From [Leptolyngbya] sp. PCC 7376 (GTDB lineage Bacteria > Cyanobacteriota > Cyanobacteriia > Cyanobacteriales > MRBY01): a stretch of 64,000 nt of DNA. The position numbers and the translations under genes are program-made. Below the pieces are notes generated by a model. That model was given only the letters and a program-made list of their open reading frames with translations. It searched no databases and had not been told where the DNA came from. Positions 1 through 64,000 of this stretch are shown in pieces. The stretch lies in NCBI RefSeq assembly GCF_000316605.1, contig NC_019683.1:3208036-3272035 (forward strand), written 5' to 3'. Every line of letters begins with the position of its first letter. Positions within the stretch are counted from its first letter, which is position 1.

Positions 1-1
1 T

Positions 2-388
2 CTTGGCAACCGTGAAATCACGATGAAGGAATTCATCGAAGCTCTAGGTTGTTCTGAGCTGTATCAGAAGGAATTCTATACTCCTTATCCCAACACTAAA
101 GTGATTGAGATGGGTACTAAGCACTTCCTTGGACGCGCTCCACAGGATCAGAAGGAGATTCGGAAGTATAACCAAATTCTTGCGGCAGAAGGCCTAAAGG
201 CTTTCATTGGTGCAATGGTTAACAGCATGGAATACGCAGAAAACTTCAATGAGGATGTTGTACCTTACCGTCGCTACCCAACTCTTCCTGCGGCAAACTT
301 CCCCAATACGGAGAAGCTCTACAACACTTTGACAAAGCAAAATTCAGATGTTGTTGTTCCTAGTTTTGAGCCTGCAGTAAAACGCTAA
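2..388 (+). CDS. apcE: Phycobilisome core-membrane linker ApcE, C-terminal end (5' partial)
   Basis: The frame is open to the left edge, so only the last ~128 residues are present. They are the end of a phycobilisome linker (REP) domain, with segments such as [20 protein letters not shown] and [19 protein letters not shown] that match the last linker repeat of ApcE. ApcE (LCM) organises the allophycocyanin core, anchors the phycobilisome to the thylakoid and carries the terminal emitter bilin in its N-terminal domain, which lies outside the window. The tail [13 protein letters not shown] followed by a short basic end is typical of ApcE. A strong hairpin terminator follows. cpcG, another phycobilisome linker, lies at 37.8 kb and is not linked. 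Confidence 0.93.
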
Positions 389-450
389 AACTTTGCGAAT
401 AAAGTTTTCCAAATCTTCTGGGAAGCTTTCAAAACGACAATACAGATCTA

Positions 451-483
451 AAAAACCTCTCAGATATCTGGGAGGTTTTTCTT
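451..483 (+). terminator. Rho-independent terminator after apcE
   Basis: An AAAAACCTC arm, a CAGATATCTG palindromic core and a GAGGTTTTT arm form a long hairpin that ends in a T run 63 bases after the apcE stop. It is near-symmetrical, so it could also end transcription of the leftward gene at 539-1027. Confidence 0.85.
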
Positions 484-538
484 ATTCAAAAGATTTTTGT
501 GGATTGAATGAGATCTCAAAGAAACTCAAAAGATGAGC

Positions 539-1027
539 TTATTTAGAAATCTCGAGGATGTAAGAATCACGAGCTGTAGAACTTTCGAAGTTTCCAACAA
601 AGATTTCATAATTACCTTCTTGGCTCCATACACCACCAATTTCAGCGGGAATGCCAGCTGCGGCGATCGCACAGAAAGGACTAGCGCTTGGGTCACTCGC
701 GTTTTTGATCATTAAAGTGTAGGGAACGGTTGTGGCGCCAGTCGGATTCGTTACACGGATTTTCATGGAAACGATATTGTCAGCACTCACTGAAAAGGTA
801 TGGTTTGGTCTATTAGACATCCAGCCACAACCAGTACTATCCTGTGTTCCGCCTGCTGTGCCGCTAATTTGACCAGAGAAAGGCTTACCATTAGCTAAAA
901 TATCTAGTCCAGAACCGCTTGATGCAATTGTAAATGTAGAGGGTTGGGCGATCGCCGGAGCTGTGGCAAGAAAAAATGCACCACTGGCAACCGCAGCTAG
1001 GGTAAAAAGAGAAGAAAATTTGGTCAT
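539..1027 (-). CDS. Small secreted protein of unknown function
   Basis: 162 residues. The N-terminus is a clear signal peptide: a short basic start, a hydrophobic stretch and an AIAQP cleavage site near residue 28, so the mature protein is probably periplasmic or extracellular. The mature part is rich in Gly, Ser and Thr with alternating hydrophobics, which suggests a small beta-sandwich. It has two cysteines (STGCGW and SPFCAI) that could form a disulfide. No family was recognised. It sits alone between apcE and the CHAT gene on the same strand as the latter; a 243-base gap to that gene argues against tight co-transcription. The coding call rests on the signal peptide and uninterrupted frame. 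Confidence 0.7.
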   Translation of the reverse strand: MTKFSSLFTLAAVASGAFFLATAPAIAQPSTFTIASSGSGLDILANGKPFSGQISGTAGGTQDSTGCGWMSNRPNHTFSVSADNIVSMKIRVTNPTGATTVPYTLMIKNASDPSASPFCAIAAAGIPAEIGGVWSQEGNYEIFVGNFESSTARDSYILEISK

Positions 1028-1270
1028 TGTTTTGGTAAGCCCAAAGACTTATTGAGGAGTTTGCTTTCCAAGGAGATTCACTCCCTAGGCACCTAGATGG
1101 TGAAAGTGGCTAAAAAGTTCCAAATGAACAACGGTAAATTTAGACAGATTAGGTTTAGAATAACTCGTTCAACGAAGGGAACACTCTGTTGGTTACTGTT
1201 GTTATTGATCTATTTTTAACACTCTGCTAATGACCTTTGTAGCCAAAGTGTGTCAGTTCCCAAAGTGTTT

Positions 1271-4200
1271 CTACCAAGGGTTGCCAATCAGACTAAAACT
1301 ACTCCAAAAATAAGGGTGGCTCAGATCATTACTCTGGAGTTGCGAGAACGTTTCTGGCAGATCAATAGGGCCCGCAGGAGTAATCAATGTTCCTCCTTGT
1401 CGCTGAACTTCACCATTCAACAAGGCTAATTGAGCTTGGCGGAGTGCTTCCGCTTTAATCGGCAGGGATTGGAGCTCACGATAAAACTCTGTCATCAAAG
1501 CAAGCGTCCCTTCATCACTGACATACCAGAGGCTACCTATCGCTGATTTTGCACCTGAGGCGATCGCCAAACCAGCAAATCCCAACTCGGCATTTGGATC
1601 ACCAAAAGCTGTACGACAAGCAGATAAAACCAACAATTCGATTGGTGGATTATTGAGTTGAAGCTTTGGTAACTCCGCTAAAGACACCCGTTGATCCCAA
1701 AACTGAATATAGGAACGCGCAAGATTACCAGGCAAAAATTCACCATGGGTGGCAAGATGTAAAATTCCATATTCTTGGCGATCGCGCGCAGCCAGTAAAC
1801 GATCTACGGTAAATTGATTTTCGCTGTAAACATCCCCTTCCCAAATGCGATCAGCAATCTCTGATAATTCCACTGGAACCGCAGGCAAATCATTTTGTTG
1901 TTGAAATTCCGAAGCCCCCATTGCCAAAACTTGACTCTCTCGTAAATCGAGATAGTCCGTTTGAGTTAATGCGAAACTGGGCATCATCCCCACACTATAT
2001 TTTTCAATTACAAATTGCTGTCCATCATGAAGAGCTGCTATCGGTAAAGTACGCAGCCCACGATCCATCACAAACGTCAAATTATCAATCTGAGCTTCAT
2101 TTAATTCCGCTTCAAGGGGTTTGATCAGTAAATCATAAAAGTACTTTGCCGATCGCAAATAGGTATTCCCTAAATGTGGACTGGTAATACTACGGTTAAA
2201 TGACCTTGCTGCTCTTAGAATTTCCTGTCGACTACTTCCTACAATGCGACGACGTACCACCTTGCCACTAGCAGTGAGCATAACAAGCTCTAATTCATCA
2301 TTACCAAGAGCCTCTCGATCTATATCAAGATAATTTTGGCGCGCATTGTCGTCAAATTGCCAGAGAATATCTTTATCTTTACCAATTGTTTGTTTCGTCG
2401 ATTGTTTTGTTCCTCGCGATTCTTTGTCGCGAAATGCCACATAAATAATGGCAGGGTCAATATCGAGTAAAGACTGAATTGTCGCTAGCTTTGATTGCAC
2501 CGCATCAAAATTAGTATCTGGCTTTGCGGCTAATCCAAAATGCTCACCATAGTCATCAAAAAAATCATCTTCTAGGGCATCAAGCTCTTCATCATAATCA
2601 CTCCAGCCATCATCTTCGTATTCATAATCAAAATCGCTTCCAAAAAAATCGTCGTCGTCTTCGTCAAAGTCTTCATCATCTTCCCCTTCCTCGAACTCGT
2701 CATCTCCAAATTCATCATCCCCAAATTCATCTTCAAATTCATCGTCCCCAAATTCGTCATCTCCGAACTCATCATCCCCAAATTCATCGTCGCCAAAGTC
2801 ATCTCCAAATTCATCATCTCCGAAATCTCCCCCAAACTCGTCATCTCCAAAATCACCATCAAAGTCTGATTCTTCAAACGGAATACTGCCTTCGACAATG
2901 GCATTAGGGTCTTGCTGATATATGCCAACACCATCACCGTCAGCATCCGGAATAAAATCAATCGTCATTGTGGTGTTATCGAAAGCACCAACTTGAATCA
3001 TTCCTTCTACTCTGATGTCATTGTTAGCAACTAATACTAGGGTTGCATCCTGACTAGTACTGACAATGTTGGCTCTAATAAAAATGTCATTATCAGCTTC
3101 GAGTTCGAGGGTGTTGCCACTTGACCAAGTAAATGGGCTATCGACCACAATGTTGCCTAAGTCGGCATTCCCCGAATTGGTTGTAATTAAGATATCGCCA
3201 AGTTCTAATTGGAACTGGAGGTCGAAAACATTGAGGTTGGAGGGCGTATTCGTGATGTCATCAAATACACCATCCATAAAATCTAGTGTGGGACTTGTCG
3301 GATTATCGGAAATGATGATGTCAGTGGGATCGAGCAGTAATGTGCCATTGGTACCCAGGGGCGATCGCAGATCCACTGTGCCCTGAAAATCAAGATATTG
3401 TTTACCGCTAACCTCGACAAACCCACCATTACCGCCAAACTGACCACCTGTCGCATCGATATTGCCGTAAAAAAGTGTTGATTGGTCTGACCAGATGATG
3501 GCTTGGCCGCCATCTCCTGTGGCGATCGCCGCAGTTGAGAATGTCGAGTTTGGATCTACAAAAACATTTTTCGCATTCGTAAATAAACCCTGTCCCTGAA
3601 AATCACCGCCCAGATAAATCTCGCCGCCACCATTCAAACCTGATGCATCTAAATTCGCACTGGTCAGAATGATTTCATTTCCCAATAAAGTCGATGTGCC
3701 ACCAAGGTTTCCGCTGACATCAATTGAGCCACTCATAAACAGATTGCCAGAATTCATTGTCACTGGCGTTTGAGTTTCACTCAGCTCCACTGCACCATCA
3801 TTTAAAGTCACACCTGTTGCAAGGTTATGTCCGGTCAAGAGGCGAGGAATATCGACAACATTGGCTGGTGCGCCATTATTAAATTCGAGATTGAGTAATT
3901 GACCAGCCTGAGACAGTCTCAGAGTATTTGTGCCAGGAACTGCAGTGAGATTAATTGTTCCAGATTCCGCACTTAGAGAGCCAGTATTGACAATGTGTGA
4001 AGCAAAAAGATTCAGTTGGTTTCCCACATTAAGCTTTAAATCTGCGCCGTTGATAATGCCACCAGTGCCATCAAAGAAAAATTGGTTAGGACTCCCGATA
4101 AGCTCGTTGTAATTCGTTTGCCCTGACCATATGGCGCTACCAAAGCCTAATCCTGTTGCAGTGGTTGCAGTGAAGTCTGCAGGCAAATTTAATTGGGTAT

Positions 4201-4564
4201 TTTCACCAAAAACAATTCCACTGGGATTGATGAGATATAAATCTGCGTTACTCCCACTGATGCTAAGTAGGCCATCGATTAGGGAAGGATTCGCACCACT
4301 GATTCGCGACAAAATATTTTGGATAGCTGGCGCACTGAGAAATGTCGCACTTTGGTTCGTACCAACATTAAAATCCTGAAAATCATGGAATAAGTTATTG
4401 CCACCTGCGGAAGTACTGCCACCAGAAATATCCCAATTTTGACCATTTTGGGTTACAGCAGTATTGGTAGTATTTGCAGTCGAGGTGATTTGGGCAAGCA
4501 GAGGCGTCAATGGACACAATAAACCAAGGCTAACCGTGACAGATAACAGACGAAAATAAGACAC
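1271..4564 (-). CDS. Secreted haemagglutinin-type (TPS) protein fused to a CHAT caspase-like protease domain
   Basis: 1097 residues. Residues 1-25 are a signal peptide ending LLAQ. Residues ~28-150 are a two-partner-secretion (filamentous haemagglutinin N-terminal) domain, with the typical LYLINPSGIVFGEN motif, followed to ~540 by short beta-helix repeats. Residues ~565-675 are extremely acidic, with tandem FGDDEF units. The C-terminal ~330 residues are a CHAT domain: the His motif HLATHGEF (His ~940) and the Cys motif SACRTAFGD (Cys ~983) form the expected caspase-like dyad. TPS domains direct export through an outer-membrane TpsB pore; no TpsB gene is in the window. Fusions of this general type occur in cyanobacteria, but substrate and role are unknown. 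The start follows from the signal peptide. Confidence 0.88.
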   Translation of the reverse strand: MSYFRLLSVTVSLGLLCPLTPLLAQITSTANTTNTAVTQNGQNWDISGGSTSAGGNNLFHDFQDFNVGTNQSATFLSAPAIQNILSRISGANPSLIDGLLSISGSNADLYLINPSGIVFGENTQLNLPADFTATTATGLGFGSAIWSGQTNYNELIGSPNQFFFDGTGGIINGADLKLNVGNQLNLFASHIVNTGSLSAESGTINLTAVPGTNTLRLSQAGQLLNLEFNNGAPANVVDIPRLLTGHNLATGVTLNDGAVELSETQTPVTMNSGNLFMSGSIDVSGNLGGTSTLLGNEIILTSANLDASGLNGGGEIYLGGDFQGQGLFTNAKNVFVDPNSTFSTAAIATGDGGQAIIWSDQSTLFYGNIDATGGQFGGNGGFVEVSGKQYLDFQGTVDLRSPLGTNGTLLLDPTDIIISDNPTSPTLDFMDGVFDDITNTPSNLNVFDLQFQLELGDILITTNSGNADLGNIVVDSPFTWSSGNTLELEADNDIFIRANIVSTSQDATLVLVANNDIRVEGMIQVGAFDNTTMTIDFIPDADGDGVGIYQQDPNAIVEGSIPFEESDFDGDFGDDEFGGDFGDDEFGDDFGDDEFGDDEFGDDEFGDDEFEDEFGDDEFGDDEFEEGEDDEDFDEDDDDFFGSDFDYEYEDDGWSDYDEELDALEDDFFDDYGEHFGLAAKPDTNFDAVQSKLATIQSLLDIDPAIIYVAFRDKESRGTKQSTKQTIGKDKDILWQFDDNARQNYLDIDREALGNDELELVMLTASGKVVRRRIVGSSRQEILRAARSFNRSITSPHLGNTYLRSAKYFYDLLIKPLEAELNEAQIDNLTFVMDRGLRTLPIAALHDGQQFVIEKYSVGMMPSFALTQTDYLDLRESQVLAMGASEFQQQNDLPAVPVELSEIADRIWEGDVYSENQFTVDRLLAARDRQEYGILHLATHGEFLPGNLARSYIQFWDQRVSLAELPKLQLNNPPIELLVLSACRTAFGDPNAELGFAGLAIASGAKSAIGSLWYVSDEGTLALMTEFYRELQSLPIKAEALRQAQLALLNGEVQRQGGTLITPAGPIDLPETFSQLQSNDLSHPYFWSSFSLIGNPW
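2690..2865 (-). repeat. In-frame acidic tandem repeat (FGDDE units) inside the CHAT protein gene
   Basis: Imperfect tandem units of about 15 bases, encoding FGDDE or FGDDEF, run through about 60 codons (roughly residues 567-625) and grade into a non-repetitive Asp/Glu-rich tail to about residue 675. On the + strand the units read as tcatcatccccaaattc variants. The tract separates the beta-helical passenger from the CHAT domain. Its homogeneity suggests copy number could change by slippage without breaking the frame. Asp-rich repeats of this kind often bind Ca2+, which is inference here. Confidence 0.8.
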
Positions 4565-4818
4565 GGCAAACTCCTAAGCTGGCTGGCATTGCTTCGTAAA
4601 ACTAGTGATTCGAGCGAACATACGATGGGTTAAAAGGTCTCGATTCTTCGATAGAAAATAATGGCGGTGTTTTGCCTCATGCAAAAAAGGCTGGGTTTTT
4701 CAATACTCCCACGCCATCTTATGATTATGATATTCAATCCACCTCAAACAGAATCCCCGCTTTAATCTTTGCAATAACTTTCGGTTTGAGAAAATGTTAG
4801 TTAGCGAGAAGATCCCCC

Positions 4819-5229
4819 ATGAGTTTAGTCTACGTACTTTTGTTTAATGCCCGCACTGATAATGAAGGCATTCACACCCTCCAAGAAGGCGATCGCAACA
4901 AGGTCTTAATGTTTGAAGACGAAGATGACGCGATTCGCTTTTCTCTCATGTTAGAAGCACAGGATTTCCCACCAGTAACTGTTGAGAAAATGGAAGATGA
5001 AGACATTATCGAGTTCTGTGATAGTGCTGATTATGCCTATGAGCGCGTTGCTTCTGGTCAATTAGCGGTTCCTCCAGAAAACAGCGTTTCAGAAACGGAT
5101 TGGCAAGAATCTGGCAGCTATCCAGACAAAGAAAAAACATCCCAAAATTCACCAGATAAAGAGGGTGATAGTGATCTTTCAAATGATGAGCTTGACCGGA
5201 TTCGTCAGCAACTCGAAGGTCTTTTATAG
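4819..5229 (+). CDS. DUF3110 domain protein
   Basis: 136 residues. The first ~80 match the cyanobacterial/plastid DUF3110 family: a start MSLVYVLLFNARTDNEGIHT, then a conserved block in which an acidic FEDEDDAIRF helix is followed by LMLEAQDFPPVTVEKM. The remaining ~55 residues are acidic, polar and probably disordered, ending in a short amphipathic helix (NDELDRIRQQLEGLL). The function of DUF3110 is not established. It is convergent with hrcA (21-base gap). No signal peptide or membrane segment, so probably cytosolic. The ATG is the only start compatible with the conserved N-terminus. Confidence 0.85.
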   Translation: MSLVYVLLFNARTDNEGIHTLQEGDRNKVLMFEDEDDAIRFSLMLEAQDFPPVTVEKMEDEDIIEFCDSADYAYERVASGQLAVPPENSVSETDWQESGSYPDKEKTSQNSPDKEGDSDLSNDELDRIRQQLEGLL

Positions 5230-5250
5230 ACTTTTATAGATAGAAAAACA

Positions 5251-6306
5251 TTAAGCTAATTCTGGCTGGGTCGTGAGACTTGCAGAAATATAGTCGGCGG
5301 TTGCCTCTACGAGGGCGATCGCATTTTCATAAAACATCCGTGTTGGCCCAATCACCCCCACACTACCGACAGGTACTTCTTCTTGGTAATAGTTGGCGGA
5401 AACTAGAGCACAAGTTTTCATCGGTTCGAGAGGATTTTCTGTGCCAATATGAATCAGGGTGGTTCCTTCCTCACCTTCACGGTTGAACATCACCGGAAAA
5501 AGCTGTTCTTGGCGTACTTCGATGAGATGCAACAGCGTTTGTAATTGCTCTAGCTGCGAAAATTCTGGCTGCCGAAGTACTTCAGAAATACCATGCACCA
5601 AAATCGGTGTGGAAAGATTATTTTGATTGACCTTCGCAACAGTCTGACAAATGGTGTCTAACAGCTCAGCGCAATGGCGAAAATCTTGGTCTAAAGCATC
5701 TAAATCTAATCGGGAAATTTCTTCCAGCGATCGCCCTTGGAGATGATGATTTAAAAAATTGGCGAGAAGAGTTAATTCGTCGGGATCATACTCGAGCTCA
5801 AAAGCCACAGACTGCGGCTGAAACATATCAGTCACCACAATCACCATTACTTTGCTTGCGCTGAGAGGAAGCAATTGTAAATGTCTTAACCGCGCATAAT
5901 TTTGCTGAGGTACTGTGATCAGCGCAATATAGCCGCTTAGCGTGGATAAAATTTGATTTGCTTTTTGTAATGTCGCCTCTAGCCCCCAAAGCTGCTCATC
6001 AGAATTTTGAGTGAGCGCCTGATGCACTTGCTTACGCGTTTTCACATTAGGTGTGACCAACTCATCGACGTAAAAACGATAGCCAGAGTCCGAAGGAATA
6101 CGCCCCGCAGAAACATGGGGTTGATACAAAAAACCAGCTTTTTCTAGCTTGCCCATCACATTACGGATCGTGGCAGAACTCACATGAAAATCATATTCTT
6201 TGACTAACGTTTTGGAGCCAACTGGTTCAGCCGTAGAAATGTAATGATTGACTGTTGCCCGAAAAATATTTTGATGTCTGAGATTAAGAATATTCTGAGC
6301 AGTCAT
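5251..6306 (-). CDS. hrcA: Heat-inducible transcription repressor HrcA
   Basis: 351 residues, full length for the family. The N-terminal winged-helix domain carries signatures such as EPVGSKTLVKEY and SSATIRNVMGKLEKAGFLYQ, then PHVSAGRIPSDSGYRFYVDE; the rest is the GAF-like dimerisation domain ending in SVGVIGPTRMFYENAIALVE. In bacteria HrcA represses groE (and often dnaK) operons through the CIRCE element (TTAGCACTC-N9-GAGTGCTAA). I saw no CIRCE copy in this window and no chaperone gene beside it, so its targets must be elsewhere. It is convergent with the DUF3110 gene. Confidence 0.95.
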   Translation of the reverse strand: MTAQNILNLRHQNIFRATVNHYISTAEPVGSKTLVKEYDFHVSSATIRNVMGKLEKAGFLYQPHVSAGRIPSDSGYRFYVDELVTPNVKTRKQVHQALTQNSDEQLWGLEATLQKANQILSTLSGYIALITVPQQNYARLRHLQLLPLSASKVMVIVVTDMFQPQSVAFELEYDPDELTLLANFLNHHLQGRSLEEISRLDLDALDQDFRHCAELLDTICQTVAKVNQNNLSTPILVHGISEVLRQPEFSQLEQLQTLLHLIEVRQEQLFPVMFNREGEEGTTLIHIGTENPLEPMKTCALVSANYYQEEVPVGSVGVIGPTRMFYENAIALVEATADYISASLTTQPELA

Positions 6307-6458
6307 AAATAGGGTGAGGACAAGTCAAGCCCGTAATTTGTTTGGCAAATCTTAAAAAAATATAAATATTTTTCTCAGTAGAAAATCAAAAAAAGTTATT
6401 TTTTTATAAAAAACGAACTCAATCTGTGGCAGTTAGTATAGCCGATTTTTTCCTTCGG

Positions 6459-6812
6459 TTAATAGCGCGGAACATTGCGGTCAACTAGTAGGGAATAAGC
6501 ATCAATCCCTCCCATAATGTTTATGACATTTGTAAAGCCGTTCTGTTGTAGCCACTGGCACATTTGCGCAGAACGTATGCCGTGATGGCAAAGGACATAA
6601 GTTTCGGTATTGGGGTCAAAATCCTCAGAGATTGTGGGTGACCATTCTTCAAATTGGCTAAGGGAGAGGGTTTGAAAACCATCAAGTACAGCGATCGCCA
6701 CCTCTTGGGGTTCTCGTACATCGATAAACTGCAAATCTTGTTCTAATTCTGCGGCGATCGCCACCTTTTCGGCAAAGGCTTGGACAGAAATTTCTTGAAT
6801 GGGTGTGGTCAT
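6459..6812 (-). CDS. Rhodanese-like domain protein
   Basis: 117 residues forming a single rhodanese domain. The catalytic-loop Cys is visible in LCHHGIRSAQMCQWL, giving a CHHGIRS loop where a persulfide could form; INIMGGIDAYS near the C-terminus is the usual closing motif. The N-terminal QFIDVREPQEVAIAVL matches the CH2A-like block. Single-domain rhodaneses transfer or carry sulfur, but the natural partner is not indicated by the context, which is hrcA downstream on the same strand (152-base gap) and ndhD1 divergently upstream. Cytosolic by absence of a signal peptide. Confidence 0.9.
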   Translation of the reverse strand: MTTPIQEISVQAFAEKVAIAAELEQDLQFIDVREPQEVAIAVLDGFQTLSLSQFEEWSPTISEDFDPNTETYVLCHHGIRSAQMCQWLQQNGFTNVINIMGGIDAYSLLVDRNVPRY

Positions 6813-7158
6813 AAAGCTACTGATTTTTATTTTTTCGAACTAGAAAAAGATGCTTAGACTGTGGCCTCAAAAAAGTGGCGCAAAATTTAATTAATAATTT
6901 AAAAAATTTTAGGCTCTTTCTGCCAAGTATCGCTATTTTGTGTGCCTGGTGAACCGAATCAGCTCGGCAAAGTTAAGGAGTATTGCAGTTCCCGGCATCA
7001 GGCGCTCACCCCAATTTCAGAGTGGTACAAGTAAGGGCAGAGGCCATTAGCCACTTCAAGAATGCTTGGTATTCCTAGAAGACTGGCGATCGCCTCATTT
7101 CCCAGCACGACTTTTTTCAATACATATTTTGAAAAAACAGCCATTATTTTGAGTTTGT
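6813..7158. other. 346-base intergenic region between rhodanese gene and ndhD1
   Basis: This divergent spacer must hold the ndhD1 promoter/leader and the rhodanese promoter. Its left third is AT-rich. From about 6945 to 7090 it becomes more GC-rich, with several short complementary segments that could fold in the ndhD1 leader. I recognise no known riboswitch, tRNA or small RNA. No convincing open frame is present. Confidence 0.4.
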
Positions 7159-8766
7159 ATGGATCTCGCAAATTTTCCGTGGTTATCCACGATTATTTTA
7201 TTTCCCATCGCAGCAGCCTTATTGTTGCCGATCATTCCAGATAAAGATGGGAAAACCGTTCGATGGTTTGCCCTAACGGTCGGTTTAATTAATTTTGGTA
7301 TTATTGTTGCCGCCTTTTATGTTGGGTATGACTTCAGTAGTCCTGACTTACAACTTGTAGAGAGTTATACGTGGGTCGAGGCGATCGATCTGCGGTGGTC
7401 AGTGGGAGCAGATGGTCTTTCGATGCCACTGATTTTGCTTACTGGTTTCATCACGACTCTGGCGACTTTGGCAGCTTGGCCAGTCACCTTTAAGCCAAAA
7501 CTCTTTTACTTCCTGATGTTGCTGATGTATGGCGGTCAGATCGCCGTATTTGCAGTACAGGATATGCTCCTCTTCTTCTTCACTTGGGAACTTGAGCTTG
7601 TTCCGGTTTACCTAATTCTTTCCATTTGGGGCGGTAAAAAGCGCCTTTACGCAGCGACGAAGTTTATTCTCTACACTGCTGGGGGATCGCTATTCATTCT
7701 GATTGCAGCCCTCACAATGGCCTTCTACGGTGATACAGTCACCTTCGATATGACGGCGATCGCCAACAAAGATATCGGCATTAATCTGCAACTGTTACTG
7801 TATGGTGGTTTGCTCATTGCCTATGGCGTTAAGCTGCCTATTTTCCCTTTACACACTTGGTTGCCCGATGCCCATGGCGAAGCAACAGCACCAGCGCATA
7901 TGCTTCTCGCCGGAATTCTCCTCAAAATGGGTGGCTATGCTCTCCTGCGGATGAATGCCGGGATGTTGCCCGATGCCCATGCCTTATTCGGCCCAGTGCT
8001 GGTGATTTTGGGTGTTGTCAATATTGTCTATGCAGCCCTTACATCCTTTGCCCAGCGAAATCTCAAGCGAAAAATTGCCTACTCATCCATTTCCCATATG
8101 GGTTTTGTGCTGATTGGGATGGCCTCCTTTACTGATTTGGGAACCAGTGGCGCAATGCTCCAAATGATTTCCCACGGTTTGATTGGGGCGAGTCTATTCT
8201 TTATGGTTGGCTCAACCTATGACCGTACCCATACCCTGATGCTCGATGAGATGGGAGGGGTTGGCAAAAAGATGAAAAAGATTTTTGCCATGTGGACAAC
8301 CTGTTCTTTCGCATCCCTTGCACTACCAGGGATGAGTGGTTTCGTCGCCGAGTTAATGGTGTTTGTTGGGTTTGCCACCAGTGATGCTTACAGTCCAACT
8401 TTCCGAGTGATTATCGTTGTCCTTGCAGCGATCGGTGTAATTCTTACGCCTATTTACCTCCTCTCCATGTTGCGGGAAATCCTGTATGGCCCAGAAAACA
8501 AGGAGCTTGTAGAGCATGAAGCACTTGTTGATGCAGAACCTCGTGAAGTATTTGTGGTTGCTTGTTTGCTTATTCCCATCATCGGCATTGGTCTCTATCC
8601 CAAAGCTGTCACACAAATCTATGCTTCGACGACAGAGCATCTCACCGAAGTTTTACGGGCATCAGTGCCTAGCCTGAATCAAACAGCAAAGGCTTCGACA
8701 ACAACATTCGATATGGCCGCTCTCCGCGCACCAGACATTGATAGAACATTTAGCCAATATCAATAG
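7159..8766 (+). CDS. ndhD1: NAD(P)H-quinone oxidoreductase subunit 4 (NdhD1)
   Basis: 535 residues, about 14 membrane segments. NdhD is one of the antiporter-like, proton-pumping subunits of the cyanobacterial NDH-1 complex in the thylakoid. Family signatures include the conserved [19 protein letters not shown] block, the Lys- and His-bearing [18 protein letters not shown] and the GGVNIVYA-like central segment. The N-terminal [20 protein letters not shown] and overall sequence fit the NdhD1 type (respiration and cyclic electron flow) better than the CO2-uptake types NdhD3/4. ndhF1, often next to ndhD1, is not here. A strong terminator follows at 8805-8838. Confidence 0.95.
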
Positions 8767-8804
8767 TCCCCATCAAGTCGCTTAACTTTAATGGCTTGTT
8801 GAGC

Positions 8805-8838
8805 AAAGTCCTCTACTAAATTCAGTAGAGGACTTTTT
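8805..8838. terminator. Bidirectional terminator between ndhD1 and dacB
   Basis: AAAGTCCTCTACT, loop AAATTC, AGTAGAGGACTTTTT: an almost perfect hairpin with A and T tracts on its two sides, placed between two convergent genes. It can serve both. Confidence 0.9.
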
Positions 8839-8876
8839 GTTGTGAAAGACTTTTATAGAGATCAATGGCAGATAAC

Positions 8877-10208
8877 TTAGTTCGATGAGCTTGAAGTATT
8901 GCTGACAGAACTGGTTGAGACGATTTCAATGCGGTCAGGATTGCCGAAAAAGTCTTGGGAAATATCGATCAACATGGAAGCGAGAGGCGTTAATTGCCAA
9001 TGTCCATCAAGGCTTTGTAAGAGTTGATCCTGTTGTTTGCGATAGCCACGGATATCCCAGGTGCCATTGTTGATAATGGCAAACCACACATCGCCATGTT
9101 CACTGGTAGGGATCATGCCAGCTAAGGCACTAACTTGGTTGAGGGTTCCGGTTTTTGCGATAATTCCTTTGGGCATTTTGCGGTCAATCATGGTGCCGCG
9201 TTTATCACGTCCAGCAACAGGAAATAAATCAGAAATCGCCAAGGTTTCAGAGTCAATAGACTGGTCAATCGCCTGAAACATCATCACTGCTGCCCTTGGA
9301 GAAATACGATTTTCCACGCCTAAGCCTGATCCATTAATCAGTTGGAGTTCATTTTCAGGAATGCCAAGGTCTTGGGCAACTTGTTTGCCCATTTGTGGGC
9401 CGCCGCCTAAGTTTTGGGCAATCATTTCGGCGATCGCATTATTACTGTAGATATTCATCAGTTTTAAAATTTCTGACAGCACCAAAGATTTATGGATTAA
9501 AATCTTGGTCGCATCACTAGGCAACGACTCTAAACGCTTAACGCCACCGGAAATTGACATCTGAGGTTTTGTTGTCGCAGCTTTCATCGTGCTAAATTGG
9601 CGGCTCACTTCTCCATTCCAGAGACGGTGATCCATTCCCATGCGGAGTGTCTGGGCAGAAACCACTGGATCAATTGCATAGTTCATCGCAAAATTGCCCA
9701 CGACAATTAGATCTCCCTGTACCTGACGAATACCCGCTTTATTCAGTGCATTACCCAGGGCGATCGCCTCTTCCCATACAAAGAGCGGATCACTACCTCC
9801 TTCAATAATCAGATCACCACTCAAAACACCATTATTAATTGATCCTGTGCGATAGATCCCTGTCTCAAACTGATGCGTTAAAGACCATTTATTAATTGCA
9901 GCTAAAGTTGTTGCAACTTTTGTCAAAGATGCCGCAGACAATGCCTCCTTCCCCTGATGTTGCGCTAGAGGTAACCACTGTGACTGAATCCAAATACCTT
10001 GGCGGCTAACCGATTTTCCCTGTTCCCCTAGCTGAGCAACATACCGCTCGACAATTTGTTGAACCGTCGGGTCATCTTGATAACTAAGTTCAAATACCGC
10101 TGTATTTTCCCAAGTCAGCGGACGATACGGAATAATATCTGGCGGCGCGTCTGGCTGTAAAAAATTGGCCATAAAACCAACAAAACCGAGACTGATCGCT
10201 TTAAACAT
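8877..10208 (-). CDS. dacB: D-alanyl-D-alanine carboxypeptidase/endopeptidase (PBP4 type, peptidase S13)
   Basis: 443 residues. The three penicillin-binding motifs are in order: SLTK (in SAASLTKVATTLAA, the nucleophile Ser), SNN (NIYSNNAIAEMIAQ) and KTG (GIIAKTGTLNQVSALAG). The S13 signature LINGSGLGVENRISPRAA is also present. The enzyme trims or cleaves peptidoglycan cross-links in the periplasm. An N-terminal hydrophobic stretch ending near residue 17 can act as a signal peptide. The last ~20 residues are Ser-rich and probably flexible. It is divergent from plsX (150-base gap) and shares the terminator at 8805-8838 with ndhD1. Confidence 0.93.
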   Translation of the reverse strand: MFKAISLGFVGFMANFLQPDAPPDIIPYRPLTWENTAVFELSYQDDPTVQQIVERYVAQLGEQGKSVSRQGIWIQSQWLPLAQHQGKEALSAASLTKVATTLAAINKWSLTHQFETGIYRTGSINNGVLSGDLIIEGGSDPLFVWEEAIALGNALNKAGIRQVQGDLIVVGNFAMNYAIDPVVSAQTLRMGMDHRLWNGEVSRQFSTMKAATTKPQMSISGGVKRLESLPSDATKILIHKSLVLSEILKLMNIYSNNAIAEMIAQNLGGGPQMGKQVAQDLGIPENELQLINGSGLGVENRISPRAAVMMFQAIDQSIDSETLAISDLFPVAGRDKRGTMIDRKMPKGIIAKTGTLNQVSALAGMIPTSEHGDVWFAIINNGTWDIRGYRKQQDQLLQSLDGHWQLTPLASMLIDISQDFFGNPDRIEIVSTSSVSNTSSSSN

Positions 10209-10358
10209 GAGAGATTAATGAACCCTTTTAAAAACACAAAGGAAAGAAAAAATGTGCCATGTGACCTCTGATGGTAACACCGAAAATTCCATCATTGGTA
10301 TCAGAAAGCACGAATCAGCCTTCTGGTAATATGTTGAAGGCATTTATTCCAAATCAAC

Positions 10359-11411
10359 ATGTCATCAACACGCGCAAAAATAGCTATAGACGCCATGGGG
10401 GGAGATTATGCCCCAGAGGAAATTGTTGCTGGAGCAATCCGAGCAGTAGAAGAACTTGACGTTGAGATTTTTCTTGTTGGTGACCCCAAACTTATCCAAG
10501 AAAGTTTAGATCAACACCTCAAAACCCCCTCAGAATTTGTGCATATTGTTGAGGCAGAAGGGGTTGTTGAAATGTGCGAAGAGCCCCTTGTCGCCATCCG
10601 CCGTAAGCCAAAAGCATCCATTAATCTAGCAATGCAGCTTGTGCGCAAGAAAAAAGCGGATGCGGTGGTTTCCGCAGGTCATTCCGGTGCAGCGATGGCT
10701 GCAGCTCTTTTAAAATTAGGCCGTATTAAAGGTATTGACCGTCCTGCCATTGGCGCTGTATTCCCAACTCTTGATCCCGAGCGCTCTGTGATTGTGCTTG
10801 ATGTGGGAGCAAACGTCGATAGTAAGCCCAAATATCTTGAGCAATTTGCTTTGATGGGAACAATTTATAGCAAATATGTGCTCGGCAATAACGAGCCACA
10901 AGTTGGTTTACTTAATATTGGTGAAGAACCTTCAAAAGGTAATGAGCTTGCTCTCAAAACCCATGAACTTCTCATGGGAAATTCGGCGATTCCCTTCAAA
11001 GGAAATGCTGAGGGAAGAGATGTTCTTTCTGGTGAATTTGACGTTGTTGTCTGTGATGGTTTTACCGGCAATATTTTGTTGAAATTTGCAGAATCCGTCG
11101 GCTCAGTGCTTCTCCAAATTCTTAAGGAAGAATTACCTCGTGGTTTACGCGGTAAGGCTGGCGCAATGATCTTAAGGCCTAATCTTAAACGTATTAAGCA
11201 AAGAGTTGATCACGCGGAACACGGCGGCGCGCTGCTATTTGGCGTCGCAGGTGTTTGCATTATTAGCCACGGTAGTTCTAAGGCTCCTTCGATTTTTAAT
11301 GCCATTCGATTAGCAAAAGAAGCGATTGATAATGAAGTCATTCAGCGTATTAAAAGCTATACAGAAGAGCATCAAAAACAGGCTAAGCAGGCTGTGACTA
11401 ACGAAGGATAA
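10359..11411 (+). CDS. plsX: Phosphate acyltransferase PlsX
   Basis: 350 residues, usual length. Begins with the family motif IAIDAMGGDYAPEEIVAGA and contains GHSGAAMAAALLKLGRIKG and the HGGALLFGVAGVCIISHGSS segment. PlsX converts acyl-ACP and phosphate to acyl-phosphate, the first step towards phosphatidic acid in bacteria using PlsX/PlsY. fabH follows 68 bases later on the same strand; plsX-fabH is a widely conserved pair linking phospholipid and fatty-acid synthesis, so the two are probably one transcript. The ATG at 10359 directly precedes the conserved N-terminus. Confidence 0.96.
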   Translation: MSSTRAKIAIDAMGGDYAPEEIVAGAIRAVEELDVEIFLVGDPKLIQESLDQHLKTPSEFVHIVEAEGVVEMCEEPLVAIRRKPKASINLAMQLVRKKKADAVVSAGHSGAAMAAALLKLGRIKGIDRPAIGAVFPTLDPERSVIVLDVGANVDSKPKYLEQFALMGTIYSKYVLGNNEPQVGLLNIGEEPSKGNELALKTHELLMGNSAIPFKGNAEGRDVLSGEFDVVVCDGFTGNILLKFAESVGSVLLQILKEELPRGLRGKAGAMILRPNLKRIKQRVDHAEHGGALLFGVAGVCIISHGSSKAPSIFNAIRLAKEAIDNEVIQRIKSYTEEHQKQAKQAVTNEG

Positions 11412-11479
11412 TTAGAAAAAAAGCATTTAATGAATTACTATCAGATGAATCATCTCCGAGGAAGTAAGGGAGTCGAGCA

Positions 11480-12481
11480 TTGAAATTTGATGGGGCAGGT
11501 ATTGCCATTACGGGGAGTGGGTCAGCTACTCCTCAATCGGTTGTCAAAAATGATGATCTCAGTCAGTTAGTCGAAACCTCGGATGATTGGATTCGGACGC
11601 GCACAGGCATTCGTAATCGACATTTATTGGAAGAAGGTAGTAGCTTAAGTGAACTAGCAGCTACTGCAGCAAAACGGGCGATCGCCTCGGCAAATCTTAA
11701 TCCTGAAGAGATCGATTTGGTGCTTCTTGCCACATCAACTCCGGATGACCTTTTTGGAAGTGCAGCCAAGGTTCAGCATTTAATTGGTGCAAAAAATGCA
11801 GTTGCATTTGATCTAACTGCAGCTTGTTCTGGTTTTGTGTTTGGTTTAGTGACGGCCGCGCAATATCTGCGCACTGGTGCTTTCAAAAATGTTGTTGTGA
11901 TCGGCGCAGATATTTTATCTCGTTGGGTAGATTGGGGTGATCGCACGACCTGTGTTCTCTTTGGTGATGGCGCTGGGGCAGTGGTGTGTCAGCGGAATGA
12001 TGTCGATCAGCTTCTCGGTTTCGAAATGTATAGCGATGGTAGCCAAAACCACTGCTTAAATCTTTCCTATCAAGCAAATCCTAAATATTTAGTACATGAT
12101 GTCACCATCCAGCAAGGGCAATACGAAGCGGTCACAATGAATGGTCGGGAAGTTTACCGTTTTGCTGTGGCCAAAGTGCCGGAAGTTGTTGAAAAAACAT
12201 TGTTCCGAGCTGATTTGGCGACCGATGATATTGACTGGCTAATTTTGCACCAAGCCAATCAAAGAATTATTGATGCCGTTGCAAAGCGTCTAAAACTACC
12301 TCAAGAAAAGGTGATTGCGAATTTACATGAGTATGGCAATACTTCGGCAGCTTCTATTCCCCTTGCTCTAGATGAAGCGATTAAAGCTGGCAAAGTTAAG
12401 GCTGGTCACACGGTTGTGATCTCCGGTTTTGGGGCTGGTTTGTCTTGGGGAGCTGCGGTTTTCCGTTGGGGTAATCCTTAA
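11480..12481 (+). CDS. fabH: Beta-ketoacyl-ACP synthase III (FabH)
   Basis: 333 residues. Catalytic triad motifs are visible: Cys in TAACSGFVFGLVTA, His in ILHQANQRIIDAV and Asn in HEYGNTSAASIPLALDEA. FabH condenses acetyl-CoA with malonyl-ACP to start type II fatty-acid synthesis. The start is a TTG, chosen because a GAGGAAG ribosome site lies 15 to 20 bases upstream and the family's N-terminus (GAGIAITGSGSATP) begins just after it. No ATG in frame is available before the conserved region. It follows plsX and is convergent with ftsI, whose stop lies 26 bases further on. Confidence 0.95.
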   Translation: MKFDGAGIAITGSGSATPQSVVKNDDLSQLVETSDDWIRTRTGIRNRHLLEEGSSLSELAATAAKRAIASANLNPEEIDLVLLATSTPDDLFGSAAKVQHLIGAKNAVAFDLTAACSGFVFGLVTAAQYLRTGAFKNVVVIGADILSRWVDWGDRTTCVLFGDGAGAVVCQRNDVDQLLGFEMYSDGSQNHCLNLSYQANPKYLVHDVTIQQGQYEAVTMNGREVYRFAVAKVPEVVEKTLFRADLATDDIDWLILHQANQRIIDAVAKRLKLPQEKVIANLHEYGNTSAASIPLALDEAIKAGKVKAGHTVVISGFGAGLSWGAAVFRWGNP

Positions 12482-12506
12482 TAACAGTATCGTATGTTTG
12501 TTTCGA

Positions 12507-14426
12507 TCATTCTGGTGTGACAGGTTCCGCGGCCGGGGCGATCGCCTGCTTTGCGATCAGAACTTCGAGCACATCCCGAACAATGGGAGCAGCAACAGTA
12601 CTACCATATGAGTTTTTCGCCATGGGTTCATCAATGATTGCCATGACAACATAGCGTGGTTTCTCGACTGGAAAAATACTGACAAAACTTGTGATTTTTT
12701 TGCCGACCAAATACACACCATTCTTTGCTTTTTGGGCTGTTCCAGTTTTTCCTGCAATACGATAACCATCGATTCGGGAGGCTTTCCCACTACCATCCTC
12801 AACAACTGTTTCCATCATCTCCACAACATCTTTTGCGGCAGCAGCTGAAAAAATCTGAGGCGGTTTTGACGTGACAATTTCTTCCTCTGAGTCATCAGTT
12901 TCAAGGGTTTGCCATTCCCCTTTACTATCCACTAAACCCTGAACAACACGGGGCTCTACTAACTTCCCGCCATTCGCGAGAGCTGCGTGGAGTTGGACTA
13001 ATTTTAAAGGCGTTAATGTGAAACCCTGACCAAAGGAACTAGTGGCGGCTTCAATTTGACCTGCGGTAAATGTCTCACGGTTTTTGATAAAACCATCTGC
13101 TTCACCCGGCAAATCCACACCTGTTCCTTTTTCGATCTTCAATGCCTGTAATTTATCGTAGTAATCCCCAACACTAAGCTTTTGCATTAATTGGATCATG
13201 CCAATATTGCTCGATACGCGCAAAATTTTCGCAGCATCAACATAGCCATAACCACCTCGTTGGTCAAAGTCATGGTTTTTAATTGGCCAAGTATTAATGG
13301 TCATTTGGCCTGCATCATAGACAATGGTGTCAGGTTGGATCACGCCAGCATCAAGGGCGATCGCCACGTTAATTGGCTTAAACGTTGATCCTGGTTCATA
13401 CAAATCCGACACAACCCAATTTTTAAACAGTTCGCTTTGTTCTTCTGGCGAATAGGAAAAATATTCGTTGGGATTGTAAGTGGGTTCTGTCGCAAGGGTC
13501 AGCAAGTCCCCAGAATGCACATCCATCACAATGACAGCACCTCGTTTAGCACCAAAGGCCTTGATTTGCTTTTTGAGAGATTCCCGTGCAACCCGTTGTA
13601 GCGTCAGATCGAGAGTTAGTTTCAGTTGCCAATCATCATATTTGAGAACACCAGCCTCTAAATTTGCAGGTAGTAGAGAACCATTTCCCGAACGGGTGAG
13701 CTGCAAAACAATTGGAGCCCGCTGGATTAATTCCTTTTGCTTAAACTCAACTCCCGTTTGCCCAATGTGGTCAAAATCGACAAACCCAATCACTTCGGCG
13801 GCAACTTCTTTCTGTGGATAAAACCGAGCAAAACGATTAACGAGTTCTACTCCGTCTAACCGCAGATCCCGCACTGTTTTCGCAATATCTTCCTGTAGGT
13901 GGTGAGTGAGGAGAATGCCACTTTCCTTGCTTCGAAGTTTTTGCTCTAGCTCAGTAACATCCTGGTCAGGCAATACTGATGCGAGATGAAATGCAACATA
14001 ACGATAGACATCTTCCGAAGCCCAATCTGGTGTATTTTCTTTGAGCTTGCTGGGTAGCCGAAAGCCGTTGGGATGGATATAGAGGCTATAAACAATTTTG
14101 TCGATCGCCAAAGCATTACCATGACGATCAACAATCGTCCGGCGAGGAATATAAGGACGAAGCGTTACCTGCTGCTGCTCCTCAACCATCCCATTGAGAC
14201 GCTCATAATCAAATACTTGTAAATAGAGTACTCGACCGATTAGACCAGTAATCCCGCAGAAAAAGACAAGCCAAATCAAGATCAACCGTGATCGCAAAGC
14301 ATTAGGTCGATTCATGCGTGCAGACTTCACCTTGTGTCGCCGTGTCATCACTTGCTTACGGCGGTACTGAGAATTAGGAGACTGCGATCGCTTAGACCTT
14401 GGGCGGCGCGTTCGGTTGACGGTCAT
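12507..14426 (-). CDS. ftsI: Septal peptidoglycan transpeptidase FtsI (class B PBP)
   Basis: 639 residues. After a basic N-terminal tail there is one membrane segment (about residues 48-70). Then comes the class B dimerisation domain, and the transpeptidase domain with SxxK (GSTFKPINVAIA), SxN (VSSNIGMIQ) and KTG (IAGKTGTAQKAKNGVY). It cross-links septal peptidoglycan during division. The gene directly upstream on the same strand (14520-15029) has the size and topology of FtsL, which precedes ftsI in many bacteria. The long basic N-terminus (RRPRSKRSQSPNSQYRRKQ) is as in cyanobacterial homologues. The C-terminus is Pro/Glu-rich and convergent with fabH. Confidence 0.93.
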   Translation of the reverse strand: MTVNRTRRPRSKRSQSPNSQYRRKQVMTRRHKVKSARMNRPNALRSRLILIWLVFFCGITGLIGRVLYLQVFDYERLNGMVEEQQQVTLRPYIPRRTIVDRHGNALAIDKIVYSLYIHPNGFRLPSKLKENTPDWASEDVYRYVAFHLASVLPDQDVTELEQKLRSKESGILLTHHLQEDIAKTVRDLRLDGVELVNRFARFYPQKEVAAEVIGFVDFDHIGQTGVEFKQKELIQRAPIVLQLTRSGNGSLLPANLEAGVLKYDDWQLKLTLDLTLQRVARESLKKQIKAFGAKRGAVIVMDVHSGDLLTLATEPTYNPNEYFSYSPEEQSELFKNWVVSDLYEPGSTFKPINVAIALDAGVIQPDTIVYDAGQMTINTWPIKNHDFDQRGGYGYVDAAKILRVSSNIGMIQLMQKLSVGDYYDKLQALKIEKGTGVDLPGEADGFIKNRETFTAGQIEAATSSFGQGFTLTPLKLVQLHAALANGGKLVEPRVVQGLVDSKGEWQTLETDDSEEEIVTSKPPQIFSAAAAKDVVEMMETVVEDGSGKASRIDGYRIAGKTGTAQKAKNGVYLVGKKITSFVSIFPVEKPRYVVMAIIDEPMAKNSYGSTVAAPIVRDVLEVLIAKQAIAPAAEPVTPE

Positions 14427-14519
14427 ATCAACATAAATACTACAAATGTTTCACACAGTAGTGATCTTAGTGCAATACTTCTCTTTCTCGTCAAACTAAT
14501 GTGTAATGCCCTCTCCGAT

Positions 14520-15029
14520 CTAGTAGCCGATGGGTGTCTGATTATCGATAGGTTGAAGAGTTGGCTTTGCTTGGGGGCGAAGTTTCACGGATTGTGGTGC
14601 AGGGACAAAAACGTTATGTTCCGGCTTTGGTGTTACGAGCTCCGTCTCTGGTGTCTCGGACTGCTCAATAAATTGTTGCTTAAGGCTTTCATTATTAGTG
14701 ACAAAGCCTCGTTCATCGTCCTGCAAACGATCCAACTTTGCGTAGGCGTCTCCCCACACTTTTTGGTTATACACAGTGCAGGCATACAATCCTACCGCTG
14801 TACTGATGCTGGCGATCGCCAAAAATTGTGTAAACCGTTGACTCATAGCAAGGAGTTTAAATTGGAGTTTTGGAGCGCGTGCCGGCATCTTGTTTACCGA
14901 CGGAGCAACCTTTAGAGGCGAAACTGGAGCGACAGAAATTGCAGATCTAGAACCTCGATGCACAACCTTACGCTTGCGGGGACGAACCGGAAGCGCGGGG
15001 GTTTGCCAAGGTCGAGGAGCGACTGCCAT
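14520..15029 (-). CDS. FtsL-like bitopic membrane protein upstream of ftsI
   Basis: 169 residues. A ~75-residue basic, Pro-rich cytosolic tail is followed by one membrane segment (FLAIASISTAVGLYACTV, about residues 90-107), then a short polar helical stretch with heptad-like hydrophobics (WGDAYAKLDRLQDDERGFVT), then a Pro-rich periplasmic tail. It lies 93 bases upstream of ftsI on the same strand. In many bacteria the gene at this position is ftsL, which has the same N-in topology and a short coiled coil. Sequence similarity to FtsL cannot be shown by eye, because FtsL diverges fast. The call is by synteny and architecture only. Confidence 0.6.
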   Translation of the reverse strand: MAVAPRPWQTPALPVRPRKRKVVHRGSRSAISVAPVSPLKVAPSVNKMPARAPKLQFKLLAMSQRFTQFLAIASISTAVGLYACTVYNQKVWGDAYAKLDRLQDDERGFVTNNESLKQQFIEQSETPETELVTPKPEHNVFVPAPQSVKLRPQAKPTLQPIDNQTPIGY

Positions 15030-15401
15030 TCTACTATTTTCGACTCCACAGAAAACGGATTGCTACTAAGGGTTATTTTAATCACGTCTTCTGATTTTTT
15101 CGCCTTTTTCTGCACGTTTTCCTCAATTCTCACTTCTTTTTTGCGAATATCAATATTTATGTACTTGTTTTGTCTGCCAAAGAAATTGAGAAATGTATCG
15201 GCATAGTACAAGTATATTGTATTCATTTGATCTTTCCAGCTCTTAACCTAGAACAGGTGTTCTTTGTGTTGGAGTGGGGAAAATCTTCTGTATGAAATTA
15301 TTATTAGCTCAATCTCATTTAATGATGTAGGCGATCACTCAAAATTCATCACCATTCCAACATTAATTGAGCAAATAGAATACAAATGAAACTTCAAAAC
15401 T
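15030..15401. other. 372-base intergenic region between ftsL-like gene and hisB
   Basis: AT-rich. It must hold the promoter of the leftward ftsL-like/ftsI pair, and the region downstream of leftward hisB. A leftward frame spans much of it (to 15226), but it lacks a ribosome site, overlaps the ftsL-like gene and has an unusual composition, so I do not call it. No repeat or RNA recognised. Confidence 0.4.
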
Positions 15402-16010
15402 TTAGAGCATACCTTTAGAGCTTGGAATAGTTGCAGCTCGACGAGGATCAATTTCTAAAGCCATCCGCATTGCCCGTGCAAAAGCTTTAAATGTTGCCTC
15501 GATAATGTGGTGGGAATTGAGGCCATCAAGTTGACGAATATGAATGGTCATTTGGGTATGGTTTACGATCGCGACAAAAAATTCCCGTACAAGCTGAGTA
15601 TCGTAAGTGCCAACCCGCTCTGTTGGGATTTCCAGCCCATAAGTCAAATGAGGGCGACCCGAAAAATCAAGAGCCACTTGCACTAATGCTTCATCGAGGG
15701 GAGCAACAAAATGTCCGAAACGATGGATACCTTTGCGGTCTCCAATCGCTTGGGCGATCGCCTGACCGAGGGTAATCCCCACATCTTCATTTGTATGGTG
15801 ATCGTCAATCTCATAATCCCCTTTCGCATCGATCTCTAGATCCAAGAGACCATGGGAACAGAGCTGGTGCAACATATGGTCGAGAAAAGGCACACCCGTT
15901 TGCACTTTACATATACCAGTACCATCGAGATTAACGCCTACTTTTACATCAGTTTCGCCCGTTACACGAGTGACAAAAGCCGTACGATTGGAATCAGAAG
16001 AAGCAGGCAT
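15402..16010 (-). CDS. hisB: Imidazoleglycerol-phosphate dehydratase (HisB)
   Basis: 202 residues from the chosen ATG. It catalyses dehydration of imidazole glycerol phosphate in histidine synthesis. The di-Mn-binding His motifs are clear: the [18 protein letters not shown] block, the [16 protein letters not shown] block, and the [16 protein letters not shown] block. A TTG 21 bases upstream would add seven residues (MRVVLYI) not typical of the family, so the internal ATG at 16010 is preferred. No other his gene is nearby. The monofunctional form is usual for cyanobacteria. Divergent from the phasin-like gene. Confidence 0.96.
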
Positions 16011-16089
16011 AATATAAAGAACAACCCTCAATTTAGCTAAGCTATTCTAGCTTACGGTTGCAAACTTTTAGGAAGACAACGCTCACATC

Positions 16090-16413
16090 ATGGATAACAA
16101 CAACTGGCTGCAACAGATGGTTATGTTTGGCATTGGCACAACGTCAATTGTTGCCGAAAAAGTCAAAGAAGCCAGCGACCAATGGGTTAAGGATGGCACG
16201 ATTAATCCTGACCAAGCCAAAAATATGATCGATGACATGATGAATCAGCTCAAAATGGAACAGGGCAATGCAGAAGCCTATTTTGAAAGGCAGGTTCGCA
16301 ATGTCCTTCAAGACCTCGGTGTGCCAAATCAAGCCGAAATGAATGAGCTCCGCGGACGCATCGATCGTCTCGAACGACAAGTCAGAGAATTAGAGAATAA
16401 GCAGTGGCGTTAG
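16090..16413 (+). CDS. Phasin-like coiled-coil protein
   Basis: 107 residues. A short hydrophobic/amphipathic helix (LQQMVMFGIGTTSIVAEKV) leads into a long charged helix with a C-terminal heptad region (MNELRGRIDRLERQVRELE). This is the layout of small phasin-superfamily proteins found across cyanobacteria, some of which bind polyhydroxyalkanoate granules. No PHA synthesis gene is in the window, so a PHA role is not supported by context; it may act on another surface or as a structural protein. It precedes the FKBP gene by 60 bases on the same strand and may be co-transcribed. Confidence 0.75.
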   Translation: MDNNNWLQQMVMFGIGTTSIVAEKVKEASDQWVKDGTINPDQAKNMIDDMMNQLKMEQGNAEAYFERQVRNVLQDLGVPNQAEMNELRGRIDRLERQVRELENKQWR

Positions 16414-16473
16414 GTCGTTAATATATATAAGAATTTGAGATTTCAGGAGTATACAAACAAAGTATAAAAATTT

Positions 16474-17031
16474 ATGCGAGAAATCTGGATAAGCTTTGGC
16501 ATCGTCGTGATCTGTAGCGTCATGATCATCACTTCTGCTGTATTTAATATCGGCAGTCAGCCGGCGATCGCCGATGAAATCACCTCCACATCAGAAGTTG
16601 AAGTTGTAAACATTGCGGCAAACCCCACCGAGGAAACAGTAGAAATGGAAAATAAAGAAGAATTAGAAGCTTTGGGCATAGATATCACCGCGATCAAAAC
16701 CACGGACTCTGGCTTGCGTTACACCGAAGACGTTGCTGGCGAAGGTGACTTCCCTATGGAAGGTGAAATGGTGACAGTTCATTACACTGGCAAGCTTCTC
16801 AATGGCAAAGTATTCGATAGCTCCAGACAGCGCAATGAACCCTTTTCTTTCGTGATTGGCGTCGGTCAAGTTATTAAAGGTTGGGATGAAGGTGTAATGG
16901 CCATGAATCCCGGTGCGAAGCGGACACTCATTATTCCCTCTGATCTCGCTTATGGTTCCCGTGGTGCTGGCGGTGTGATTCCTCCCGATGCAACCCTTGT
17001 TTTCGACGTTGAACTCCTCAAGATTCGTTAG
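16474..17031 (+). CDS. FKBP-type peptidyl-prolyl cis-trans isomerase, membrane-anchored or exported
   Basis: 185 residues. An N-terminal hydrophobic segment (about residues 5-25) is a membrane anchor or signal peptide. A ~50-residue acidic linker follows, then a C-terminal FKBP domain with signature residues: VTVHYTGKLLNGKVFDSS, GVGQVIKGWDEGVMAMNPG and IPSDLAYGSRGAGGVIPPDA. FKBPs accelerate X-Pro isomerisation; here the domain would lie in the periplasm or thylakoid lumen. A good terminator follows immediately. Possibly in one transcript with the phasin-like gene. Confidence 0.92.
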   Translation: MREIWISFGIVVICSVMIITSAVFNIGSQPAIADEITSTSEVEVVNIAANPTEETVEMENKEELEALGIDITAIKTTDSGLRYTEDVAGEGDFPMEGEMVTVHYTGKLLNGKVFDSSRQRNEPFSFVIGVGQVIKGWDEGVMAMNPGAKRTLIIPSDLAYGSRGAGGVIPPDATLVFDVELLKIR

Positions 17032-17072
17032 AACCCATAACGGTTGAATGACCATTTAAAAAATAGATATTT

Positions 17073-17112
17073 GGGAGTTCCTGAAATTAATATTTCAGTG
17101 GACTCTTTTTTT
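17073..17112 (+). terminator. Terminator after the FKBP gene
   Basis: GAGTTCCTGAAAT, loop TAAT, ATTTCAGTGGACTC followed by seven T: hairpin with one internal mismatch, 41 bases after the stop codon. Confidence 0.85.
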
Positions 17113-17165
17113 ATGGACTTTGGCTTAAAGGCATTTCGATTGGTTGTCTGACACCACACATCGTC

Positions 17166-17199
17166 AAAAAAAAAGATGGCCAATACAAATTTGTCCATC
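17166..17199 (-). terminator. Terminator after the Rieske gene (leftward operon end)
   Basis: Read on the minus strand: GATGGACAA, loop, TTGGCCATC, then nine T. One mismatch in the stem. It lies 37 bases beyond the stop of the Rieske gene and closes the ResB-CcsA-Rieske set. Confidence 0.85.
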
Positions 17200-17235
17200 A
17201 TTGAAAACTATTCAATTGTTTAAGGTCTCAGGCAA

Positions 17236-17718
17236 TTAAGCGACTTTGACATAAACTAGCTCTTCTTCAATCATTGCGGTGAATGTACCCAGCTCTTTTG
17301 AAGCAGGGCCAGAGAGCACTTCGCCACTTTCGCTAAATTTAGAGCCGTGACAAGGACAATCAAAGGATTCGCCAGCCCATGCAACAGTACAGCCTTGGTG
17401 TGTACAGAATGCATTAACAGCAATCAAAGCATCGGAAGCAGCGGGATCACGGATCACCGCAACTTGTTCGCCATTGAAGTTTTTGTTAGAAATAGACCCT
17501 TCTTCATCTAACTGCTCAACAGTACCGATCGCCGCAAAACCATCTTCGCGGGGAGTGGTATCAATCTCGACTTTTTCGCCCTCAGGGCTTTTTTCAGTTT
17601 GAGCCGCAGGGGCTGTGCTTTCTGTTTCACCACCATCAGAACAGGCGGCAATCGCCACAGGTAGAGAAGTTGCAATTGCGCCGAGTCCGACCCAGCTTAA
17701 AAATTCACGTCTTTTCAT
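17236..17718 (-). CDS. Rieske [2Fe-2S] protein, Tat-type/lipoprotein export signal
   Basis: 160 residues. The N-terminus MKRREFLSWVGLGAIATS resembles a twin-arginine signal, and it ends in a lipobox-like AIAAC (Cys ~26), so the protein is probably exported folded and may be lipid-anchored. A ~45-residue acidic/Ala/Pro linker follows. The Rieske fold has both cluster loops, CTHQGC and CPCHGS, with the disulfide Cys pair. It resembles small PetC3-like Rieske proteins more than the b6f subunit PetC. It is last in a leftward set after the ResB-like and CcsA-like genes (93-base gap), next to the multihaem cytochromes, so it may donate or accept electrons in that module (inference). A terminator follows. 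Confidence 0.9.
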   Translation of the reverse strand: MKRREFLSWVGLGAIATSLPVAIAACSDGGETESTAPAAQTEKSPEGEKVEIDTTPREDGFAAIGTVEQLDEEGSISNKNFNGEQVAVIRDPAASDALIAVNAFCTHQGCTVAWAGESFDCPCHGSKFSESGEVLSGPASKELGTFTAMIEEELVYVKVA

Positions 17719-17811
17719 GGTGTCTTTTCCTCAAGATTTGCAAATCTAAGATTAAAAAGGAGCACAGTCTTGCACCCCAATTCCAAAATTTGGTTTGTTG
17801 TCGTAGGTGAC

Positions 17812-19524
17812 TCAATTCGGGTTTTCAGCCGTGGTTAAAGCTTCTGTTTCAGAAGGTTTGAGCCAGCCTTTATGTTTGGTTGCAGTGATCAGAACTAGCA
17901 AAAGATCTAGTCCCACAACCCCGGCAATCAAAAGCTCAGAACCGCCTGTGCCAAAGCCATAACTATGCAAGCCAGTGCCTAAAACAAAGTTAACGCCATA
18001 CCAGGCCATCAAAACTGCATTAAAAGAGACAATACTGGCAACATGAACGCCAAAATCCCCGATCCAACCCACTAAACGTCCGTGGAGTGGAGCTAAGTAA
18101 CAGAGCAGTGCAATTAATGCCCAAGTTTCTTTCGGATCCCAGCCCCAAAAACGCCCCCAAGAGAAGTGCGCCCAGATGCCACCGAGAATAATGCCAGCAG
18201 TTAGCAACAGTACACCTACTTGCAAAACGCGGTAATTAAGCTGGGAAAGCATTTTTAAGCGTGGCTTGGCGCTCGGTGTGAAGAGATAATTTCCGAGGGC
18301 AACATGACCTAATCCCATCGCAAGAGCGAAGCTTGCATAACTGAGAGCGATCGTCGGGACATGAATACTCAACCAGAAGTTATCGCGCAAGACAGGTACT
18401 AGGGGCGAAATACTAGGGTCTAAAACCGCTGGCAAACTATCGGCCAATAATAAACACATCACCGACAAAGGTGCTGCCGCCAAGATGTAATAACGATTCC
18501 GGGTAAGCAGTTCAAAGGCAAGGGCGATCGCCGCAATACCGAAGCCGACCCAAACTACCGACTCATACATGTTGGTGACGGGGGGACGACCGGCAATTTG
18601 CATTCGCAGGAAAAAACCATAGGTTTGAACAGCAATACCTGTGCTAAACAGACCCATTGCACTCCAGTAAATATTCCAAGGCTTTACCCAGAGGCTAATG
18701 AGCATTGCGATAAAGGCTAAACCATAAAGCTGCCAAGCCTTCGCAAAGGGATGAAAATGGTTAAAGTGAGTTTCCCGCGCCAGAACAAAATCGCTTGGAT
18801 AAATCTCTGGGCTTAGGCTACGTAACCCAGCTTTCAGACTACCTGTGATATCAGATAAAGCTGAGAGATGATCAAGACCACCATTGAAAACAGCCTGCTG
18901 AATCATCGCAAAATTAGCGACAAGCGGTGCAAATTCTTCAACATCGTAAAGTTCATCTGCATTATTAAGGCCTGCCCATTTCCCTTTGATATCGGTGGGA
19001 TGAGGCACAATCGGTAAGCCTTGATCGCCGACAGAACTGTAGAGGAGATTTAAGCGATCTTCGATGGTTAAGGCTTCCCGTTCATCACGATTCAAATCTT
19101 GCTCATTAAATTGTTTTTCATGGGCGAGATCCACTACTGCCGCCAACTTTTTATTGGTCATCAGCTCTTGGAACGAAAAATGCTTTTGCTCCAGCTCCAG
19201 CTCCGTTAATTCTTTCAGCGGACGGTAACTGACTAAAACAAACGGCTCTTCATTCCAGTTACGGGTGTTAAACCACATTTCCAGATAGGTGCTGAGATAA
19301 TCCTCTTTTTCACCATTAACAGTTTGATAACTCGTCGCACCGTGGATTTTGGCAACGGTTTCCTTGGCAACAGTATCAAGGGGCTTTTTACGGCCATCGA
19401 GCTGCACTGTTAATGTCCGTAATGACTCCAGTCCATCGGGCTGAAACTGCGTAAAGGGAAAAAACAGCAGCACGCAGCCGAGGCACAGACCAATAATAAA
19501 TTTGATCACGTTTGGGGCTTTCAT
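17812..19524 (-). CDS. Long CcsA-like cytochrome c haem-lyase subunit
   Basis: 570 residues, much longer than the ~330-residue housekeeping cyanobacterial CcsA. The C-terminal ~300 residues are the CcsA membrane domain with the WWD haem-handling motif (WGRFWGWDPKETWALIALL) and flanking His in WLSIHVPTIALSYA and GLHSYGFG. The N-terminal ~250 residues contain one membrane segment and a periplasmic domain with LDGRKKPLDTVAKETVAKI, a motif I associate with fused CcsBA/NrfI proteins. It lies 74 bases downstream of the ResB-like gene. Together they look like a split CcsBA synthetase that attaches haem to apocytochromes in the periplasm or lumen, probably those encoded divergently at 23-25 kb. Confidence 0.88.
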   Translation of the reverse strand: MKAPNVIKFIIGLCLGCVLLFFPFTQFQPDGLESLRTLTVQLDGRKKPLDTVAKETVAKIHGATSYQTVNGEKEDYLSTYLEMWFNTRNWNEEPFVLVSYRPLKELTELELEQKHFSFQELMTNKKLAAVVDLAHEKQFNEQDLNRDEREALTIEDRLNLLYSSVGDQGLPIVPHPTDIKGKWAGLNNADELYDVEEFAPLVANFAMIQQAVFNGGLDHLSALSDITGSLKAGLRSLSPEIYPSDFVLARETHFNHFHPFAKAWQLYGLAFIAMLISLWVKPWNIYWSAMGLFSTGIAVQTYGFFLRMQIAGRPPVTNMYESVVWVGFGIAAIALAFELLTRNRYYILAAAPLSVMCLLLADSLPAVLDPSISPLVPVLRDNFWLSIHVPTIALSYASFALAMGLGHVALGNYLFTPSAKPRLKMLSQLNYRVLQVGVLLLTAGIILGGIWAHFSWGRFWGWDPKETWALIALLCYLAPLHGRLVGWIGDFGVHVASIVSFNAVLMAWYGVNFVLGTGLHSYGFGTGGSELLIAGVVGLDLLLVLITATKHKGWLKPSETEALTTAENPN

Positions 19525-19598
19525 GGTTTAACCGATTCGTGGGTGGAATGTATAGGGAAATAAATCTGGATAGTTCTATTATTCGGCGATCGCCGCGT

Positions 19599-21389
19599 TT
19601 AGGATGATTTTTTTAATGTTAGGGCATCAAAAATTGGAATATGAGGCTTCACTGCTTCCTCTTCCTCGGGTAAATCGGGCAAGGACTTAGAACGGAATGT
19701 TTTGGCGATCGCCCGTCCATAGAACATGGAGACAATCCCGCCTGTGACCATTACGGAGCCTAGCCAAGTTAAGCCTGTGACCCACCAAGGTTCGCGCTTT
19801 AGCTGGAGGGTAGATTGCTTGAGATCGCCAGGATTCCAGGAGGCCTGTGCTAATTTCCAACCCATAAACCAAGTGGGGTGATTCATCCAAACTTTACGCT
19901 TAGAGGCTGAATCAGTTTCGGCGTCGAAGAGCGTCAATTTACTAGTCCACATCGCCACAGACTCGCTACCTTCATTACGATCCACGATGAAATTATTTAG
20001 CTTGACGTAGAAAGGCAATTGCAAAATCTTTGGTGTAAAGGCGGCAAAATAATCACCATCGGCGGTTTTGAGATCCGTCGGTTCACTCCAAGGTAACCAA
20101 AAATCTTGACCATCGGGTGTTGCCACATGGAGGGCTGGGGAACCAGATTGTGCCATCATGCCCTGTTTTACCGGAGCGACAGGAACAACTTGTCGCTGCA
20201 CAGTAGCCTTATCTAAACGATCCACAAGGGAAATTTTAAAGTCTGCCCAACCGGGAGTGACGGATTGGCCAGCGGTAAACTCGCCTGATTTAAACCCTTT
20301 CGAAGATGCCGCTGCGTAGAAAAGCTGATGATTGGGGGCTTCGACAATGCGGAAATAGTCGGTTTGCGGCAGTTTGGGGGGAGCGTAGTTTACAGCTAGT
20401 TCAATCTCATCGCCAGAACGGATTGGCTCAAAGGTTGGCTGGGCAAAGACAAACCACTTCGCTTGGCGATCGCCCTGCTTGAGATCGAGTTGTAGTGCGG
20501 GATTATTAAATTGAGTCGATGCAGACGTCGGTTTGTTATTCGCATCGAGGCGAAAATCCGCCCAAACGCTCGTCACTTCCGCTTTAATGCCGTTAGATAA
20601 ATTCAGAGGTTGATTGATTGAATCCCGGACGTCGAAAGATTTACCGTCGATTTCCAGTAAGCCAAACTCATGTGTTTCACTCGTGGGCTCTTTTAATAAC
20701 TCTGTGAGAGCTTGTTCATCGGTCGCCTTCGCAATTTCGAGGTGCGCAGGGCCAATGTCAGTCTGTTGATAACCAAACGGGGCGATCGCCAACCATCTTT
20801 CCACAGACTGACCCATGCGATCGCTCTGGAGCTGGACTTTTACCGCCAGATTATCAATCTGGCCACCATCCTGAAATTGCACAGAAGTTACAGCATTATC
20901 CGTGTAGCCGATGAGTGAAAGATCACCAATCTTCTCCGGATAAACCGAGCCATCCTCCCGCACAAAAATATCGCGCTGGGTTTGCGTACCATCGGGATTC
21001 GCAACTTCAAGCAACTCACCTTCGACACGAATTTGGTTAATTGCGCCGCCGTCAGTACGCACAAGCAGCATCCCTTCTGTACTCAAATGAATCACTGCCG
21101 CCGAGCCCGCAATGATTACGACCAAGCCCCAGTGGGTAATGGCGAAACCAACTTTTCTAGCACCACGCCACGGATAACGACTCAATGTCGAAATCCCAAG
21201 GTTCACAGCGAGCAAAAACATTAACGCCCCAAACCAAGGACTTTTATAAATTAAATTTTGTACCGTTGGTGTCCCAACATTTGATTCATAAAATGTCGCA
21301 CCAATCAAAATCAGGGCGATCGTTCCAAGCAAAGGTACAGCTAATTTAATTGAACCGAGAAAGCGAAAAATTTTGGAGTCTATACCCAT
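19599..21389 (-). CDS. ResB/Ccs1-like cytochrome c biogenesis protein, long form
   Basis: 596 residues. Membrane segments at about 10-30, 47-68 and 82-100, a large (~430-residue) periplasmic domain and a last membrane segment near 550. The N-terminal block (ATFYESNVGTPTVQNLIY, then ITHWGLVVIIAGSAAVIHLS) is the ResB signature, with the transmembrane His. ResB/CcsB carries haem and partners CcsA in system II maturation. This form seems more like ResB parts of CcsBA in non-photosynthetic bacteria than like plastid-type Ccs1. First gene of the leftward set, divergent from the globin gene across a 636-base spacer. Confidence 0.87.
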   Translation of the reverse strand: MGIDSKIFRFLGSIKLAVPLLGTIALILIGATFYESNVGTPTVQNLIYKSPWFGALMFLLAVNLGISTLSRYPWRGARKVGFAITHWGLVVIIAGSAAVIHLSTEGMLLVRTDGGAINQIRVEGELLEVANPDGTQTQRDIFVREDGSVYPEKIGDLSLIGYTDNAVTSVQFQDGGQIDNLAVKVQLQSDRMGQSVERWLAIAPFGYQQTDIGPAHLEIAKATDEQALTELLKEPTSETHEFGLLEIDGKSFDVRDSINQPLNLSNGIKAEVTSVWADFRLDANNKPTSASTQFNNPALQLDLKQGDRQAKWFVFAQPTFEPIRSGDEIELAVNYAPPKLPQTDYFRIVEAPNHQLFYAAASSKGFKSGEFTAGQSVTPGWADFKISLVDRLDKATVQRQVVPVAPVKQGMMAQSGSPALHVATPDGQDFWLPWSEPTDLKTADGDYFAAFTPKILQLPFYVKLNNFIVDRNEGSESVAMWTSKLTLFDAETDSASKRKVWMNHPTWFMGWKLAQASWNPGDLKQSTLQLKREPWWVTGLTWLGSVMVTGGIVSMFYGRAIAKTFRSKSLPDLPEEEEAVKPHIPIFDALTLKKSS

Positions 21390-22025
21390 ACTTACGTAGG
21401 ACGGAAATCTAGTGATTAAACAATCAATGATTTAATCAATCTAGTTAGTAAAATCCGTCACAAAACACAAAACACTATTCAAAAAATGCAATCTCAAGCT
21501 CCTCTTAAACTGTATCCAAAGCAACAGTTGCCACCTATTTGATCAATTCTTTTTTTGCTATTAGAGCGTATTCAGAGTTATCTATTGAGAAATATTCTTA
21601 TATTGATTGGCCGATAAAACAGACAGTCTGAAAGTGCCGAATTTCTTGGCAGAGAAAGTTCTTGAGATTCTCAAAGCAAAAATATACCGTTACTTAAGTC
21701 ATGATGGAAGCTCTAATACAGACTTCCTTATTGAAAGTCTATATGAATAAAATGAAGTAATGCAGAAAAAGCATTGACTGATTTATTTTCTTTTCTTATT
21801 TGTAGTCTTTTTGACAAAAGTCTTGAAGCCGCCCACTTAGTTTGAGTATTCAAGTTGAATAAGTTGAATTTGGCTTTAACTTAACTTCGTGAATTCACCT
21901 TTTTTGTTGCTCACTAAAAATATTAACTGCAATTAATTAATCGTGTTTACACAACAAAATAAGCATAAGTTCTTGCCTAAGTTCACTTTACTAAATGGTC
22001 TGCTTTAAGAGAGGAAAAACCGTCG
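21390..22025. promoter_or_regulatory. 636-base divergent regulatory region of the cytochrome/globin cluster
   Basis: AT-rich spacer with no frame of note; it must carry promoters for both the leftward ResB-like set and the rightward globin-cytochrome set. Candidate operators: an odd 13-base palindrome TTGAGATTCTCAA at 21662-21674; TTGAGTATTCAA at 21842-21853 overlapping TTCAAGTTGAA at 21849-21859, followed by another AAGTTGAA (21861-21868). None matches NtcA (GTA-N8-TAC) exactly, and the half-site spacing differs from FNR/CRP sites. The globin start is preceded by GAGAGGAAAA, a ribosome site. The regulator is unknown. Confidence 0.45.
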
Positions 22026-23045
22026 ATGTCTTCTGACGCATCTAATGATACTGGTCTACAAGTTGAGCTTTTAGAATCAAGTTTTGAGCAAGTAAAGCCC
22101 AAAGCCAACGAATTTGCGAGTTCTTTTTACGAAAACCTTTTTACCGACTACCCTGCAGCTAAGCCTCTTTTTGAGAATACCGATGTCAAAGAGCAGAGCA
22201 AGAAGCTTTTAGCTTCATTAGTTTTTGTTGTTGAGAATTTAAAAAATCCAGAAGCTCTCACTGATGCGTTAAAAGGCTTAGGTGCAAGGCACGTTAAGTA
22301 TGGTGCGCTACCTGAGCACTATCCCCTTGTTGGTAATACACTCCTCAAAACTTTTGAGCAATTTTTAGGTGATGCCTGGACAGAGCCAGTAAAAGGCGCT
22401 TGGGTCAATGCTTATGGTGTGATCACAGAAGTGATGCTCGATGGCGCTGATTATTCCGAAGGCGAAGTCGCGCTTGAGACGCCTGACACTTCTGTGGATG
22501 AAGCGACTGGTTTGCAAGTTGGTTTACTTGAATCTAGTTTTGAGAAAGTAAAGCCCAAGGCGGAAGAATTTGCTTCTAGTTTTTACGAAAATCTTTTCAC
22601 TGACTACCCTGCAGCAAAACCTCTATTTGCAAATACTGACGTTAAGGAGCAGAGCAAGAAGCTTTTAGCATCCTTGGTTTTTGTTGTTGAAAATTTGAAA
22701 AAGCCCGGTGCGTTAACTGATGCGCTCAAGGGTCTTGGGGCACGCCATGTGAAGTATGGTGCTTTACCTGAGCACTATCCTTTAGTCGGTAATACGCTCT
22801 TAAAAACGTTTGAGCAATATTTAGACGCGGATTGGACACCGGATGTAAAAGCAGCATGGGTCAAAGCTTATGGGCTAATCACAGAAGTAATGCTCGATGG
22901 TGCTGATTATTCTCAGGATGAGGTTGCTCTCGACCCAGCTCCTGCGGTTGAAGCTCCTGATAGCAATATTGGATCTGGTGCTGTGCCTTTTGTTGTTGGT
23001 GGTAGTGCCATTACACTCATCCTCTACCTCTTGATTTTGCTTTAA
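22026..23045 (+). CDS. Tandem two-domain globin with C-terminal membrane anchor
   Basis: 339 residues. Two nearly identical globin domains (about residues 11-145 and 162-297), offset by 152 residues. Each has the bacterial-haemoglobin key residues: B10 Tyr (Tyr35, Tyr187, in SSFYENLF), E7 Gln (Gln57, Gln209, in VKEQSKKL) and proximal F8 His (His89, His241, in GARHVKYG). After a short acidic/Pro linker the chain ends in a single hydrophobic segment (about 318-339), a tail anchor. No signal peptide, so the globins should face the cytosol. Tyr/Gln distal pockets bind O2 tightly and support NO dioxygenation when a reductase is available; no flavin domain is fused. First gene of the rightward set, 33 bases before a multihaem cytochrome. 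Confidence 0.9.
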   Translation: MSSDASNDTGLQVELLESSFEQVKPKANEFASSFYENLFTDYPAAKPLFENTDVKEQSKKLLASLVFVVENLKNPEALTDALKGLGARHVKYGALPEHYPLVGNTLLKTFEQFLGDAWTEPVKGAWVNAYGVITEVMLDGADYSEGEVALETPDTSVDEATGLQVGLLESSFEKVKPKAEEFASSFYENLFTDYPAAKPLFANTDVKEQSKKLLASLVFVVENLKKPGALTDALKGLGARHVKYGALPEHYPLVGNTLLKTFEQYLDADWTPDVKAAWVKAYGLITEVMLDGADYSQDEVALDPAPAVEAPDSNIGSGAVPFVVGGSAITLILYLLILL

Positions 23046-23078
23046 GGCTGAATCGGGTAAAGGTAAAGGATTTAGGAG

Positions 23079-23726
23079 ATGGCACAGGGCGTGAAGAAAA
23101 GGTTTGGTTGGCGATCGCTGATGAGTTTGAAGGTTATAACCATTGCAACTTGTCTAGCTTTAATTGGCTGGTTTGCAGCGGCATTTGCCCTCAACGCGAA
23201 GCAAGTTTTCATACCAGGGGAAACCTCTGTTGGTCACTACTTATTTGAAGCGTCTTGTGCCTCTTGTCATGAGGGTTTTAAGCCTGTGACAAATGAAACA
23301 TGTACCCGGTGTCACGAAGCGGAACTAGAACAGGATATCCACGGTACTAAGAAATTCCGGGATCCGCGCTGGGCAGGTGACCTCGAAAAAATCGAGGCTC
23401 TAACCTGTACCACCTGCCATGCAGAACATGTCCATATGTTTGATCGGGGTGTGAACCTCCAGCCAGATCTTTGTATGGCTTGCCATGAAGGAATTATTAA
23501 TGGCGACCTCAAGAGTCATGATGGCTTTACACCGGATGGTTGCTGGACGGCAGGTTGCCATAACTATCACGACCATAGGACGATATCCACTGGATTTTTG
23601 CGGCAAAACATGGGTCAACCGCCAATGTTACCGGTGCAGCGCGTACCAGATCACTCCGTTGATTGGACTCTTGATACCGCGCCAAAGCCTGACCTCAGCA
23701 AAGAATTTCTAGGAGGTGCGTCATGA
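23079..23726 (+). CDS. Membrane-anchored pentahaem cytochrome c with one CX4CH site
   Basis: 215 residues. One N-terminal membrane segment (about residues 18-38) places the rest outside the cytosol. Haem sites: CXXCH at 60-64 (CASCH), 75-79 (CTRCH), 110-114 (CTTCH), 132-136 (CMACH), and a wider CX4CH at 155-161 (CWTAGCH) followed by NYHDHR. CX4CH is known from class III cytochromes c3. The architecture is that of NapC/NrfH-like or c3-like quinol-linked carriers, though not clearly homologous by eye. Its stop overlaps the next gene's start (ATGA), so the two are translationally coupled. Probably matured by the divergent ResB/CcsA pair (inference). Confidence 0.88.
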   Translation: MAQGVKKRFGWRSLMSLKVITIATCLALIGWFAAAFALNAKQVFIPGETSVGHYLFEASCASCHEGFKPVTNETCTRCHEAELEQDIHGTKKFRDPRWAGDLEKIEALTCTTCHAEHVHMFDRGVNLQPDLCMACHEGIINGDLKSHDGFTPDGCWTAGCHNYHDHRTISTGFLRQNMGQPPMLPVQRVPDHSVDWTLDTAPKPDLSKEFLGGAS

Positions 23727-24496
23727 AGTTAATTATTGTTTGTCTTTTAACTATCGCCCTCTGGTTCGGTTGCGGTAGCCCGGCGATCGCCGCCACCCAA
23801 GAAGACATTGATCTCAGTACCCAACTTTGGGAATCGAGTCTCCACGCTATTAACGATGTGAACTGTGCCAGTTGTCATCAGGACGAAGAGACAAAGGAGT
23901 TTGTCGCACAGCCCAAAGCCAGTTGCCGAAGTTGTCATGAGGATTCAGTTGATACCTTTCTCCTTGGGAAACATGGTATTCGTCTACTAGAAGGCGAATC
24001 AGCATTAAACCCAACAATGGCGAGGTTACCCATGCATAAGGAAGCCGCCAATCTCCAGATGGGTTGTGCTACCTGCCATGATGCTCACTCTGCCAACACG
24101 ATTCCTGCTGCCGTAGACTCCTGTCTTACGTGCCACGCCGATAACCATTCTCTCAACTACAAAAATTCCCGCCACGCAGAACTGTTTGATGCAGATCGCA
24201 ATTTACCGCGCCCTTCTGCAAATTCAGTTAGTTGTTCCACTTGCCATATGGCTCGCCATGAAAAAAAAGTTGGCGATCGCACCACAGCATTCGTGAACCA
24301 CAACAACACCTATAACCTGTTACCGCGCGATCGCATGGTCGGTGAAGTTTGTATCAACTGCCACGGCGTGGAATATAGCTACAACAGTATTTTTGATGAC
24401 GAGCTTGTGGAGGCGAATTTCGATGCACCGCCTACCCTCGAAATGCAGACATTTGACTTGATGCGCGCTTCAGAAAAGCGACGTTCAGGAAACTAG
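23723..24496 (+). CDS. Periplasmic/lumenal hexahaem cytochrome c
   Basis: 257 residues. A signal peptide ends at the AIAAT site (~residue 24). Six CXXCH sites: 48-52, 68-72, 115-119, 134-138, 171-175 and 210-214. Extra His that could be distal ligands occur in LLGKHGIRLL, MHKEAA, NSRHAELF and VNHNNTY. The spacing, with a CSTCHMAR block followed by a HNNTYNLLPRDRM segment and CINCHG, recalls multihaem proteins of the cytochrome c554/hydroxylamine-oxidoreductase type, but it has six haems instead of eight and no visible active-site Tyr cross-link motif. I treat it as an electron-transfer protein or possible reductase of unknown substrate. Coupled by a 4-base overlap to the pentahaem gene. Confidence 0.87.
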   Translation: MKLIIVCLLTIALWFGCGSPAIAATQEDIDLSTQLWESSLHAINDVNCASCHQDEETKEFVAQPKASCRSCHEDSVDTFLLGKHGIRLLEGESALNPTMARLPMHKEAANLQMGCATCHDAHSANTIPAAVDSCLTCHADNHSLNYKNSRHAELFDADRNLPRPSANSVSCSTCHMARHEKKVGDRTTAFVNHNNTYNLLPRDRMVGEVCINCHGVEYSYNSIFDDELVEANFDAPPTLEMQTFDLMRASEKRRSGN

Positions 24497-24603
24497 TCAT
24501 CAACACCAGAGTTCGCTTCTACGAACGTTTTCATCTCAGTTCCTCCTCTGTGCTTCCGCACAATACAACTACATTTCCAACACTTAAGGAGATCCCAACA
24601 ACT

Positions 24604-25257
24604 ATGGCATTCATAGAAAATTGGCTAACAACGATCCGGACTCGGACAGTTGCATTTATCGCCATCATTCTCGCTGTGGCAGTGACCGCCGTATCCTGTG
24701 CTGGCGGAACCCCCGAAGCCTCGGCTCCCGCAGGCATTGACCCTTCCAAGGTTGCAGACTATATCCATACAGTTCTTGAAGCTGACCGTACAGCTTATAC
24801 CAAGCATGTTATTAGTCGTGCAAAAGTCCTTGAAGGTAAGGAAAAAGAAGCAGGCGTACTAGACGTTGAAGCAACTGAAGGTTGGCAACAGACTGATGGT
24901 ATTCCTCTACCCGCTCAAATGTTCCGCCTAGGTTCCGAAATCGCAAACGAAGCTGGTTACTTCACTTACAACCTCATCTCTGAGTGGTATATCAACGATA
25001 ACCATGCACCCAAAGGCGATTTTGAAGAAACAGCCCTCGCAACAATGACTGAAACTGGCGAAGCAGTAAAGGATTATCAAGAAATTGGTGGCCAGAAATA
25101 CTACTCCGCGATGTATCCCGACATTGCAGTTGCTGAAGCTTGTGCAACCTGTCACAACACTCACCCTGTCCACCTTGAACGTTATCCCGACAAGGTATTC
25201 GAAGTGAACGATGTAATGGGCGGCGTCGTTATCAATATCCCTTTAGGTGATGCCTAA
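24604..25257 (+). CDS. DUF3365 (Tll0287-like) monohaem c-type lipoprotein
   Basis: 217 residues from the ATG at 24604, chosen because AAGGAG lies 12 bases upstream; a start at 24550 would precede the signal sequence. A hydrophobic N-terminus ends in a lipobox-like AVSCAGG (Cys32). The rest is the DUF3365/Tll0287-type domain with conserved QMFRLGSEIANE and one CATCH haem site (180-184) followed by THPVH. Tll0287 of Thermosynechococcus is a PAS-like fold with one covalent haem; such domains also serve as sensors. Here it is in line with the multihaem cytochromes and could be a carrier or a ligand-sensing subunit. Confidence 0.88.
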   Translation: MAFIENWLTTIRTRTVAFIAIILAVAVTAVSCAGGTPEASAPAGIDPSKVADYIHTVLEADRTAYTKHVISRAKVLEGKEKEAGVLDVEATEGWQQTDGIPLPAQMFRLGSEIANEAGYFTYNLISEWYINDNHAPKGDFEETALATMTETGEAVKDYQEIGGQKYYSAMYPDIAVAEACATCHNTHPVHLERYPDKVFEVNDVMGGVVINIPLGDA

Positions 25258-25265
25258 AAAGTAAA

Positions 25266-25293
25266 CCCTTGACTATCTGACAATAATCAAGGG
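25266..25293 (+). other. Stem-loop between the DUF3365 and cytochrome b genes
   Basis: CCCTTGA ... TCAAGGG, seven perfect pairs with a 14-base loop that can extend by ATA pairing. It is nine bases after a stop codon but is not followed by a T run, so it looks more like an mRNA-stability or processing element than a terminator. Confidence 0.5.
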
Positions 25294-25349
25294 CTGATGG
25301 TAATGCCGGGAAGTTCAGTACAACAAATACCCTTTCCGGCAACTCTTTT

Positions 25350-26063
25350 TTGACTATAACAAAGCTCATGGGTAGCTCTTTTCGTAACCAAGATAATGCG
25401 AACTCTGAATCGATGTTGACATCTGACTCTATAGATACGCCTAAGCGCCTGCCAAAACGACCGAATAAATTACAGCCTACTTTCAAGGTGCTGATCGGCC
25501 TGACTTTTCTGACCGCTTTTCTGTTATTGCCATTTGTGTTTAGTGGTAGCTATCTCGATATGTTGCGGGCTAATGCAGTGGAGCTGTATGGTTTGCTACG
25601 CGGAGAACTTTTCAAGCAAGTAACAGGCTATGTTGGTCTGGTTTTTTCGTTATTTGAACTGATTTTGGTGGCCAGAAAACGGGGCCGTAGCTGGTTCGTA
25701 AAGATCAAACTACCTGGCTCAATGAATTTTTGGCGTAGTACTCACATTTTCGCTGGGGTCGGCATGCTGGCAATGATCGGTATTCATACGCTGGGTGCCA
25801 CAGGTCTGAATTTTAATGCAGTCTTTCTCTGGGTCTTTTTCGCGGTGACCTTGACGGCAGTGATGGGTGTTGCAGCTGAAACGGGTGTGCTGGAGTCGCC
25901 TCGCCGTCAGTTTGGTAAGTTACCGGGCATGAGTAAGGCGATGAATAAGGGTTTTATGATTCGCCATCTCCGCTTGATTTGGCTAAATAGTCACATCTTT
26001 TTCGTCAGTATTTTCTTCGTAATGTTAGTGATGCACATCGCGCTGGTTTATTACTATCAATAA
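25350..26063 (+). CDS. Membrane cytochrome b-like protein, probable two haems
   Basis: 237 residues. A polar ~45-residue N-terminus is followed by four or five membrane segments (about 47-65, 90-107, 131-150, 157-175, 213-235). Two histidine pairs, His132/His146 and His215/His229, have the same H-x13-H spacing inside membrane segments. This is the classical arrangement for two b haems held between helices. No family was firmly recognised; it resembles small b561/b6-like quinol-handling subunits. In this cluster it is the best candidate for passing electrons between the quinone pool and the periplasmic cytochromes (inference). It follows the stem-loop at 25266-25293. Confidence 0.8.
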   Translation: MTITKLMGSSFRNQDNANSESMLTSDSIDTPKRLPKRPNKLQPTFKVLIGLTFLTAFLLLPFVFSGSYLDMLRANAVELYGLLRGELFKQVTGYVGLVFSLFELILVARKRGRSWFVKIKLPGSMNFWRSTHIFAGVGMLAMIGIHTLGATGLNFNAVFLWVFFAVTLTAVMGVAAETGVLESPRRQFGKLPGMSKAMNKGFMIRHLRLIWLNSHIFFVSIFFVMLVMHIALVYYYQ

Positions 26064-26108
26064 TTGGGTTAAGATTTGTTACATGCTTTGAGGTAAGGAG
26101 TATCTATT

Positions 26109-26576
26109 TTGTTGAAGGGCAGTTTTAAACAAAATTTTGGGGCGATCGCCGTGGCATTAATTGCCATTTTTATGGGAGCCACCTTTTTATTGACTCGTCC
26201 TGTACAGGGGACCCAAACGCTGTCAACGGTGTCTGGGCTAATGAGTTTACAGACTGCTGCGGCTGGTGCGATGCCCTACAGTGAGGCGATCGCCAACCAG
26301 AAGCCCACTTTGATCGAGTTTTACGCAGATTGGTGTACAACTTGTCAGACAATGGCTCCGACCCTCGCTAAAGCAAATGAGCGTTTCGCATCGGATGTGA
26401 ATTTTGTAATGCTAAATATTGATGAACCCCAGTGGCAGTCAGAAATTGCGACATATAAAGTGAGTGGTGTACCCCATTTTGTTTTGCTTGAAGAAGATCA
26501 GACTCTCGTCGATAGCTTCATTGGAAAAATTCCGTTTCAAATCCTGTCCGATCGCCTGACCAGCCTCGTAGGCTGA
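26109..26576 (+). CDS. Membrane-tethered thioredoxin-like protein (TxlA/HCF164-like)
   Basis: 155 residues. An N-terminal membrane segment (about residues 10-27) precedes a thioredoxin domain with FYADWCTTCQTMAPTLAKA, a CTTC redox motif, and the cis-Pro loop SGVPHFVLL. The domain would face the lumen/periplasm. Its relatives TxlA and HCF164 keep apocytochrome thiols reduced for haem attachment; a CcdA partner is not in this window. The start is a TTG (26109, or 26112) because AAGGAG lies just upstream and no ATG precedes the membrane segment. Its place in the cluster completes a maturation set with the ResB-like and CcsA-like genes. Confidence 0.88.
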   Translation: MLKGSFKQNFGAIAVALIAIFMGATFLLTRPVQGTQTLSTVSGLMSLQTAAAGAMPYSEAIANQKPTLIEFYADWCTTCQTMAPTLAKANERFASDVNFVMLNIDEPQWQSEIATYKVSGVPHFVLLEEDQTLVDSFIGKIPFQILSDRLTSLVG

Positions 26577-26619
26577 GCACAGTTTTTTGTCAAAGATTGA
26601 TTATTACTGAGGAAAAAAG

Positions 26620-26856
26620 ATGAGACACGCTAGCGCAATGACGATCCTGAAATATTTTTTGCAGCTCTTAGAAGTTATGGGACAGATTTCAGAATTTCTA
26701 GAGTTGTTGAGTACTCCAATCGGCCTAGCAGGAATGGTTTGTCTCACAAGCTACGAAAGTTTGATTCTATTTGGTTGTGATACTGCAAACTCGATTGTGT
26801 TGGCGGCGGTGGTCACATTAACGTTTCACATTGCATCTAATCGCCCCAATTTTTAA
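26620..26856 (+). CDS. Small membrane protein of unknown function
   Basis: 78 residues, two hydrophobic stretches (about 35-55 and 58-72), preceded by an amphipathic N-terminal helix. A GAGGAAAAAAG ribosome site lies just upstream of the ATG, which is the main reason to believe it is translated. It follows the thioredoxin gene by 43 bases on the same strand. No family recognised, and composition alone does not prove it real. Confidence 0.5.
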   Translation: MRHASAMTILKYFLQLLEVMGQISEFLELLSTPIGLAGMVCLTSYESLILFGCDTANSIVLAAVVTLTFHIASNRPNF

Positions 26857-26912
26857 AATTAAAGACCTCCCTTAAAAAATAACTATCGTTTTGATGCGTT
26901 TCGCAGAAGCAT

Positions 26913-27833
26913 ATGAAAATTCAGCAACAGATTGGTTTGATGATGCTTGGTGGTCTGTTGGCGATCGCCCCAATGGGATGTTCATTACGGAGTACAGAGT
27001 CTCAGGAAGTACCCGAACTCCCCCAGATGCCGACCCAATCGATTGAGCCTTTGGCGGCCGCAGATGTTGTTTTTTTGGGAGAACTTCATGATAGTGAGCA
27101 GGATCATGAAGCCCAGCTAGAAATTATCAAAGCTCTTTATGAGCGGAACCCAAATTTAGCCATCGGTATGGAAATGTTCCAGCGCCCGTATCAGGAGGTG
27201 CTAAATCGCTATATTGCTGGCGAGATTAATGAAGCTGAATTTGTTGAGCAAAGTGAATATGAAAAGTTATGGGGCTTTCCGTGGGAGCTTTACGCCCCGA
27301 TTATGCGGTTCGCCCAGGAAAATAAAATTCCTGTCCTTGCACTGAACGCGCCAGGTGAAGTCGTTAGTCAAGTGGCTCGCGAAGGTTTAGAATCTCTCAG
27401 CGCGGAGGATATGATCTATATTCCACCAATTAGTGAGCTTGACCTCAGCAACACCAACTACCGCAATTTTGTGCAAGGTGCTTTCGGTGCCCATGGTCAG
27501 CATGGCAATTTTAATTTTGATAATTTCTTTGCAGCTCAGGTGATTTGGGATGAAACGATGGCCACGGCGATCGCCGAGTTCCGGACAGTCAATCCAGAAA
27601 CCCAGGTTGTCGTGCTCGCAGGACAAGGTCACGTGATTTATGGCTATGGCATCCCTGACCGCGTAGAACGTCGTTTAGGAGCTGAGCTAAAGACCCAAAC
27701 GGTTCTACTAAATCCAGTGCCAGAATTCACCGTCTATGGTCAGGCGATCGCCGATATGTTTTGGTGGAGCGTTGCCCCAGAACCGGAAACTGAAACTGAA
27801 GCAACCCCAACAGAGGATGAAGCGGCAAACTAA
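26913..27833 (+). CDS. ChaN-family lipoprotein
   Basis: 306 residues. Signal peptide with lipobox (IAPMGCSLR, Cys ~23). The ChaN/Tiki-like fold is marked by VVFLGELHDSEQDHEAQL, AIGMEMFQRPYQEVLNRYI and the late VVVLAGQGHVIYGYGIPDRV motif. ChaN of Campylobacter binds haem cofacially, and the family is linked with iron uptake; others in the superfamily are metalloproteases. Beside so many haem proteins a haem-handling role is plausible but unproven. The C-terminus is Glu/Thr-rich. Its stop overlaps by four bases with the stop of the convergent pentapeptide-repeat gene. Confidence 0.87.
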   Translation: MKIQQQIGLMMLGGLLAIAPMGCSLRSTESQEVPELPQMPTQSIEPLAAADVVFLGELHDSEQDHEAQLEIIKALYERNPNLAIGMEMFQRPYQEVLNRYIAGEINEAEFVEQSEYEKLWGFPWELYAPIMRFAQENKIPVLALNAPGEVVSQVAREGLESLSAEDMIYIPPISELDLSNTNYRNFVQGAFGAHGQHGNFNFDNFFAAQVIWDETMATAIAEFRTVNPETQVVVLAGQGHVIYGYGIPDRVERRLGAELKTQTVLLNPVPEFTVYGQAIADMFWWSVAPEPETETEATPTEDEAAN

Positions 27834-28753
27834 GCCACATTTAAAGCACCATTTTGCTTAAGAAAGTTTTTTTGTTCAGCCGTTAACCCTGTCACATCAC
27901 CAAAAATAGCCCCTTCTAAGCGGCAGTTGTCAAAACAAGACCCCTCTAAATTGGACTTAAAAAAAACAGCACTGCGTAAATCGGCACCACTAAAATCAAT
28001 ATCAGTCAGAGTGGCATATTCGAGGGAAGCACTAAACAGCGAGGCATTACGAAAGGTTGCCCCAGTAATAGTTGAACGCCAAAAATTCGCGAGTTCTAAT
28101 TGAGCATTATCAAAACAAGTGTCGGTGAAAGTCCCTTCATGGAAGACCGTATTAATACCATTAACTTGAGTGAGATTCGCTTTTGTGAAATTTGCTTCGG
28201 TAAAATCTCCCTGCTCTAAATCTGCGGAGATAAATGTGGCCTCAGTAAAGTTTGTGTTGTGACAATGGCTACGGCTGAGATTGCTTTTATTTAAATTGGC
28301 GCTGGTGAAATCAGCTTTTTGAGCTTGGATTTTAACAAGATTTGCTCGTTCAAATTGAGCTTGGCTCGCCTTCACTTCGCTAAAGTTACCGCGTTCGAAA
28401 TTCCCTCCTCGCCCCATACTTTGGGATAACGTTGCACCCTGTAGATTTACGCCAGCAGCCTTTACTTGCTGGAGGTTTGCTTCTGTAAAATCGGCTTGGG
28501 TAAAGATACTCCCTTCGAGGTGAGCTTCAGTGAGATTGCACTGCTTGAGCTGCGCCAAAATCAGGGTTGCCTTCGCAAAATTAGTGCCGACACAAGAGGC
28601 CTCTGTCAAGTTTGTACGGCGAAGATAGGCTCCTGTAAAATCGCCACAGTCGAGAGTTTTCCCGCTGAGATCAAGGGCGCTGAGTTCGCTATTGACGAGA
28701 GGTTCATCGGCTTGGATTTTTGCGAGTACTTCAGCAGCAGTCAATTGAGCCAT
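27830..28753 (-). CDS. Pentapeptide-repeat protein
   Basis: 307 residues. After ~25 residues nearly the whole chain is A(D/N)LXX repeats, e.g. ADFTEANLQQVKAAGVNLQG, forming a right-handed quadrilateral beta-helix of about 12 coils. The ends are a short helical cap MAQLTAAEVLAKIQADEP and a C-terminal VTGLTAEQKNFLKQNGAL. Cyanobacteria have many such proteins and most lack known roles. No signal peptide, so cytosolic. Overlaps the convergent ChaN gene by four bases. Confidence 0.93.
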   Translation of the reverse strand: MAQLTAAEVLAKIQADEPLVNSELSALDLSGKTLDCGDFTGAYLRRTNLTEASCVGTNFAKATLILAQLKQCNLTEAHLEGSIFTQADFTEANLQQVKAAGVNLQGATLSQSMGRGGNFERGNFSEVKASQAQFERANLVKIQAQKADFTSANLNKSNLSRSHCHNTNFTEATFISADLEQGDFTEANFTKANLTQVNGINTVFHEGTFTDTCFDNAQLELANFWRSTITGATFRNASLFSASLEYATLTDIDFSGADLRSAVFFKSNLEGSCFDNCRLEGAIFGDVTGLTAEQKNFLKQNGALNVA

Positions 28754-29061
28754 GGCAGATTTTTATCGCCTCAAAATGTGTAGAGATTTTGATTTTATGG
28801 TAACTGCGGCCAATGGATTTGTATCAGTTGGTAACACTTTTGTGAATTTACCTAAAGGGTTTTCTCAGGAAAACAACAAAATTGTTAATTTTGATACAAA
28901 AGGCTGATTATTCTCAGTTCTTCGTTGCCATTGATAGATGTTGTGGTTGGTTGCAGTGAGAGTTGAGCTTGGGTGATCGCCTGTTCTGTGTGACAGACAG
29001 ATTTAGCAAATTTTTTTAATTACGCCTGAAATTACGTGGGTTATTGCTGGGAGAAATTGTA
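28754..29061. other. 308-base intergenic spacer, divergent promoters
   Basis: Separates the leftward pentapeptide-repeat gene from the rightward gene at 29062. AT-rich with runs such as GTTAATTTTGATAC. No known RNA or repeat seen. A GGGAGA ribosome site near 29050 supports the ATG at 29062. Confidence 0.4.
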
Positions 29062-29553
29062 ATGGAATTATTTTTAGAGCGTCCTTATCGTGAGGTGGCG
29101 ATCGCCGACTTTGGGGACATTATCCTGAGCATCCCGACGGACAAATCCATTCAACCCCAGTCGAGTAATCCTTTTGAACGCCTCTATCCCCAGCGTATTT
29201 ATAGCCGCAAAGGATGGTTTTTCTACCGCGAAAAATGGCTTGGATTATTGCATGATCTGAACTTCACAGTGACTGAAAAGGAAGAAAACCCAGCTTTATT
29301 CTGCGGTATTCCCCAGCTCACCCCAGACAATACGGTGTCTTTTGAAGTGAATAGTTGGCGCACCCTTCCCGAGGCGATCGCCATGCAGGCCACCCTAACC
29401 TATCAATTTGAGGACGAGCAAAATAGCTATTACAGCCTATTCCGCAACCTCAAACCCCAATTTGTGCGCGTATATCCCTTTAAGTCTGTGCATGCCTTCT
29501 CCAAGCAAATTCGTTGGCTCCTCGAAGAAAAACGCCAATTTAACCACCGCTAA
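29062..29553 (+). CDS. Conserved cyanobacterial protein of unknown function
   Basis: 163 residues from the ATG at 29062, preferred over a TTG at 29044 because GGGAGA lies a few bases before it. The sequence has many aromatic residues (RIYSRKGWFFYREKWLGLL) and a mixed alpha/beta pattern, no signal peptide and no membrane segment. I do not recognise the family. It ends 14 bases inside the convergent SUI1 gene. Confidence 0.7.
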   Translation: MELFLERPYREVAIADFGDIILSIPTDKSIQPQSSNPFERLYPQRIYSRKGWFFYREKWLGLLHDLNFTVTEKEENPALFCGIPQLTPDNTVSFEVNSWRTLPEAIAMQATLTYQFEDEQNSYYSLFRNLKPQFVRVYPFKSVHAFSKQIRWLLEEKRQFNHR

Positions 29554-29863
29554 TCTTGGCTTTATAGCCCTGCTGCGTCAGCAACTCTAATAATTGCTTT
29601 CGGCGATCGCCCTGAATTTCAATCACACCATCCTTTAATGTGCCACCAGCTCCGCACTTATTTTTAAGCTGCTTCGTGAGCTTCGTGAGCGTTGCAGGAG
29701 CATGCTGAAACCCAGTGATTACTGTCACCGTTTTTCCCTTACGACCAGAGCGAGTCGATTGAATCCGAATATTTTGTTGATTTGGCGGCAGATCAACAAT
29801 TTCTGGCGTCTCCGTTTCCGGTGCAGACCCAAACTCCTGATAAACAATTTTTTTGCGTGCCAT
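29540..29863 (-). CDS. SUI1/YciH-family translation initiation factor
   Basis: 107 residues. The second half is a SUI1 domain with KGKTVTVITGFQHAPATL and LTKQLKNKCGAGGTLKDGVI, ending QGDRRKQLLELLTQQGYKAK. It is the bacterial relative of eukaryotic eIF1. YciH affects start-site fidelity in E. coli, and the role in cyanobacteria is little studied. The N-terminal ~45 residues are a polar linker. Tail-to-tail overlap of 14 bases with the gene at 29062. Confidence 0.93.
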   Translation of the reverse strand: MARKKIVYQEFGSAPETETPEIVDLPPNQQNIRIQSTRSGRKGKTVTVITGFQHAPATLTKLTKQLKNKCGAGGTLKDGVIEIQGDRRKQLLELLTQQGYKAKISGG

Positions 29864-29999
29864 GGCTCCAGAGTCGTAACGTTTTACCCTAAAAATTTAA
29901 CCTAGTTGCAACAGATATTGAAGTTTGTCACATAAGTCGTTTCGTCTGAGAAATTCAATGTCAAAATGACGTATGAATTAACCGATGCTGGGTGAACAC

Positions 30000-30950
30000 A
30001 TGACAGATACCAACCCCACATACAAAGACACAAGTACCGACCTCCGCTCTGAATTTGACCGTGGACGCATGATTCAAAAATCCATTCCAACCATGGCGAG
30101 AAATGAAATTTGCCAGTTTTTACTCTTTAAACTACAACAACATTTCTCGATGCAAGAGGATGTAGATTTAGTCACCTTATTTAATGTCGGTGTGCGTACT
30201 GGATTTAAAACCTCCCGTGTGCCAACTCTGTTAGTCTGTTCCCCAGAATTATTGCAAGTTCTACGCCGCCGCTCTGGCCCTGCGGTTTTAAACTTTGGCG
30301 AAATCCCAATATTAGCGATCGAAGTCCAAGAGAATCGCGCTGACTACCTGCTCAAGAAAGCAGAATATGCACTTCTCGAAATTCCTGAAGTTTGGATGAT
30401 TGATCCAGAGAAGGAACGCATTCAAGTTTGGACAAATCCAACAAATGAAAACGGCTATCAACATCAAGATTATTCAGGTGATGACCAGCTTGTTTCCACT
30501 CAACTGTCTGATATAGAGCTGACAGTAGCCGAAATCCTTAACCCCCAATCCTATACAGAGCTGATGCAGGAAGAAGTTGATGCCAACTTCGAACTACAGG
30601 ATGGCTTCAGCATGGAGTGGCAACAAATGGCCTTAGCTCGTTCAGAGTATGAAGAGTTACAGGAACAATATCGCGAGTTAGAAGCTCTCGTTCACAACGA
30701 ATTGCAAGAAAAAGCTGTGTTGTTGGAATTGCTTGAGGAAAAAGGTATTGATCTTAAAGCTGAGCTAACTCCCGGTGAATTCGCCATGCTCCAAGATGAT
30801 TTGGAAGCGCGCAAACTTAAGCAGGAAAATGAGGAGTTGGAGAAGGCAGAAGAGGGAGATACTACGTTAGGCGAGATCATGGATGATGATTCCTTTGATA
30901 ACTTGCTCACGGATGAAGGCAATGAGTTGATTGAGCTGCAATCGCTCTAA
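30000..30950 (+). CDS. Uma2-family (DUF820) restriction-endonuclease-like protein
   Basis: 316 residues from the ATG at 30000, which has GGGTGAA upstream; an ATG at 29985 would add five residues. The Uma2 core spans about 30-185, with the PD-(D/E)XK-like segment ILAIEVQENRADYLLKKAEY and the following IPEVWMIDPEKERIQVW. The E-V-Q core (not E-V-x-S) differs from many members. The C-terminal ~120 residues are acidic and helical (coiled coil), an extension common in cyanobacterial copies. Cellular role unknown. A decayed copy of the same gene lies directly downstream. Confidence 0.85.
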   Translation: MTDTNPTYKDTSTDLRSEFDRGRMIQKSIPTMARNEICQFLLFKLQQHFSMQEDVDLVTLFNVGVRTGFKTSRVPTLLVCSPELLQVLRRRSGPAVLNFGEIPILAIEVQENRADYLLKKAEYALLEIPEVWMIDPEKERIQVWTNPTNENGYQHQDYSGDDQLVSTQLSDIELTVAEILNPQSYTELMQEEVDANFELQDGFSMEWQQMALARSEYEELQEQYRELEALVHNELQEKAVLLELLEEKGIDLKAELTPGEFAMLQDDLEARKLKQENEELEKAEEGDTTLGEIMDDDSFDNLLTDEGNELIELQSL

Positions 30951-30987
30951 TTCATTACGTCGTTCTCTTTAGTTGACAAGCCGCAAT

Positions 30988-31206
30988 GGGGATATTGAAG
31001 TTTGTCAACTAGGCTGTTTTGTTTAGGGAATTCAGATCTGGTGGTTTGTCCTCGAAAGCTTTGGCAAGTGGTGGGCGATCGCCCCAGTGCTGCGATGTTG
31101 AATTTTGGGGACATGCCAACTTTAGCCATTGGGGTGTAAAAAAATCAGATTGATTCTCTTCTGCAAAAAGCAGAATATGCCCTTATCGAATTAAGCAGAG
31201 CTTAGT
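30988..31206 (+). pseudogene. Decayed partial duplicate of the upstream Uma2 gene
   Basis: The block starts with GATATTGAAGTTTGTCA, shared with 29917-29933 upstream of the intact gene. Similarity in the leader continues to about 31030, then jumps to sequence corresponding to residues ~78-135 of the intact protein. Broken frames encode LVVCPRKLWQVV, AMLNFGDMPTLAIGV, then LLQKAEYALIEL; the matching blocks in the intact protein are LLVCSPELLQVL, AVLNFGEIPILAIEV and LLKKAEYALLEI. A stop codon and a frame change interrupt it. So a tandem duplication (leader plus gene) was followed by internal deletion. Confidence 0.8.
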
Positions 31207-31264
31207 AGCACTAAAAAAATCTAGGCGATCGCTCGGCATCATTCACATTAGGAATCATTTGAAT

Positions 31265-31678
31265 ATGCACCACATTTCGATTCGTACTGCGGATATTCAT
31301 CGGGCGATCGCCTTTTATGGGTTATTGGGTTTTACAACAGAGGTGCAATTTACAACGGGTTATAGCCTCGCCTGTTGGTTGCAAGGAGAACTTGGACGTA
31401 TTGAACTGATTCAAATTCCAGAACCGAAGCCAGCTCCTGATGCATTTGGAGATGAGCATTATGTCGGCTACTATCACATTTCCTTTGACCTAACGGAGCT
31501 TACAGAAAGCTTGCCGGATTGGCTCGCTAAGCTCCAAACGCAATCCACTGAGTCGATTAAAGTTTTGCTCAAGCCTCAACAACAAATGATCGGCGATCGC
31601 ATTTATGAGGTAATGTTTCTCGCAGATCCAGATGGACTGCCCCTCGAATTTATCAGGTTACAAGGGGAAAATTCTTAA
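31265..31678 (+). CDS. VOC-superfamily (glyoxalase/dioxygenase-like) protein
   Basis: 137 residues from the ATG at 31265; a TTG six bases earlier is also open. The VOC fold is shown by MHHISIRTADIHRAIAFYGL at the start, a central GYYHISFDLTEL and the closing EVMFLADPDGLPLEFIRL, with His and Glu at the positions that bind metal in the family. Substrate unknown; typical relatives are glyoxalase I, fosfomycin-resistance enzymes and extradiol dioxygenases. Single gene, no obvious partner. Confidence 0.88.
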   Translation: MHHISIRTADIHRAIAFYGLLGFTTEVQFTTGYSLACWLQGELGRIELIQIPEPKPAPDAFGDEHYVGYYHISFDLTELTESLPDWLAKLQTQSTESIKVLLKPQQQMIGDRIYEVMFLADPDGLPLEFIRLQGENS

Positions 31679-31730
31679 GCTTTGCTAGACTAAATAGCCC
31701 GTTGATATTCGCCACAGACTTTGCAAGTTT

Positions 31731-32333
31731 ATGCCTGACGAACAGCTCAATTTATTTTCCGTTGCCGAGACAAAAAATCCCTACAAAGTGGAACGGCGAC
31801 CGACCCTCGAAATGAGTCCGTCAACGCTGGTGGCATGGAAAAATCGGATTGCTAAATTTCAGAGTCAAGCTCGCAAAAATGTAGGCTCAGGTCAAACAAG
31901 TTTACTGTTTGAGCTGGACACAAAACCAGCTCATTGGAATGCAGACAAATTAGACCCATTTGAACTGCCACGCAAGCCTTGGGATTTTTACCGCGATCAC
32001 CCTGACCCATTGACGGAGGGAGAGGCCAATATTTATTTTGTGCTAGATCATTCGGTACCGTTATTGCTTTATGTGGGCGAGACAAAATTATCGATTAAGC
32101 AGCGCTGGAAAGGGGTTCACGATTGTAAAGATTATATTGATGCTTATGTCAGTCTGCATCGCAAATATAAGCTCGATTTTGCGGTAAATATGGCGTTTAA
32201 TGTATCAGCACCGAGCGACCGAACTCAGAGACTTGCCCTCGAACGGGATTTGATTTTGCGGTGGCGATCTCCCTTTAACAAAGAATGTTGGCGACATTGG
32301 GGACAACCGTTTCGCAGTTATTCGAAACCTTAG
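31731..32333 (+). CDS. GIY-YIG-like nuclease domain protein
   Basis: 200 residues. The C-terminal half has a degenerate GIY-YIG motif (NIYFVLDHSVPLLLYVGETK) followed by SIKQRWKGVHDCKDYI and a distal Glu in RLALERDLILRWRSPFNKE. This arrangement occurs in many cyanobacterial proteins annotated GIY-YIG nuclease. The N-terminal ~95 residues are polar and of unknown fold. No signal peptide. It precedes the DUF92 gene by 33 bases on the same strand. Confidence 0.82.
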   Translation: MPDEQLNLFSVAETKNPYKVERRPTLEMSPSTLVAWKNRIAKFQSQARKNVGSGQTSLLFELDTKPAHWNADKLDPFELPRKPWDFYRDHPDPLTEGEANIYFVLDHSVPLLLYVGETKLSIKQRWKGVHDCKDYIDAYVSLHRKYKLDFAVNMAFNVSAPSDRTQRLALERDLILRWRSPFNKECWRHWGQPFRSYSKP

Positions 32334-32366
32334 ATAATGAAGGAAATTTCTTAGCGGACATTCCCC

Positions 32367-33119
32367 ATGACTTTGCTCGAAAATCCTTGGTTTGTGGCGA
32401 TCACCCTGAATACAATCTTGGTGGCGGGAGCCTTGATTGCACCGAAAAAACTCCTCACACCCATGGGCTATCTCCACGCTTGGCTACTCGGGGTATTAGT
32501 GTGGGGTTGTCTCAATTGGCAAGGTTATGTCGTAGTGATGTTCTACTTTTTAGTGGGTGTTGGCGTCACAAAAATTGGCAAAGATATTAAAGAAGCCGCA
32601 GGTATTGCCGAAGGTCGCGGTGGTTTGCGAGGCCCCGAAAATGTTTGGGGTTCAGCTTTGATCGGCACAATTTGCGCCCTCGCTTCATTATTTGTTCCTG
32701 AGTTTTGGCAAGGTTTATTTTTCCTCGGCTATGTCGCCAGTTTTAGTACCAAGCTTTCCGACACAGCTGCCAGCGAAGTGGGTAAAGCCTACGGCAAACG
32801 CACGTTCCTAATCACAACTTTTCGACCCGTCCCTCCCGGCACAGAGGGGGCAGTAAGCCTAGAAGGAACCCTAGCTGGTATTGTTGCTTCTCTGGCGATC
32901 GCTGTCGTGGGTTATGGTGTCGGCATGATCGATATTTTAGGGATCCTCTGGTGCGCGATCGCCGCCTTTATTGCCACTAACCTTGAGAGCGTCATTGGCG
33001 CGACAATTCAAGAAAAATTCGGCCTACTCACCAACGAAGTTGTCAATATCATCAATACCTTGATCGGGGCGATCGTCGCAATCTTTCTAGCTTGGTTATA
33101 CTGGACGGCAACTTTATAA
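32367..33119 (+). CDS. DUF92/TIGR00297 membrane protein, VTE6-like phytyl-phosphate kinase
   Basis: 250 residues, about six membrane segments. Family signatures include SFSTKLSDTAASEVGKAYGK and the RPVPPGTEGAVSLEGTLAGI loop, both near the presumed nucleotide site. The plant member VTE6 converts phytyl phosphate to phytyl diphosphate for tocopherol and phylloquinone synthesis, and the cyanobacterial homologue is the likely ancestor. Here that role would salvage phytol from chlorophyll breakdown. Tight spacing to the genes on either side (33 and 18 bases) suggests a small operon. Confidence 0.9.
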   Translation: MTLLENPWFVAITLNTILVAGALIAPKKLLTPMGYLHAWLLGVLVWGCLNWQGYVVVMFYFLVGVGVTKIGKDIKEAAGIAEGRGGLRGPENVWGSALIGTICALASLFVPEFWQGLFFLGYVASFSTKLSDTAASEVGKAYGKRTFLITTFRPVPPGTEGAVSLEGTLAGIVASLAIAVVGYGVGMIDILGILWCAIAAFIATNLESVIGATIQEKFGLLTNEVVNIINTLIGAIVAIFLAWLYWTATL

Positions 33120-33137
33120 ATTCGCACTTCGATATTC

Positions 33138-33509
33138 ATGACTGTCAATACACCAGAAAAGCAGAGTATCACTGCGACAGATCCAAAAAAAAAGAAATTT
33201 TTATCTATTGGTACTAGCGCGCATGGCACAGTAGCTATCGGGATTTCCGCCCATGGTGTCGTGGCAATTGGTGTCGCGACCCACGGCATCGTTTCCATCG
33301 GTGTTGTCGCAATGGGTGTCATTTCCTTCGGATTAGTCTCAATGGGAGCCCTGAGTCTCGGTGCTGTATCAATGGGTTTATATTCCGTTGGCAAGCAAAA
33401 TATGGGACTCTTTCAACCCCACAATCATCAAATGGAAATGATTGAAGAAAGCAGCAAAACACCTAAACCAACCGACCATTCAGATATGCATGAAGGTCAT
33501 TCTCATTAA
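33138..33509 (+). CDS. Decapeptide-repeat small protein with His-rich tail
   Basis: 123 residues. Residues ~28-90 are six tandem ten-residue units of the form (S/A/V)(A/T/V)(H/M)G(x)(V/I)(A/S)(I/F/L)G(x), e.g. SAHGVVAIGV, ATHGIVSIGV, VAMGVISFGL. With Gly at every fourth to sixth place they may form a beta-solenoid or a glycine-zipper membrane stack. The tail holds seven His plus Met (HNHQMEMIEE ... HSDMHEGHSH), which could bind metal. No family recognised beyond general Gly-rich repeat proteins of cyanobacteria. It is 18 bases after the VTE6-like gene, and a strong terminator follows. Confidence 0.8.
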   Translation: MTVNTPEKQSITATDPKKKKFLSIGTSAHGTVAIGISAHGVVAIGVATHGIVSIGVVAMGVISFGLVSMGALSLGAVSMGLYSVGKQNMGLFQPHNHQMEMIEESSKTPKPTDHSDMHEGHSH

Positions 33510-33555
33510 TCGCATCTGGCTAATTTGGATGGCGATCGCCCCTCTTATGACAAAA

Positions 33556-33598
33556 ATAAAAAATCGGTAAGGCTCTCTTGGCAATACCGATTTTTTTT
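33556..33598. terminator. Bidirectional terminator between the decapeptide-repeat gene and nirA
   Basis: AAAAAATCGGTA, loop, TACCGATTTTTTTT: hairpin flanked by A and T tracts, located between convergent genes. Confidence 0.9.
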
Positions 33599-33640
33599 GA
33601 TTTGAATTGAATCTTCAGAAAAGAGCTATAGAAGCTGTCA

Positions 33641-35194
33641 CTAAGCCTTTGGCGTTGCCCCAAACTGCTCAACTAAAATGCCTTTTACCTTTTCCTTCAG
33701 TGTTTCACCACAAGGGACTTTCTTCTCTACCATCGAACCGAGACTGGCGCCCTTACCGACAGTACCACCAGAATAAAGATTGACCGCCTCAACAATCTTG
33801 CCATCAACCTTGGCCTTCGCACCAAGCATTCCCAGATCACCCACTTGTGCTTGACCACAGGAGTTCGGGCAACCAGTCCAGTGCATTCTGACTCGTTGGG
33901 GAATATCCAACTCTGCATCAAGTTCCCGCGCTAGAGCCAAACCCTGCTCCTTCGTTTCGATAAGCGCAAAATTGCAATAACGATTACCTGTACAGGACAC
34001 AAAAGAACGAACAAGCGTAGAAGGATTCGTCGAAAATTTCTCTAGTAATGGCTCTTTGAGGAAGGTGTCAACGTTCTCATTTTTAACATGGGGAATAATA
34101 AAATTCTCTTCAACCGTGGCACGAATTTCACCTGTACCATAAGTTTCAGCGAGGCGAGCTACCTCGAACATATCTTCAGCAGTCAATCGACCAGCCGGAA
34201 CGTGTAGGCCGATGTAGCTATATCCTTCTTGCTTTTGGGGATAAACACCAACATGGTCACGCTTTTCCATGGTGAATGCATCTTCAGGAGCAGCTTCCGC
34301 AAAAGTCAAACCAGTTTCTTCTTCGAGTTTGGCGCGGAATTTTTCAACGCCCCAAGCTTCAACGAGCCATAAAACACGGGCTTTTGCACGATTACCACGT
34401 AAGCCTTCCTCTGCACCATAACGGGAATAGAGAGCAACGATGCCACGGCTCACTGCGAGAACTTCTTTTTCTGCTGGGGGAACCCACACATTAATCGGAA
34501 TACCTTCTGCAATTCTCTGGGCTGAGAAATAACCACCGACGAGGACATTAAAGCCAAATTCACCGTCCTTAAATGCGGGAACGTAGGCAATGTCGTTAAT
34601 TTCAACGTGGGAAGAGTTATCGGGTGCTCCTTCAACACAGATGTTGAATTTACGAGGTAAGTCGCTAAATTCAGGACTACCTTCACCGCCATTGGTGATC
34701 ATCTCTTGGAGCTTATCGGCTAACTCACGGGTATCAAAATATTCTTCGGGGTCAATGCCAGAAACAGGGGAACCTGTGATGTTACGGATATTGTCGTGGC
34801 CAGACTGAATACTTGTCAGGTCTGCATCATTAAATTTCTGAAAAATATCAGGGACATCTTCAAGGCGAATCCCTCGTAGTTGTAGGTTTTGGCGGGTCGT
34901 AATGTCTGCGCTACCATCTTCGCCATAACGTTTGACAACTTCGGCAAGAACGCGCATTTTCTCGCTGGTTAAAATGCCATTGGGTGTTCGCATCCGCAGC
35001 ATAAATTTGCCAGGGGTGACAGGGCGGTGGAACAAGCCTAAAAATTTGAGACGGATAATTAGGTCATCTTTGTCCATTGCTTCCCAACCGGACTGAGCAA
35101 ACTGCTCGATTTCGTCTTTGATCGCTAAGCCTGGTTTTTCAATTTTGGCTTTTTCAATCTTGGTGAGTTTGACCTTTTTGGGTGCGTCAGTCAT
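33641..35194 (-). CDS. nirA: Ferredoxin-nitrite reductase NirA
   Basis: 517 residues. It reduces nitrite to ammonium using six ferredoxin electrons. The sirohaem/[4Fe-4S] ligands are in SCTGNRYCNFALIETK (CX5C) and HWTGCPNSCGQAQVGDLGM (CX3C). The two sirohaem-binding ferredoxin-like half domains are intact, e.g. RNITGSPVSGIDPEEYFDTR. An NtcA site with a matching -10 box lies 77 to 118 bases before the ATG, so nitrogen limitation should activate it. Nitrate-uptake genes, often downstream, are not here; the next gene is convergent. Confidence 0.97.
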   Translation of the reverse strand: MTDAPKKVKLTKIEKAKIEKPGLAIKDEIEQFAQSGWEAMDKDDLIIRLKFLGLFHRPVTPGKFMLRMRTPNGILTSEKMRVLAEVVKRYGEDGSADITTRQNLQLRGIRLEDVPDIFQKFNDADLTSIQSGHDNIRNITGSPVSGIDPEEYFDTRELADKLQEMITNGGEGSPEFSDLPRKFNICVEGAPDNSSHVEINDIAYVPAFKDGEFGFNVLVGGYFSAQRIAEGIPINVWVPPAEKEVLAVSRGIVALYSRYGAEEGLRGNRAKARVLWLVEAWGVEKFRAKLEEETGLTFAEAAPEDAFTMEKRDHVGVYPQKQEGYSYIGLHVPAGRLTAEDMFEVARLAETYGTGEIRATVEENFIIPHVKNENVDTFLKEPLLEKFSTNPSTLVRSFVSCTGNRYCNFALIETKEQGLALARELDAELDIPQRVRMHWTGCPNSCGQAQVGDLGMLGAKAKVDGKIVEAVNLYSGGTVGKGASLGSMVEKKVPCGETLKEKVKGILVEQFGATPKA

Positions 35195-35270
35195 GGGGGA
35201 TAAACCTAATGCAGCTGGGGGATACGACGTTTTGTACAGGATTTAGTGATTATCCTAATGGTACTTGGCT

Positions 35271-35312
35271 AAAGTATCGATTCCATTTGGGTGCTTTTGT
35301 ATTATTTGATAC
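35271..35312 (-). promoter_or_regulatory. NtcA-activated promoter of nirA
   Basis: On the minus strand GTATCAAATAATAC (35312-35299) is a perfect GTA-N8-TAC NtcA site. Exactly 22 bases later comes TACTTT (35276-35271), a TA-N3-T -10 box. This is the canonical class II NtcA promoter layout. Transcription should begin near 35264, giving a leader of about 70 bases. Confidence 0.9.
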
Positions 35313-35669
35313 TTTATCGCGATTACTTTGTTAAAAATCAATGGGACAAATGCTGTTTTGACATTTGTTGTTTTACCTTACCTTTTTATGGCGATCACCC
35401 GTTACGTCAAGCGACAGCGACATTTTTATGGGATTAGCTCAGTAAAGGAATTATTAGATTTTTTTTGGTTTAACGGATAAAAACATGTCTAAAAAACATT
35501 AAGGCTAGCAGAGAAAATTAGACTTAGCTTGTCAAAATATCGCTACATCAATTCCAGTGCACAAAAAACAGATTCAGATTTAAAGAGATAAAAAATCTCA
35601 AATAGCAAATGTATTGGAGTCAACACAGAGTCCCAATGTCATTCATATCTATTTTTCTCTAGCAAATCT
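35313..35669. other. Rest of the nirA / histidine-kinase intergenic region
   Basis: AT-rich divergent spacer that must also hold the kinase promoter. A 31-codon frame starting at 35388 is too short and has no ribosome site. No RNA gene or repeat was recognised. Confidence 0.4.
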
Positions 35670-37589
35670 ATGGCTATCCGCAGACGCATTATCAAAGGCT
35701 ATACCGTGGTTCTAGGGGTTGCCCTTGCCGGAATTATTGGGGGATTGGCTGTGGGTGATGCTTATGAAAGACATGCCCAAGAGCTCAGACGGGAAGCAAC
35801 AACTGAGCGTAAGTTATTTAATGAGCTACAAGTTAGTATTTTGCGTAATCGGCTCGCAAATCAGTTATCGCCTTACTTATCAAAACCGGCTGAATTTGAA
35901 CAAGCGAGCCAAGCTTTTTTTAATCGGCTTGACGAAATTGAGTTGATTCTAGAAGCTCACCATCAACTTCATAACGACATAGGTTCTTCTGAGCATTCTC
36001 ACCATGAAGATACTCAATCACAGATGTCAGCAGAACAAGAGGAACATCATCATCACGAAGAGATGACTAGTGAGCATCAGCCTTCTTCAATCCGTGAGCA
36101 TATGCCAAGCATATTAAATCTACCATCTCAAAGTTTCGTTGCAGACATCGATAGTTTGCATGAATCGATGGAGAAATTCGAAGCCATTTTGGCCACATTC
36201 CGGCAAAAAGTCCGCGTTTTTGTAGATGAGATAATAGCCGCGCCACCAACGACAGATGAGGAGTTGGCGATCGCCCAAACAAAACTACTGGAGCTAGCCC
36301 GGAGCGAAGAATTTTCAAACTTTGTCAACTATCCTGAAGAGCTAATGCTTTTTTTAGATGAAGTTACACGTCGTGAACAACTCGCAGAAGATAATTTACG
36401 ACGGGCAGAAAGAATCCGTGTGCTAATTATTTTAGGGAGTCTATGTCTTTCAATGCTCTTGGCAGCCATTGTCGCCGTCATTACCAGTCGGGCGATCGCC
36501 AAACCCATCTCAGAAATTGCCGAATTCTCTCACCGCGTCACCAAAGCAGAAGACTTCAACCAATCCCTTGACGTTCAGGGAGATGACGAAATTGAAACCC
36601 TCTCCAGTTCCCTAAACCAACTCATCCGCCAAGTCTATTTACTGCTCAATACCATTGGCAGAAAAAACGAGGAGCTAGAACAAGCCTTCGAACAACTACA
36701 ACAGCAGCAAATTCAGATGGTTCAGACAGAGAAAATGTCGAGCCTTGGAGCATTAGTTGCAGGTATCGCCCATGAAATCAATAATCCCGTTAACTTTATC
36801 CACGGCAATATCCATCACTCTCGCATATATCTCGAAGATCTCCTCAGACTCCTAAAGCTCTACCAAGAACATTACCCAACACCAAATCAAGAAATAGAGG
36901 ATGAAGTCGAGGCGATCGACCTTAACTTTCTCATCACAGACTTCCCAAAAATCCTCAATTCCATGACCCTCGGTACCCAGAGAATTCGTGACATTGTCTT
37001 ATCTCTCCGTACCTTTTCTCGTACAGACGAAGCCGAATTTAAAGCTGTCAATATCCATGAAGGCATCGACAGTACCCTCGTTATTTTGAACCACCGACTC
37101 AAAGAAGAATCTGGACGACCTGCAATCCAAATCATCAAGAATTACGGCGAATTACCTTTGATCGAATGTTTCCCTGGCCAGCTCAATCAAGTCTTTATCA
37201 ACATTTTGAACAATGCCATCGATGCCCTAGAAGAATCTAGCTTCAATCTCTCTACAGCTGAACTAACAGCATCCCCAAACCAAATCACTATTAGCACTGG
37301 TATTATTGCCCCAAACAAAATTGAACTTCGATTTAAAGACAATGGTCAGGGGATGACTGATGATATACAAGAAAAAATCTTTAATCCCTTTTTCACAACC
37401 AAACTTATTGGTGAAGGGACAGGTATGGGAATGTCAATTAGCTATCAAATCATCACAGAGAACCATGCAGGTGAAATATTTGTAAACTCAACAGCTAAAG
37501 TTGGCTCAGAATTAATTATCCGGATTCCCATCCGACATACACCAGTATCAAAACAATCTGAGCAAGAGCAATATCTCGCTAGTAGCTAA
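35670..37589 (+). CDS. Membrane sensor histidine kinase with His-rich periplasmic loop
   Basis: 639 residues. A first membrane segment (about 10-28), a ~220-residue extracytoplasmic domain, a second segment (~250-273), HAMP (~275-325), a coiled coil, the H box (LVAGIAHEINNPVNFIHGN, His368) and a C-terminal HATPase with N box LNQVFINILNNAIDAL and GEGTGMGMSISYQI. Between residues 97 and 144 the sensor domain holds twelve His in a Glu-rich context, including a run of four, as in known metal-sensing loops. No response regulator gene adjoins it, so it is an orphan kinase. Sensing of Ni, Zn, Cu or Co is a reasonable inference. Confidence 0.9.
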   Translation: MAIRRRIIKGYTVVLGVALAGIIGGLAVGDAYERHAQELRREATTERKLFNELQVSILRNRLANQLSPYLSKPAEFEQASQAFFNRLDEIELILEAHHQLHNDIGSSEHSHHEDTQSQMSAEQEEHHHHEEMTSEHQPSSIREHMPSILNLPSQSFVADIDSLHESMEKFEAILATFRQKVRVFVDEIIAAPPTTDEELAIAQTKLLELARSEEFSNFVNYPEELMLFLDEVTRREQLAEDNLRRAERIRVLIILGSLCLSMLLAAIVAVITSRAIAKPISEIAEFSHRVTKAEDFNQSLDVQGDDEIETLSSSLNQLIRQVYLLLNTIGRKNEELEQAFEQLQQQQIQMVQTEKMSSLGALVAGIAHEINNPVNFIHGNIHHSRIYLEDLLRLLKLYQEHYPTPNQEIEDEVEAIDLNFLITDFPKILNSMTLGTQRIRDIVLSLRTFSRTDEAEFKAVNIHEGIDSTLVILNHRLKEESGRPAIQIIKNYGELPLIECFPGQLNQVFINILNNAIDALEESSFNLSTAELTASPNQITISTGIIAPNKIELRFKDNGQGMTDDIQEKIFNPFFTTKLIGEGTGMGMSISYQIITENHAGEIFVNSTAKVGSELIIRIPIRHTPVSKQSEQEQYLASS

Positions 37590-37761
37590 GCTCACTGCTT
37601 TGCCAGCATAATTCTAAAACAAAACATAAAAATGACCGCCATTAAAGACTAAAGACAAACAAACGAGTATATCAATAGTATTTAAGGCGGCAAACTTATT
37701 AGAAAACTAAAGCACTTTTACTAACTAAGTTTTATTAAAAAAAACAGCACTCTATTATTCA

Positions 37762-38517
37762 TTAGACCTTACGGTAAGGAACAGAGGACATATTGATATT
37801 TGCCGTGGAAACAGGAGCATTAACCTGAGGAATAATCGCTTTACGCGCCATGTTTACATACATTGGCAACGAAGGATCACCGGCCTTAGCTGCTTGCTCA
37901 GGCGCACGAAAGCGGCGCACAGCATTTTGCCAAACAAGTTTTGGAAAGCCCAATTGAGCACGATGGTAAGCATCGTAACGGGGAGATTTGACGTTGAAAG
38001 GAGTGTCACCTTCTGCACGGCTAGCTAAGCTACGACGGCGTTGGTAAGGGACAGTATCATAACCGAAGTTTTCTAAGTACTCATCAGTGTTGAGCAGCTC
38101 ATCAACAAAGGTAGCAACACCTTTTTTCGCAATGACAATTGACCAAGCGAGTTTTTCGCGTTCACCATAAACATCACGGCCTAGTACGCGTTGCACACAC
38201 TGTTCGACAAAGCGATAGTTATTATTTTTTGTGTAAAAACTATCGAGATAAGTTTCAGAAAGCAACAAACCACGAATAAAATCACGGACAGTAATTTGGC
38301 CGTTGCGGAGTTGAGACTCTAAAAACTGCTCGCGATCAGCTTTAAATGCATGGAAGAAAATTTGACGATACGCAGCATCGATCAGCACATCTAAGTCGAT
38401 ATCGCTAAGGATATTCTCTGTGGTGAAGATAAAAGACTGCTCATCGCCTCGGGGATCATATCCCTCTACCCGACCGTTTTGGGTGGATGGGGCATATTGT
38501 AATAATGGAATTGTCAA
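37762..38517 (-). CDS. cpcG: Phycobilisome rod-core linker CpcG
   Basis: 251 residues. A phycobilisome linker (REP) domain spans about 20-165, with [40 protein letters not shown] and [20 protein letters not shown]. The C-terminal basic/hydrophobic part ([16 protein letters not shown] ... [10 protein letters not shown]) is the core-binding region of the CpcG1 type, without the membrane segment found in CpcG2. It attaches phycocyanin rods to the allophycocyanin core in the cytosol. It is a stand-alone gene here, away from the cpc operon. Confidence 0.95.
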
Positions 38518-38623
38518 ATCAGACCTCCGCTATATCAGAAGACTTTGAAAAAAATTTCTTACTGATTAGCATAAAGGAGTGGAGGTCTTTGCCTGAGAAA
38601 GATTAACAAATATTACAAAAATT

Positions 38624-38660
38624 AACGCCTGCTACTTCAGTCGGTTCTTTTTGTGGCGTT
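38624..38660 (-). terminator. Probable terminator after the REC-EAL gene
   Basis: On the minus strand AACGCC, 25-base loop, GGCGTT, then AATTTTTGTAAT. It lies 131 bases beyond the stop of the leftward response-regulator gene and upstream of cpcG. The long loop makes it only moderately convincing; the other orientation also has a T run. Confidence 0.5.
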
Positions 38661-38790
38661 TTTTTACTTAAAAGCTTGTTTTCAGAGGGATTGGTTAGCG
38701 TTTTTTTTCTCAGATCAGTAGAGAAATCCGAATGAAATCTTAAAAATCTCGAACGAGAGTAGACTATTTTCACCAAAAAACTACTTACTT

Positions 38791-40539
38791 TCAGTAGCTG
38801 ACTGTGTCAAAACTTTGGAAAATATTTTTTTCCAGCACCTTGGCGGAAACAGGACGACCGAGAAAATATCCTTGGACAATATCGCAGCCATAGTCGTTGA
38901 GGACAGCTAATTCTGAGCTGTTTTCGACACCTTCGGCGATAACAAGGAAACCTAGGGCATGGGACATTTCAATTAGGCCTTTGGTGATCGCCGCATTAAC
39001 CTTGCTTTTATGAAGATTATTTACAAAGCAGCGGTCAATTTTAAGAATGTCCCAAGAGAACAGTCGAGTGTAGTTAAACGAAGAATATCCTGTACCAAAA
39101 TCATCAATGGCGATTCGCACGCCAACCCGTTGTAATTGTTTTAACCTTTCACTGATTTCTTGAAAATCTTCAATCAAAATCGATTCTGTAATTTCAATAT
39201 CCAGATATTCTGGGTCAAAATCTTCTTCAGCCAAAATTTTCAAAATATCTTGGCAAATATATTTGTGATTAAGCTGATAGCCCGAAAGGTTAATCGCAAG
39301 ACGGAGCTCCGCTTTATATTTTCTTTGCCAATGACGTACTTCACTCGTGGCAGTGCGTAAACTCCAATATCCAATTGATTGGATTAAACCGGTCTCTTCG
39401 GCAATCGGAATAAAGTCTACTGGGGAAATAGTCCCTAATTCTGGATGTGTCCAACGTAATAGCGCTTCAAAGCCAGAGACTTTACCTGTATCTAGATCGA
39501 TCTGGGGTTGATAAAAAACTTCTAATTCATTGCGGGCAAGGGCGTAATGTAATTCTGTCTCAATAAAAGCTTGCTTTTGGCTATTGCTATGATTTTCGCC
39601 TTCTGCAAAGAAATATTTTTGTGTGTTGAATTTTGCCGTGTTGTTTAATGTTGATCTCGCGGCTTGAATAAGTTCATCTAGTCCATGACCTGAGCGGGGA
39701 TAGAAACTAATGCTAAGGCGAGCATCAAGAAACACTTCCTGGGTTCCAATGATGTAGGGCTCAGCAAAAGAAGTACTAATTTCTTCTGCAAAGTAACTGG
39801 CATGTTGCTGCTGTTCTATGGGGTCGTAGAGTAAGCCAAACTCGTTATCATTGATCAGAGCTAATTCACCACTTTTACCGAGGATTGTTTGAATTCTCTC
39901 AGCAACATTACTGAGAAGCTGATTATATTGTTCGAAGCTGAGAATCTGTTTTGCTGTTTGATTTCGCTCGAGTTGGATCAGGCAGAAGGGTAAATGAAAT
40001 GAATGTCGTGGATTGCGAATTTGTTGGTTATCGAACCGATTAACAAAAAAGTTAAATTGATTTTGTAGATAATAGATATTGTTGAGGCCTGTGACGCCAT
40101 CTTGCTGTTGCTTGAGAGCAGAGGCATCTTCTAGGCGGATGAGATAGTCTTTATAGTGAGACTGAATAGCGGCTCGTTTTTTTAGTTGTGATTGGATTGC
40201 TTCTAGGAGTTCACTGCGGCTAAAGGGTTTAGTGAGGTAATCATCCGCGCCAAGATACATTCCACGCCGAACATCCTGGCGGGCATCTTTTGCGGAGAGA
40301 AAAATGAAGGGAATGGCTCTCGTTTCGGGGTTTTGTTTAAGCTGCTCTAGGACTTGATAGCCATCCATGCGTGGCATTCTGACATCACAAAGGATTAGAT
40401 CTGGTGTTGTTTTTAAGGCGATCGCCACTCCCTCTTGGCCATCTTCTGCTGTGGTGACGGCAAATTGCTCCTTTTGGAGAATTCTTGCAGTACACATACG
40501 TAGAATTTCCGTATCTTCAATTAATAAGATGTTCGTCAT
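38791..40539 (-). CDS. Response regulator with degenerate GGDEF and EAL domains
   Basis: 582 residues. A receiver domain at 1-125 (phospho-acceptor Asp in LILCDVRMPRMDGYQVL, Lys in DDYLTKPFSRSE) is followed by a GGDEF-like region whose signature is NDNEFGLLYD, so not a cyclase. The EAL domain (~325-575) keeps its catalytic set: GFEALLRW, AINLSG, DIEITES, DDFGTGYSS, LKIDRCFV, AEGVEN and QGYFLGRP. It should be a phosphorylation-controlled c-di-GMP phosphodiesterase. No partner kinase adjoins it; the orphan kinase at 35670 is the nearest one on the map. A diguanylate cyclase lies at 53.4 kb. Confidence 0.92.
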   Translation of the reverse strand: MTNILLIEDTEILRMCTARILQKEQFAVTTAEDGQEGVAIALKTTPDLILCDVRMPRMDGYQVLEQLKQNPETRAIPFIFLSAKDARQDVRRGMYLGADDYLTKPFSRSELLEAIQSQLKKRAAIQSHYKDYLIRLEDASALKQQQDGVTGLNNIYYLQNQFNFFVNRFDNQQIRNPRHSFHLPFCLIQLERNQTAKQILSFEQYNQLLSNVAERIQTILGKSGELALINDNEFGLLYDPIEQQQHASYFAEEISTSFAEPYIIGTQEVFLDARLSISFYPRSGHGLDELIQAARSTLNNTAKFNTQKYFFAEGENHSNSQKQAFIETELHYALARNELEVFYQPQIDLDTGKVSGFEALLRWTHPELGTISPVDFIPIAEETGLIQSIGYWSLRTATSEVRHWQRKYKAELRLAINLSGYQLNHKYICQDILKILAEEDFDPEYLDIEITESILIEDFQEISERLKQLQRVGVRIAIDDFGTGYSSFNYTRLFSWDILKIDRCFVNNLHKSKVNAAITKGLIEMSHALGFLVIAEGVENSSELAVLNDYGCDIVQGYFLGRPVSAKVLEKNIFQSFDTVSY

Positions 40540-40877
40540 TATCTAAGCGTTACAGCATCGAGAGGGAAGAGAGGGGAAATTCTTTCTTGCGACAGTGTTA
40601 CAGTGCCTTGTCATCGTTCTCTACGAGAAATGTATTAGAGAAATGAGAGAAGAGCTGAAACAGGAGAAATAATACGTATATTAACAATCATTGAAGTGTT
40701 TCGCTTCGGCCAAAACATGGCTATATCTTCGATGTTATCCTTGAAAAATCTTCATTCAATGCTTGATTTATGTTGATATTGTATGGTCTTTTGCAATTAA
40801 AACTGAGTCAGTAACTGGGTAATGAGTTAAAAAGTAAAGATAACTTAGTGAATTAAAAGTTAAAGAGGAGCCCCCGG
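40540..40877. other. 338-base divergent intergenic region
   Basis: Between the leftward REC-EAL gene and the rightward SPOR-like gene. It has a purine-rich stretch GAGAGGGAAGAGAGGGGAAA near 40560 and AT-rich sequence beyond 40680. A ribosome site AAAGAGGAG lies just before 40878. No RNA or repeat recognised. Confidence 0.4.
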
Positions 40878-42077
40878 ATGAGCCAGACTGTTTCAGCAAT
40901 TTCTGTTAACCCCACTTTAGAATCTGCTCTCGGTAATTTGGAGTTGGATTTGGAGTCTGAGCTCAGAAGGTATCGTCGTCAGGCGATCGCCGCAGGTCAA
41001 CGTCCAGAGCATTTGCCTCAGCCTGCTGCCCCGGTGGTTGAAGATGATGCAACGAAACAGTCAAAAGTTGTGGATGTTGTCGCTGATTCACCATCAACAT
41101 CATCTCAAAGCTTTGAAGATGTTGCGTTACCTACTCCTGAAAACCCAGCCAATCATTCTCCTGAGGTTGCCCAAGTCCTTGAAGCGTTGAAACAAGGTGG
41201 TGGAGATACGACTGATAAAGAACTTTTAAATTTAGAGAATCGCGATGTTCTCCCCCAGGATTATCTTGATTCTTCAGAAGAACTCCTCAAAACATTAGAA
41301 AGAGAAGATGAGTCTGAAACTAAAGAAGACAAAGCAAAGACAATAAAATGGACACCCATCAAAGTGGCTCTCGTGGGTGTTGGTATTGTCGGAGTGATTG
41401 GTTTGCTAACTGCGATTTTATTCCCTAATGTGTTTAATCCTTCTGCTTCTCAGGATGCCACAGAGCTTGATGCGAGTGGTGCGGCTGAGGTTGGTGCAGA
41501 AGAGATTGTTTCCACATCAGCACCGACTACAGTTAATTTGGCATCTGAAGAGTTTCAAGATCTCAGTCTCGATAATTTAAGTGTGGTTGACCCGGATGAA
41601 GAGGTGGCGATCGCCCCTACGGAGGCAGCTCCCACAGCTTCAGAAAGTGTGGCTCCCCAAACGCCCAGTGTTGTGCCCAATCCTGGTGCGGTTCCAGAAA
41701 CCCTTGTGCCGCCAACAGGTCGTGAGAACTTAGCTTCTGCATTGTTACCTCCTTCCCTCCGTCCCCAGCCCGTCAATCCCTTTCCTACCACTCCCCAAAC
41801 ACTGACAGCACAACCAACTAACGGCCAGACATTAGTTACACCTGATGGTCTAAAAGTGGGTTATTACTACGTTATTTTCCGCAATACATCGGCCGAAGCC
41901 CTCACCAGAGCACAAGGTGAAGTATCTGATGCATTTGTTCGCACTTTCCCAACAGGCCGTGTCGTACAGTTGGCAGAGGTGTCTACGGCGGATACAGCAG
42001 AGTCCCTTGTTCAGAAATTTAAGGGGAATCAAATTGCCGCAGAAATTTATCACCATCAATTAACACCCGCGCCCTAA
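40878..42077 (+). CDS. Bitopic protein with C-terminal SPOR-like domain
   Basis: 399 residues. The first ~155 are acidic and disordered after a short helical start (LESALGNLELDLESELRRYR). One membrane segment at ~164-184 (VALVGVGIVGVIGLLTAILF) is followed by a long Pro/Thr/Ala-rich linker and a C-terminal ~75-residue domain. That domain (GYYYVIFRNTSAEALTRAQG ... AESLVQKFKGNQIAAEIYHH) has the pattern of SPOR domains, which bind denuded peptidoglycan at the division site. N-in, C-out topology fits a cell-envelope or division role. Similarity is by pattern only. Confidence 0.72.
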   Translation: MSQTVSAISVNPTLESALGNLELDLESELRRYRRQAIAAGQRPEHLPQPAAPVVEDDATKQSKVVDVVADSPSTSSQSFEDVALPTPENPANHSPEVAQVLEALKQGGGDTTDKELLNLENRDVLPQDYLDSSEELLKTLEREDESETKEDKAKTIKWTPIKVALVGVGIVGVIGLLTAILFPNVFNPSASQDATELDASGAAEVGAEEIVSTSAPTTVNLASEEFQDLSLDNLSVVDPDEEVAIAPTEAAPTASESVAPQTPSVVPNPGAVPETLVPPTGRENLASALLPPSLRPQPVNPFPTTPQTLTAQPTNGQTLVTPDGLKVGYYYVIFRNTSAEALTRAQGEVSDAFVRTFPTGRVVQLAEVSTADTAESLVQKFKGNQIAAEIYHHQLTPAP

Positions 42078-42135
42078 ATTAACGTCTGAAAAAATACGTT
42101 AGATTGAAGATTCAGAGGGTTAGAGGATTCGAAGC

Positions 42136-42735
42136 ATGGGTCTCTTCGGAAAATTTCGGCAAGGCATCAATAAGCTGTTTCAAGACGAAGAGAATCCGGA
42201 AATTATCCTTGAGCAGACCCTCTGGGACATGGAGAAAAAGTTAATTCAAATGCGGCGTTCTGTAGCGCAGGCTGTCGCAAGTTCTAAACGGGTTGATCGT
42301 CAGCGACAACAAGCAATGATTGCAGTGCAACGTTGGCAAAATCGTGCTCAGATGGCTTTGACCTATGGAGATGAGCTGCTGAGTAAGGAGGCGATCGCCC
42401 GTAGCCATAGCTATAAAAAAGTAGCGGATAACCTCAACCAACAGGGGCAGGAGCAACAAACTTTTATTGAAGGCATTCGAGAAAATTTGCGGGATCTGGA
42501 GACGAAAATAAATCAGATCAAAATGCAGAAGGATATGTACATTGCCCGTATCCGGTCTGCTGTTGCCCAACAGCAATTGCATAAGTTAAAAGCTGAAATT
42601 CAAGAGGGCACATTAGAACCGGCGATCGCCAATATCGAAGCATCAATGTGGTCTCTCGAAGCCGAAAATCAACTTAGTGATTCTCTCGAAGCCAAATTCC
42701 TCGCCCTAGAAAAACGCGCCAGATTAACCGAGTAA
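42136..42735 (+). CDS. PspA/IM30-family protein
   Basis: 199 residues, almost wholly helical coiled coil, starting MGLFGKFRQGINKLFQDEEN and continuing with EQTLWDMEKKLIQMRRSVAQ. This is the PspA/IM30 (ESCRT-III-like) signature. It is shorter than typical PspA/Vipp1 and lacks a Vipp1 C-terminal extension, so it is a PspA-like paralogue and not the essential thylakoid Vipp1. Such proteins coat stressed membranes. It follows the SPOR-like gene by 58 bases on the same strand. Confidence 0.9.
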   Translation: MGLFGKFRQGINKLFQDEENPEIILEQTLWDMEKKLIQMRRSVAQAVASSKRVDRQRQQAMIAVQRWQNRAQMALTYGDELLSKEAIARSHSYKKVADNLNQQGQEQQTFIEGIRENLRDLETKINQIKMQKDMYIARIRSAVAQQQLHKLKAEIQEGTLEPAIANIEASMWSLEAENQLSDSLEAKFLALEKRARLTE

Positions 42736-42834
42736 ATTCCCCGAAACATCGGCGATTTAGGTACAGCAACAAAGAATGTTAAGACTTGTGATACTCTGAC
42801 TGGTGGCTTCAGTATCAGTCATAAGGAGATTATT

Positions 42835-43284
42835 GTGGAACGTACTTTTGTAATGGTTAAGCCTGACGGTGTTCAGCGCGGCTTGGCTGGTAATGTTATT
42901 TCTCGTTTCGAAGCAAAGGGTTTTAAGCTCGTTGGCCTTAAGCTTGTGTCTGTATCCAAGGAGCTGGCAGAAGAGCACTATGGTGTGCACAAGGAAAGAC
43001 CTTTCTTCGGTAGTCTTGTTGATTTCATCACGTCTTCCCCCGTTGTGGCAATGGTTTGGGAAGGCAAGAATGTCATTTCTTCCGCTCGTACACTCATCGG
43101 TGCAACAAATCCTATTGAGGCAGCACCCGGCACAATCCGTGGCGATTTCGGTATGGATATCGGCCGTAACTTGATTCACGGTTCCGACGGCGCTGACACT
43201 GCAGCAAGTGAAATTGCGCTTTGGTTCAACGAAGATGAGCTTGCTAGCTGGGAGCCTTCCACTCAATCTTGGTTGTACGAATAA
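42835..43284 (+). CDS. ndk: Nucleoside diphosphate kinase
   Basis: 149 residues, usual length. The start is GTG ([20 protein letters not shown]), with AAGGAG upstream. The phospho-His motif is [16 protein letters not shown] and the nucleotide-binding block [20 protein letters not shown]. It equalises NTP/NDP pools using ATP, in the cytosol. It stands alone after the PspA-like gene (99-base gap), and a weak hairpin terminator follows. Confidence 0.97.
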
Positions 43285-43332
43285 AGTTTAGAGACTCAAT
43301 TCAGTATTTTTGAACAAAATATTTTTGATATT

Positions 43333-43363
43333 CTCTGCTGTAGTTTTATGGCAGGGATTTTTA
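43333..43363 (+). terminator. Probable terminator after ndk
   Basis: CTCTGC, 12-base loop, GCAGGG followed by ATTTTTA. One G-U pair in the stem; 49 bases past the ndk stop. A reasonable but not strong hairpin. Confidence 0.6.
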
Positions 43364-43369
43364 TTGGCT

Positions 43370-44593
43370 TTAAGCAACAGAACCGCGTTTGCGAGTTTCT
43401 TTGTAGGAAACACCAACGTTTTTCAAACCAGCTTTCACCATTTGTTGTTCGAGCAGTGAGAAAAATCTTGCCCGATCGCCCCCACGAATGACAGCTTGAT
43501 TATGAGCTTCGGCGATCGCCACAGGATATCCATAACCTTTATGAACCTGTCCCAATAAAATACCGAGAGTTTGGTCTAATTTTTCGGGGTCTTCGGCGAG
43601 CCATCGAGGGAATTCAACGCGAGCCACTTCCGCACCAACGTGGACATAACAGAAACAAACTTGATCTTCCGGCGGATACATCTGCAAAATGCGCGATGTG
43701 CTCTGCCAAATACTGCCCCGCTCTCCCGGTTGCAAGGTGTTTTCCCAAAGCGTTCTGTCTCGCATCGGTTCAATGATTTGGCAGGGTAATGACTCTAAAA
43801 ATTCTGGGCGGCGATCGCCTGTATTTTTATCGAGACAATGGGTTGAACAATCAGGTGTTTCGTGGGGACAAGCAGCCAAGCGCAAATAGTGAATTGCATC
43901 AATACTGCGGGTTGAGCTGATATAGCCAATGAGGGGGATTTTCGTTTCTCGGAGCGATCGCCAAGCTTCTAAAACAGGAATCAAAATTCGTTCGCGAGCT
44001 TCAAGGGGAATATTTTCGAGAAACCAATACACCAACGACCCATCAACCATCGCTACATTAGGAATTTTCTCATGGGAACCGGGCGGCAAAACCCATTTAC
44101 AAGCCATCTCCGCCAACATTTGGGCTTCCGAAGCAGTGCGGCAATAGCCCATCCATTCCTCGGTGCGGATGCCCCATTTGCGAGAAATATATAAATCTTC
44201 GGAGCGATAAAAAACCTCAGGAATATTGTCGAGCAATGGATGCAAACTTTGGCCGTAATGCAGCATAATCCGACCCACATTAATCAGATAGCAGTAGGCA
44301 ATTTCGTGGTGGGATGGAGCAATTTGTGAGCCATCTGTGGCAAAAACCGTGTGAGCTTTGGGCGGCACAGAAATCATTACCCTTGTATCGAGAGGTTCTA
44401 AGGGCACTGCGCAATTAAAAATGAGGCGATCGCCCCAGTCCTGATATTTTTGCTGTAGCTCTGGAAAAGTTTTTTGAGCAGTTGCTAATAAAGCCAAACC
44501 TCGCTCCACTCGTTCCCGACCATCACTGGCCTGCTGCTGGAGATGGGAACCCATATCGGGGAGTTGTCCAGCCAATTTCGTCAAATCCAACAT
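43370..44593 (-). CDS. nurA: NurA-domain nuclease
   Basis: 407 residues from the ATG at 44593, preferred because the conserved N-terminus of cyanobacterial homologues begins MLDLTKLAGQL; an ATG at 44617 adds eight residues. The NurA domain shows the metal-binding Asp in VFATDGSQIAPSHHEIAYCY, a second acidic site in VAMVDGSLVYWFLE, and the closing GYPVAIAEAHNQAVIRGGDR. NurA with HerA resects DNA ends in archaea; cyanobacterial copies are common but little studied. No herA gene adjoins it. Confidence 0.88.
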   Translation of the reverse strand: MLDLTKLAGQLPDMGSHLQQQASDGRERVERGLALLATAQKTFPELQQKYQDWGDRLIFNCAVPLEPLDTRVMISVPPKAHTVFATDGSQIAPSHHEIAYCYLINVGRIMLHYGQSLHPLLDNIPEVFYRSEDLYISRKWGIRTEEWMGYCRTASEAQMLAEMACKWVLPPGSHEKIPNVAMVDGSLVYWFLENIPLEARERILIPVLEAWRSLRETKIPLIGYISSTRSIDAIHYLRLAACPHETPDCSTHCLDKNTGDRRPEFLESLPCQIIEPMRDRTLWENTLQPGERGSIWQSTSRILQMYPPEDQVCFCYVHVGAEVARVEFPRWLAEDPEKLDQTLGILLGQVHKGYGYPVAIAEAHNQAVIRGGDRARFFSLLEQQMVKAGLKNVGVSYKETRKRGSVA

Positions 44594-44801
44594 AGGTTTG
44601 TGTCGCGCCCAAAGCAATGCTGGTATTTATTTTAAAGCTTTTAACTGGTTCGGAATGATGTGGCGATCGCCAATTTTTAAAATCACAGCATATTGAATAT
44701 TTTATTCAGCTAAAAAAGTGAGTTTTTAGCTAGCTGTTTCTTTGCCAATATCTATATCTAAAAAGAGCTTATCGAAATATGATAATAATCATTCTTTACT
44801 G

Positions 44802-45138
44802 TTAATTTGCTCGTTTATTTAACTGAGTTTCACCCCAATCACTCATCGACTGAATCACAGGCAATAATGTTTTTCCATGAGAGGTAAGCGTGTATTCAAC
44901 GCGTAAAGGTAATTCTTCAAAAACTTCTCGATGAATGATTTGATCTTCCTCTAATTCTCGTAACTGTTTAGTCAGTATTTGCTTGCTAATCCCCTGGATC
45001 TTTCGCTTCAATTGCCCAAACCGCCTTATGTCATGGCTAATTAGAAAAAGCAAAATAGGCTTCTATTTTCCGCCAATAATGTGTTAGACAATAGGTCACT
45101 GGGCAAGCCTGTTCTGGGTGGGGAGAGTTGGTGCTCAT
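44802..45138 (-). pseudogene. HxlR-family transcriptional regulator, broken by frameshift and amber codon
   Basis: From the ATG at 45138 the frame reads MSTNSPHPEQACPVTYCLT, the normal HxlR N-terminus with its conserved Cys, then leaves the family. One base further along the sequence reads IIGGK, stop (TAG at 45065-45063), KPILLFLISHDIRRFGQLKR, the winged helix. The TAG is where HxlR proteins have the conserved Trp of GGKWK. So one extra base near 45081 and a Trp-to-amber change disable the gene. The second half continues intact to 44802 (QILTKQLRELEEDQIIHREV), where a 83-codon frame starting at a TTG remains. HxlR regulators usually control adjacent divergent genes. Confidence 0.87.
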
Positions 45139-45337
45139 GCACAATCAATATTTTGTAATTAGTGCCTCAAAACCCTATGAAATCACATTTTTTCTTTTTA
45201 GAAAGGATGATCACAAAAAGATGACTAGTTGATCTTCTAAATCTAGAGAAATAGCGTAGATTCATCGTCACTAAACAACACAAAAAGATTCTTTGGTTAT
45301 GATTTCTCGTTGAAGATAAATCTCAGGACATCCCTTT

Positions 45338-45919
45338 ATGACTGCTCAACCTCAAAGCTTAGAAGAAGTCAAAAAATACGTTATTGGCACATGGAAAAGT
45401 TTGACGACAGAATTGCGCCCCACAGAAGATCGAACAGGTGCCGGAACAGTTTCGCCGACATATCTCACGAGGGAATTCACCTATCACGATGAGGGAACAT
45501 TTACAGGCATGATCACGATGTATGCCGATAATTATGGTGAATTTCCTCTTATGGCTTTTGAATTTCAGGGCAGCTTAGAGTGGGGCGATCGCCATCCCAT
45601 TGCTGAGGGCGCTTGGAATATTGGCTATATTCTGTCGAAGGGCTTTGCTGTAACGCCACTGCATCCACGGGCTGCGGATATGCTTAATCACGGTCGACCC
45701 GGCACAATTGAGCCTTTTGTTGCCGATCAAAAGAACGACATTCTCCAAAAAGAATTTCCCTTATTTAATATCGTCGAAGGTCAAATCGTCACAGATTACG
45801 ATCTGCTGTATTTCAAGCATGGCTTGCTATTCATGGGTGCCAAACACGTTGATGGCACACCCTTTGATGAACCAGAGCGCCGCCCTCACCAACTTCAAAT
45901 CCCCTTGCAACGAGCCTAA
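45338..45919 (+). CDS. Conserved protein of unknown function, probable beta-barrel fold
   Basis: 193 residues, no signal peptide or membrane segment. Alternating hydrophobics and a start like VKKYVIGTWKSLTTELRPTE recall lipocalin-like or AttH/MoaF-type beta-barrels, but I cannot name the family. A late YDLLYFKHGLLFMGAK is part of this pattern. It is the first of two rightward genes and the probable target of the divergent HxlR regulator, now a pseudogene. The second gene, a membrane protein, starts 24 bases after its stop. Confidence 0.7.
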   Translation: MTAQPQSLEEVKKYVIGTWKSLTTELRPTEDRTGAGTVSPTYLTREFTYHDEGTFTGMITMYADNYGEFPLMAFEFQGSLEWGDRHPIAEGAWNIGYILSKGFAVTPLHPRAADMLNHGRPGTIEPFVADQKNDILQKEFPLFNIVEGQIVTDYDLLYFKHGLLFMGAKHVDGTPFDEPERRPHQLQIPLQRA

Positions 45920-45943
45920 AGAAGAACCTCGGAGAAATTAGCG

Positions 45944-46363
45944 ATGAAACTCAAACTGAAGTGGTGGTGGTACATTGCCCCAGCCTATCTAACCGCCTGG
46001 AGTGTAATTTTTAGCGCATGGAATTTGATTGATGGAACCGGTATGATGGCGGCTTTCCAAGTGGATATTGGTGAGCCGAGTACTTTTATCATGCTGAATT
46101 CTGCTGCCCGATATGTGGCGATCGCTGTCGGTATGGTGCTCGGCATTTGGATCTTCCGCACATTCCATTCAATTTTGACAGTGTTGCTGATTCGGTTAGT
46201 GATGGATGCACTAGATTTGTATTCAGGCTTGGTCTCAGGTCTGATCGATAATCCCACTGGTATCATGCAATCCTGCATCATGTTTATTTTTCCCAACCTA
46301 TTCGCCCTCTGGACGCTTATTCAGCTGACCCAGAGCTCACGAAAACGACAATTAATCGAATAA
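45944..46363 (+). CDS. Four-helix membrane protein of unknown function
   Basis: 139 residues with four hydrophobic segments (about 9-29, 45-70, 71-92 and 102-128), a basic N-terminus MKLKLKWWWYIAPAY and a basic C-terminus. No enzyme motif was recognised. It follows the gene at 45338 closely (24-base gap) with a GGAG site before the ATG, so the two are almost surely co-transcribed. Confidence 0.72.
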   Translation: MKLKLKWWWYIAPAYLTAWSVIFSAWNLIDGTGMMAAFQVDIGEPSTFIMLNSAARYVAIAVGMVLGIWIFRTFHSILTVLLIRLVMDALDLYSGLVSGLIDNPTGIMQSCIMFIFPNLFALWTLIQLTQSSRKRQLIE

Positions 46364-46416
46364 AGCTTGCAACAATTTAATCGCCTTAATCGCCTACGGA
46401 TTATTGGATGATTGAA

Positions 46417-46629
46417 CTAGAGATCCGAAGACCAATGGTTTATTCGGTCTAGGATTAATGGCACTGCAACAATAGTGAGTTTAATTATCCAAGGCACATA
46501 ACATAGCGCCAGGAACCCGGCAAATACAGCGACAGAAGCCATTGCAACTTTCACAATTTCTTCCTTAGTATTGAAGCACCAACACATTGCGCAGGCAGCA
46601 ATACTAAGACTGATAAGGGAAGGATTCAT
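46417..46629 (-). CDS. Small hydrophobic protein, doubtful
   Basis: 70 residues, with two likely membrane segments (about 5-20 and 28-60) and three Cys near the N-terminus (AACAMCWCF). No ribosome site is seen upstream. The coding potential rests only on an open frame in an otherwise empty 520-base gap, so confidence is low. Confidence 0.4.
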   Translation of the reverse strand: MNPSLISLSIAACAMCWCFNTKEEIVKVAMASVAVFAGFLALCYVPWIIKLTIVAVPLILDRINHWSSDL

Positions 46630-46886
46630 ATTTAAATAAAAGCCCTGAGAGCTTTCAAAAGCAATATGTGCGTTCCTTCGGGAATATCCCCTACTTCCGT
46701 CTTTCGGCTGTCTCTATCAGCGGCGGTCGAAAGATGAACGTTTTATTAAGATATGTTTCATAATACTCCGTTATTTTGGGCTGTCAACCGAGAAATGGCT
46801 TAGTATCACACAGCAAAAAAACACCGTAATGCTTGCTACATCTAAGATATAGGCTTATTAAATCATTCAAAAAAGTTTTTCTAATG

Positions 46887-47426
46887 TTATGGGGTAATCA
46901 CTTCACCATCGGGAATGTCTAGTTCGATTGCAACACCACGATCCATAACTTCAATATCCCATTGTCCCCGCCGGGCGGATTCAAAGACCACATAACGACC
47001 ATCGGGGCTAATTTGGGGATTACGAACCCAGTGACGATAGCCTTGGGTCAAAATATCTGAGCGTTTAGTTGCGCGGTCATACAAGATGATATCGGGTTTA
47101 CCTTGGGGACTGGAAAGATACACAATATAACGCCCGGTGCGACTGAGGCTGGGGCTTTCGTGAATAGCACCTTTTTGGTTGAGATTAGGCAGGCTGACAA
47201 AGCGTTTTTGGGTTAAATCATAAAATAAAACTTCGCTGGTGCCATGGCGATTAGAAATGAAGGCAAGCCAACGCCCATCGCCACTAAGGGCGGGCTGTTC
47301 ATCATGATATTTACTATTTAGGGTAACTGGTGCTGAAGGGGTATTCCCGAAGGAACAACCTCCGAGGCTGAGAATCAAAATAGTCAGCCATAGCTGAAAC
47401 GGAATTCGCCTATACACAGCACGCAA
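46887..47426 (-). CDS. TolB-like beta-propeller lipoprotein
   Basis: 179 residues. Signal peptide and lipobox (LSLGGCSFG, Cys ~24). The rest holds three to four WD40-like/PD40 units: QPALSGDGRWLAFISNRHGT, ESPSLSRTGRYIVYLSSPQG and NPQISPDGRYVVFESARRGQ. This is the TolB/PD40 blade signature, too few blades for a full six-blade propeller, so it may be a partial or oligomeric propeller. Role unknown. It is 28 bases downstream of ycf66 on the same strand. Confidence 0.85.
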   Translation of the reverse strand: MRAVYRRIPFQLWLTILILSLGGCSFGNTPSAPVTLNSKYHDEQPALSGDGRWLAFISNRHGTSEVLFYDLTQKRFVSLPNLNQKGAIHESPSLSRTGRYIVYLSSPQGKPDIILYDRATKRSDILTQGYRHWVRNPQISPDGRYVVFESARRGQWDIEVMDRGVAIELDIPDGEVITP

Positions 47427-47454
47427 TCATTGGAGAGTTTGGATCGGAGAGGGT

Positions 47455-48354
47455 CTAATAATCGAAATTAACGGGATTTTCATCGGGGCGATCGCCATCA
47501 TTTTCTTCATTTGAAGGAGGCGCTTGATCATCCCAATCTTGCGACTCATCGTCTTCAAAACTCACGCCATTTATCGGTTGATAATCCACTGTTGCAACAT
47601 CTTCGTTGGCAGCACTATCGTAGCGATCAGGGCGAGGACGACGGGGGCGACGACTTGGAGGTGCTTCATCATCGGGGCGAGGACGGCGGGGACGACTTGG
47701 GGGCGCTTCAGTTTGGCGATCGCCTTCACCCCAAGCATCTTCAGACCAAACGTCAGTCACGCCGCCTTGGCTTTGGTAACCATAATCATCATTACGGGAA
47801 GGGCGACGGTTGGGAGAACGACTAGGACGACGATTAGGAGAACGGGAGGGGCGATCGCCATAGTCAGCAGGTGGGCGATTACGGGGAGTATTACGATTAC
47901 TGCGCGGTTTGGGAGTTTCTTCCTCATAGCCACGGCTACGGCTCGGACGCGGTTCCTCATAGCCTCTTAAGCGACGTTCATAGCGATCTTCCGTTTGGAA
48001 AGGTTCAAGTTGATCCAGCTCAGCGCGATACACACGACTCACTGGGCGATCGTCATCAACAATGGGTGTATTACGGCGGGCTTGTTCTGTAGCGAGGCCG
48101 CGTAGACGAATGGATTCGATGGCAAAAAAAACAGCAGAACCCGACAATAAAAATTGTCCAAATTGCAAAATTGGGTCAAGGCGCCATCCTTGGAAGAGCA
48201 GAATAAAACCGCAGAGCAAACCCACTGCTGCAAAAAAGATATCGTGGTCGCGGGAAAGTTCAGGGCGTACCGAGCGTAAAAAGTACAGAGATGCACCTGC
48301 TGCTGCAAGTACAATTCCCAAAATGCTGGCGGAATTTAGCCCGAAATTAACCAT
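47455..48354 (-). CDS. ycf66: Ycf66-family protein
   Basis: 299 residues. The N-terminal ~85 residues are the Ycf66 domain with three hydrophobic segments (e.g. LGIVLAAAGASLYFLRSVRP and LFQGWRLDPILQFGQFLLSG). The rest is a low-complexity basic tail rich in Arg, Pro and Ser (PSRSPNRRPSRSPNRRPSR) with a final acidic stretch. Ycf66 is conserved in cyanobacteria and some plastids; its function is not settled. psbX lies upstream on the same strand, a common cyanobacterial arrangement. Confidence 0.92.
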   Translation of the reverse strand: MVNFGLNSASILGIVLAAAGASLYFLRSVRPELSRDHDIFFAAVGLLCGFILLFQGWRLDPILQFGQFLLSGSAVFFAIESIRLRGLATEQARRNTPIVDDDRPVSRVYRAELDQLEPFQTEDRYERRLRGYEEPRPSRSRGYEEETPKPRSNRNTPRNRPPADYGDRPSRSPNRRPSRSPNRRPSRNDDYGYQSQGGVTDVWSEDAWGEGDRQTEAPPSRPRRPRPDDEAPPSRRPRRPRPDRYDSAANEDVATVDYQPINGVSFEDDESQDWDDQAPPSNEENDGDRPDENPVNFDY

Positions 48355-48433
48355 GTGTTTCCTCTCCCTTGGCGCTGTTTTCTATATTAACGACTTCGGT
48401 TCTAAGATTTTAAGCGATCTCAACAGCAAAATA

Positions 48434-48460
48434 GGTGGACAGCGATAACCGTTATCCACC
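48434..48460. other. Stem-loop between psbX and ycf66
   Basis: GGTGGA ... TCCACC arms enclose a GATAAC-C-GTTATC palindrome, which can nest in alternative ways. It could attenuate transcription from psbX into ycf66 or stabilise the psbX message. Weak T tail on the minus strand. Confidence 0.4.
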
Positions 48461-48491
48461 CATCAAATTTTTTTGTGCTTTGAGCCAAATA

Positions 48492-48608
48492 TTAACGTTG
48501 GATTTTGTCTTGCTGACTGACGAAGACGAGAAATGCTGTTGCGGGGATAACCACAATTAAAGTGCCAGCAAGGAGACTGTAGAAGAAATTTGCTAAAGAG
48601 GGAGTCAT
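48492..48608 (-). CDS. psbX: Photosystem II reaction-centre protein PsbX
   Basis: 38 residues, one membrane helix: MTPSLANFFYSLLAGTLIV then IPATAFLVFVSQQDKIQR. Both the start and the C-terminal SQQDKI match PsbX. PsbX is a low-mass subunit near cytochrome b559 that affects quinone exchange in photosystem II. Easy to miss because of its size. It lies 137 bases upstream of ycf66 on the same strand. Confidence 0.93.
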   Translation of the reverse strand: MTPSLANFFYSLLAGTLIVVIPATAFLVFVSQQDKIQR

Positions 48609-48683
48609 GTTAACGTTTCCTAATGGTATTTAATAATTTGTTGTTGATAATTTTGCCATATTCTTCGCCCTATCTCGTCATTG

Positions 48684-50336
48684 ATGTTTAGAATCTCTGT
48701 TTCAGGTGCGCAAAGACTTTCTTGGCAGACTTGGGGATATTACGTTTTTGGGGCGGCGATCGCCTTAAGTTTTTGGCATATTTTCTGGCAAGGTGATGGG
48801 CTGATCAATGGAAATGGTTTTGCTCTGCTCTGGAGATTTTTGCAAGCAAGTGTTCAGCCAGATTTAAGTGCCGATTTTTTAAACACCGTCGCGACAGCCA
48901 CACTGACAACATTTGCTTATGCGCTCTGTGGCACATTTCTCAGTTTGAGTTTTGGGTTTATCGGCGGTCTTCTCAGTGCAAAGATTGTTTGGCAATCACT
49001 CTTTCCGCAGCAGTCTTTAATTATTTGGCAAAGTATCAGATCGGTGTTGGCGATTCCCCGTGCAATCCATGAAGTGGTTTGGGGACTGATTCTGATCAAT
49101 GTTTGGGGATTAGATTCTCTTGTCGCTTTGGGGGCGATCGCCCTGCCGTTCGGTGCCATTGTCGCAAAGGTCTTTGCTGAGATTCTCGATGAAACGCCTC
49201 GCCAAGGTTTCGATGCTTTACGGTTAGCGGGTGTTCATCCGTCTCAGGCATTACTCTATGGCCTATTCCCACAGGCGCTATTCAATCTTTTGTCCTATGG
49301 ATTCTATCGATTTGAATGTTCCCTGCGAGCGGCGGCAGTGCTCGGCATTATTGGGGCTGGAGGGTTGGGCTATGAAATCTTTCTCAGTTTGCAATCAGTC
49401 CGCTATGAGCAACTATGGACGCTTTTCTACGCGCTGATTATGTTGAACGCATTGGTGGATTGGAGCAGTGGTTTCCTACGCCGGAAACTGGGTTGCACCA
49501 GTCGATTGGATTTGAATACAAAACAGTATCGCGTTAATGTCCAAAAACGCACTTGGCTATTCGGCACAATGTGCGGAGCAGCAGCTTTAGTCAGTTGGGG
49601 CTTCTGGTTTATTCGCCCAGATTGGTCACGGCTTTGGTCGCAACAAACAAGCATTTTCATTCAAGACATCACAGCTCAACTGGCTCAATTTACAGTTGAT
49701 CAAGAAACACTCAAAAATTTATTTTGGCTTAGTATCCAAACCCTCGAAATGTCGATCTTGGCGATCGCCTTGGCAGGTGTTGGGGGATTTATCTTGGCCT
49801 TTTGTGTCGCGGAAATTTTTCGGAATCAGCAATCCAGACGATCGCCTGTCGCTATTAGTTCTCAGTATTTCAGTCGATTAATTCTGTTAATTTGCCGTGG
49901 CATTCCGGCACCAATTTGGGCCTTGGTGGTCTTATTTGTCTTTTTTCCAGGGATTTTACCGGGGGCGATCGCCTTGGGTCTCCATAACCTCGGTGTATTG
50001 GGACGATTAATGACCGAAGTAATCGAAAATCTGGAGCGTGAACCGATTGAGGCCCTCAGTCAACTGGGTAGTCCTTCAAGCTCTGTCTTTCTTTATGGCG
50101 TTGTGCCATTAACCCTGCCGAATTTTATTGCCTATACCTTTTATCGATGGGAAGTTTGCTTACGGGAAACGGTAATTGTTGGGCTGGTGGGAGCTGGTGG
50201 ATTAGGACGACTGCTCACGGAGCAATTGAGTAGCTTTGACTATGCAGGTGTGTTGTTCACTTTGGTTTGTTTTTTGTTATTGACTCAATTTGTCGATCAA
50301 TTTAGCACCTTACTCCGAAGAAAATTAGCAACTTAA
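48684..50336 (+). CDS. Fused double permease of PhnE-type ABC transporter
   Basis: 550 residues from the ATG at 48684. Two similar permease halves, each with about six membrane segments and an EAA-type loop: ILDETPRQGFDALRLAGVHP in the first and VIENLEREPIEALSQLGSPS in the second. Other repeated blocks are SLRAAAVLGIIGAGGLGYEI and CLRETVIVGLVGAGGLGRLL. These match PhnE-family permeases for phosphonate, phosphite or related oxyanions. No ATPase or binding protein gene adjoins it in this window, so the rest of the transporter must be encoded elsewhere. Confidence 0.88.
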   Translation: MFRISVSGAQRLSWQTWGYYVFGAAIALSFWHIFWQGDGLINGNGFALLWRFLQASVQPDLSADFLNTVATATLTTFAYALCGTFLSLSFGFIGGLLSAKIVWQSLFPQQSLIIWQSIRSVLAIPRAIHEVVWGLILINVWGLDSLVALGAIALPFGAIVAKVFAEILDETPRQGFDALRLAGVHPSQALLYGLFPQALFNLLSYGFYRFECSLRAAAVLGIIGAGGLGYEIFLSLQSVRYEQLWTLFYALIMLNALVDWSSGFLRRKLGCTSRLDLNTKQYRVNVQKRTWLFGTMCGAAALVSWGFWFIRPDWSRLWSQQTSIFIQDITAQLAQFTVDQETLKNLFWLSIQTLEMSILAIALAGVGGFILAFCVAEIFRNQQSRRSPVAISSQYFSRLILLICRGIPAPIWALVVLFVFFPGILPGAIALGLHNLGVLGRLMTEVIENLEREPIEALSQLGSPSSSVFLYGVVPLTLPNFIAYTFYRWEVCLRETVIVGLVGAGGLGRLLTEQLSSFDYAGVLFTLVCFLLLTQFVDQFSTLLRRKLAT

Positions 50337-50456
50337 ATCATCATTAAATATTGTCGTTTAAAAGTGGGCATTGCCTAAGTAAGATGGATTTTGACAATCT
50401 TATTTTTTTAAGCTTTACTTACAGGTAAACTTTCGAGTCCATAGGCTTTCTGTGTC

Positions 50457-52364
50457 ATGCCCGATGCTGCTTCTTCCCTAAATCTTCATACCCTTGAGCA
50501 GGATCTGCAAAATCGACTCCATGCTGAGCCCTCGTTGACTCAGCCGATGCAAGTGCGCTGTGTCTTTAAAGAAGGCATTTTGATTGTTCTGGTGCAGCAC
50601 GGTGCGCCAGCTTTCCCTTACCCTCGCAAAGTGTTTAGAGCGATTCGGCAATTTTTATTGGAAGCCGATGTCCTACAAGAGCATCAAGTGTTGATGTATT
50701 TGCGTGTTGAGGGAAGCAATCAACCCTACGCATTCCATACACTCACAGAGCAGAGCCAGACGCCTACCGATACTGAGGAGCCAGTTGCTGAAACAGCTAC
50801 GGCTGAAGAAACTGAAACTGAGCAATCAGATGAAGTCGATGATGATTTTGAAGAATTTGAAGCTCCCGCAGCACTAGCTTCTGAGCTCGAAGACGGCGAG
50901 AGTCTTGAAGAAACAGCGACAGACGAAGGTCTTGAAATGGCTACCGCTGCCACCACGGATGAAGATTACGAAGATGAAGCCTATGACGACGATGAAGAAG
51001 ATATTGGTTTTGAAGGCTTTACTTCAGTCGAGGAAGGTTTTGATGATGACGATGATGATTATGAAGAGGAAGTGGGCGATCGCCGCCTAGGGAAAGCGAC
51101 ATTAGCCTTTGCTGCGGGTCTAGCCTTAGTCTTCTCTGGTACTGCCTTCTATGTATTGAGTCGCCCCTGTGTTATCGATAATTGCACCACGATGGATCGT
51201 GCAGAAAAACTCAGTGACCAAGCAATTAGTACCTTCCAAAGTAATCCTTCCGGTCAACAAATTCTCACGGCTCAAGGTCAACTAGAGGAGTCGGTACAAA
51301 AATTAGAATCTATTCCATTTTGGTCGCCACGCTACACCGAGGCCCAAGGCAGACTAAAGGATTATCGTGACCTCTCAGCAAGTCTTGATCAGGTCGTCAA
51401 TTCTCTCTTTAAAGCTTCTGAAGCTGCTCAGATGAGTCAAAACCCACCGTTCGCAGCGGAGAAGTGGTCTGAAATTGCGACCCAATGGCAAGGGGCGATC
51501 GCCGGACTCAGCGAAGTTCCTCCTCAAGACTTTTTCCATCCTTTTGCCCAAAGTAAAATTGATGTTTACGAGCGTAACCTTAATGCAATTAACCAACGCT
51601 TAGCTCAAGAAGAACAAGCCGTTGAGGTTCTCGAGCAGGCAAAAGAAAATGCCAAAATTGCCCAAGTACAACAAGGGGTTGCTCAGTCCCTTGATAGCTG
51701 GGAAGAAGCTTATTTGTCTTGGTCTAAGGCGGTTCAAAAATTAGAAACAGTGGCAGAAGGGACGACTGCTTACGATGAAGCTCAGGCTTTGATGGATAGC
51801 TATGTGCCCCAGATGAGCGATATCAAAGAGCAGCAGGACAAAGAAACTTTTGCGCGCGATATTTACAACCAAGGTATTCGCATTGCCCAGTTGGCGCGTG
51901 ATGCCGAGCTAGCGGAGAACTGGGAAGAGGCGACTTTCCACTGGCGTAATGCGATTCGCTATATGGAGCAAGTGCCCAACGATACCTACCAGGCTTCCCT
52001 TGCAAAGCCGGCGATCGCCCGTTTCAACCAAGCGATCGAAACCTCTCAAGTGCAGTTGCAGCTGTACACACGCCTCAAGCAAGCCGAGAATGATCTCAAC
52101 CGTACCTGTGCTGGCGATCCGAATATCTGTACCTTTACCCTCGATGCCCGCAGTATCAATGTGAGACTGACTGCCGCCTACGTCAATCAAGTTCAGGAAA
52201 CTGCAGTTCAAGCGAGTGCGACAAATAATAGTGACGCGAAAATTCGAATCCTAGATCACATCGCAACCCTTGAACAGGCTCTTGAAGTAATTAGCAAAAA
52301 CACAAATGTTCCTGTACAGGTTTATGACGTTAATGGTGTTCTCCTAGTTGATTACAAACCTTAG
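50457..52364 (+). CDS. Large acidic bitopic protein of unknown function
   Basis: 635 residues. A ~100-residue N-terminal domain (ending near QPYAFHTLTEQ), a very acidic disordered stretch to ~205 (many DDDDYEEE), one membrane segment at ~218-236 (TLAFAAGLALVFSGTAFYVL), then ~400 residues of helical repeats outside, e.g. EKWSEIATQWQGAIAGLSEV and EEATFHWRNAIRYMEQVP, which look like TPR-like units. Two adjacent Cys (RPCVIDNC) follow the membrane segment, and a second pair (RTCAGDPNIC) lies near the C-terminus. Architecture fits an envelope scaffold, as seen in many cyanobacterial proteins, but I do not recognise a name. Confidence 0.78.
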   Translation: MPDAASSLNLHTLEQDLQNRLHAEPSLTQPMQVRCVFKEGILIVLVQHGAPAFPYPRKVFRAIRQFLLEADVLQEHQVLMYLRVEGSNQPYAFHTLTEQSQTPTDTEEPVAETATAEETETEQSDEVDDDFEEFEAPAALASELEDGESLEETATDEGLEMATAATTDEDYEDEAYDDDEEDIGFEGFTSVEEGFDDDDDDYEEEVGDRRLGKATLAFAAGLALVFSGTAFYVLSRPCVIDNCTTMDRAEKLSDQAISTFQSNPSGQQILTAQGQLEESVQKLESIPFWSPRYTEAQGRLKDYRDLSASLDQVVNSLFKASEAAQMSQNPPFAAEKWSEIATQWQGAIAGLSEVPPQDFFHPFAQSKIDVYERNLNAINQRLAQEEQAVEVLEQAKENAKIAQVQQGVAQSLDSWEEAYLSWSKAVQKLETVAEGTTAYDEAQALMDSYVPQMSDIKEQQDKETFARDIYNQGIRIAQLARDAELAENWEEATFHWRNAIRYMEQVPNDTYQASLAKPAIARFNQAIETSQVQLQLYTRLKQAENDLNRTCAGDPNICTFTLDARSINVRLTAAYVNQVQETAVQASATNNSDAKIRILDHIATLEQALEVISKNTNVPVQVYDVNGVLLVDYKP

Positions 52365-52533
52365 AGAGTATTGAAAAAATCTGTTGTTGATTAATGCCTT
52401 TTAAGGCCGAAATTCTCGATCGAAAGAGTATTTTGATCTAAAGGATTTGTCATGCTCAAAAATACAGAAAAATTGTTTACGTAAACTAAGTACTGACGCA
52501 TTTATCTGATGATTAAATCGTCTTTTTCTATAA

Positions 52534-53367
52534 ATGAAAAACTTTGATCGTTTTTTTCAAAAAATTTATGAGCAACCTCTTGAAAATCGCCAAGATTGGT
52601 ATGCGGAGAGCACTGTTGCCTATGCGAAATATCGTGCTCCCTATATCGACGAAATCATTGATCAAACCTGTCGTCAGTTTGACGATATTGCTCAGCCTCA
52701 CTTGTTAGAAATTGGTAGCGGCCCTGGCAATGCCACAAAACATTTTGTAGAGCGTGGCTACAAAATCACTTGCGTTGAACCAAACACAACAGCTTGTAAG
52801 TTCGCGATAGAAAGATTTAAAGCCTTTCCTAACGTCGAAATTATCAACTCAACCTTTGAGGAATGGTCAGCTAATATCTCTAGAACATTTGATGTGGCGA
52901 TCGCCGGAACATCATTTCATTGGCTCGATCAAAAAACTCGTTGTGAGAGACTTGCAAATCTTCTGAAATCTAATGGCAAAATCATTTTGCTATGGTGCAC
53001 TGCCCCGCAGCCAGAATATGAAATCTATCAATATCTTGATCCGATTTATCAAGAGTATCTACCAAGCTTTGCTGACTATGAGAATTTCGAAACACAACGA
53101 CAAAATATCATGAGTGTTAGTGAGCATTTAGTTGAATCAAATTATTTTGTTGATTTGCAATGCCAACAAGAAACTGCTTGTCTCTCATATACAACAGAAG
53201 AATATCTCAGTTTACTAACAACACTGTCACCCTATATCGCGCTTTCTACAGAAAGAAGAGAAGCCTTTTTTACGACATTACGACAAACCTTTGAAGAGAA
53301 TGAGATCACTAAAATCTCGACTAAATATATTTGTGCAGCTCACTCGGCAATCAAAGCCAAAATATAG
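52534..53367 (+). CDS. Class I SAM-dependent methyltransferase
   Basis: 277 residues. Motif I is LLEIGSGPGNATKHFVERG with the acidic end of strand 2 in ITCVEPNTTACKFA; the post-motif regions follow (FDVAIAGTSFHWLDQKTRCE). This is the methyltransferase-11/25 fold with the WLD loop seen in trans-aconitate-methyltransferase-like proteins. Substrate unknown. Single gene; the downstream neighbour is convergent. AT-rich relative to neighbours. Confidence 0.88.
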   Translation: MKNFDRFFQKIYEQPLENRQDWYAESTVAYAKYRAPYIDEIIDQTCRQFDDIAQPHLLEIGSGPGNATKHFVERGYKITCVEPNTTACKFAIERFKAFPNVEIINSTFEEWSANISRTFDVAIAGTSFHWLDQKTRCERLANLLKSNGKIILLWCTAPQPEYEIYQYLDPIYQEYLPSFADYENFETQRQNIMSVSEHLVESNYFVDLQCQQETACLSYTTEEYLSLLTTLSPYIALSTERREAFFTTLRQTFEENEITKISTKYICAAHSAIKAKI

Positions 53368-53418
53368 CATTTTCCACTCATACTTTCTTCTCAATATGTC
53401 TATAAAAAAGTAAATGCT

Positions 53419-55356
53419 TTAAGCACTTTCACGATTTTCTTCCGATTCAATAGTGAATGCTTGATTCCGACCTTGAGATTTTGCTTGATATAGCGCTTTA
53501 TCCGCACGATCAATTAAATAGGCCATGTCTAGATGCTTATTTGGAATACAAGTTGCAACCCCACAGCTAGAAGTTACAAATGGTATTACAGGAGAATTTT
53601 GATGAGGGATCTTCAGCTCACGAATCGCTTTAAGAGTTCTTTTAGAAATGTAGCAAGCTCCGTCTAAGTCTGTATTAGATAAAAGAATAATAAACTCTTC
53701 GCCACCATATCTTGCGGCTAGATCAGTTGTCCGTCCGATCTGTTTTTTTAAGACTTGTGCGATCCGAATCAGACACTCATCTCCCTGCACATGACCATAT
53801 GTATCGTTATAAATTTTGAAATGATCAATATCAAATATCAGCAAGGAAAGAGGAGTTTGATCTCGTTGACACCGTAACCATTCTCGTTCTAAAACTTCAT
53901 CAAATTTACGCCGATTCGCAATCTGTGTCAGTCCATCAAGCTGAGCTTGCTTCTGCAAAATTAATTCCAAACGTTTGCGATCACTAATATCTAAACCAAT
54001 AAACCCTACTCGAAAAACACGTCCTTGCTCATCAATAATAGGGAAATACGACATCAACCAAGTTGAGCCAGAGTTCGTATCAGGCACATACATTTCTTCA
54101 TTGATGTTTTCCTGTTTCGAATCTAAAATCAATTGACATTTTGAGACGATTTCCTGGTGCAACTTAGGGTTAATTATATATTCTGGAATATCATCGTTGG
54201 ATTCTTGTCTTTGTTGGAGATCTGCAAGGAAATTATTGACTTTTATCAAGTTCAGATCTTTATCTAAAATCGCCATTGCAAGGGGGGCTGTATCAATAAA
54301 AGTATCTAAAACCAGTTGTGTTTGGAGTAGTTTCGAGGTGCGGTCAAATACTCTTTCTTCTAGAAAATCCAAGGTGGAATGCAATGTCTGTGTGATCGCT
54401 TTTCGTTCACTTAGAATAGCGGAAATAATGAGGATAGTGACAGCATAAACGGCGATAAAAGATTCAAGCAGCAATAATGATAGTGTTGGATGAGGGGTTT
54501 CTCCAACAAAAGAACCATAACCATTGACTGTTGCGAATATCCCCACTAAAGACAATATACCAACTAATACTTGAGGTAATGGTTGTTCTAAACGAAAGAC
54601 TGAGCCAACAAGAAGTGGTAAAAATAAATATTCTAAATCATAGTTTTTATAGAAAACAAAGTAGCTAACTAACGTTGCCAAACCGACAAACACAATGATT
54701 TCCCATATGGCAGTTTTTCGTTGCTGTCCCTTTGGCGATCGCCAGAAAAGAATGGGAGGGACAAAAATCAATTGGGCTAGGCTTGCTCCTAAAAACCAAA
54801 CGAGCCAAGAGACCAAGAGATTATTAATAGGAATAATGCCATATACATAAAAGAAAAATACTGGTAATAATGCTGAGATAGATGAGCTAATCAGGCTAAT
54901 ACCAAGAAATTCAGATATTGACTTGACTGTTTGAAAGATTGAAGACAGACTTTTATGCCTTCGACGGAGCCAAGTTGCACAGATAAAGACATTTACCGCT
55001 TCATTAAAGACAATGGCTAAAGTCAAGATAAGAATTGCAGAGAAAGATAAATCAAGAGAGAGTTCATTTAATGCAAAATAGTTTTCTATTGAAGTGCCTA
55101 AAATAATGCCGATTAATGCAGTATTGCCCAGTTCTAAAATTGCAATTAAACCAACCACAGCTGGCAGCCAAAGTGGTGTTAGTTCGCCTGGGAGAGATGC
55201 AAAACTAACACTGAATTTTATTGCCAGAATATAACTAATGGCGATCGCCAATTGACAGAAAACTGGGTGCTTAACGAGCTTAGAAAAAGTCACAACGGAG
55301 AAAGAGTAATTGTTGATTAAGGTGCATTTCAGCAAAGGATTGCTCACCCTTATCAT
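53419..55356 (-). CDS. Diguanylate cyclase with MASE1 membrane sensor and PAS domain
   Basis: 645 residues. The N-terminal ~310 residues form eight or nine membrane helices of the MASE1 type (FASLPGELTPLWLPAVVGLI). A PAS domain spans ~345-465 and a GGDEF domain ~475-630, with the active motif RYGGEEFIILLSN and the inhibitory I-site RTTD five residues before it. It should make c-di-GMP, and the REC-EAL protein at 38.8 kb could degrade it. Ligand of MASE1 unknown. Several ATG codons are possible near the start; the first was kept. Confidence 0.92.
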   Translation of the reverse strand: MIRVSNPLLKCTLINNYSFSVVTFSKLVKHPVFCQLAIAISYILAIKFSVSFASLPGELTPLWLPAVVGLIAILELGNTALIGIILGTSIENYFALNELSLDLSFSAILILTLAIVFNEAVNVFICATWLRRRHKSLSSIFQTVKSISEFLGISLISSSISALLPVFFFYVYGIIPINNLLVSWLVWFLGASLAQLIFVPPILFWRSPKGQQRKTAIWEIIVFVGLATLVSYFVFYKNYDLEYLFLPLLVGSVFRLEQPLPQVLVGILSLVGIFATVNGYGSFVGETPHPTLSLLLLESFIAVYAVTILIISAILSERKAITQTLHSTLDFLEERVFDRTSKLLQTQLVLDTFIDTAPLAMAILDKDLNLIKVNNFLADLQQRQESNDDIPEYIINPKLHQEIVSKCQLILDSKQENINEEMYVPDTNSGSTWLMSYFPIIDEQGRVFRVGFIGLDISDRKRLELILQKQAQLDGLTQIANRRKFDEVLEREWLRCQRDQTPLSLLIFDIDHFKIYNDTYGHVQGDECLIRIAQVLKKQIGRTTDLAARYGGEEFIILLSNTDLDGACYISKRTLKAIRELKIPHQNSPVIPFVTSSCGVATCIPNKHLDMAYLIDRADKALYQAKSQGRNQAFTIESEENRESA

Positions 55357-55471
55357 ATTTCAATTGAATGGCAATTACATAGAGCTTTTGCTGTAGTACA
55401 TATACTCTTTTCTCTTGAGTACATCCCAGAGAATTTCAAAACCCTCTCTCAAAACTTGTATGGCGATCGCC

Positions 55472-58303
55472 TCATTCACCTACTGACGACAAAAGTGGCT
55501 TAAGAAATTTTGCGGTGTGAGATCGCTTGCATTTGATTACATCTTCCGGTGTCCCGACTGTAATAATCTCCCCACCGCGATCGCCCCCTTCTGGGCCTAA
55601 ATCAATTAACCAATCACTACAGCGAATCACATCAAGGTTATGTTCAATCACCAATACTGAATTGCCTTTGTCCACCAATCGTTGCAAGACATTGAGTAAA
55701 TGGTGCACATCATAAAAAGATAAACCTGTGGTTGGTTCATCAATTAGATAAAGGGTTTTGCCCGTAGCTCGGCGCGATAATTCTGAGGCTAATTTCACGC
55801 GTTGTGCTTCACCCCCAGAAAGGGTTGGAGCAGGTTGTCCAAGCTTGACGTAATTTAAGCCCACATCCATCAATGTCTGCAATCGATTCGCCGCCGCTGT
55901 AATATTTTCAAATACGCCTAAAGCTTCTTCCACTGTCATATTCAGAACATCAGCGATAGAGTAGCCTTTGAATTTCACCTGCAAAGTTTCTCGGTTATAC
56001 CTCGCACCTTTGCACACATCGCATTGCACATAAACATCGGGCAAGAAATTCATTTCGATCACATTTACGCCCTGACCAGAACAGGCTTCACAGCGACCAC
56101 CTTTCACATTGAACGAAAAACGACCCTTTTTGTAACCTCGGGTTTTCGCTTCCACTGCCTCAGCAAATAGAGTCCGAATTGGGTCAAAAATTCCAGTGTA
56201 GGTAGCGGGGTTAGAGCGAGGGGTGCGACCGATGGGTGACTGATCAATGACGATTACCTTATCGATAGACTTTAGGCCCTTAACGGCATCCAAGTCCTTC
56301 GGAAACGGAATATTTTTATTGAGGCTGTGTTGCAAGGCTGGATAAAGTAATTCATTCATTAGAGTGGATTTACCCGAACCCGAAACCCCCGTTACACAAA
56401 CCAATTTGCCCAGGGGAATCTCTACATCAACACCCTGTAAATTATTTTTACGACAGTTTGTCAGCACAAGCTTGCCGCCATTTCCTTCCCGTCGCTCCTC
56501 TGGCGTTTCGATTTTGCGCTGACCGGATAGATACGCTGCCGTGAGGGATTTTTTATTTTTGAGAAATTTATTGAATGTCCCGGCAAAAACGATATCACCA
56601 CCATGGACACCTGCTTTTGGGCCAATATCAATAATGTGGTCGGCAGCCCGCATCGTGTCTTCGTCATGCTCCACAACAATTAGGGTATTGCCGAGGTCTC
56701 GCAATTTTTGCAATGTTTTAAGCAGTCGCTCATTATCCCGCTGGTGCAAACCAATACTTGGCTCATCTAAAACGTAGAGAACGCCCGTCAATCCTGCACC
56801 AATTTGTGTTGCCAAGCGAATTCGTTGTGCTTCACCACCGGAAAGAGTCATTGCTGCGCGATCAAGGGTCAAATAATCTAGACCAACATCTAGTAAAAAC
56901 TTCAGGCGGGCACGGATTTCTTTTAAGGCAAGCTCACCAATTAATTTTTGGCGATCGCTTAATTCCAGTTCATCGACGTGTTTGAGACAATCTCGAATGG
57001 AGACACTGGTTAACTCATCAATGTTGTATTGTCCTAATCGAACAGATAAGGCCTCGGGTTTTAGCCGCTTACCATGGCACACTTCGCAGGGCTGGTTAAC
57101 TAAATATTTTTCGAGCTTCGATTTAATTGCATCGGAACTGGTGTCTTTATAGTTACGGTCTAGGAGCTTGAGAATGCCAGAATAATGGCGATAATAACCT
57201 TTGCCTGAACCGTAACGAGATTCTTCCTCAAACCAAATCGATTCTTCGGAACCATTCAGCAAAATTTCGCGATGCTCTTCGCTGAGTTTTTCCCACGGAG
57301 TTTGGATCTCAAAGCCAAAGTTTTGACCGAGGTTATAAAGTAGCGATAAGTAATAGGTATTTTCTTTTTCAGACCATGGGGCGATCGCCGCGTAGAGGGG
57401 TTGTTTTGGATCGGGAATAACGAGGTCAGCAGAAAAACGTCGGTGGCTCCCCAAACCATGGCAGGCTGAACAAGCACCATAGGGGGAATTAAAGGAAAAG
57501 AGCCGAGGTGATAACTCTTCGATCACCGCACCATGTTCGGGACAAGCGAAATTCTCGGAGAAAATAATTTGCTCATCTGTGCCAACTAAATCGACAATCG
57601 CTGTGCCTTCGGAATGCTTTAAGCAAGTGGCGAGAGAATCGGCTAAACGTTCTTCAATGCCATCTTTTTTTACGAGACGATCAACAACAATTTCAATATT
57701 GTGGTGTTGATTTTTATCGAGTTTGATACTGTCACTCAATTCACGGGTTTCACCATTTACTCGTACGCGGGCAAAACCTTCTGAAGCAATACTCGAAAGG
57801 GTCTTTTTGTGGGTTCCTTTTTGATGGCGAACGATAGGTGCAAGTAATTGAAATTTTGTTTTATCAGGCAATCCTAAAACGCGATCACACATTTCATCGA
57901 TAGTTTGGGGAGCAATGGGGCGATCGCACTTAGGACAGTGGGGTTCACCTGCTCGTCCAAACAACAAACGTAAATAATCCGCAATTTCGGTGACTGTGCC
58001 CACCGTAGAGCGGGGATTGTGGGAGGTTGATTTTTGGTCGATGGAGATCGCCGGACTCAAGCCTTCAATGGCATCGACATCGGGCTTATCCAGTTGTCCT
58101 AAAAATTGCCGCGCGTAGGCACTGAGGGACTCTACATAACGCCGTTGTCCCTCCGCAAAAATTGTGTCAAATGCCAGCGACGACTTACCCGAACCTGACA
58201 CCCCAGTGAACACAATTAACTGGTTACGAGGTAAATCAAGATCCACATTTTTTAAGTTGTGCTGCCTTGCGCCACGGATGCGGATTTGATCGGACTTGCT
58301 CAT
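55472..58303 (-). CDS. uvrA: Excinuclease ABC subunit A (UvrA)
   Basis: 943 residues from the ATG at 58303 (MSKSDQIRIRGARQHNLKNV), matching the usual family start; an ATG at 58318 adds five residues. Two ABC ATPase modules each carry Walker A (VFTGVSGSGKSSLAFDT and VCVTGVSGSGKSTLMNELL) and the ABC signature (LSGGEAQRIRLATQIG and LSGGEAQRVKLASELS). Zinc-binding pairs are in CPKCDRPIAP, the paired CEVCHGKR region and RCEACSGQGVN ... QCDVCKGARY. UvrA with UvrB finds bulky DNA lesions for nucleotide excision repair. The gene is free-standing. Confidence 0.96.
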   Translation of the reverse strand: MSKSDQIRIRGARQHNLKNVDLDLPRNQLIVFTGVSGSGKSSLAFDTIFAEGQRRYVESLSAYARQFLGQLDKPDVDAIEGLSPAISIDQKSTSHNPRSTVGTVTEIADYLRLLFGRAGEPHCPKCDRPIAPQTIDEMCDRVLGLPDKTKFQLLAPIVRHQKGTHKKTLSSIASEGFARVRVNGETRELSDSIKLDKNQHHNIEIVVDRLVKKDGIEERLADSLATCLKHSEGTAIVDLVGTDEQIIFSENFACPEHGAVIEELSPRLFSFNSPYGACSACHGLGSHRRFSADLVIPDPKQPLYAAIAPWSEKENTYYLSLLYNLGQNFGFEIQTPWEKLSEEHREILLNGSEESIWFEEESRYGSGKGYYRHYSGILKLLDRNYKDTSSDAIKSKLEKYLVNQPCEVCHGKRLKPEALSVRLGQYNIDELTSVSIRDCLKHVDELELSDRQKLIGELALKEIRARLKFLLDVGLDYLTLDRAAMTLSGGEAQRIRLATQIGAGLTGVLYVLDEPSIGLHQRDNERLLKTLQKLRDLGNTLIVVEHDEDTMRAADHIIDIGPKAGVHGGDIVFAGTFNKFLKNKKSLTAAYLSGQRKIETPEERREGNGGKLVLTNCRKNNLQGVDVEIPLGKLVCVTGVSGSGKSTLMNELLYPALQHSLNKNIPFPKDLDAVKGLKSIDKVIVIDQSPIGRTPRSNPATYTGIFDPIRTLFAEAVEAKTRGYKKGRFSFNVKGGRCEACSGQGVNVIEMNFLPDVYVQCDVCKGARYNRETLQVKFKGYSIADVLNMTVEEALGVFENITAAANRLQTLMDVGLNYVKLGQPAPTLSGGEAQRVKLASELSRRATGKTLYLIDEPTTGLSFYDVHHLLNVLQRLVDKGNSVLVIEHNLDVIRCSDWLIDLGPEGGDRGGEIITVGTPEDVIKCKRSHTAKFLKPLLSSVGE

Positions 58304-58438
58304 TGGGGCGATCGCCATTACTGCTTAAAAGTTCTTAAATATTATAGGCAAGTAAGAGAGCTGTATTGGCGGCCATCTAGGAAAATCCTGTGGATTCACC
58401 CGTTAAAATCAAAGCAACATGAAAAACCCAGTTTTGCT

Positions 58439-58776
58439 ATGGTCGCTCTGAAAGATTTTCAGTATCTTACTCCCGAAGAATATTTGACATGGGAAGCGGA
58501 AAGCTCCATCAAACACGAATATATCAATGGTGGAGCCTATGCAATGGACGGAACGACCGACGAACACAATGTAATCATTGGTAATTTATATTTATTGCTC
58601 CGGAATCATCTGCGAGATTCTGATTACAGCGTGTATTTCGCCGATGTCAAGATGCGGGTTGAGCGGAAAAATTGTTATATTACTATCCAGATTTATTTGT
58701 CACTTGTAATCCGGAAGACAAAGACACTGCGACTATCAAATATTTCCCAAAGCGGCGTTGCAGAATAGAGGAATGA
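58439..58776 (+). pseudogene. Uma2-family gene, frameshifted and truncated
   Basis: From the ATG at 58439 the frame gives the Uma2 start (LTPEEYLTWEAESSIKHEYI), then NLYLLLRNHLRDSDYSVYFA and DVKMRVERKNC. An extra AT at 58676-58680 shifts the frame: the alternative frame continues YYYPDLFVTCNPEDKDTAT IKYF as in intact members, then reaches a TGA at 58774 before the rest of the domain. So the copy is inactive. It stands at the edge of a degraded mobile-element region. Separate in sequence from the Uma2 gene at 30 kb. Confidence 0.8.
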
Positions 58777-58964
58777 ATCTATGAGCGTTGGGAGACAGGA
58801 AAATCCTCGAATTTGAGGTCATGAATCAGCAATCAAATCGAATGCTCTAACATTTCCAGAGACTTTGAATAACATCAAGTTTTTCGATGAAGTCGAGCGA
58901 GATAGTGCCGCATTCGAAAGCAGCTCAAACACTGTCCATCTCTCAGAGATGCGATGGATATGAC

Positions 58965-59277
58965 TCTTCGTGATGCTTGTCTTAACTCTTTTGACCACTG
59001 CTATAGTTTGGCGACTCTCACGGGTTATCTCCTTGAGAAAAGCTCTTTGAAGCCTTACTTTGTACGTTCAGCTCCAGAAAAGCTACGACTTCATTCTCAT
59101 TACAGTTCTTTTACTCTTGGATTAGCCCGCTATTGTTCTCCATATCTCCATTCACTTTTAGCCGACCTTGTGGTTCAATCAATGGCAACCAAGCCTCACA
59201 ATTGGCTCTCTTTTCAGAAAGGATTCACTGCTCTATCCCACCTATAGAACATCTTTTAAACTCCTTGTCATCCCCTG
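58965..59277 (+). pseudogene. C-terminal remnant of an IS4-like transposase (copy A)
   Basis: An open stretch encodes YSLATLTGYLLEKSSLKPYF, SSFTLGLARYCSPYL and MATKPHNWLSFQKGFTALS. The pattern, a hydrophobic helix ending YSLAT, then SSF-hGL, then a final K-(x)-GF-ALS, fits C-termini of IS4-type DDE transposases. The hydrophobic helix reads VLTLLTTA in a neighbouring frame just upstream, so there is a frameshift near 59010. Similarity with copy B continues past the stop to about 59277, suggesting the IS end is included. Confidence 0.55.
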
Positions 59278-59339
59278 AGCTAGTCGGGTCAACCTACCCA
59301 GATTTTTGGCTATATTTCTACTGGTCGTGATGGCTTATA

Positions 59340-60286
59340 TAGCAGGCAAGGAGTGGGTTAAGACAGAATAGGATAGAAGCAATAAATATAGATGCCATGC
59401 CTGCTCCCCATAGTCTTGATTTACGCCTAAAAGCTGTTGCCGCCTTCGATAAAGGTGAACGAAAAAGTGATATCTGTCGCTTCTTTGGTATTAGCCGAAA
59501 TACGCTAGACCTGTGGCTGAAACAACGAGAGAAAATCGGTTCAGTCGCTCCGAAGACAGATTACCGTCGAGGCCCTCAACCGAAGATTAATGATCTAGAT
59601 GCTTTTCGTGCTTTTGCAGAGAAATATGGGCATCTAACCCAGAAGGAAATGGCGGAGAAATGGCCAGAGTCTATTAGTGATGCATCCAGACGTGAAGCTC
59701 TACGGAAAATTGAATTTACTCGAAAAAAAAGCCTATCGATATCAAGAGAGAGATAAAGAATTAGAAAAAGCATTTGTGGCACAACTGAAGCAGTATGTCC
59801 AAGAACGACTCGTATATATCGATGAAAGTGGATTTGATAATACCTTAGATTATGGGTATGGCTACTGCCATAAGTCAGAGAGGTTTATCGCAGAGAAGTT
59901 AGGTCATCGTACAGAACGAGTTAGCGTGATTGGAGGATGGCGAGAGGGAGAGGCAGATAGCACCGATGGTATTTGAGGGCTATGCCAACAGCGCCTTAGT
60001 TTGCCAATGGGTAGAGGATTGCTTAGTGCCAGAGTTGATTCCGGGTCAAATTATTATTCTGGATAATGCCAGTGTTCATCCAAAGGAAAGAATACAAACA
60101 TTGGTGGCGAAGGCAGGATGTGAAGTGATATTTTTGCCACCCTACTCACCACACCTGAACAAGATAGAGAAGTTTTGGGGGAGGTTAAAGAAGGAGATAA
60201 GTAAGCTCATCAAGAAGACTGAGGATTTGTTCGATGCCATCAGAATAGCCTTCTGTTCTATGTCCTAACCTTCTCCTTCGCTGCTA
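59340..60286 (+). mobile_element. IS630-like insertion sequence, about 947 bases, inactive
   Basis: Ends are imperfect inverted repeats: left TAGCAGGCAAGGAGTGGGTT, right (reverse complement) TAGCAGCGAAGGAGAAGGTT, with further matches beyond. They are flanked by a TA duplication (59338-59339 and 60287-60288), as expected for IS630/Tc1-mariner elements. One transposase gene lies inside, broken by two frame shifts. Removing the element restores the reading frame of the IS4-like remnant into which it inserted. Confidence 0.85.
59397..60268 (+). pseudogene. IS630-family transposase, two frameshifts
   Basis: Three successive frames carry one protein. The first (59397-59756) is a helix-turn-helix region, starting MPAPHSLDLRLKAVAAFDKG. 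The second, entered at an A8 tract (59723-59730), holds the first catalytic Asp in VYIDESGFDNTL. The third, entered near 59940-59960, holds the second Asp and the Glu: IIILDNASVHPKERI and PYSPHLNKIEKFWGRLK. Slippage at the A8 tract might bridge the first two frames, as in some IS630 elements, but the second shift (extra G near GGAGAGGCAG) has no slippery run and should inactivate the gene. Confidence 0.85.
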
Positions 60287-60731
60287 TAGCCTAGCCCCTA
60301 TTACAGACAATCTTCTTCACGATAGCTGTTGGAAACCTTACCTTGTATGCTTTGCTTCGGAACAACGGCGCTCTAATCCTCGTCATAGTTCTTTTACTCT
60401 TGGATTAGCTCGCTACGGATACCAATATATTCATCCACTTTTAACAGACTTGACTCATCACTTAATTGCCACTAAACCTCATAAGTGGCTCTATTTCCAC
60501 AGAGGCTTCATCGCTCTATCCTAGTTCCAGAATACTTTCTAACCTGTTTATCATCCCTCGGGCAAACAGTCGCAGAGTATTTCATAGAAAAAAATTCGTC
60601 GGAAGAATAAAAGATGATGCCAGGTTGAAAATATTAGTTATAGTTCCGTCTTTGCAATTTCCCTCTTTGCAACTTCCAAAAATACAATCCTAAAATCAGT
60701 GAGAAGCCCTGCATTTCAGCAATAAATTGCC

Positions 60732-61187
60732 CTACACAAACTGGGTGTTCGCAAGAAAAGCAATAGAAATACCGAGAGAAAGTCCCACAAGCACTTGTAC
60801 TGGTGTATGGCCTAAAAGCTCCTTGAGTTTTTCTTCTTTAAATTCCTGCTCTTGGAACATGTCTTCGATGATCTGATTCAGAATACGGGCTTGTTTCCCC
60901 GCGGCCTGGCGGACTCCAGCGGCATCATACATAACGATCACGGCAAACAAACAGGCGATCGCAAACTCGGCGCTATCCCACCCTTTTGTTTGACCCACGC
61001 TAGTCGCTAGAGCACCAACGAGAGCGGAATGCGCACTAGGCATTCCTCCAGCACTAAAAAGAGACCGAAGATCCGCTTTTTTATAGCGAATTAAGTCGAT
61101 AGGAATTTTTAACATTTGGGCGCTGATACAGGCAGCCAGTGCCACGATCAAAATCTGGTTATGAAAAACGGAGCTGAGTTCTTGCAT
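60732..61187 (-). CDS. Divergent PAP2 family (DUF212) membrane protein
   Basis: 151 residues, about four membrane segments. DUF212/YuiD-type signature: the FSAGGMPSAHSALVGALATS block with its PSAHSA phosphatase-like motif, and MYDAAGVRQAAGKQARILNQ. The family is distantly related to PAP2 phosphatases, and activity is not established. It lies 22 bases downstream of crtE on the same strand, a pairing seen in other cyanobacteria, so a link with prenyl-diphosphate metabolism is possible. Confidence 0.9.
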   Translation of the reverse strand: MQELSSVFHNQILIVALAACISAQMLKIPIDLIRYKKADLRSLFSAGGMPSAHSALVGALATSVGQTKGWDSAEFAIACLFAVIVMYDAAGVRQAAGKQARILNQIIEDMFQEQEFKEEKLKELLGHTPVQVLVGLSLGISIAFLANTQFV

Positions 61188-61209
61188 GGTGCTTTAACGG
61201 TAGTAAGGC

Positions 61210-62115
61210 TCAATTTTTGCGGTTAATAATGTATTCAGCAAGGGCTTTTAAGGGTGCAGCGCTTGCTCCGTAGTCTTCTAGGGAGGCGATCGCCTCATCA
61301 GTTAGTCGTTGTGCTTCCGAACGAGATTTTTCTAAGCCCCACAAACTTGGGTAAGTCACTTTCTGAGCATCTAGATCTTTGCCAGCTGTTTTACCAAGCT
61401 CCTCTTGAGTCGCTGTAATGTCGAGAATATCATCAATAATTTGGAACGTTAGACCGATATTCTGAGCGTATTTTTGTAGCTTCTGAATTTTTGCATTTTC
61501 CGCTCCCGCCAGAATTGCGCCGGATGTCACACAAACCTCAAGCAGTGCACCTGTTTTGTGAGTATGAATGAAATTCAGCGTTTCGATGGAAACATCCGTT
61601 TTTCCTTCAGATTGAAGATCAACAACTTGACCACCAACAAGACCCTCTGCACCAACAGCCTGTCCCAAACGAATAACCACTTGTAGGAGTCGGTCTGCGG
61701 GAACGCCTTGGGTACGAGCGACATATTCGAAAGCGTAGGAGAGAAGGCCATCACCAGCCAAAATTGCAATATCTTCACCATAAACTTTATGGTTGGTCGG
61801 TTTGCCACGTCGGAGATCGTCATTATCCATGGAGGGTAAATCATCATGGATAAGGGACATGGTGTGAATCATCTCCAGGGCACAGGCAGTATTCATCGCC
61901 ATTTCGGTTGTGCCCCCCAACATATTGCAGGCCGCTAAACACAAAATTGGTCTGAGCCGTTTTCCACCTGCCAATAGGGAATAGCGCATCGCTTCGTAGA
62001 CAGTGACGGGCTCTGCGGTCACGATTGATTGATCGAGGGCGGTTTCAACGATCGCCTTTTTTTCCTTGAGATACCGTTCCAGAGAAAATCCCTGTGCCTT
62101 AGCGTCTACTACCAT
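61210..62115 (-). CDS. crtE: Geranylgeranyl diphosphate synthase (CrtE)
   Basis: 301 residues. The first Asp-rich motif is [20 protein letters not shown] and the second [19 protein letters not shown]. These place it in the short-chain trans-prenyltransferases, and the length and overall sequence fit cyanobacterial CrtE, which makes C20 diphosphate for carotenoids, phytol and quinones. Cyanobacteria usually have one such enzyme for C15/C20 products. Co-transcribed with the DUF212 gene downstream (22-base gap). Confidence 0.95.
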
Positions 62116-62356
62116 TTCTACGTTGTGGGACTGATGATTTTTTCAAGAACATTCTACAGTCCTTTGGTCGCAGTCTCGGCGTTAGGTCTTTCTCGTCTCA
62201 ATCGGATTCGTTGGCGAATCTTGGGACACTAATCATTAGAGCTTCAGTCAATACTTGGAAAAACAGCAACGATCTTGGGTAGAGAGCACACCGAGCAGAT
62301 ACCATGGATAAGTTGCAAAACAATATTGACCCAATATCCAAGGAGTGAAAGCGAGC

Positions 62357-64000
62357 ATGGCTGAAGCGAATGGTGATCAACATGAACCCATGAAACTTCC
62401 GAAAACCAGTGAGTCGGAGAATCTTAAGCGTATTCGTCACACAGCATCCCACGTGATGGCTATGGCGGTACAGACGATTTTTCCTGATGCGCAGGTGACC
62501 ATTGGTCCTTGGACAGAGAACGGTTTTTACTACGACTTTGATAAAGAGGAACCCTTTACGGACAAAGATCTCAAAACCATCAAGAAAGAGATGGTCAAGA
62601 TCATTAAGAAGAAATATCCTGTGGTGCGCGAAGAGGTTTCCCGTGAGGAAGCGGAAAAGCGTATCAAAGCAATTAATGAGCCGTACAAACTAGAAATTCT
62701 TGAGGGTTTGGAAGCGCCAATTACGCTTTATCATCTCGAAGATAAGTGGTGGGATCTTTGTGCTGGCCCCCACGTAGAAACGACTGGTGAGCTAAATCCT
62801 AAGGCGATCGCCCTAGAGTCTGTGGCGGGTGCATACTGGCGTGGTGATGAAAATAATCAACAGCTGCAGCGCATCTATGGCACAGCTTGGGAAACCCCTG
62901 AACAGCTCAAAGAATATAAACGCCGTAAGGAGGAAGCCCTCAAGCGTGATCACCGCAAACTAGGTAAAGATCTCGGTCTGTTTGTTTTTTCTGATCAAGT
63001 TGGCCCGGGTCTTCCTCTTTGGACTCCGAAAGGAACCTTAATTCGTTCTACTCTGGAAAATTTCCTCAAGGGCGAGCAAACTAAGCGCGGTTATCAAGGG
63101 GTTGTCACGCCTCATATTGCACGGGTTGATCTCTTTAAAGTGTCTGGTCACTGGCAAAACTATCGCGAAGATATGTTCCCTATGATGGCGGAAGACGATG
63201 AAGCGCGGGCAATGGAACAGGGCTTTGTGATGAAGCCTATGAACTGTCCTTTCCACATCCAAATCTATAAGGATCAATTGCGTTCCTACCGTGATTTGCC
63301 GATGCGTTTGGCGGAATTTGGCACGGTTTATCGGTATGAACAATCCGGTGAATTGGGTGGTCTAACGCGGGTGCGCGGTTTTACAGTGGATGATTCGCAC
63401 TTGTTTGTGACACCCGACCAGCTCGAAAAAGAATTTTTTAATGTTGTCGATTTGATTTTGACAGTCTTTAAGAGTCTGCAACTCAAGAATTTCAAAGCGC
63501 GTTTGAGTTTCCGTGACCCCAACTCTGACAAATATATTGGTTCGGATGAGGTTTGGGAAAAGGCTCAGAGCGCAATCCGTAATGCGGTGACTAGTCTTGA
63601 TATGGAGCATTTTGAGGCTGAGGGAGAGGCCGCATTCTATGGTCCGAAACTCGACTTTATTTTCCAGGATGTCCTAGAGCGGGAATGGCAACTCGGGACG
63701 GTGCAGGTTGACTATAATCTCCCCGAACGGTTCGAGCTGGAATATGTCTCTGAGGATGGCGATCGCCAACGTCCTGTGATGATTCACCGTGCGCCCTTTG
63801 GCTCTTTGGAGCGTCTCATCGGTATTCTCATCGAGGAATATGCAGGAGATTTCCCACTGTGGCTCGCACCGGAGCAAGTTCGAATCTTAGCGGTAGGTGA
63901 CGATTTCCTTCCCTATGCCAAAGAAAAAGCAGCTGAACTTCAAGCCCTCGGTATTCGTGCGATGGCTGATACATCTGGCGATCGCCTCGGCAAATTAGTC
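62357..64000 (+). CDS. thrS: Threonyl-tRNA synthetase, 3' partial
   Basis: The gene runs off the right edge; 548 codons are present. The start ATG at 62357 follows AGGAG at 62341. The usual N-terminal TGS domain is missing: the editing-domain motif HTASH is already at residues 28-32, and its partner CAGPH follows. The class II core shows motif 2 GGLTRVRGFTVDDSHLF and motif 3 HRAPFGSLERLIGILIEEYA, then the start of the anticodon-binding domain (PLWLAPEQVRILAV). It charges tRNA-Thr, with editing of Ser-tRNA expected. Absence of TGS is, as far as I know, usual in cyanobacterial ThrS. Confidence 0.95.
   Translation, partial: MAEANGDQHEPMKLPKTSESENLKRIRHTASHVMAMAVQTIFPDAQVTIGPWTENGFYYDFDKEEPFTDKDLKTIKKEMVKIIKKKYPVVREEVSREEAEKRIKAINEPYKLEILEGLEAPITLYHLEDKWWDLCAGPHVETTGELNPKAIALESVAGAYWRGDENNQQLQRIYGTAWETPEQLKEYKRRKEEALKRDHRKLGKDLGLFVFSDQVGPGLPLWTPKGTLIRSTLENFLKGEQTKRGYQGVVTPHIARVDLFKVSGHWQNYREDMFPMMAEDDEARAMEQGFVMKPMNCPFHIQIYKDQLRSYRDLPMRLAEFGTVYRYEQSGELGGLTRVRGFTVDDSHLFVTPDQLEKEFFNVVDLILTVFKSLQLKNFKARLSFRDPNSDKYIGSDEVWEKAQSAIRNAVTSLDMEHFEAEGEAAFYGPKLDFIFQDVLEREWQLGTVQVDYNLPERFELEYVSEDGDRQRPVMIHRAPFGSLERLIGILIEEYAGDFPLWLAPEQVRILAVGDDFLPYAKEKAAELQALGIRAMADTSGDRLGKLV

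Follow-up and report, generated by a model that had tools for sequence, protein, structure and literature searches.

The window analysed here comprises 64,000 nucleotides of [Leptolyngbya] sp. PCC 7376 and contains two divergent gene sets, in which the ResB/CcsA/Rieske genes are separated from an oppositely oriented globin gene by ~636 bp. Every gene was confirmed at the coordinates that a first-pass annotation had given it, and Pfam agrees with the gene content described there. The features, by position in the window, are as follows.

17236..17718, minus strand: Rieske [2Fe-2S] protein with a Tat-type RR motif and a lipobox Cys (Pfam Rieske, 7e-14)
17812..19524, minus strand: CcsA2, a CcsA-like haem lyase half of the CcsBA type with a ~250-residue N-terminal extension (alignment to CcsBA 7s9y)
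19599..21389, minus strand: ResB2, a divergent ResB corresponding to the N-terminal half of a CcsBA-type synthase (Pfam ResB and CcsBA 7s9y)
21802..21843, plus strand: candidate NtcA-type promoter, GTA-N8-GAC followed after 22 nt by TAGTTT, a TAN3T −10 box (motif)
22026..23045, plus strand: tandem globin with two globin domains and a single C-terminal transmembrane tail anchor (Pfam Globin, 2e-41, two stretches)
23079..23726, plus strand: pentahaem c cytochrome with an N-terminal membrane anchor (four CXXCH and one CX4CH)
23723..24496, plus strand: hexahaem c cytochrome with a signal peptide (six CXXCH and six further conserved His)
24550..25257, plus strand: Tll0287-like (DUF3365, sCache_heme) monohaem lipoprotein (Pfam PF11845, 9.8e-20)
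25350..26063, plus strand: integral diheme b cytochrome (H132-x13-H146 and H215-x13-H229)
26109..26576, plus strand: membrane-anchored thioredoxin, WCTTC (Pfam Thioredoxin, 2.9e-19)
26620..26856, plus strand: small membrane protein of 78 residues with no family (no Pfam match)
26913..27833, plus strand: ChaN-type haem-binding lipoprotein, accessory (Pfam PF04187, Cofac_haem_bdg, 8.3e-73)
27830..28753, minus strand: pentapeptide-repeat protein, a recurrent neighbour (Pfam)

The cluster is a real, coherent conserved unit. Its core order of globin, pentahaem, hexahaem, Tll0287-like and diheme cytochrome b genes is unbroken in 46/46 assessable loci, defined as those of the 59 with at least 450 bases before and at least 3,000 after the pentahaem gene, and the globin gene comes first in each. 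Co-occurrence across genomes had been set beforehand as a test of the first-pass reading, and the same 46 loci bear it out. A scan of a species-genome collection returned 58 loci, all of them cyanobacterial by title. The cluster is conserved across distant cyanobacteria within a small minority of the phylum; the hexahaem gene is present in 4/386 sampled cyanobacteria, in keeping with the earlier view that such a multihaem set is atypical for these organisms. Six of the cluster genes have correlated sequence distances (r 0.80–0.91; 30 loci, without species-tree control). Two loci, L009 and L010, were treated as duplicates of L038 and L054 and excluded from the neighbour, residue, globin-architecture, NtcA and gene-order counts, and accessory-gene presence was scored in the 28 fully visible loci. 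A first neighbour comparison was swamped by shadow open reading frames (ORFs); the filtered pass used instead revealed no other family common to more than five loci. Searches of a plasmid collection with the pentahaem protein and of viral contigs with the hexahaem protein returned no match and no relative, respectively. Searches of an open-access library, which omits most subscription papers, yielded neither a gene cluster of this make-up nor a characterized cyanobacterial pathway covering these genes.

Tail-anchored globins with one to five domains are encoded by 45 of the 56 ORFs found upstream of the cytochromes, and ten others encode a single domain without an anchor. Both globin domains in the window carry F8 His, CD1 Phe, B10 Tyr and E7 Gln (helix labels are our presumptive assignments), consistent with the two haem pockets noted at first pass. 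The pocket is family-wide, with B10 Tyr in 99/103, E7 Gln in 101/103 and F8 His in 103/103 domains of at least 125 residues. The best match in the Protein Data Bank (PDB) is 3s1i (E 1.6e-28), which we take to be Hell's Gate globin I by its common name. The cluster globin thus belongs to the same family as flavohaemoglobin, Hell's Gate globin I, Vitreoscilla haemoglobin and the SyNOS globin domain and has their B10 Tyr and E7 Gln pocket; unlike flavohaemoglobin, single-domain globins and SyNOS, it is tandem, tail-anchored, devoid of a flavin reductase domain and tied to a transmembrane haem chain. The fold and the B10, E7 and F8 residues that characterize flavohaemoglobin-type nitric oxide (NO) dioxygenases are all present. 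A fused FAD/NAD reductase domain is absent, and the NF009805 match covers the globin part only, its 152.5 bits falling short of the cut-off of 432. A proximal-side Glu, which is important in flavohaemoglobins, seems to be absent from the cluster globins. These globins probably bind oxygen or NO, and the tail anchor together with the lack of a signal peptide predicts a cytosolic location, as had been proposed. The globin domains have a median charge of −7. In just 9/34 genes did the tandem domains resemble one another more than the domains of any other gene, and we make no general claim of concerted evolution.

The 5+6+1 c-type haem motifs reported initially hold as a count and need correction in kind: one pentahaem site is CX4CH (C155-W-T-A-G-C-H, kept in 58/58 sequences) and the other four are CXXCH. 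Cluster cytochromes match multihaem c families in Pfam. Across the hexahaem sequences, all six CXXCH motifs are kept in 59/59, and six further His are conserved (H41 in 58/58, H193 in 58/59 and four others in 59/59; ORFs below 60% of query length were dropped from residue counts). Because these six spare His are available for six haems, each haem can have a distal His, and the multihaem cytochromes look, from their sequences, like bis-His relays. No cluster protein scores above cut-off for the NrfA or HAO families, and none of the haems was found to lack a candidate distal His. The AlphaFold model of the hexahaem protein (pLDDT 54.6) was too poor for use. NrfHA, HAO and extracellular electron transfer (EET) multihaem systems show the same pairing of membrane-anchored and soluble multihaem c cytochromes; no outer-membrane porin or surface-cytochrome conduit of the EET kind was recognized among the shared neighbours. 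The Tll0287-like protein scores 71.9 bits against the PF11845 cut-off of 24.1 and has one CXXCH in 57/57 sequences. It shares its Pfam family and single CXXCH with Tll0287 and stand-alone DUF3365 sCache_heme proteins and differs as a lipoprotein; because its conserved Cys are limited to the lipobox and the haem motif, the Tll0287-type Cys axial ligand appears to be missing. Stand-alone sCache_heme proteins are given redox-like roles in the available part of one source (PMC12889525). PDB sequence searches did not return 5B82.

Both H-x13-H pairs recognized in the b cytochrome at first pass are kept in 54/54 sequences, and the true start of its gene may lie downstream of 25350. Pfam gave DUF4405 below threshold only and no sequence family above cut-off, and a Foldseek search with the AlphaFold model (mean pLDDT 81.2) gave no match with E up to 0.001. 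Comparisons with the bc1/b6 core and cytochrome b561 gave Z scores of a size that unrelated helical bundles also reach (talin, 12.2). The presumed cytosolic loops carry charges of +6 and +5.5, and the positive-inside rule also yields positive loops. The single Rieske centre is equally well preserved, with both ligand boxes in 27/27 sequences and invariant ligand and disulphide Cys/His; its gene is in 20/28 fully visible loci. Less regular companions are the small membrane protein (12/28) and the ChaN-type lipoprotein (8/28). A pentapeptide-repeat gene lies nearby in 22/28, some of these matches being possibly unrelated because such proteins are common.

The cluster ResB and CcsA form a second set alongside a canonical one, whose CcsA, encoded elsewhere in the genome, has 339 residues. 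Residues 36–547 of CcsA2, which also matches Pfam Cytochrom_C_asm, align with 406–925 of CcsBA 7s9y (E 1.2e-45), and ResB2 aligns with the N-terminal half (E 9.5e-14). Both halves of a System II CcsBA-type synthase are therefore represented, together with its conserved His (H388, H407, H453 and H520 of CcsA2 in 32/32 sequences; H101 and H504 of ResB2 in 35/35 and 34/34) and its tryptophan-rich segment, in agreement with the maturation genes initially assigned to the cluster. The canonical CcsB equivalog TIGR03144 scores 158.8 bits, below its curated cut-off of 187.6. The CcsA2-specific part occurs in 33/36 cluster-positive genomes, and its six strong matches among the 386 sampled genomes are four cluster genomes and two decayed remnants. 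ResB2 and CcsA2 are thus predicted to be the cluster's own System II maturation pair, serving the cluster cytochromes. The membrane-anchored thioredoxin, with both Cys kept in 40/40 sequences, is the probable thiol reductant of the apocytochromes. Dedicated haem lyases of this type are known mainly from epsilonproteobacteria. As with CcsBA enzymes including Wolinella NrfI and CcsA1, the cluster pair is a second synthase beside a general one and has a predicted client with an unconventional haem motif (here CX4CH); the available part of PMC12285233 describes NrfI and CcsA1 as dedicated isoenzymes with their own specificities. Unlike the fused CcsBA, the cluster synthase is split into two proteins, its host is an oxygenic phototroph and globin genes adjoin it.

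Upstream of the globin gene, GTAN8TAC is found in 32/50 regions compared with 2.7 (maximum 8) in dinucleotide shuffles, spacers other than N8 are found in 0–4 of the 50, and the same motif precedes 18/204 flanking ORFs taken as a control. The class II NtcA promoter, according to the available text of PMC3898017, combines GTAN8TAC with a TAN3T −10 box, and a site centred at −41.5 implies a spacing of ~22 nt. An exact site with TAN3T at 21–24 nt precedes the globin gene in 23/50 loci (0.22 in shuffles), and the promoter occurs in 15/29 upstream groups; the class II arrangement is therefore present at the family level, and the window copy has one mismatch to GTAN8TAC. In ten of the 50 loci, the combination of site and box is missing even when one mismatch is tolerated. 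A looser and weaker test places TAN3T at 18–28 nt after 27/40 site-bearing regions, compared with 15.4 (maximum 24) when 34 nt are shuffled. Boxes of the FNR, CRP, NnrR and RpaB types were rejected in favour of NtcA, the sole mild rise being NnrR-like TTGN8CAA (13/50 compared with 5.9), and an Rfam search of 21300–22100 gave no match. The cluster thus apparently stands under the nitrogen regulator NtcA, as judged from these motifs, which supports the nitrogen link of the first-pass annotation. Its appeal to dark anoxia is not supported, with an FNR-type box in 1/50 regions compared with 0.3 in shuffles. That reading as a whole is partly supported, and the CX4CH site, the NtcA-type promoter and the recurrent pentapeptide-repeat neighbour are additions to it.

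The cluster very probably acts as one functional electron-transfer unit. We propose, with a probability of roughly 0.35 for the mechanism as a whole, a nitrogen-controlled transmembrane haem electron-transfer module that has its own haem-attachment machine and whose globins perform NO dioxygenation. NtcA would raise cluster expression during a shortage of combined nitrogen or when the nitrogen present is all oxidized, and ResB2/CcsA2 with the membrane thioredoxin would load haem onto the c-type sites (5+6+1). On the periplasmic or lumenal face, the two multihaem proteins and the Tll0287-like protein would relay electrons, which the diheme cytochrome b would move across the membrane to its own cytosolic haem. 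Its positively charged loops could then contact the acidic string of membrane-tethered globins. Re-reduced in this way, the globins as ferrous-oxy species would turn NO into nitrate, recovering nitrogen and protecting the cell. Haemoglobins with native electron donors work as NO dioxygenases, according to the available part of PMC3820574. The proposal is weakest on the NO-to-nitrate step, on which way electrons flow, on the primary donor and on the place of the Rieske protein. Control by nitrogen status does not point to NO in particular, because NtcA also governs genes unrelated to it, and twelve c haems far exceed the need of metglobin reduction. It is somewhat more doubtful that the cluster encodes a membrane machine of a new kind, in which one to five cytosolic-face globins, run as an NO- or O2-converting enzyme, are fed by a dedicated b/c haem wire with a private CcsBA-type haem lyase and a nitrogen switch.

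Nitrogen shortage removes nitrate and nitrite reduction as an electron sink, so the NtcA-type promoter would also suit an overflow valve, in which the cytochrome b oxidizes plastoquinol, electrons travel through the multihaem relay to an acceptor that is periplasmic or external and the globins buffer O2. A diheme b with a membrane-anchored multihaem c cytochrome is the layout of quinol-oxidizing modules, and the linked Rieske gene fits as well. We nevertheless consider this rather unlikely: among the shared neighbours, nothing was recognized as an outer-membrane conduit, a porin or a terminal reductase, and this reading leaves the invariant first position of the globin gene unexplained.

Less likely again is O2 handling, in which the globin string would store or scavenge membrane O2 and the haem chain would reduce that O2 or deliver it to an oxidase, shielding, for example, nitrogen fixation. 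The variation from one to five domains suggests capacity, the pocket is of an O2 type and nifD scores above cut-off in 15/30 cluster-bearing genomes compared with 60/386 sampled cyanobacteria (73/386 at E up to 1e-100), a comparison confounded by overall genome size. However, the cluster lacks an oxidase, and no nifD above cut-off was found in the window's genome or in half of the genomes tested; an obligate tie to nitrogen fixation was rejected accordingly.

That one multihaem protein is the terminal enzyme of a periplasmic nitrite, hydroxylamine or metal reductase is improbable. The hexahaem protein shows weak similarity to an HAO-like protein (E 7.6e-4) and sub-cut-off similarity to decahaem families, but a distal His is possible for every one of its haems and its alignment contains no CXXCK; the multihaem proteins have the appearance of relays and not of nitrite- or hydroxylamine-type enzymes. 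Finally, although the ChaN, small, pentapeptide-repeat, Rieske, thioredoxin and ResB2/CcsA2 genes are not in view at every locus, an accidental gathering of unrelated genes is highly implausible because it is contradicted by the unbroken core order, and CcsA2 is co-distributed with the cytochromes while no further family recurs in more than five neighbourhoods.

Multihaem chains this dense are rare among the sampled oxygenic phototrophs (4/386), and the cluster offers a testable entry to the handling of NO, O2 or excess electrons in the cyanobacteria that bear it. It also provides a natural example in which a dedicated and a general System II haem lyase stand side by side, with a CX4CH protein as the predicted client of the dedicated one. 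In distant cyanobacteria, the cluster couples its own haem lyase with an apparent tie to nitrogen status.

Sequence comparison identifies the electron-transfer and globin cluster of [Leptolyngbya] sp. PCC 7376 as a real, conserved and lineage-restricted unit that includes a CcsBA-type haem lyase of its own and has an NtcA-type promoter. The observation by which the first-pass annotation singled out this cluster is confirmed, and gene coordinates and family matches agree with it on the positions and families of its ten main genes. Of the 386 cyanobacterial genomes sampled, four encode the hexahaem protein, including that of PCC 7376 itself (a single contig of 5,125,950 bases). A pentahaem-alignment scan of a species-genome collection returned 58 loci, all labelled cyanobacterial; because the scan depends on a short peptide pattern, distant relatives elsewhere may have been missed. 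The loci include Leptolyngbya, Acaryochloris, Moorena, Symploca, Xenococcus, Prochloron, Roseofilum, Geitlerinema, Hyella, Spirulina and others; a large share are presumably marine mat, reef or symbiotic organisms. The core could be judged in the 46 of 59 non-window loci that extend far enough, and in all 46 the globin, pentahaem, hexahaem, Tll0287-like and cytochrome b genes follow in this order on the same strand. Among the 28 loci visible for at least 8 kb on either side, the accessory genes encode thioredoxin (24 loci), ResB2 and CcsA2 (22), Rieske (20), a small protein (12) and ChaN (8). A pentapeptide-repeat protein (window 27830-28753, minus strand) lies nearby in 22 of the 28, a count that may include unrelated members of this common family. 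Because no further shared family recurred in more than five neighbourhoods, the unit seems to stop at these genes.

The five c-type sites annotated in the pentahaem protein are borne out by alignment of the fetched loci, but as four CXXCH motifs and one CX4CH, the latter kept in 58/58 sequences; six invariant spare histidines accompany the five haems. The hexahaem protein carries six CXXCH motifs in 59/59 sequences and six more conserved histidines (H41 in 58/58, H193 in 58/59 and the other four in 59/59). With a distal histidine for each hexahaem-protein haem and the spare histidines of the pentahaem protein, both look like electron relays. The four histidines of cytochrome b are retained in 54/54 sequences, and the Rieske ligands and disulphide cysteines in 27/27. 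In the Tll0287-like protein (window 24550-25257) conserved cysteines are confined to the lipobox and the haem motif, which probably sets its mode of haem ligation apart from that of Tll0287.

The genome of PCC 7376 also encodes a canonical ResB and a canonical 339-aa CcsA. The pair encoded in the cluster is of another kind: ResB2 aligns with the first half of the CcsBA structure 7s9y, in which the two parts are fused, and CcsA2 residues 36-547 align with the second half. The CcsA2-specific N-terminal part gave six strong matches in the 386-genome phylum sample, comprising four cluster genomes and two remnants, besides one borderline match (E 7.2e-5, 25% identity). Of the 60 cluster-bearing loci, 36 entered the CcsA2 search and 30 the nifD search described below; CcsA2 was found in 33 of the 36 cluster-positive genomes, and the three without it are labelled metagenome assemblies. 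In the remnant of a genus mate (L089), an intact CcsA2 lies ~110 bases away from a piece of cytochrome b whose match begins at residue 152, and the 19.9 kb retrieved yielded no ResB2, globin, pentahaem, hexahaem, Tll0287-like or Rieske gene. In this genus mate (L089 12794-13164) the core has apparently been lost; besides the cytochrome b fragment and the now orphan CcsA2, what is left are the genes for thioredoxin, the small protein, ChaN and the pentapeptide protein. The second remnant is as follows:

L090 8639-17871: decayed cluster with a CcsA2 stop, a start-truncated cytochrome b and transposase families

Here ResB2 is open, CcsA2 has an internal stop, and cytochrome b is a start-truncated ORF of 177 aa that abuts an ORF we labelled transposase-like; two further transposase families lie inside the locus. 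The 19.9 kb retrieved for this locus yielded no globin, pentahaem, hexahaem or Tll0287-like gene. In each remnant, then, the maturation pair has one member that is either absent or disrupted. Whole-genome searches found neither hexahaem nor pentahaem protein in the two remnant genomes, which indicates that the cluster was lost in some lineages.

In 32/50 loci the 400 bp before the globin gene contain the motif GTAN8TAC, versus a chance mean of 2.7 (maximum 8) in 100 dinucleotide shuffles, 0 to 4 loci for alternative spacers of 4-12 in the same regions and 18/204 regions upstream of flanking ORFs of at least 200 aa. Background within the cluster is uneven (hexahaem 12/57, pentapeptide ORFs 14/49, Tll0287-like 7/56, cytochrome b 0/53 and CcsA2 0/31 upstream regions). 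TAN3T stands exactly 22 nt after the exact site in 16/50 loci (shuffles, 0.10) and 21-24 nt after it in 23/50 (shuffles, 0.22); with one mismatch tolerated, site and box occur in 40/50 (7.0, maximum 14). A looser and weaker control places TAN3T at 18-28 nt in 27 of 40 site-bearing regions, versus 15.4 expected. When upstream regions were grouped by similarity, the first member carried the full exact element in 15 of 29 groups, versus 0.5 in shuffles. By its sequence, the element matches the class II NtcA promoter architecture as described in PMC3898017. The window's own copy, weak when taken alone, is:

21802-21843, plus strand: NtcA-type element, GTA-N8-GAC followed by TAGTTT 22 nt downstream

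Across loci, this promoter independently supports the nitrogen idea of the first-pass annotation; its dark-anoxia idea gained no such support. nifD scores above cut-off in 15/30 cluster-bearing genomes and in 60/386 sampled cyanobacteria (73/386 at E up to 1e-100, which then includes interrupted genes), an excess that may reflect genome size. Because half of the 30, PCC 7376 among them, lack nifD above cut-off, nitrogen fixation is no requirement for the cluster. A ferredoxin-nitrite reductase, NirA (window 33641-35194, minus strand; NF007125, 807.6 bits), lies ~5 kb from the cluster, and a similar ORF lies near the L089 remnant (4187-5740). Its proximity may be coincidence, since nirA was not recognised among families common to at least three loci.

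The window globin has two tandem domains and a single transmembrane helix at its end. Counting that of the window, 56 ORFs precede the pentahaem gene. Those with a tail anchor carry one globin domain (11 ORFs), two (27), three (five), four (one) or five (one); another 10 have a single domain and lack the anchor, and the remaining ORF is short and spurious. Contig ends truncate some of the one-domain ORFs. Six additional ORFs are small globins downstream of cytochrome b (L008 6831-7361, L019, L021, L042, L047 and L067), and those of L008, L019, L021 and L067 have His in place of the B10 Tyr. All 103 globin domains compared have F8 His and CD1 Phe, 99 have B10 Tyr and 101 have E7 Gln, by the helix labels assigned here. 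The closest solved globins in a structure-database match are 3s1i, 3ubc and 3wfw, presumably Hell's Gate globins. PCC 7376 encodes another, single-domain globin elsewhere (L093 1426-1881), divergent from a cNMP-binding Crp-like regulator (484-1173) whose HTH score is sub-threshold.

The predicted structure of cytochrome b has long helices at 86-110, 125-148, 155-182 and 200-235, preceded by shorter N-terminal ones. One histidine of each pair lies near positive, presumably cytosolic loops and its partner near the opposite face, so the two haems could together span the membrane. The globin domains are acidic (median -7) and the cytochrome b loops positive (+6 and +5.5), which fits docking, though the loop charge would also follow from the positive-inside rule. 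Given these charges, the relay-like cytochromes and the potentially membrane-spanning haems, we prefer a model in which a haem wire would re-reduce the membrane-tethered globins, with NO dioxygenation their likeliest chemistry. An electron overflow valve is a somewhat less probable alternative, and O2 handling, also raised by the first-pass annotation, a less probable one still. For the preferred haem wire, recovery of nitrogen by conversion of NO to nitrate would be plausible by analogy, because the authors of PMC6104048, in writing of a cyanobacterial NOS, discuss its globin domain as one that could carry out this conversion.
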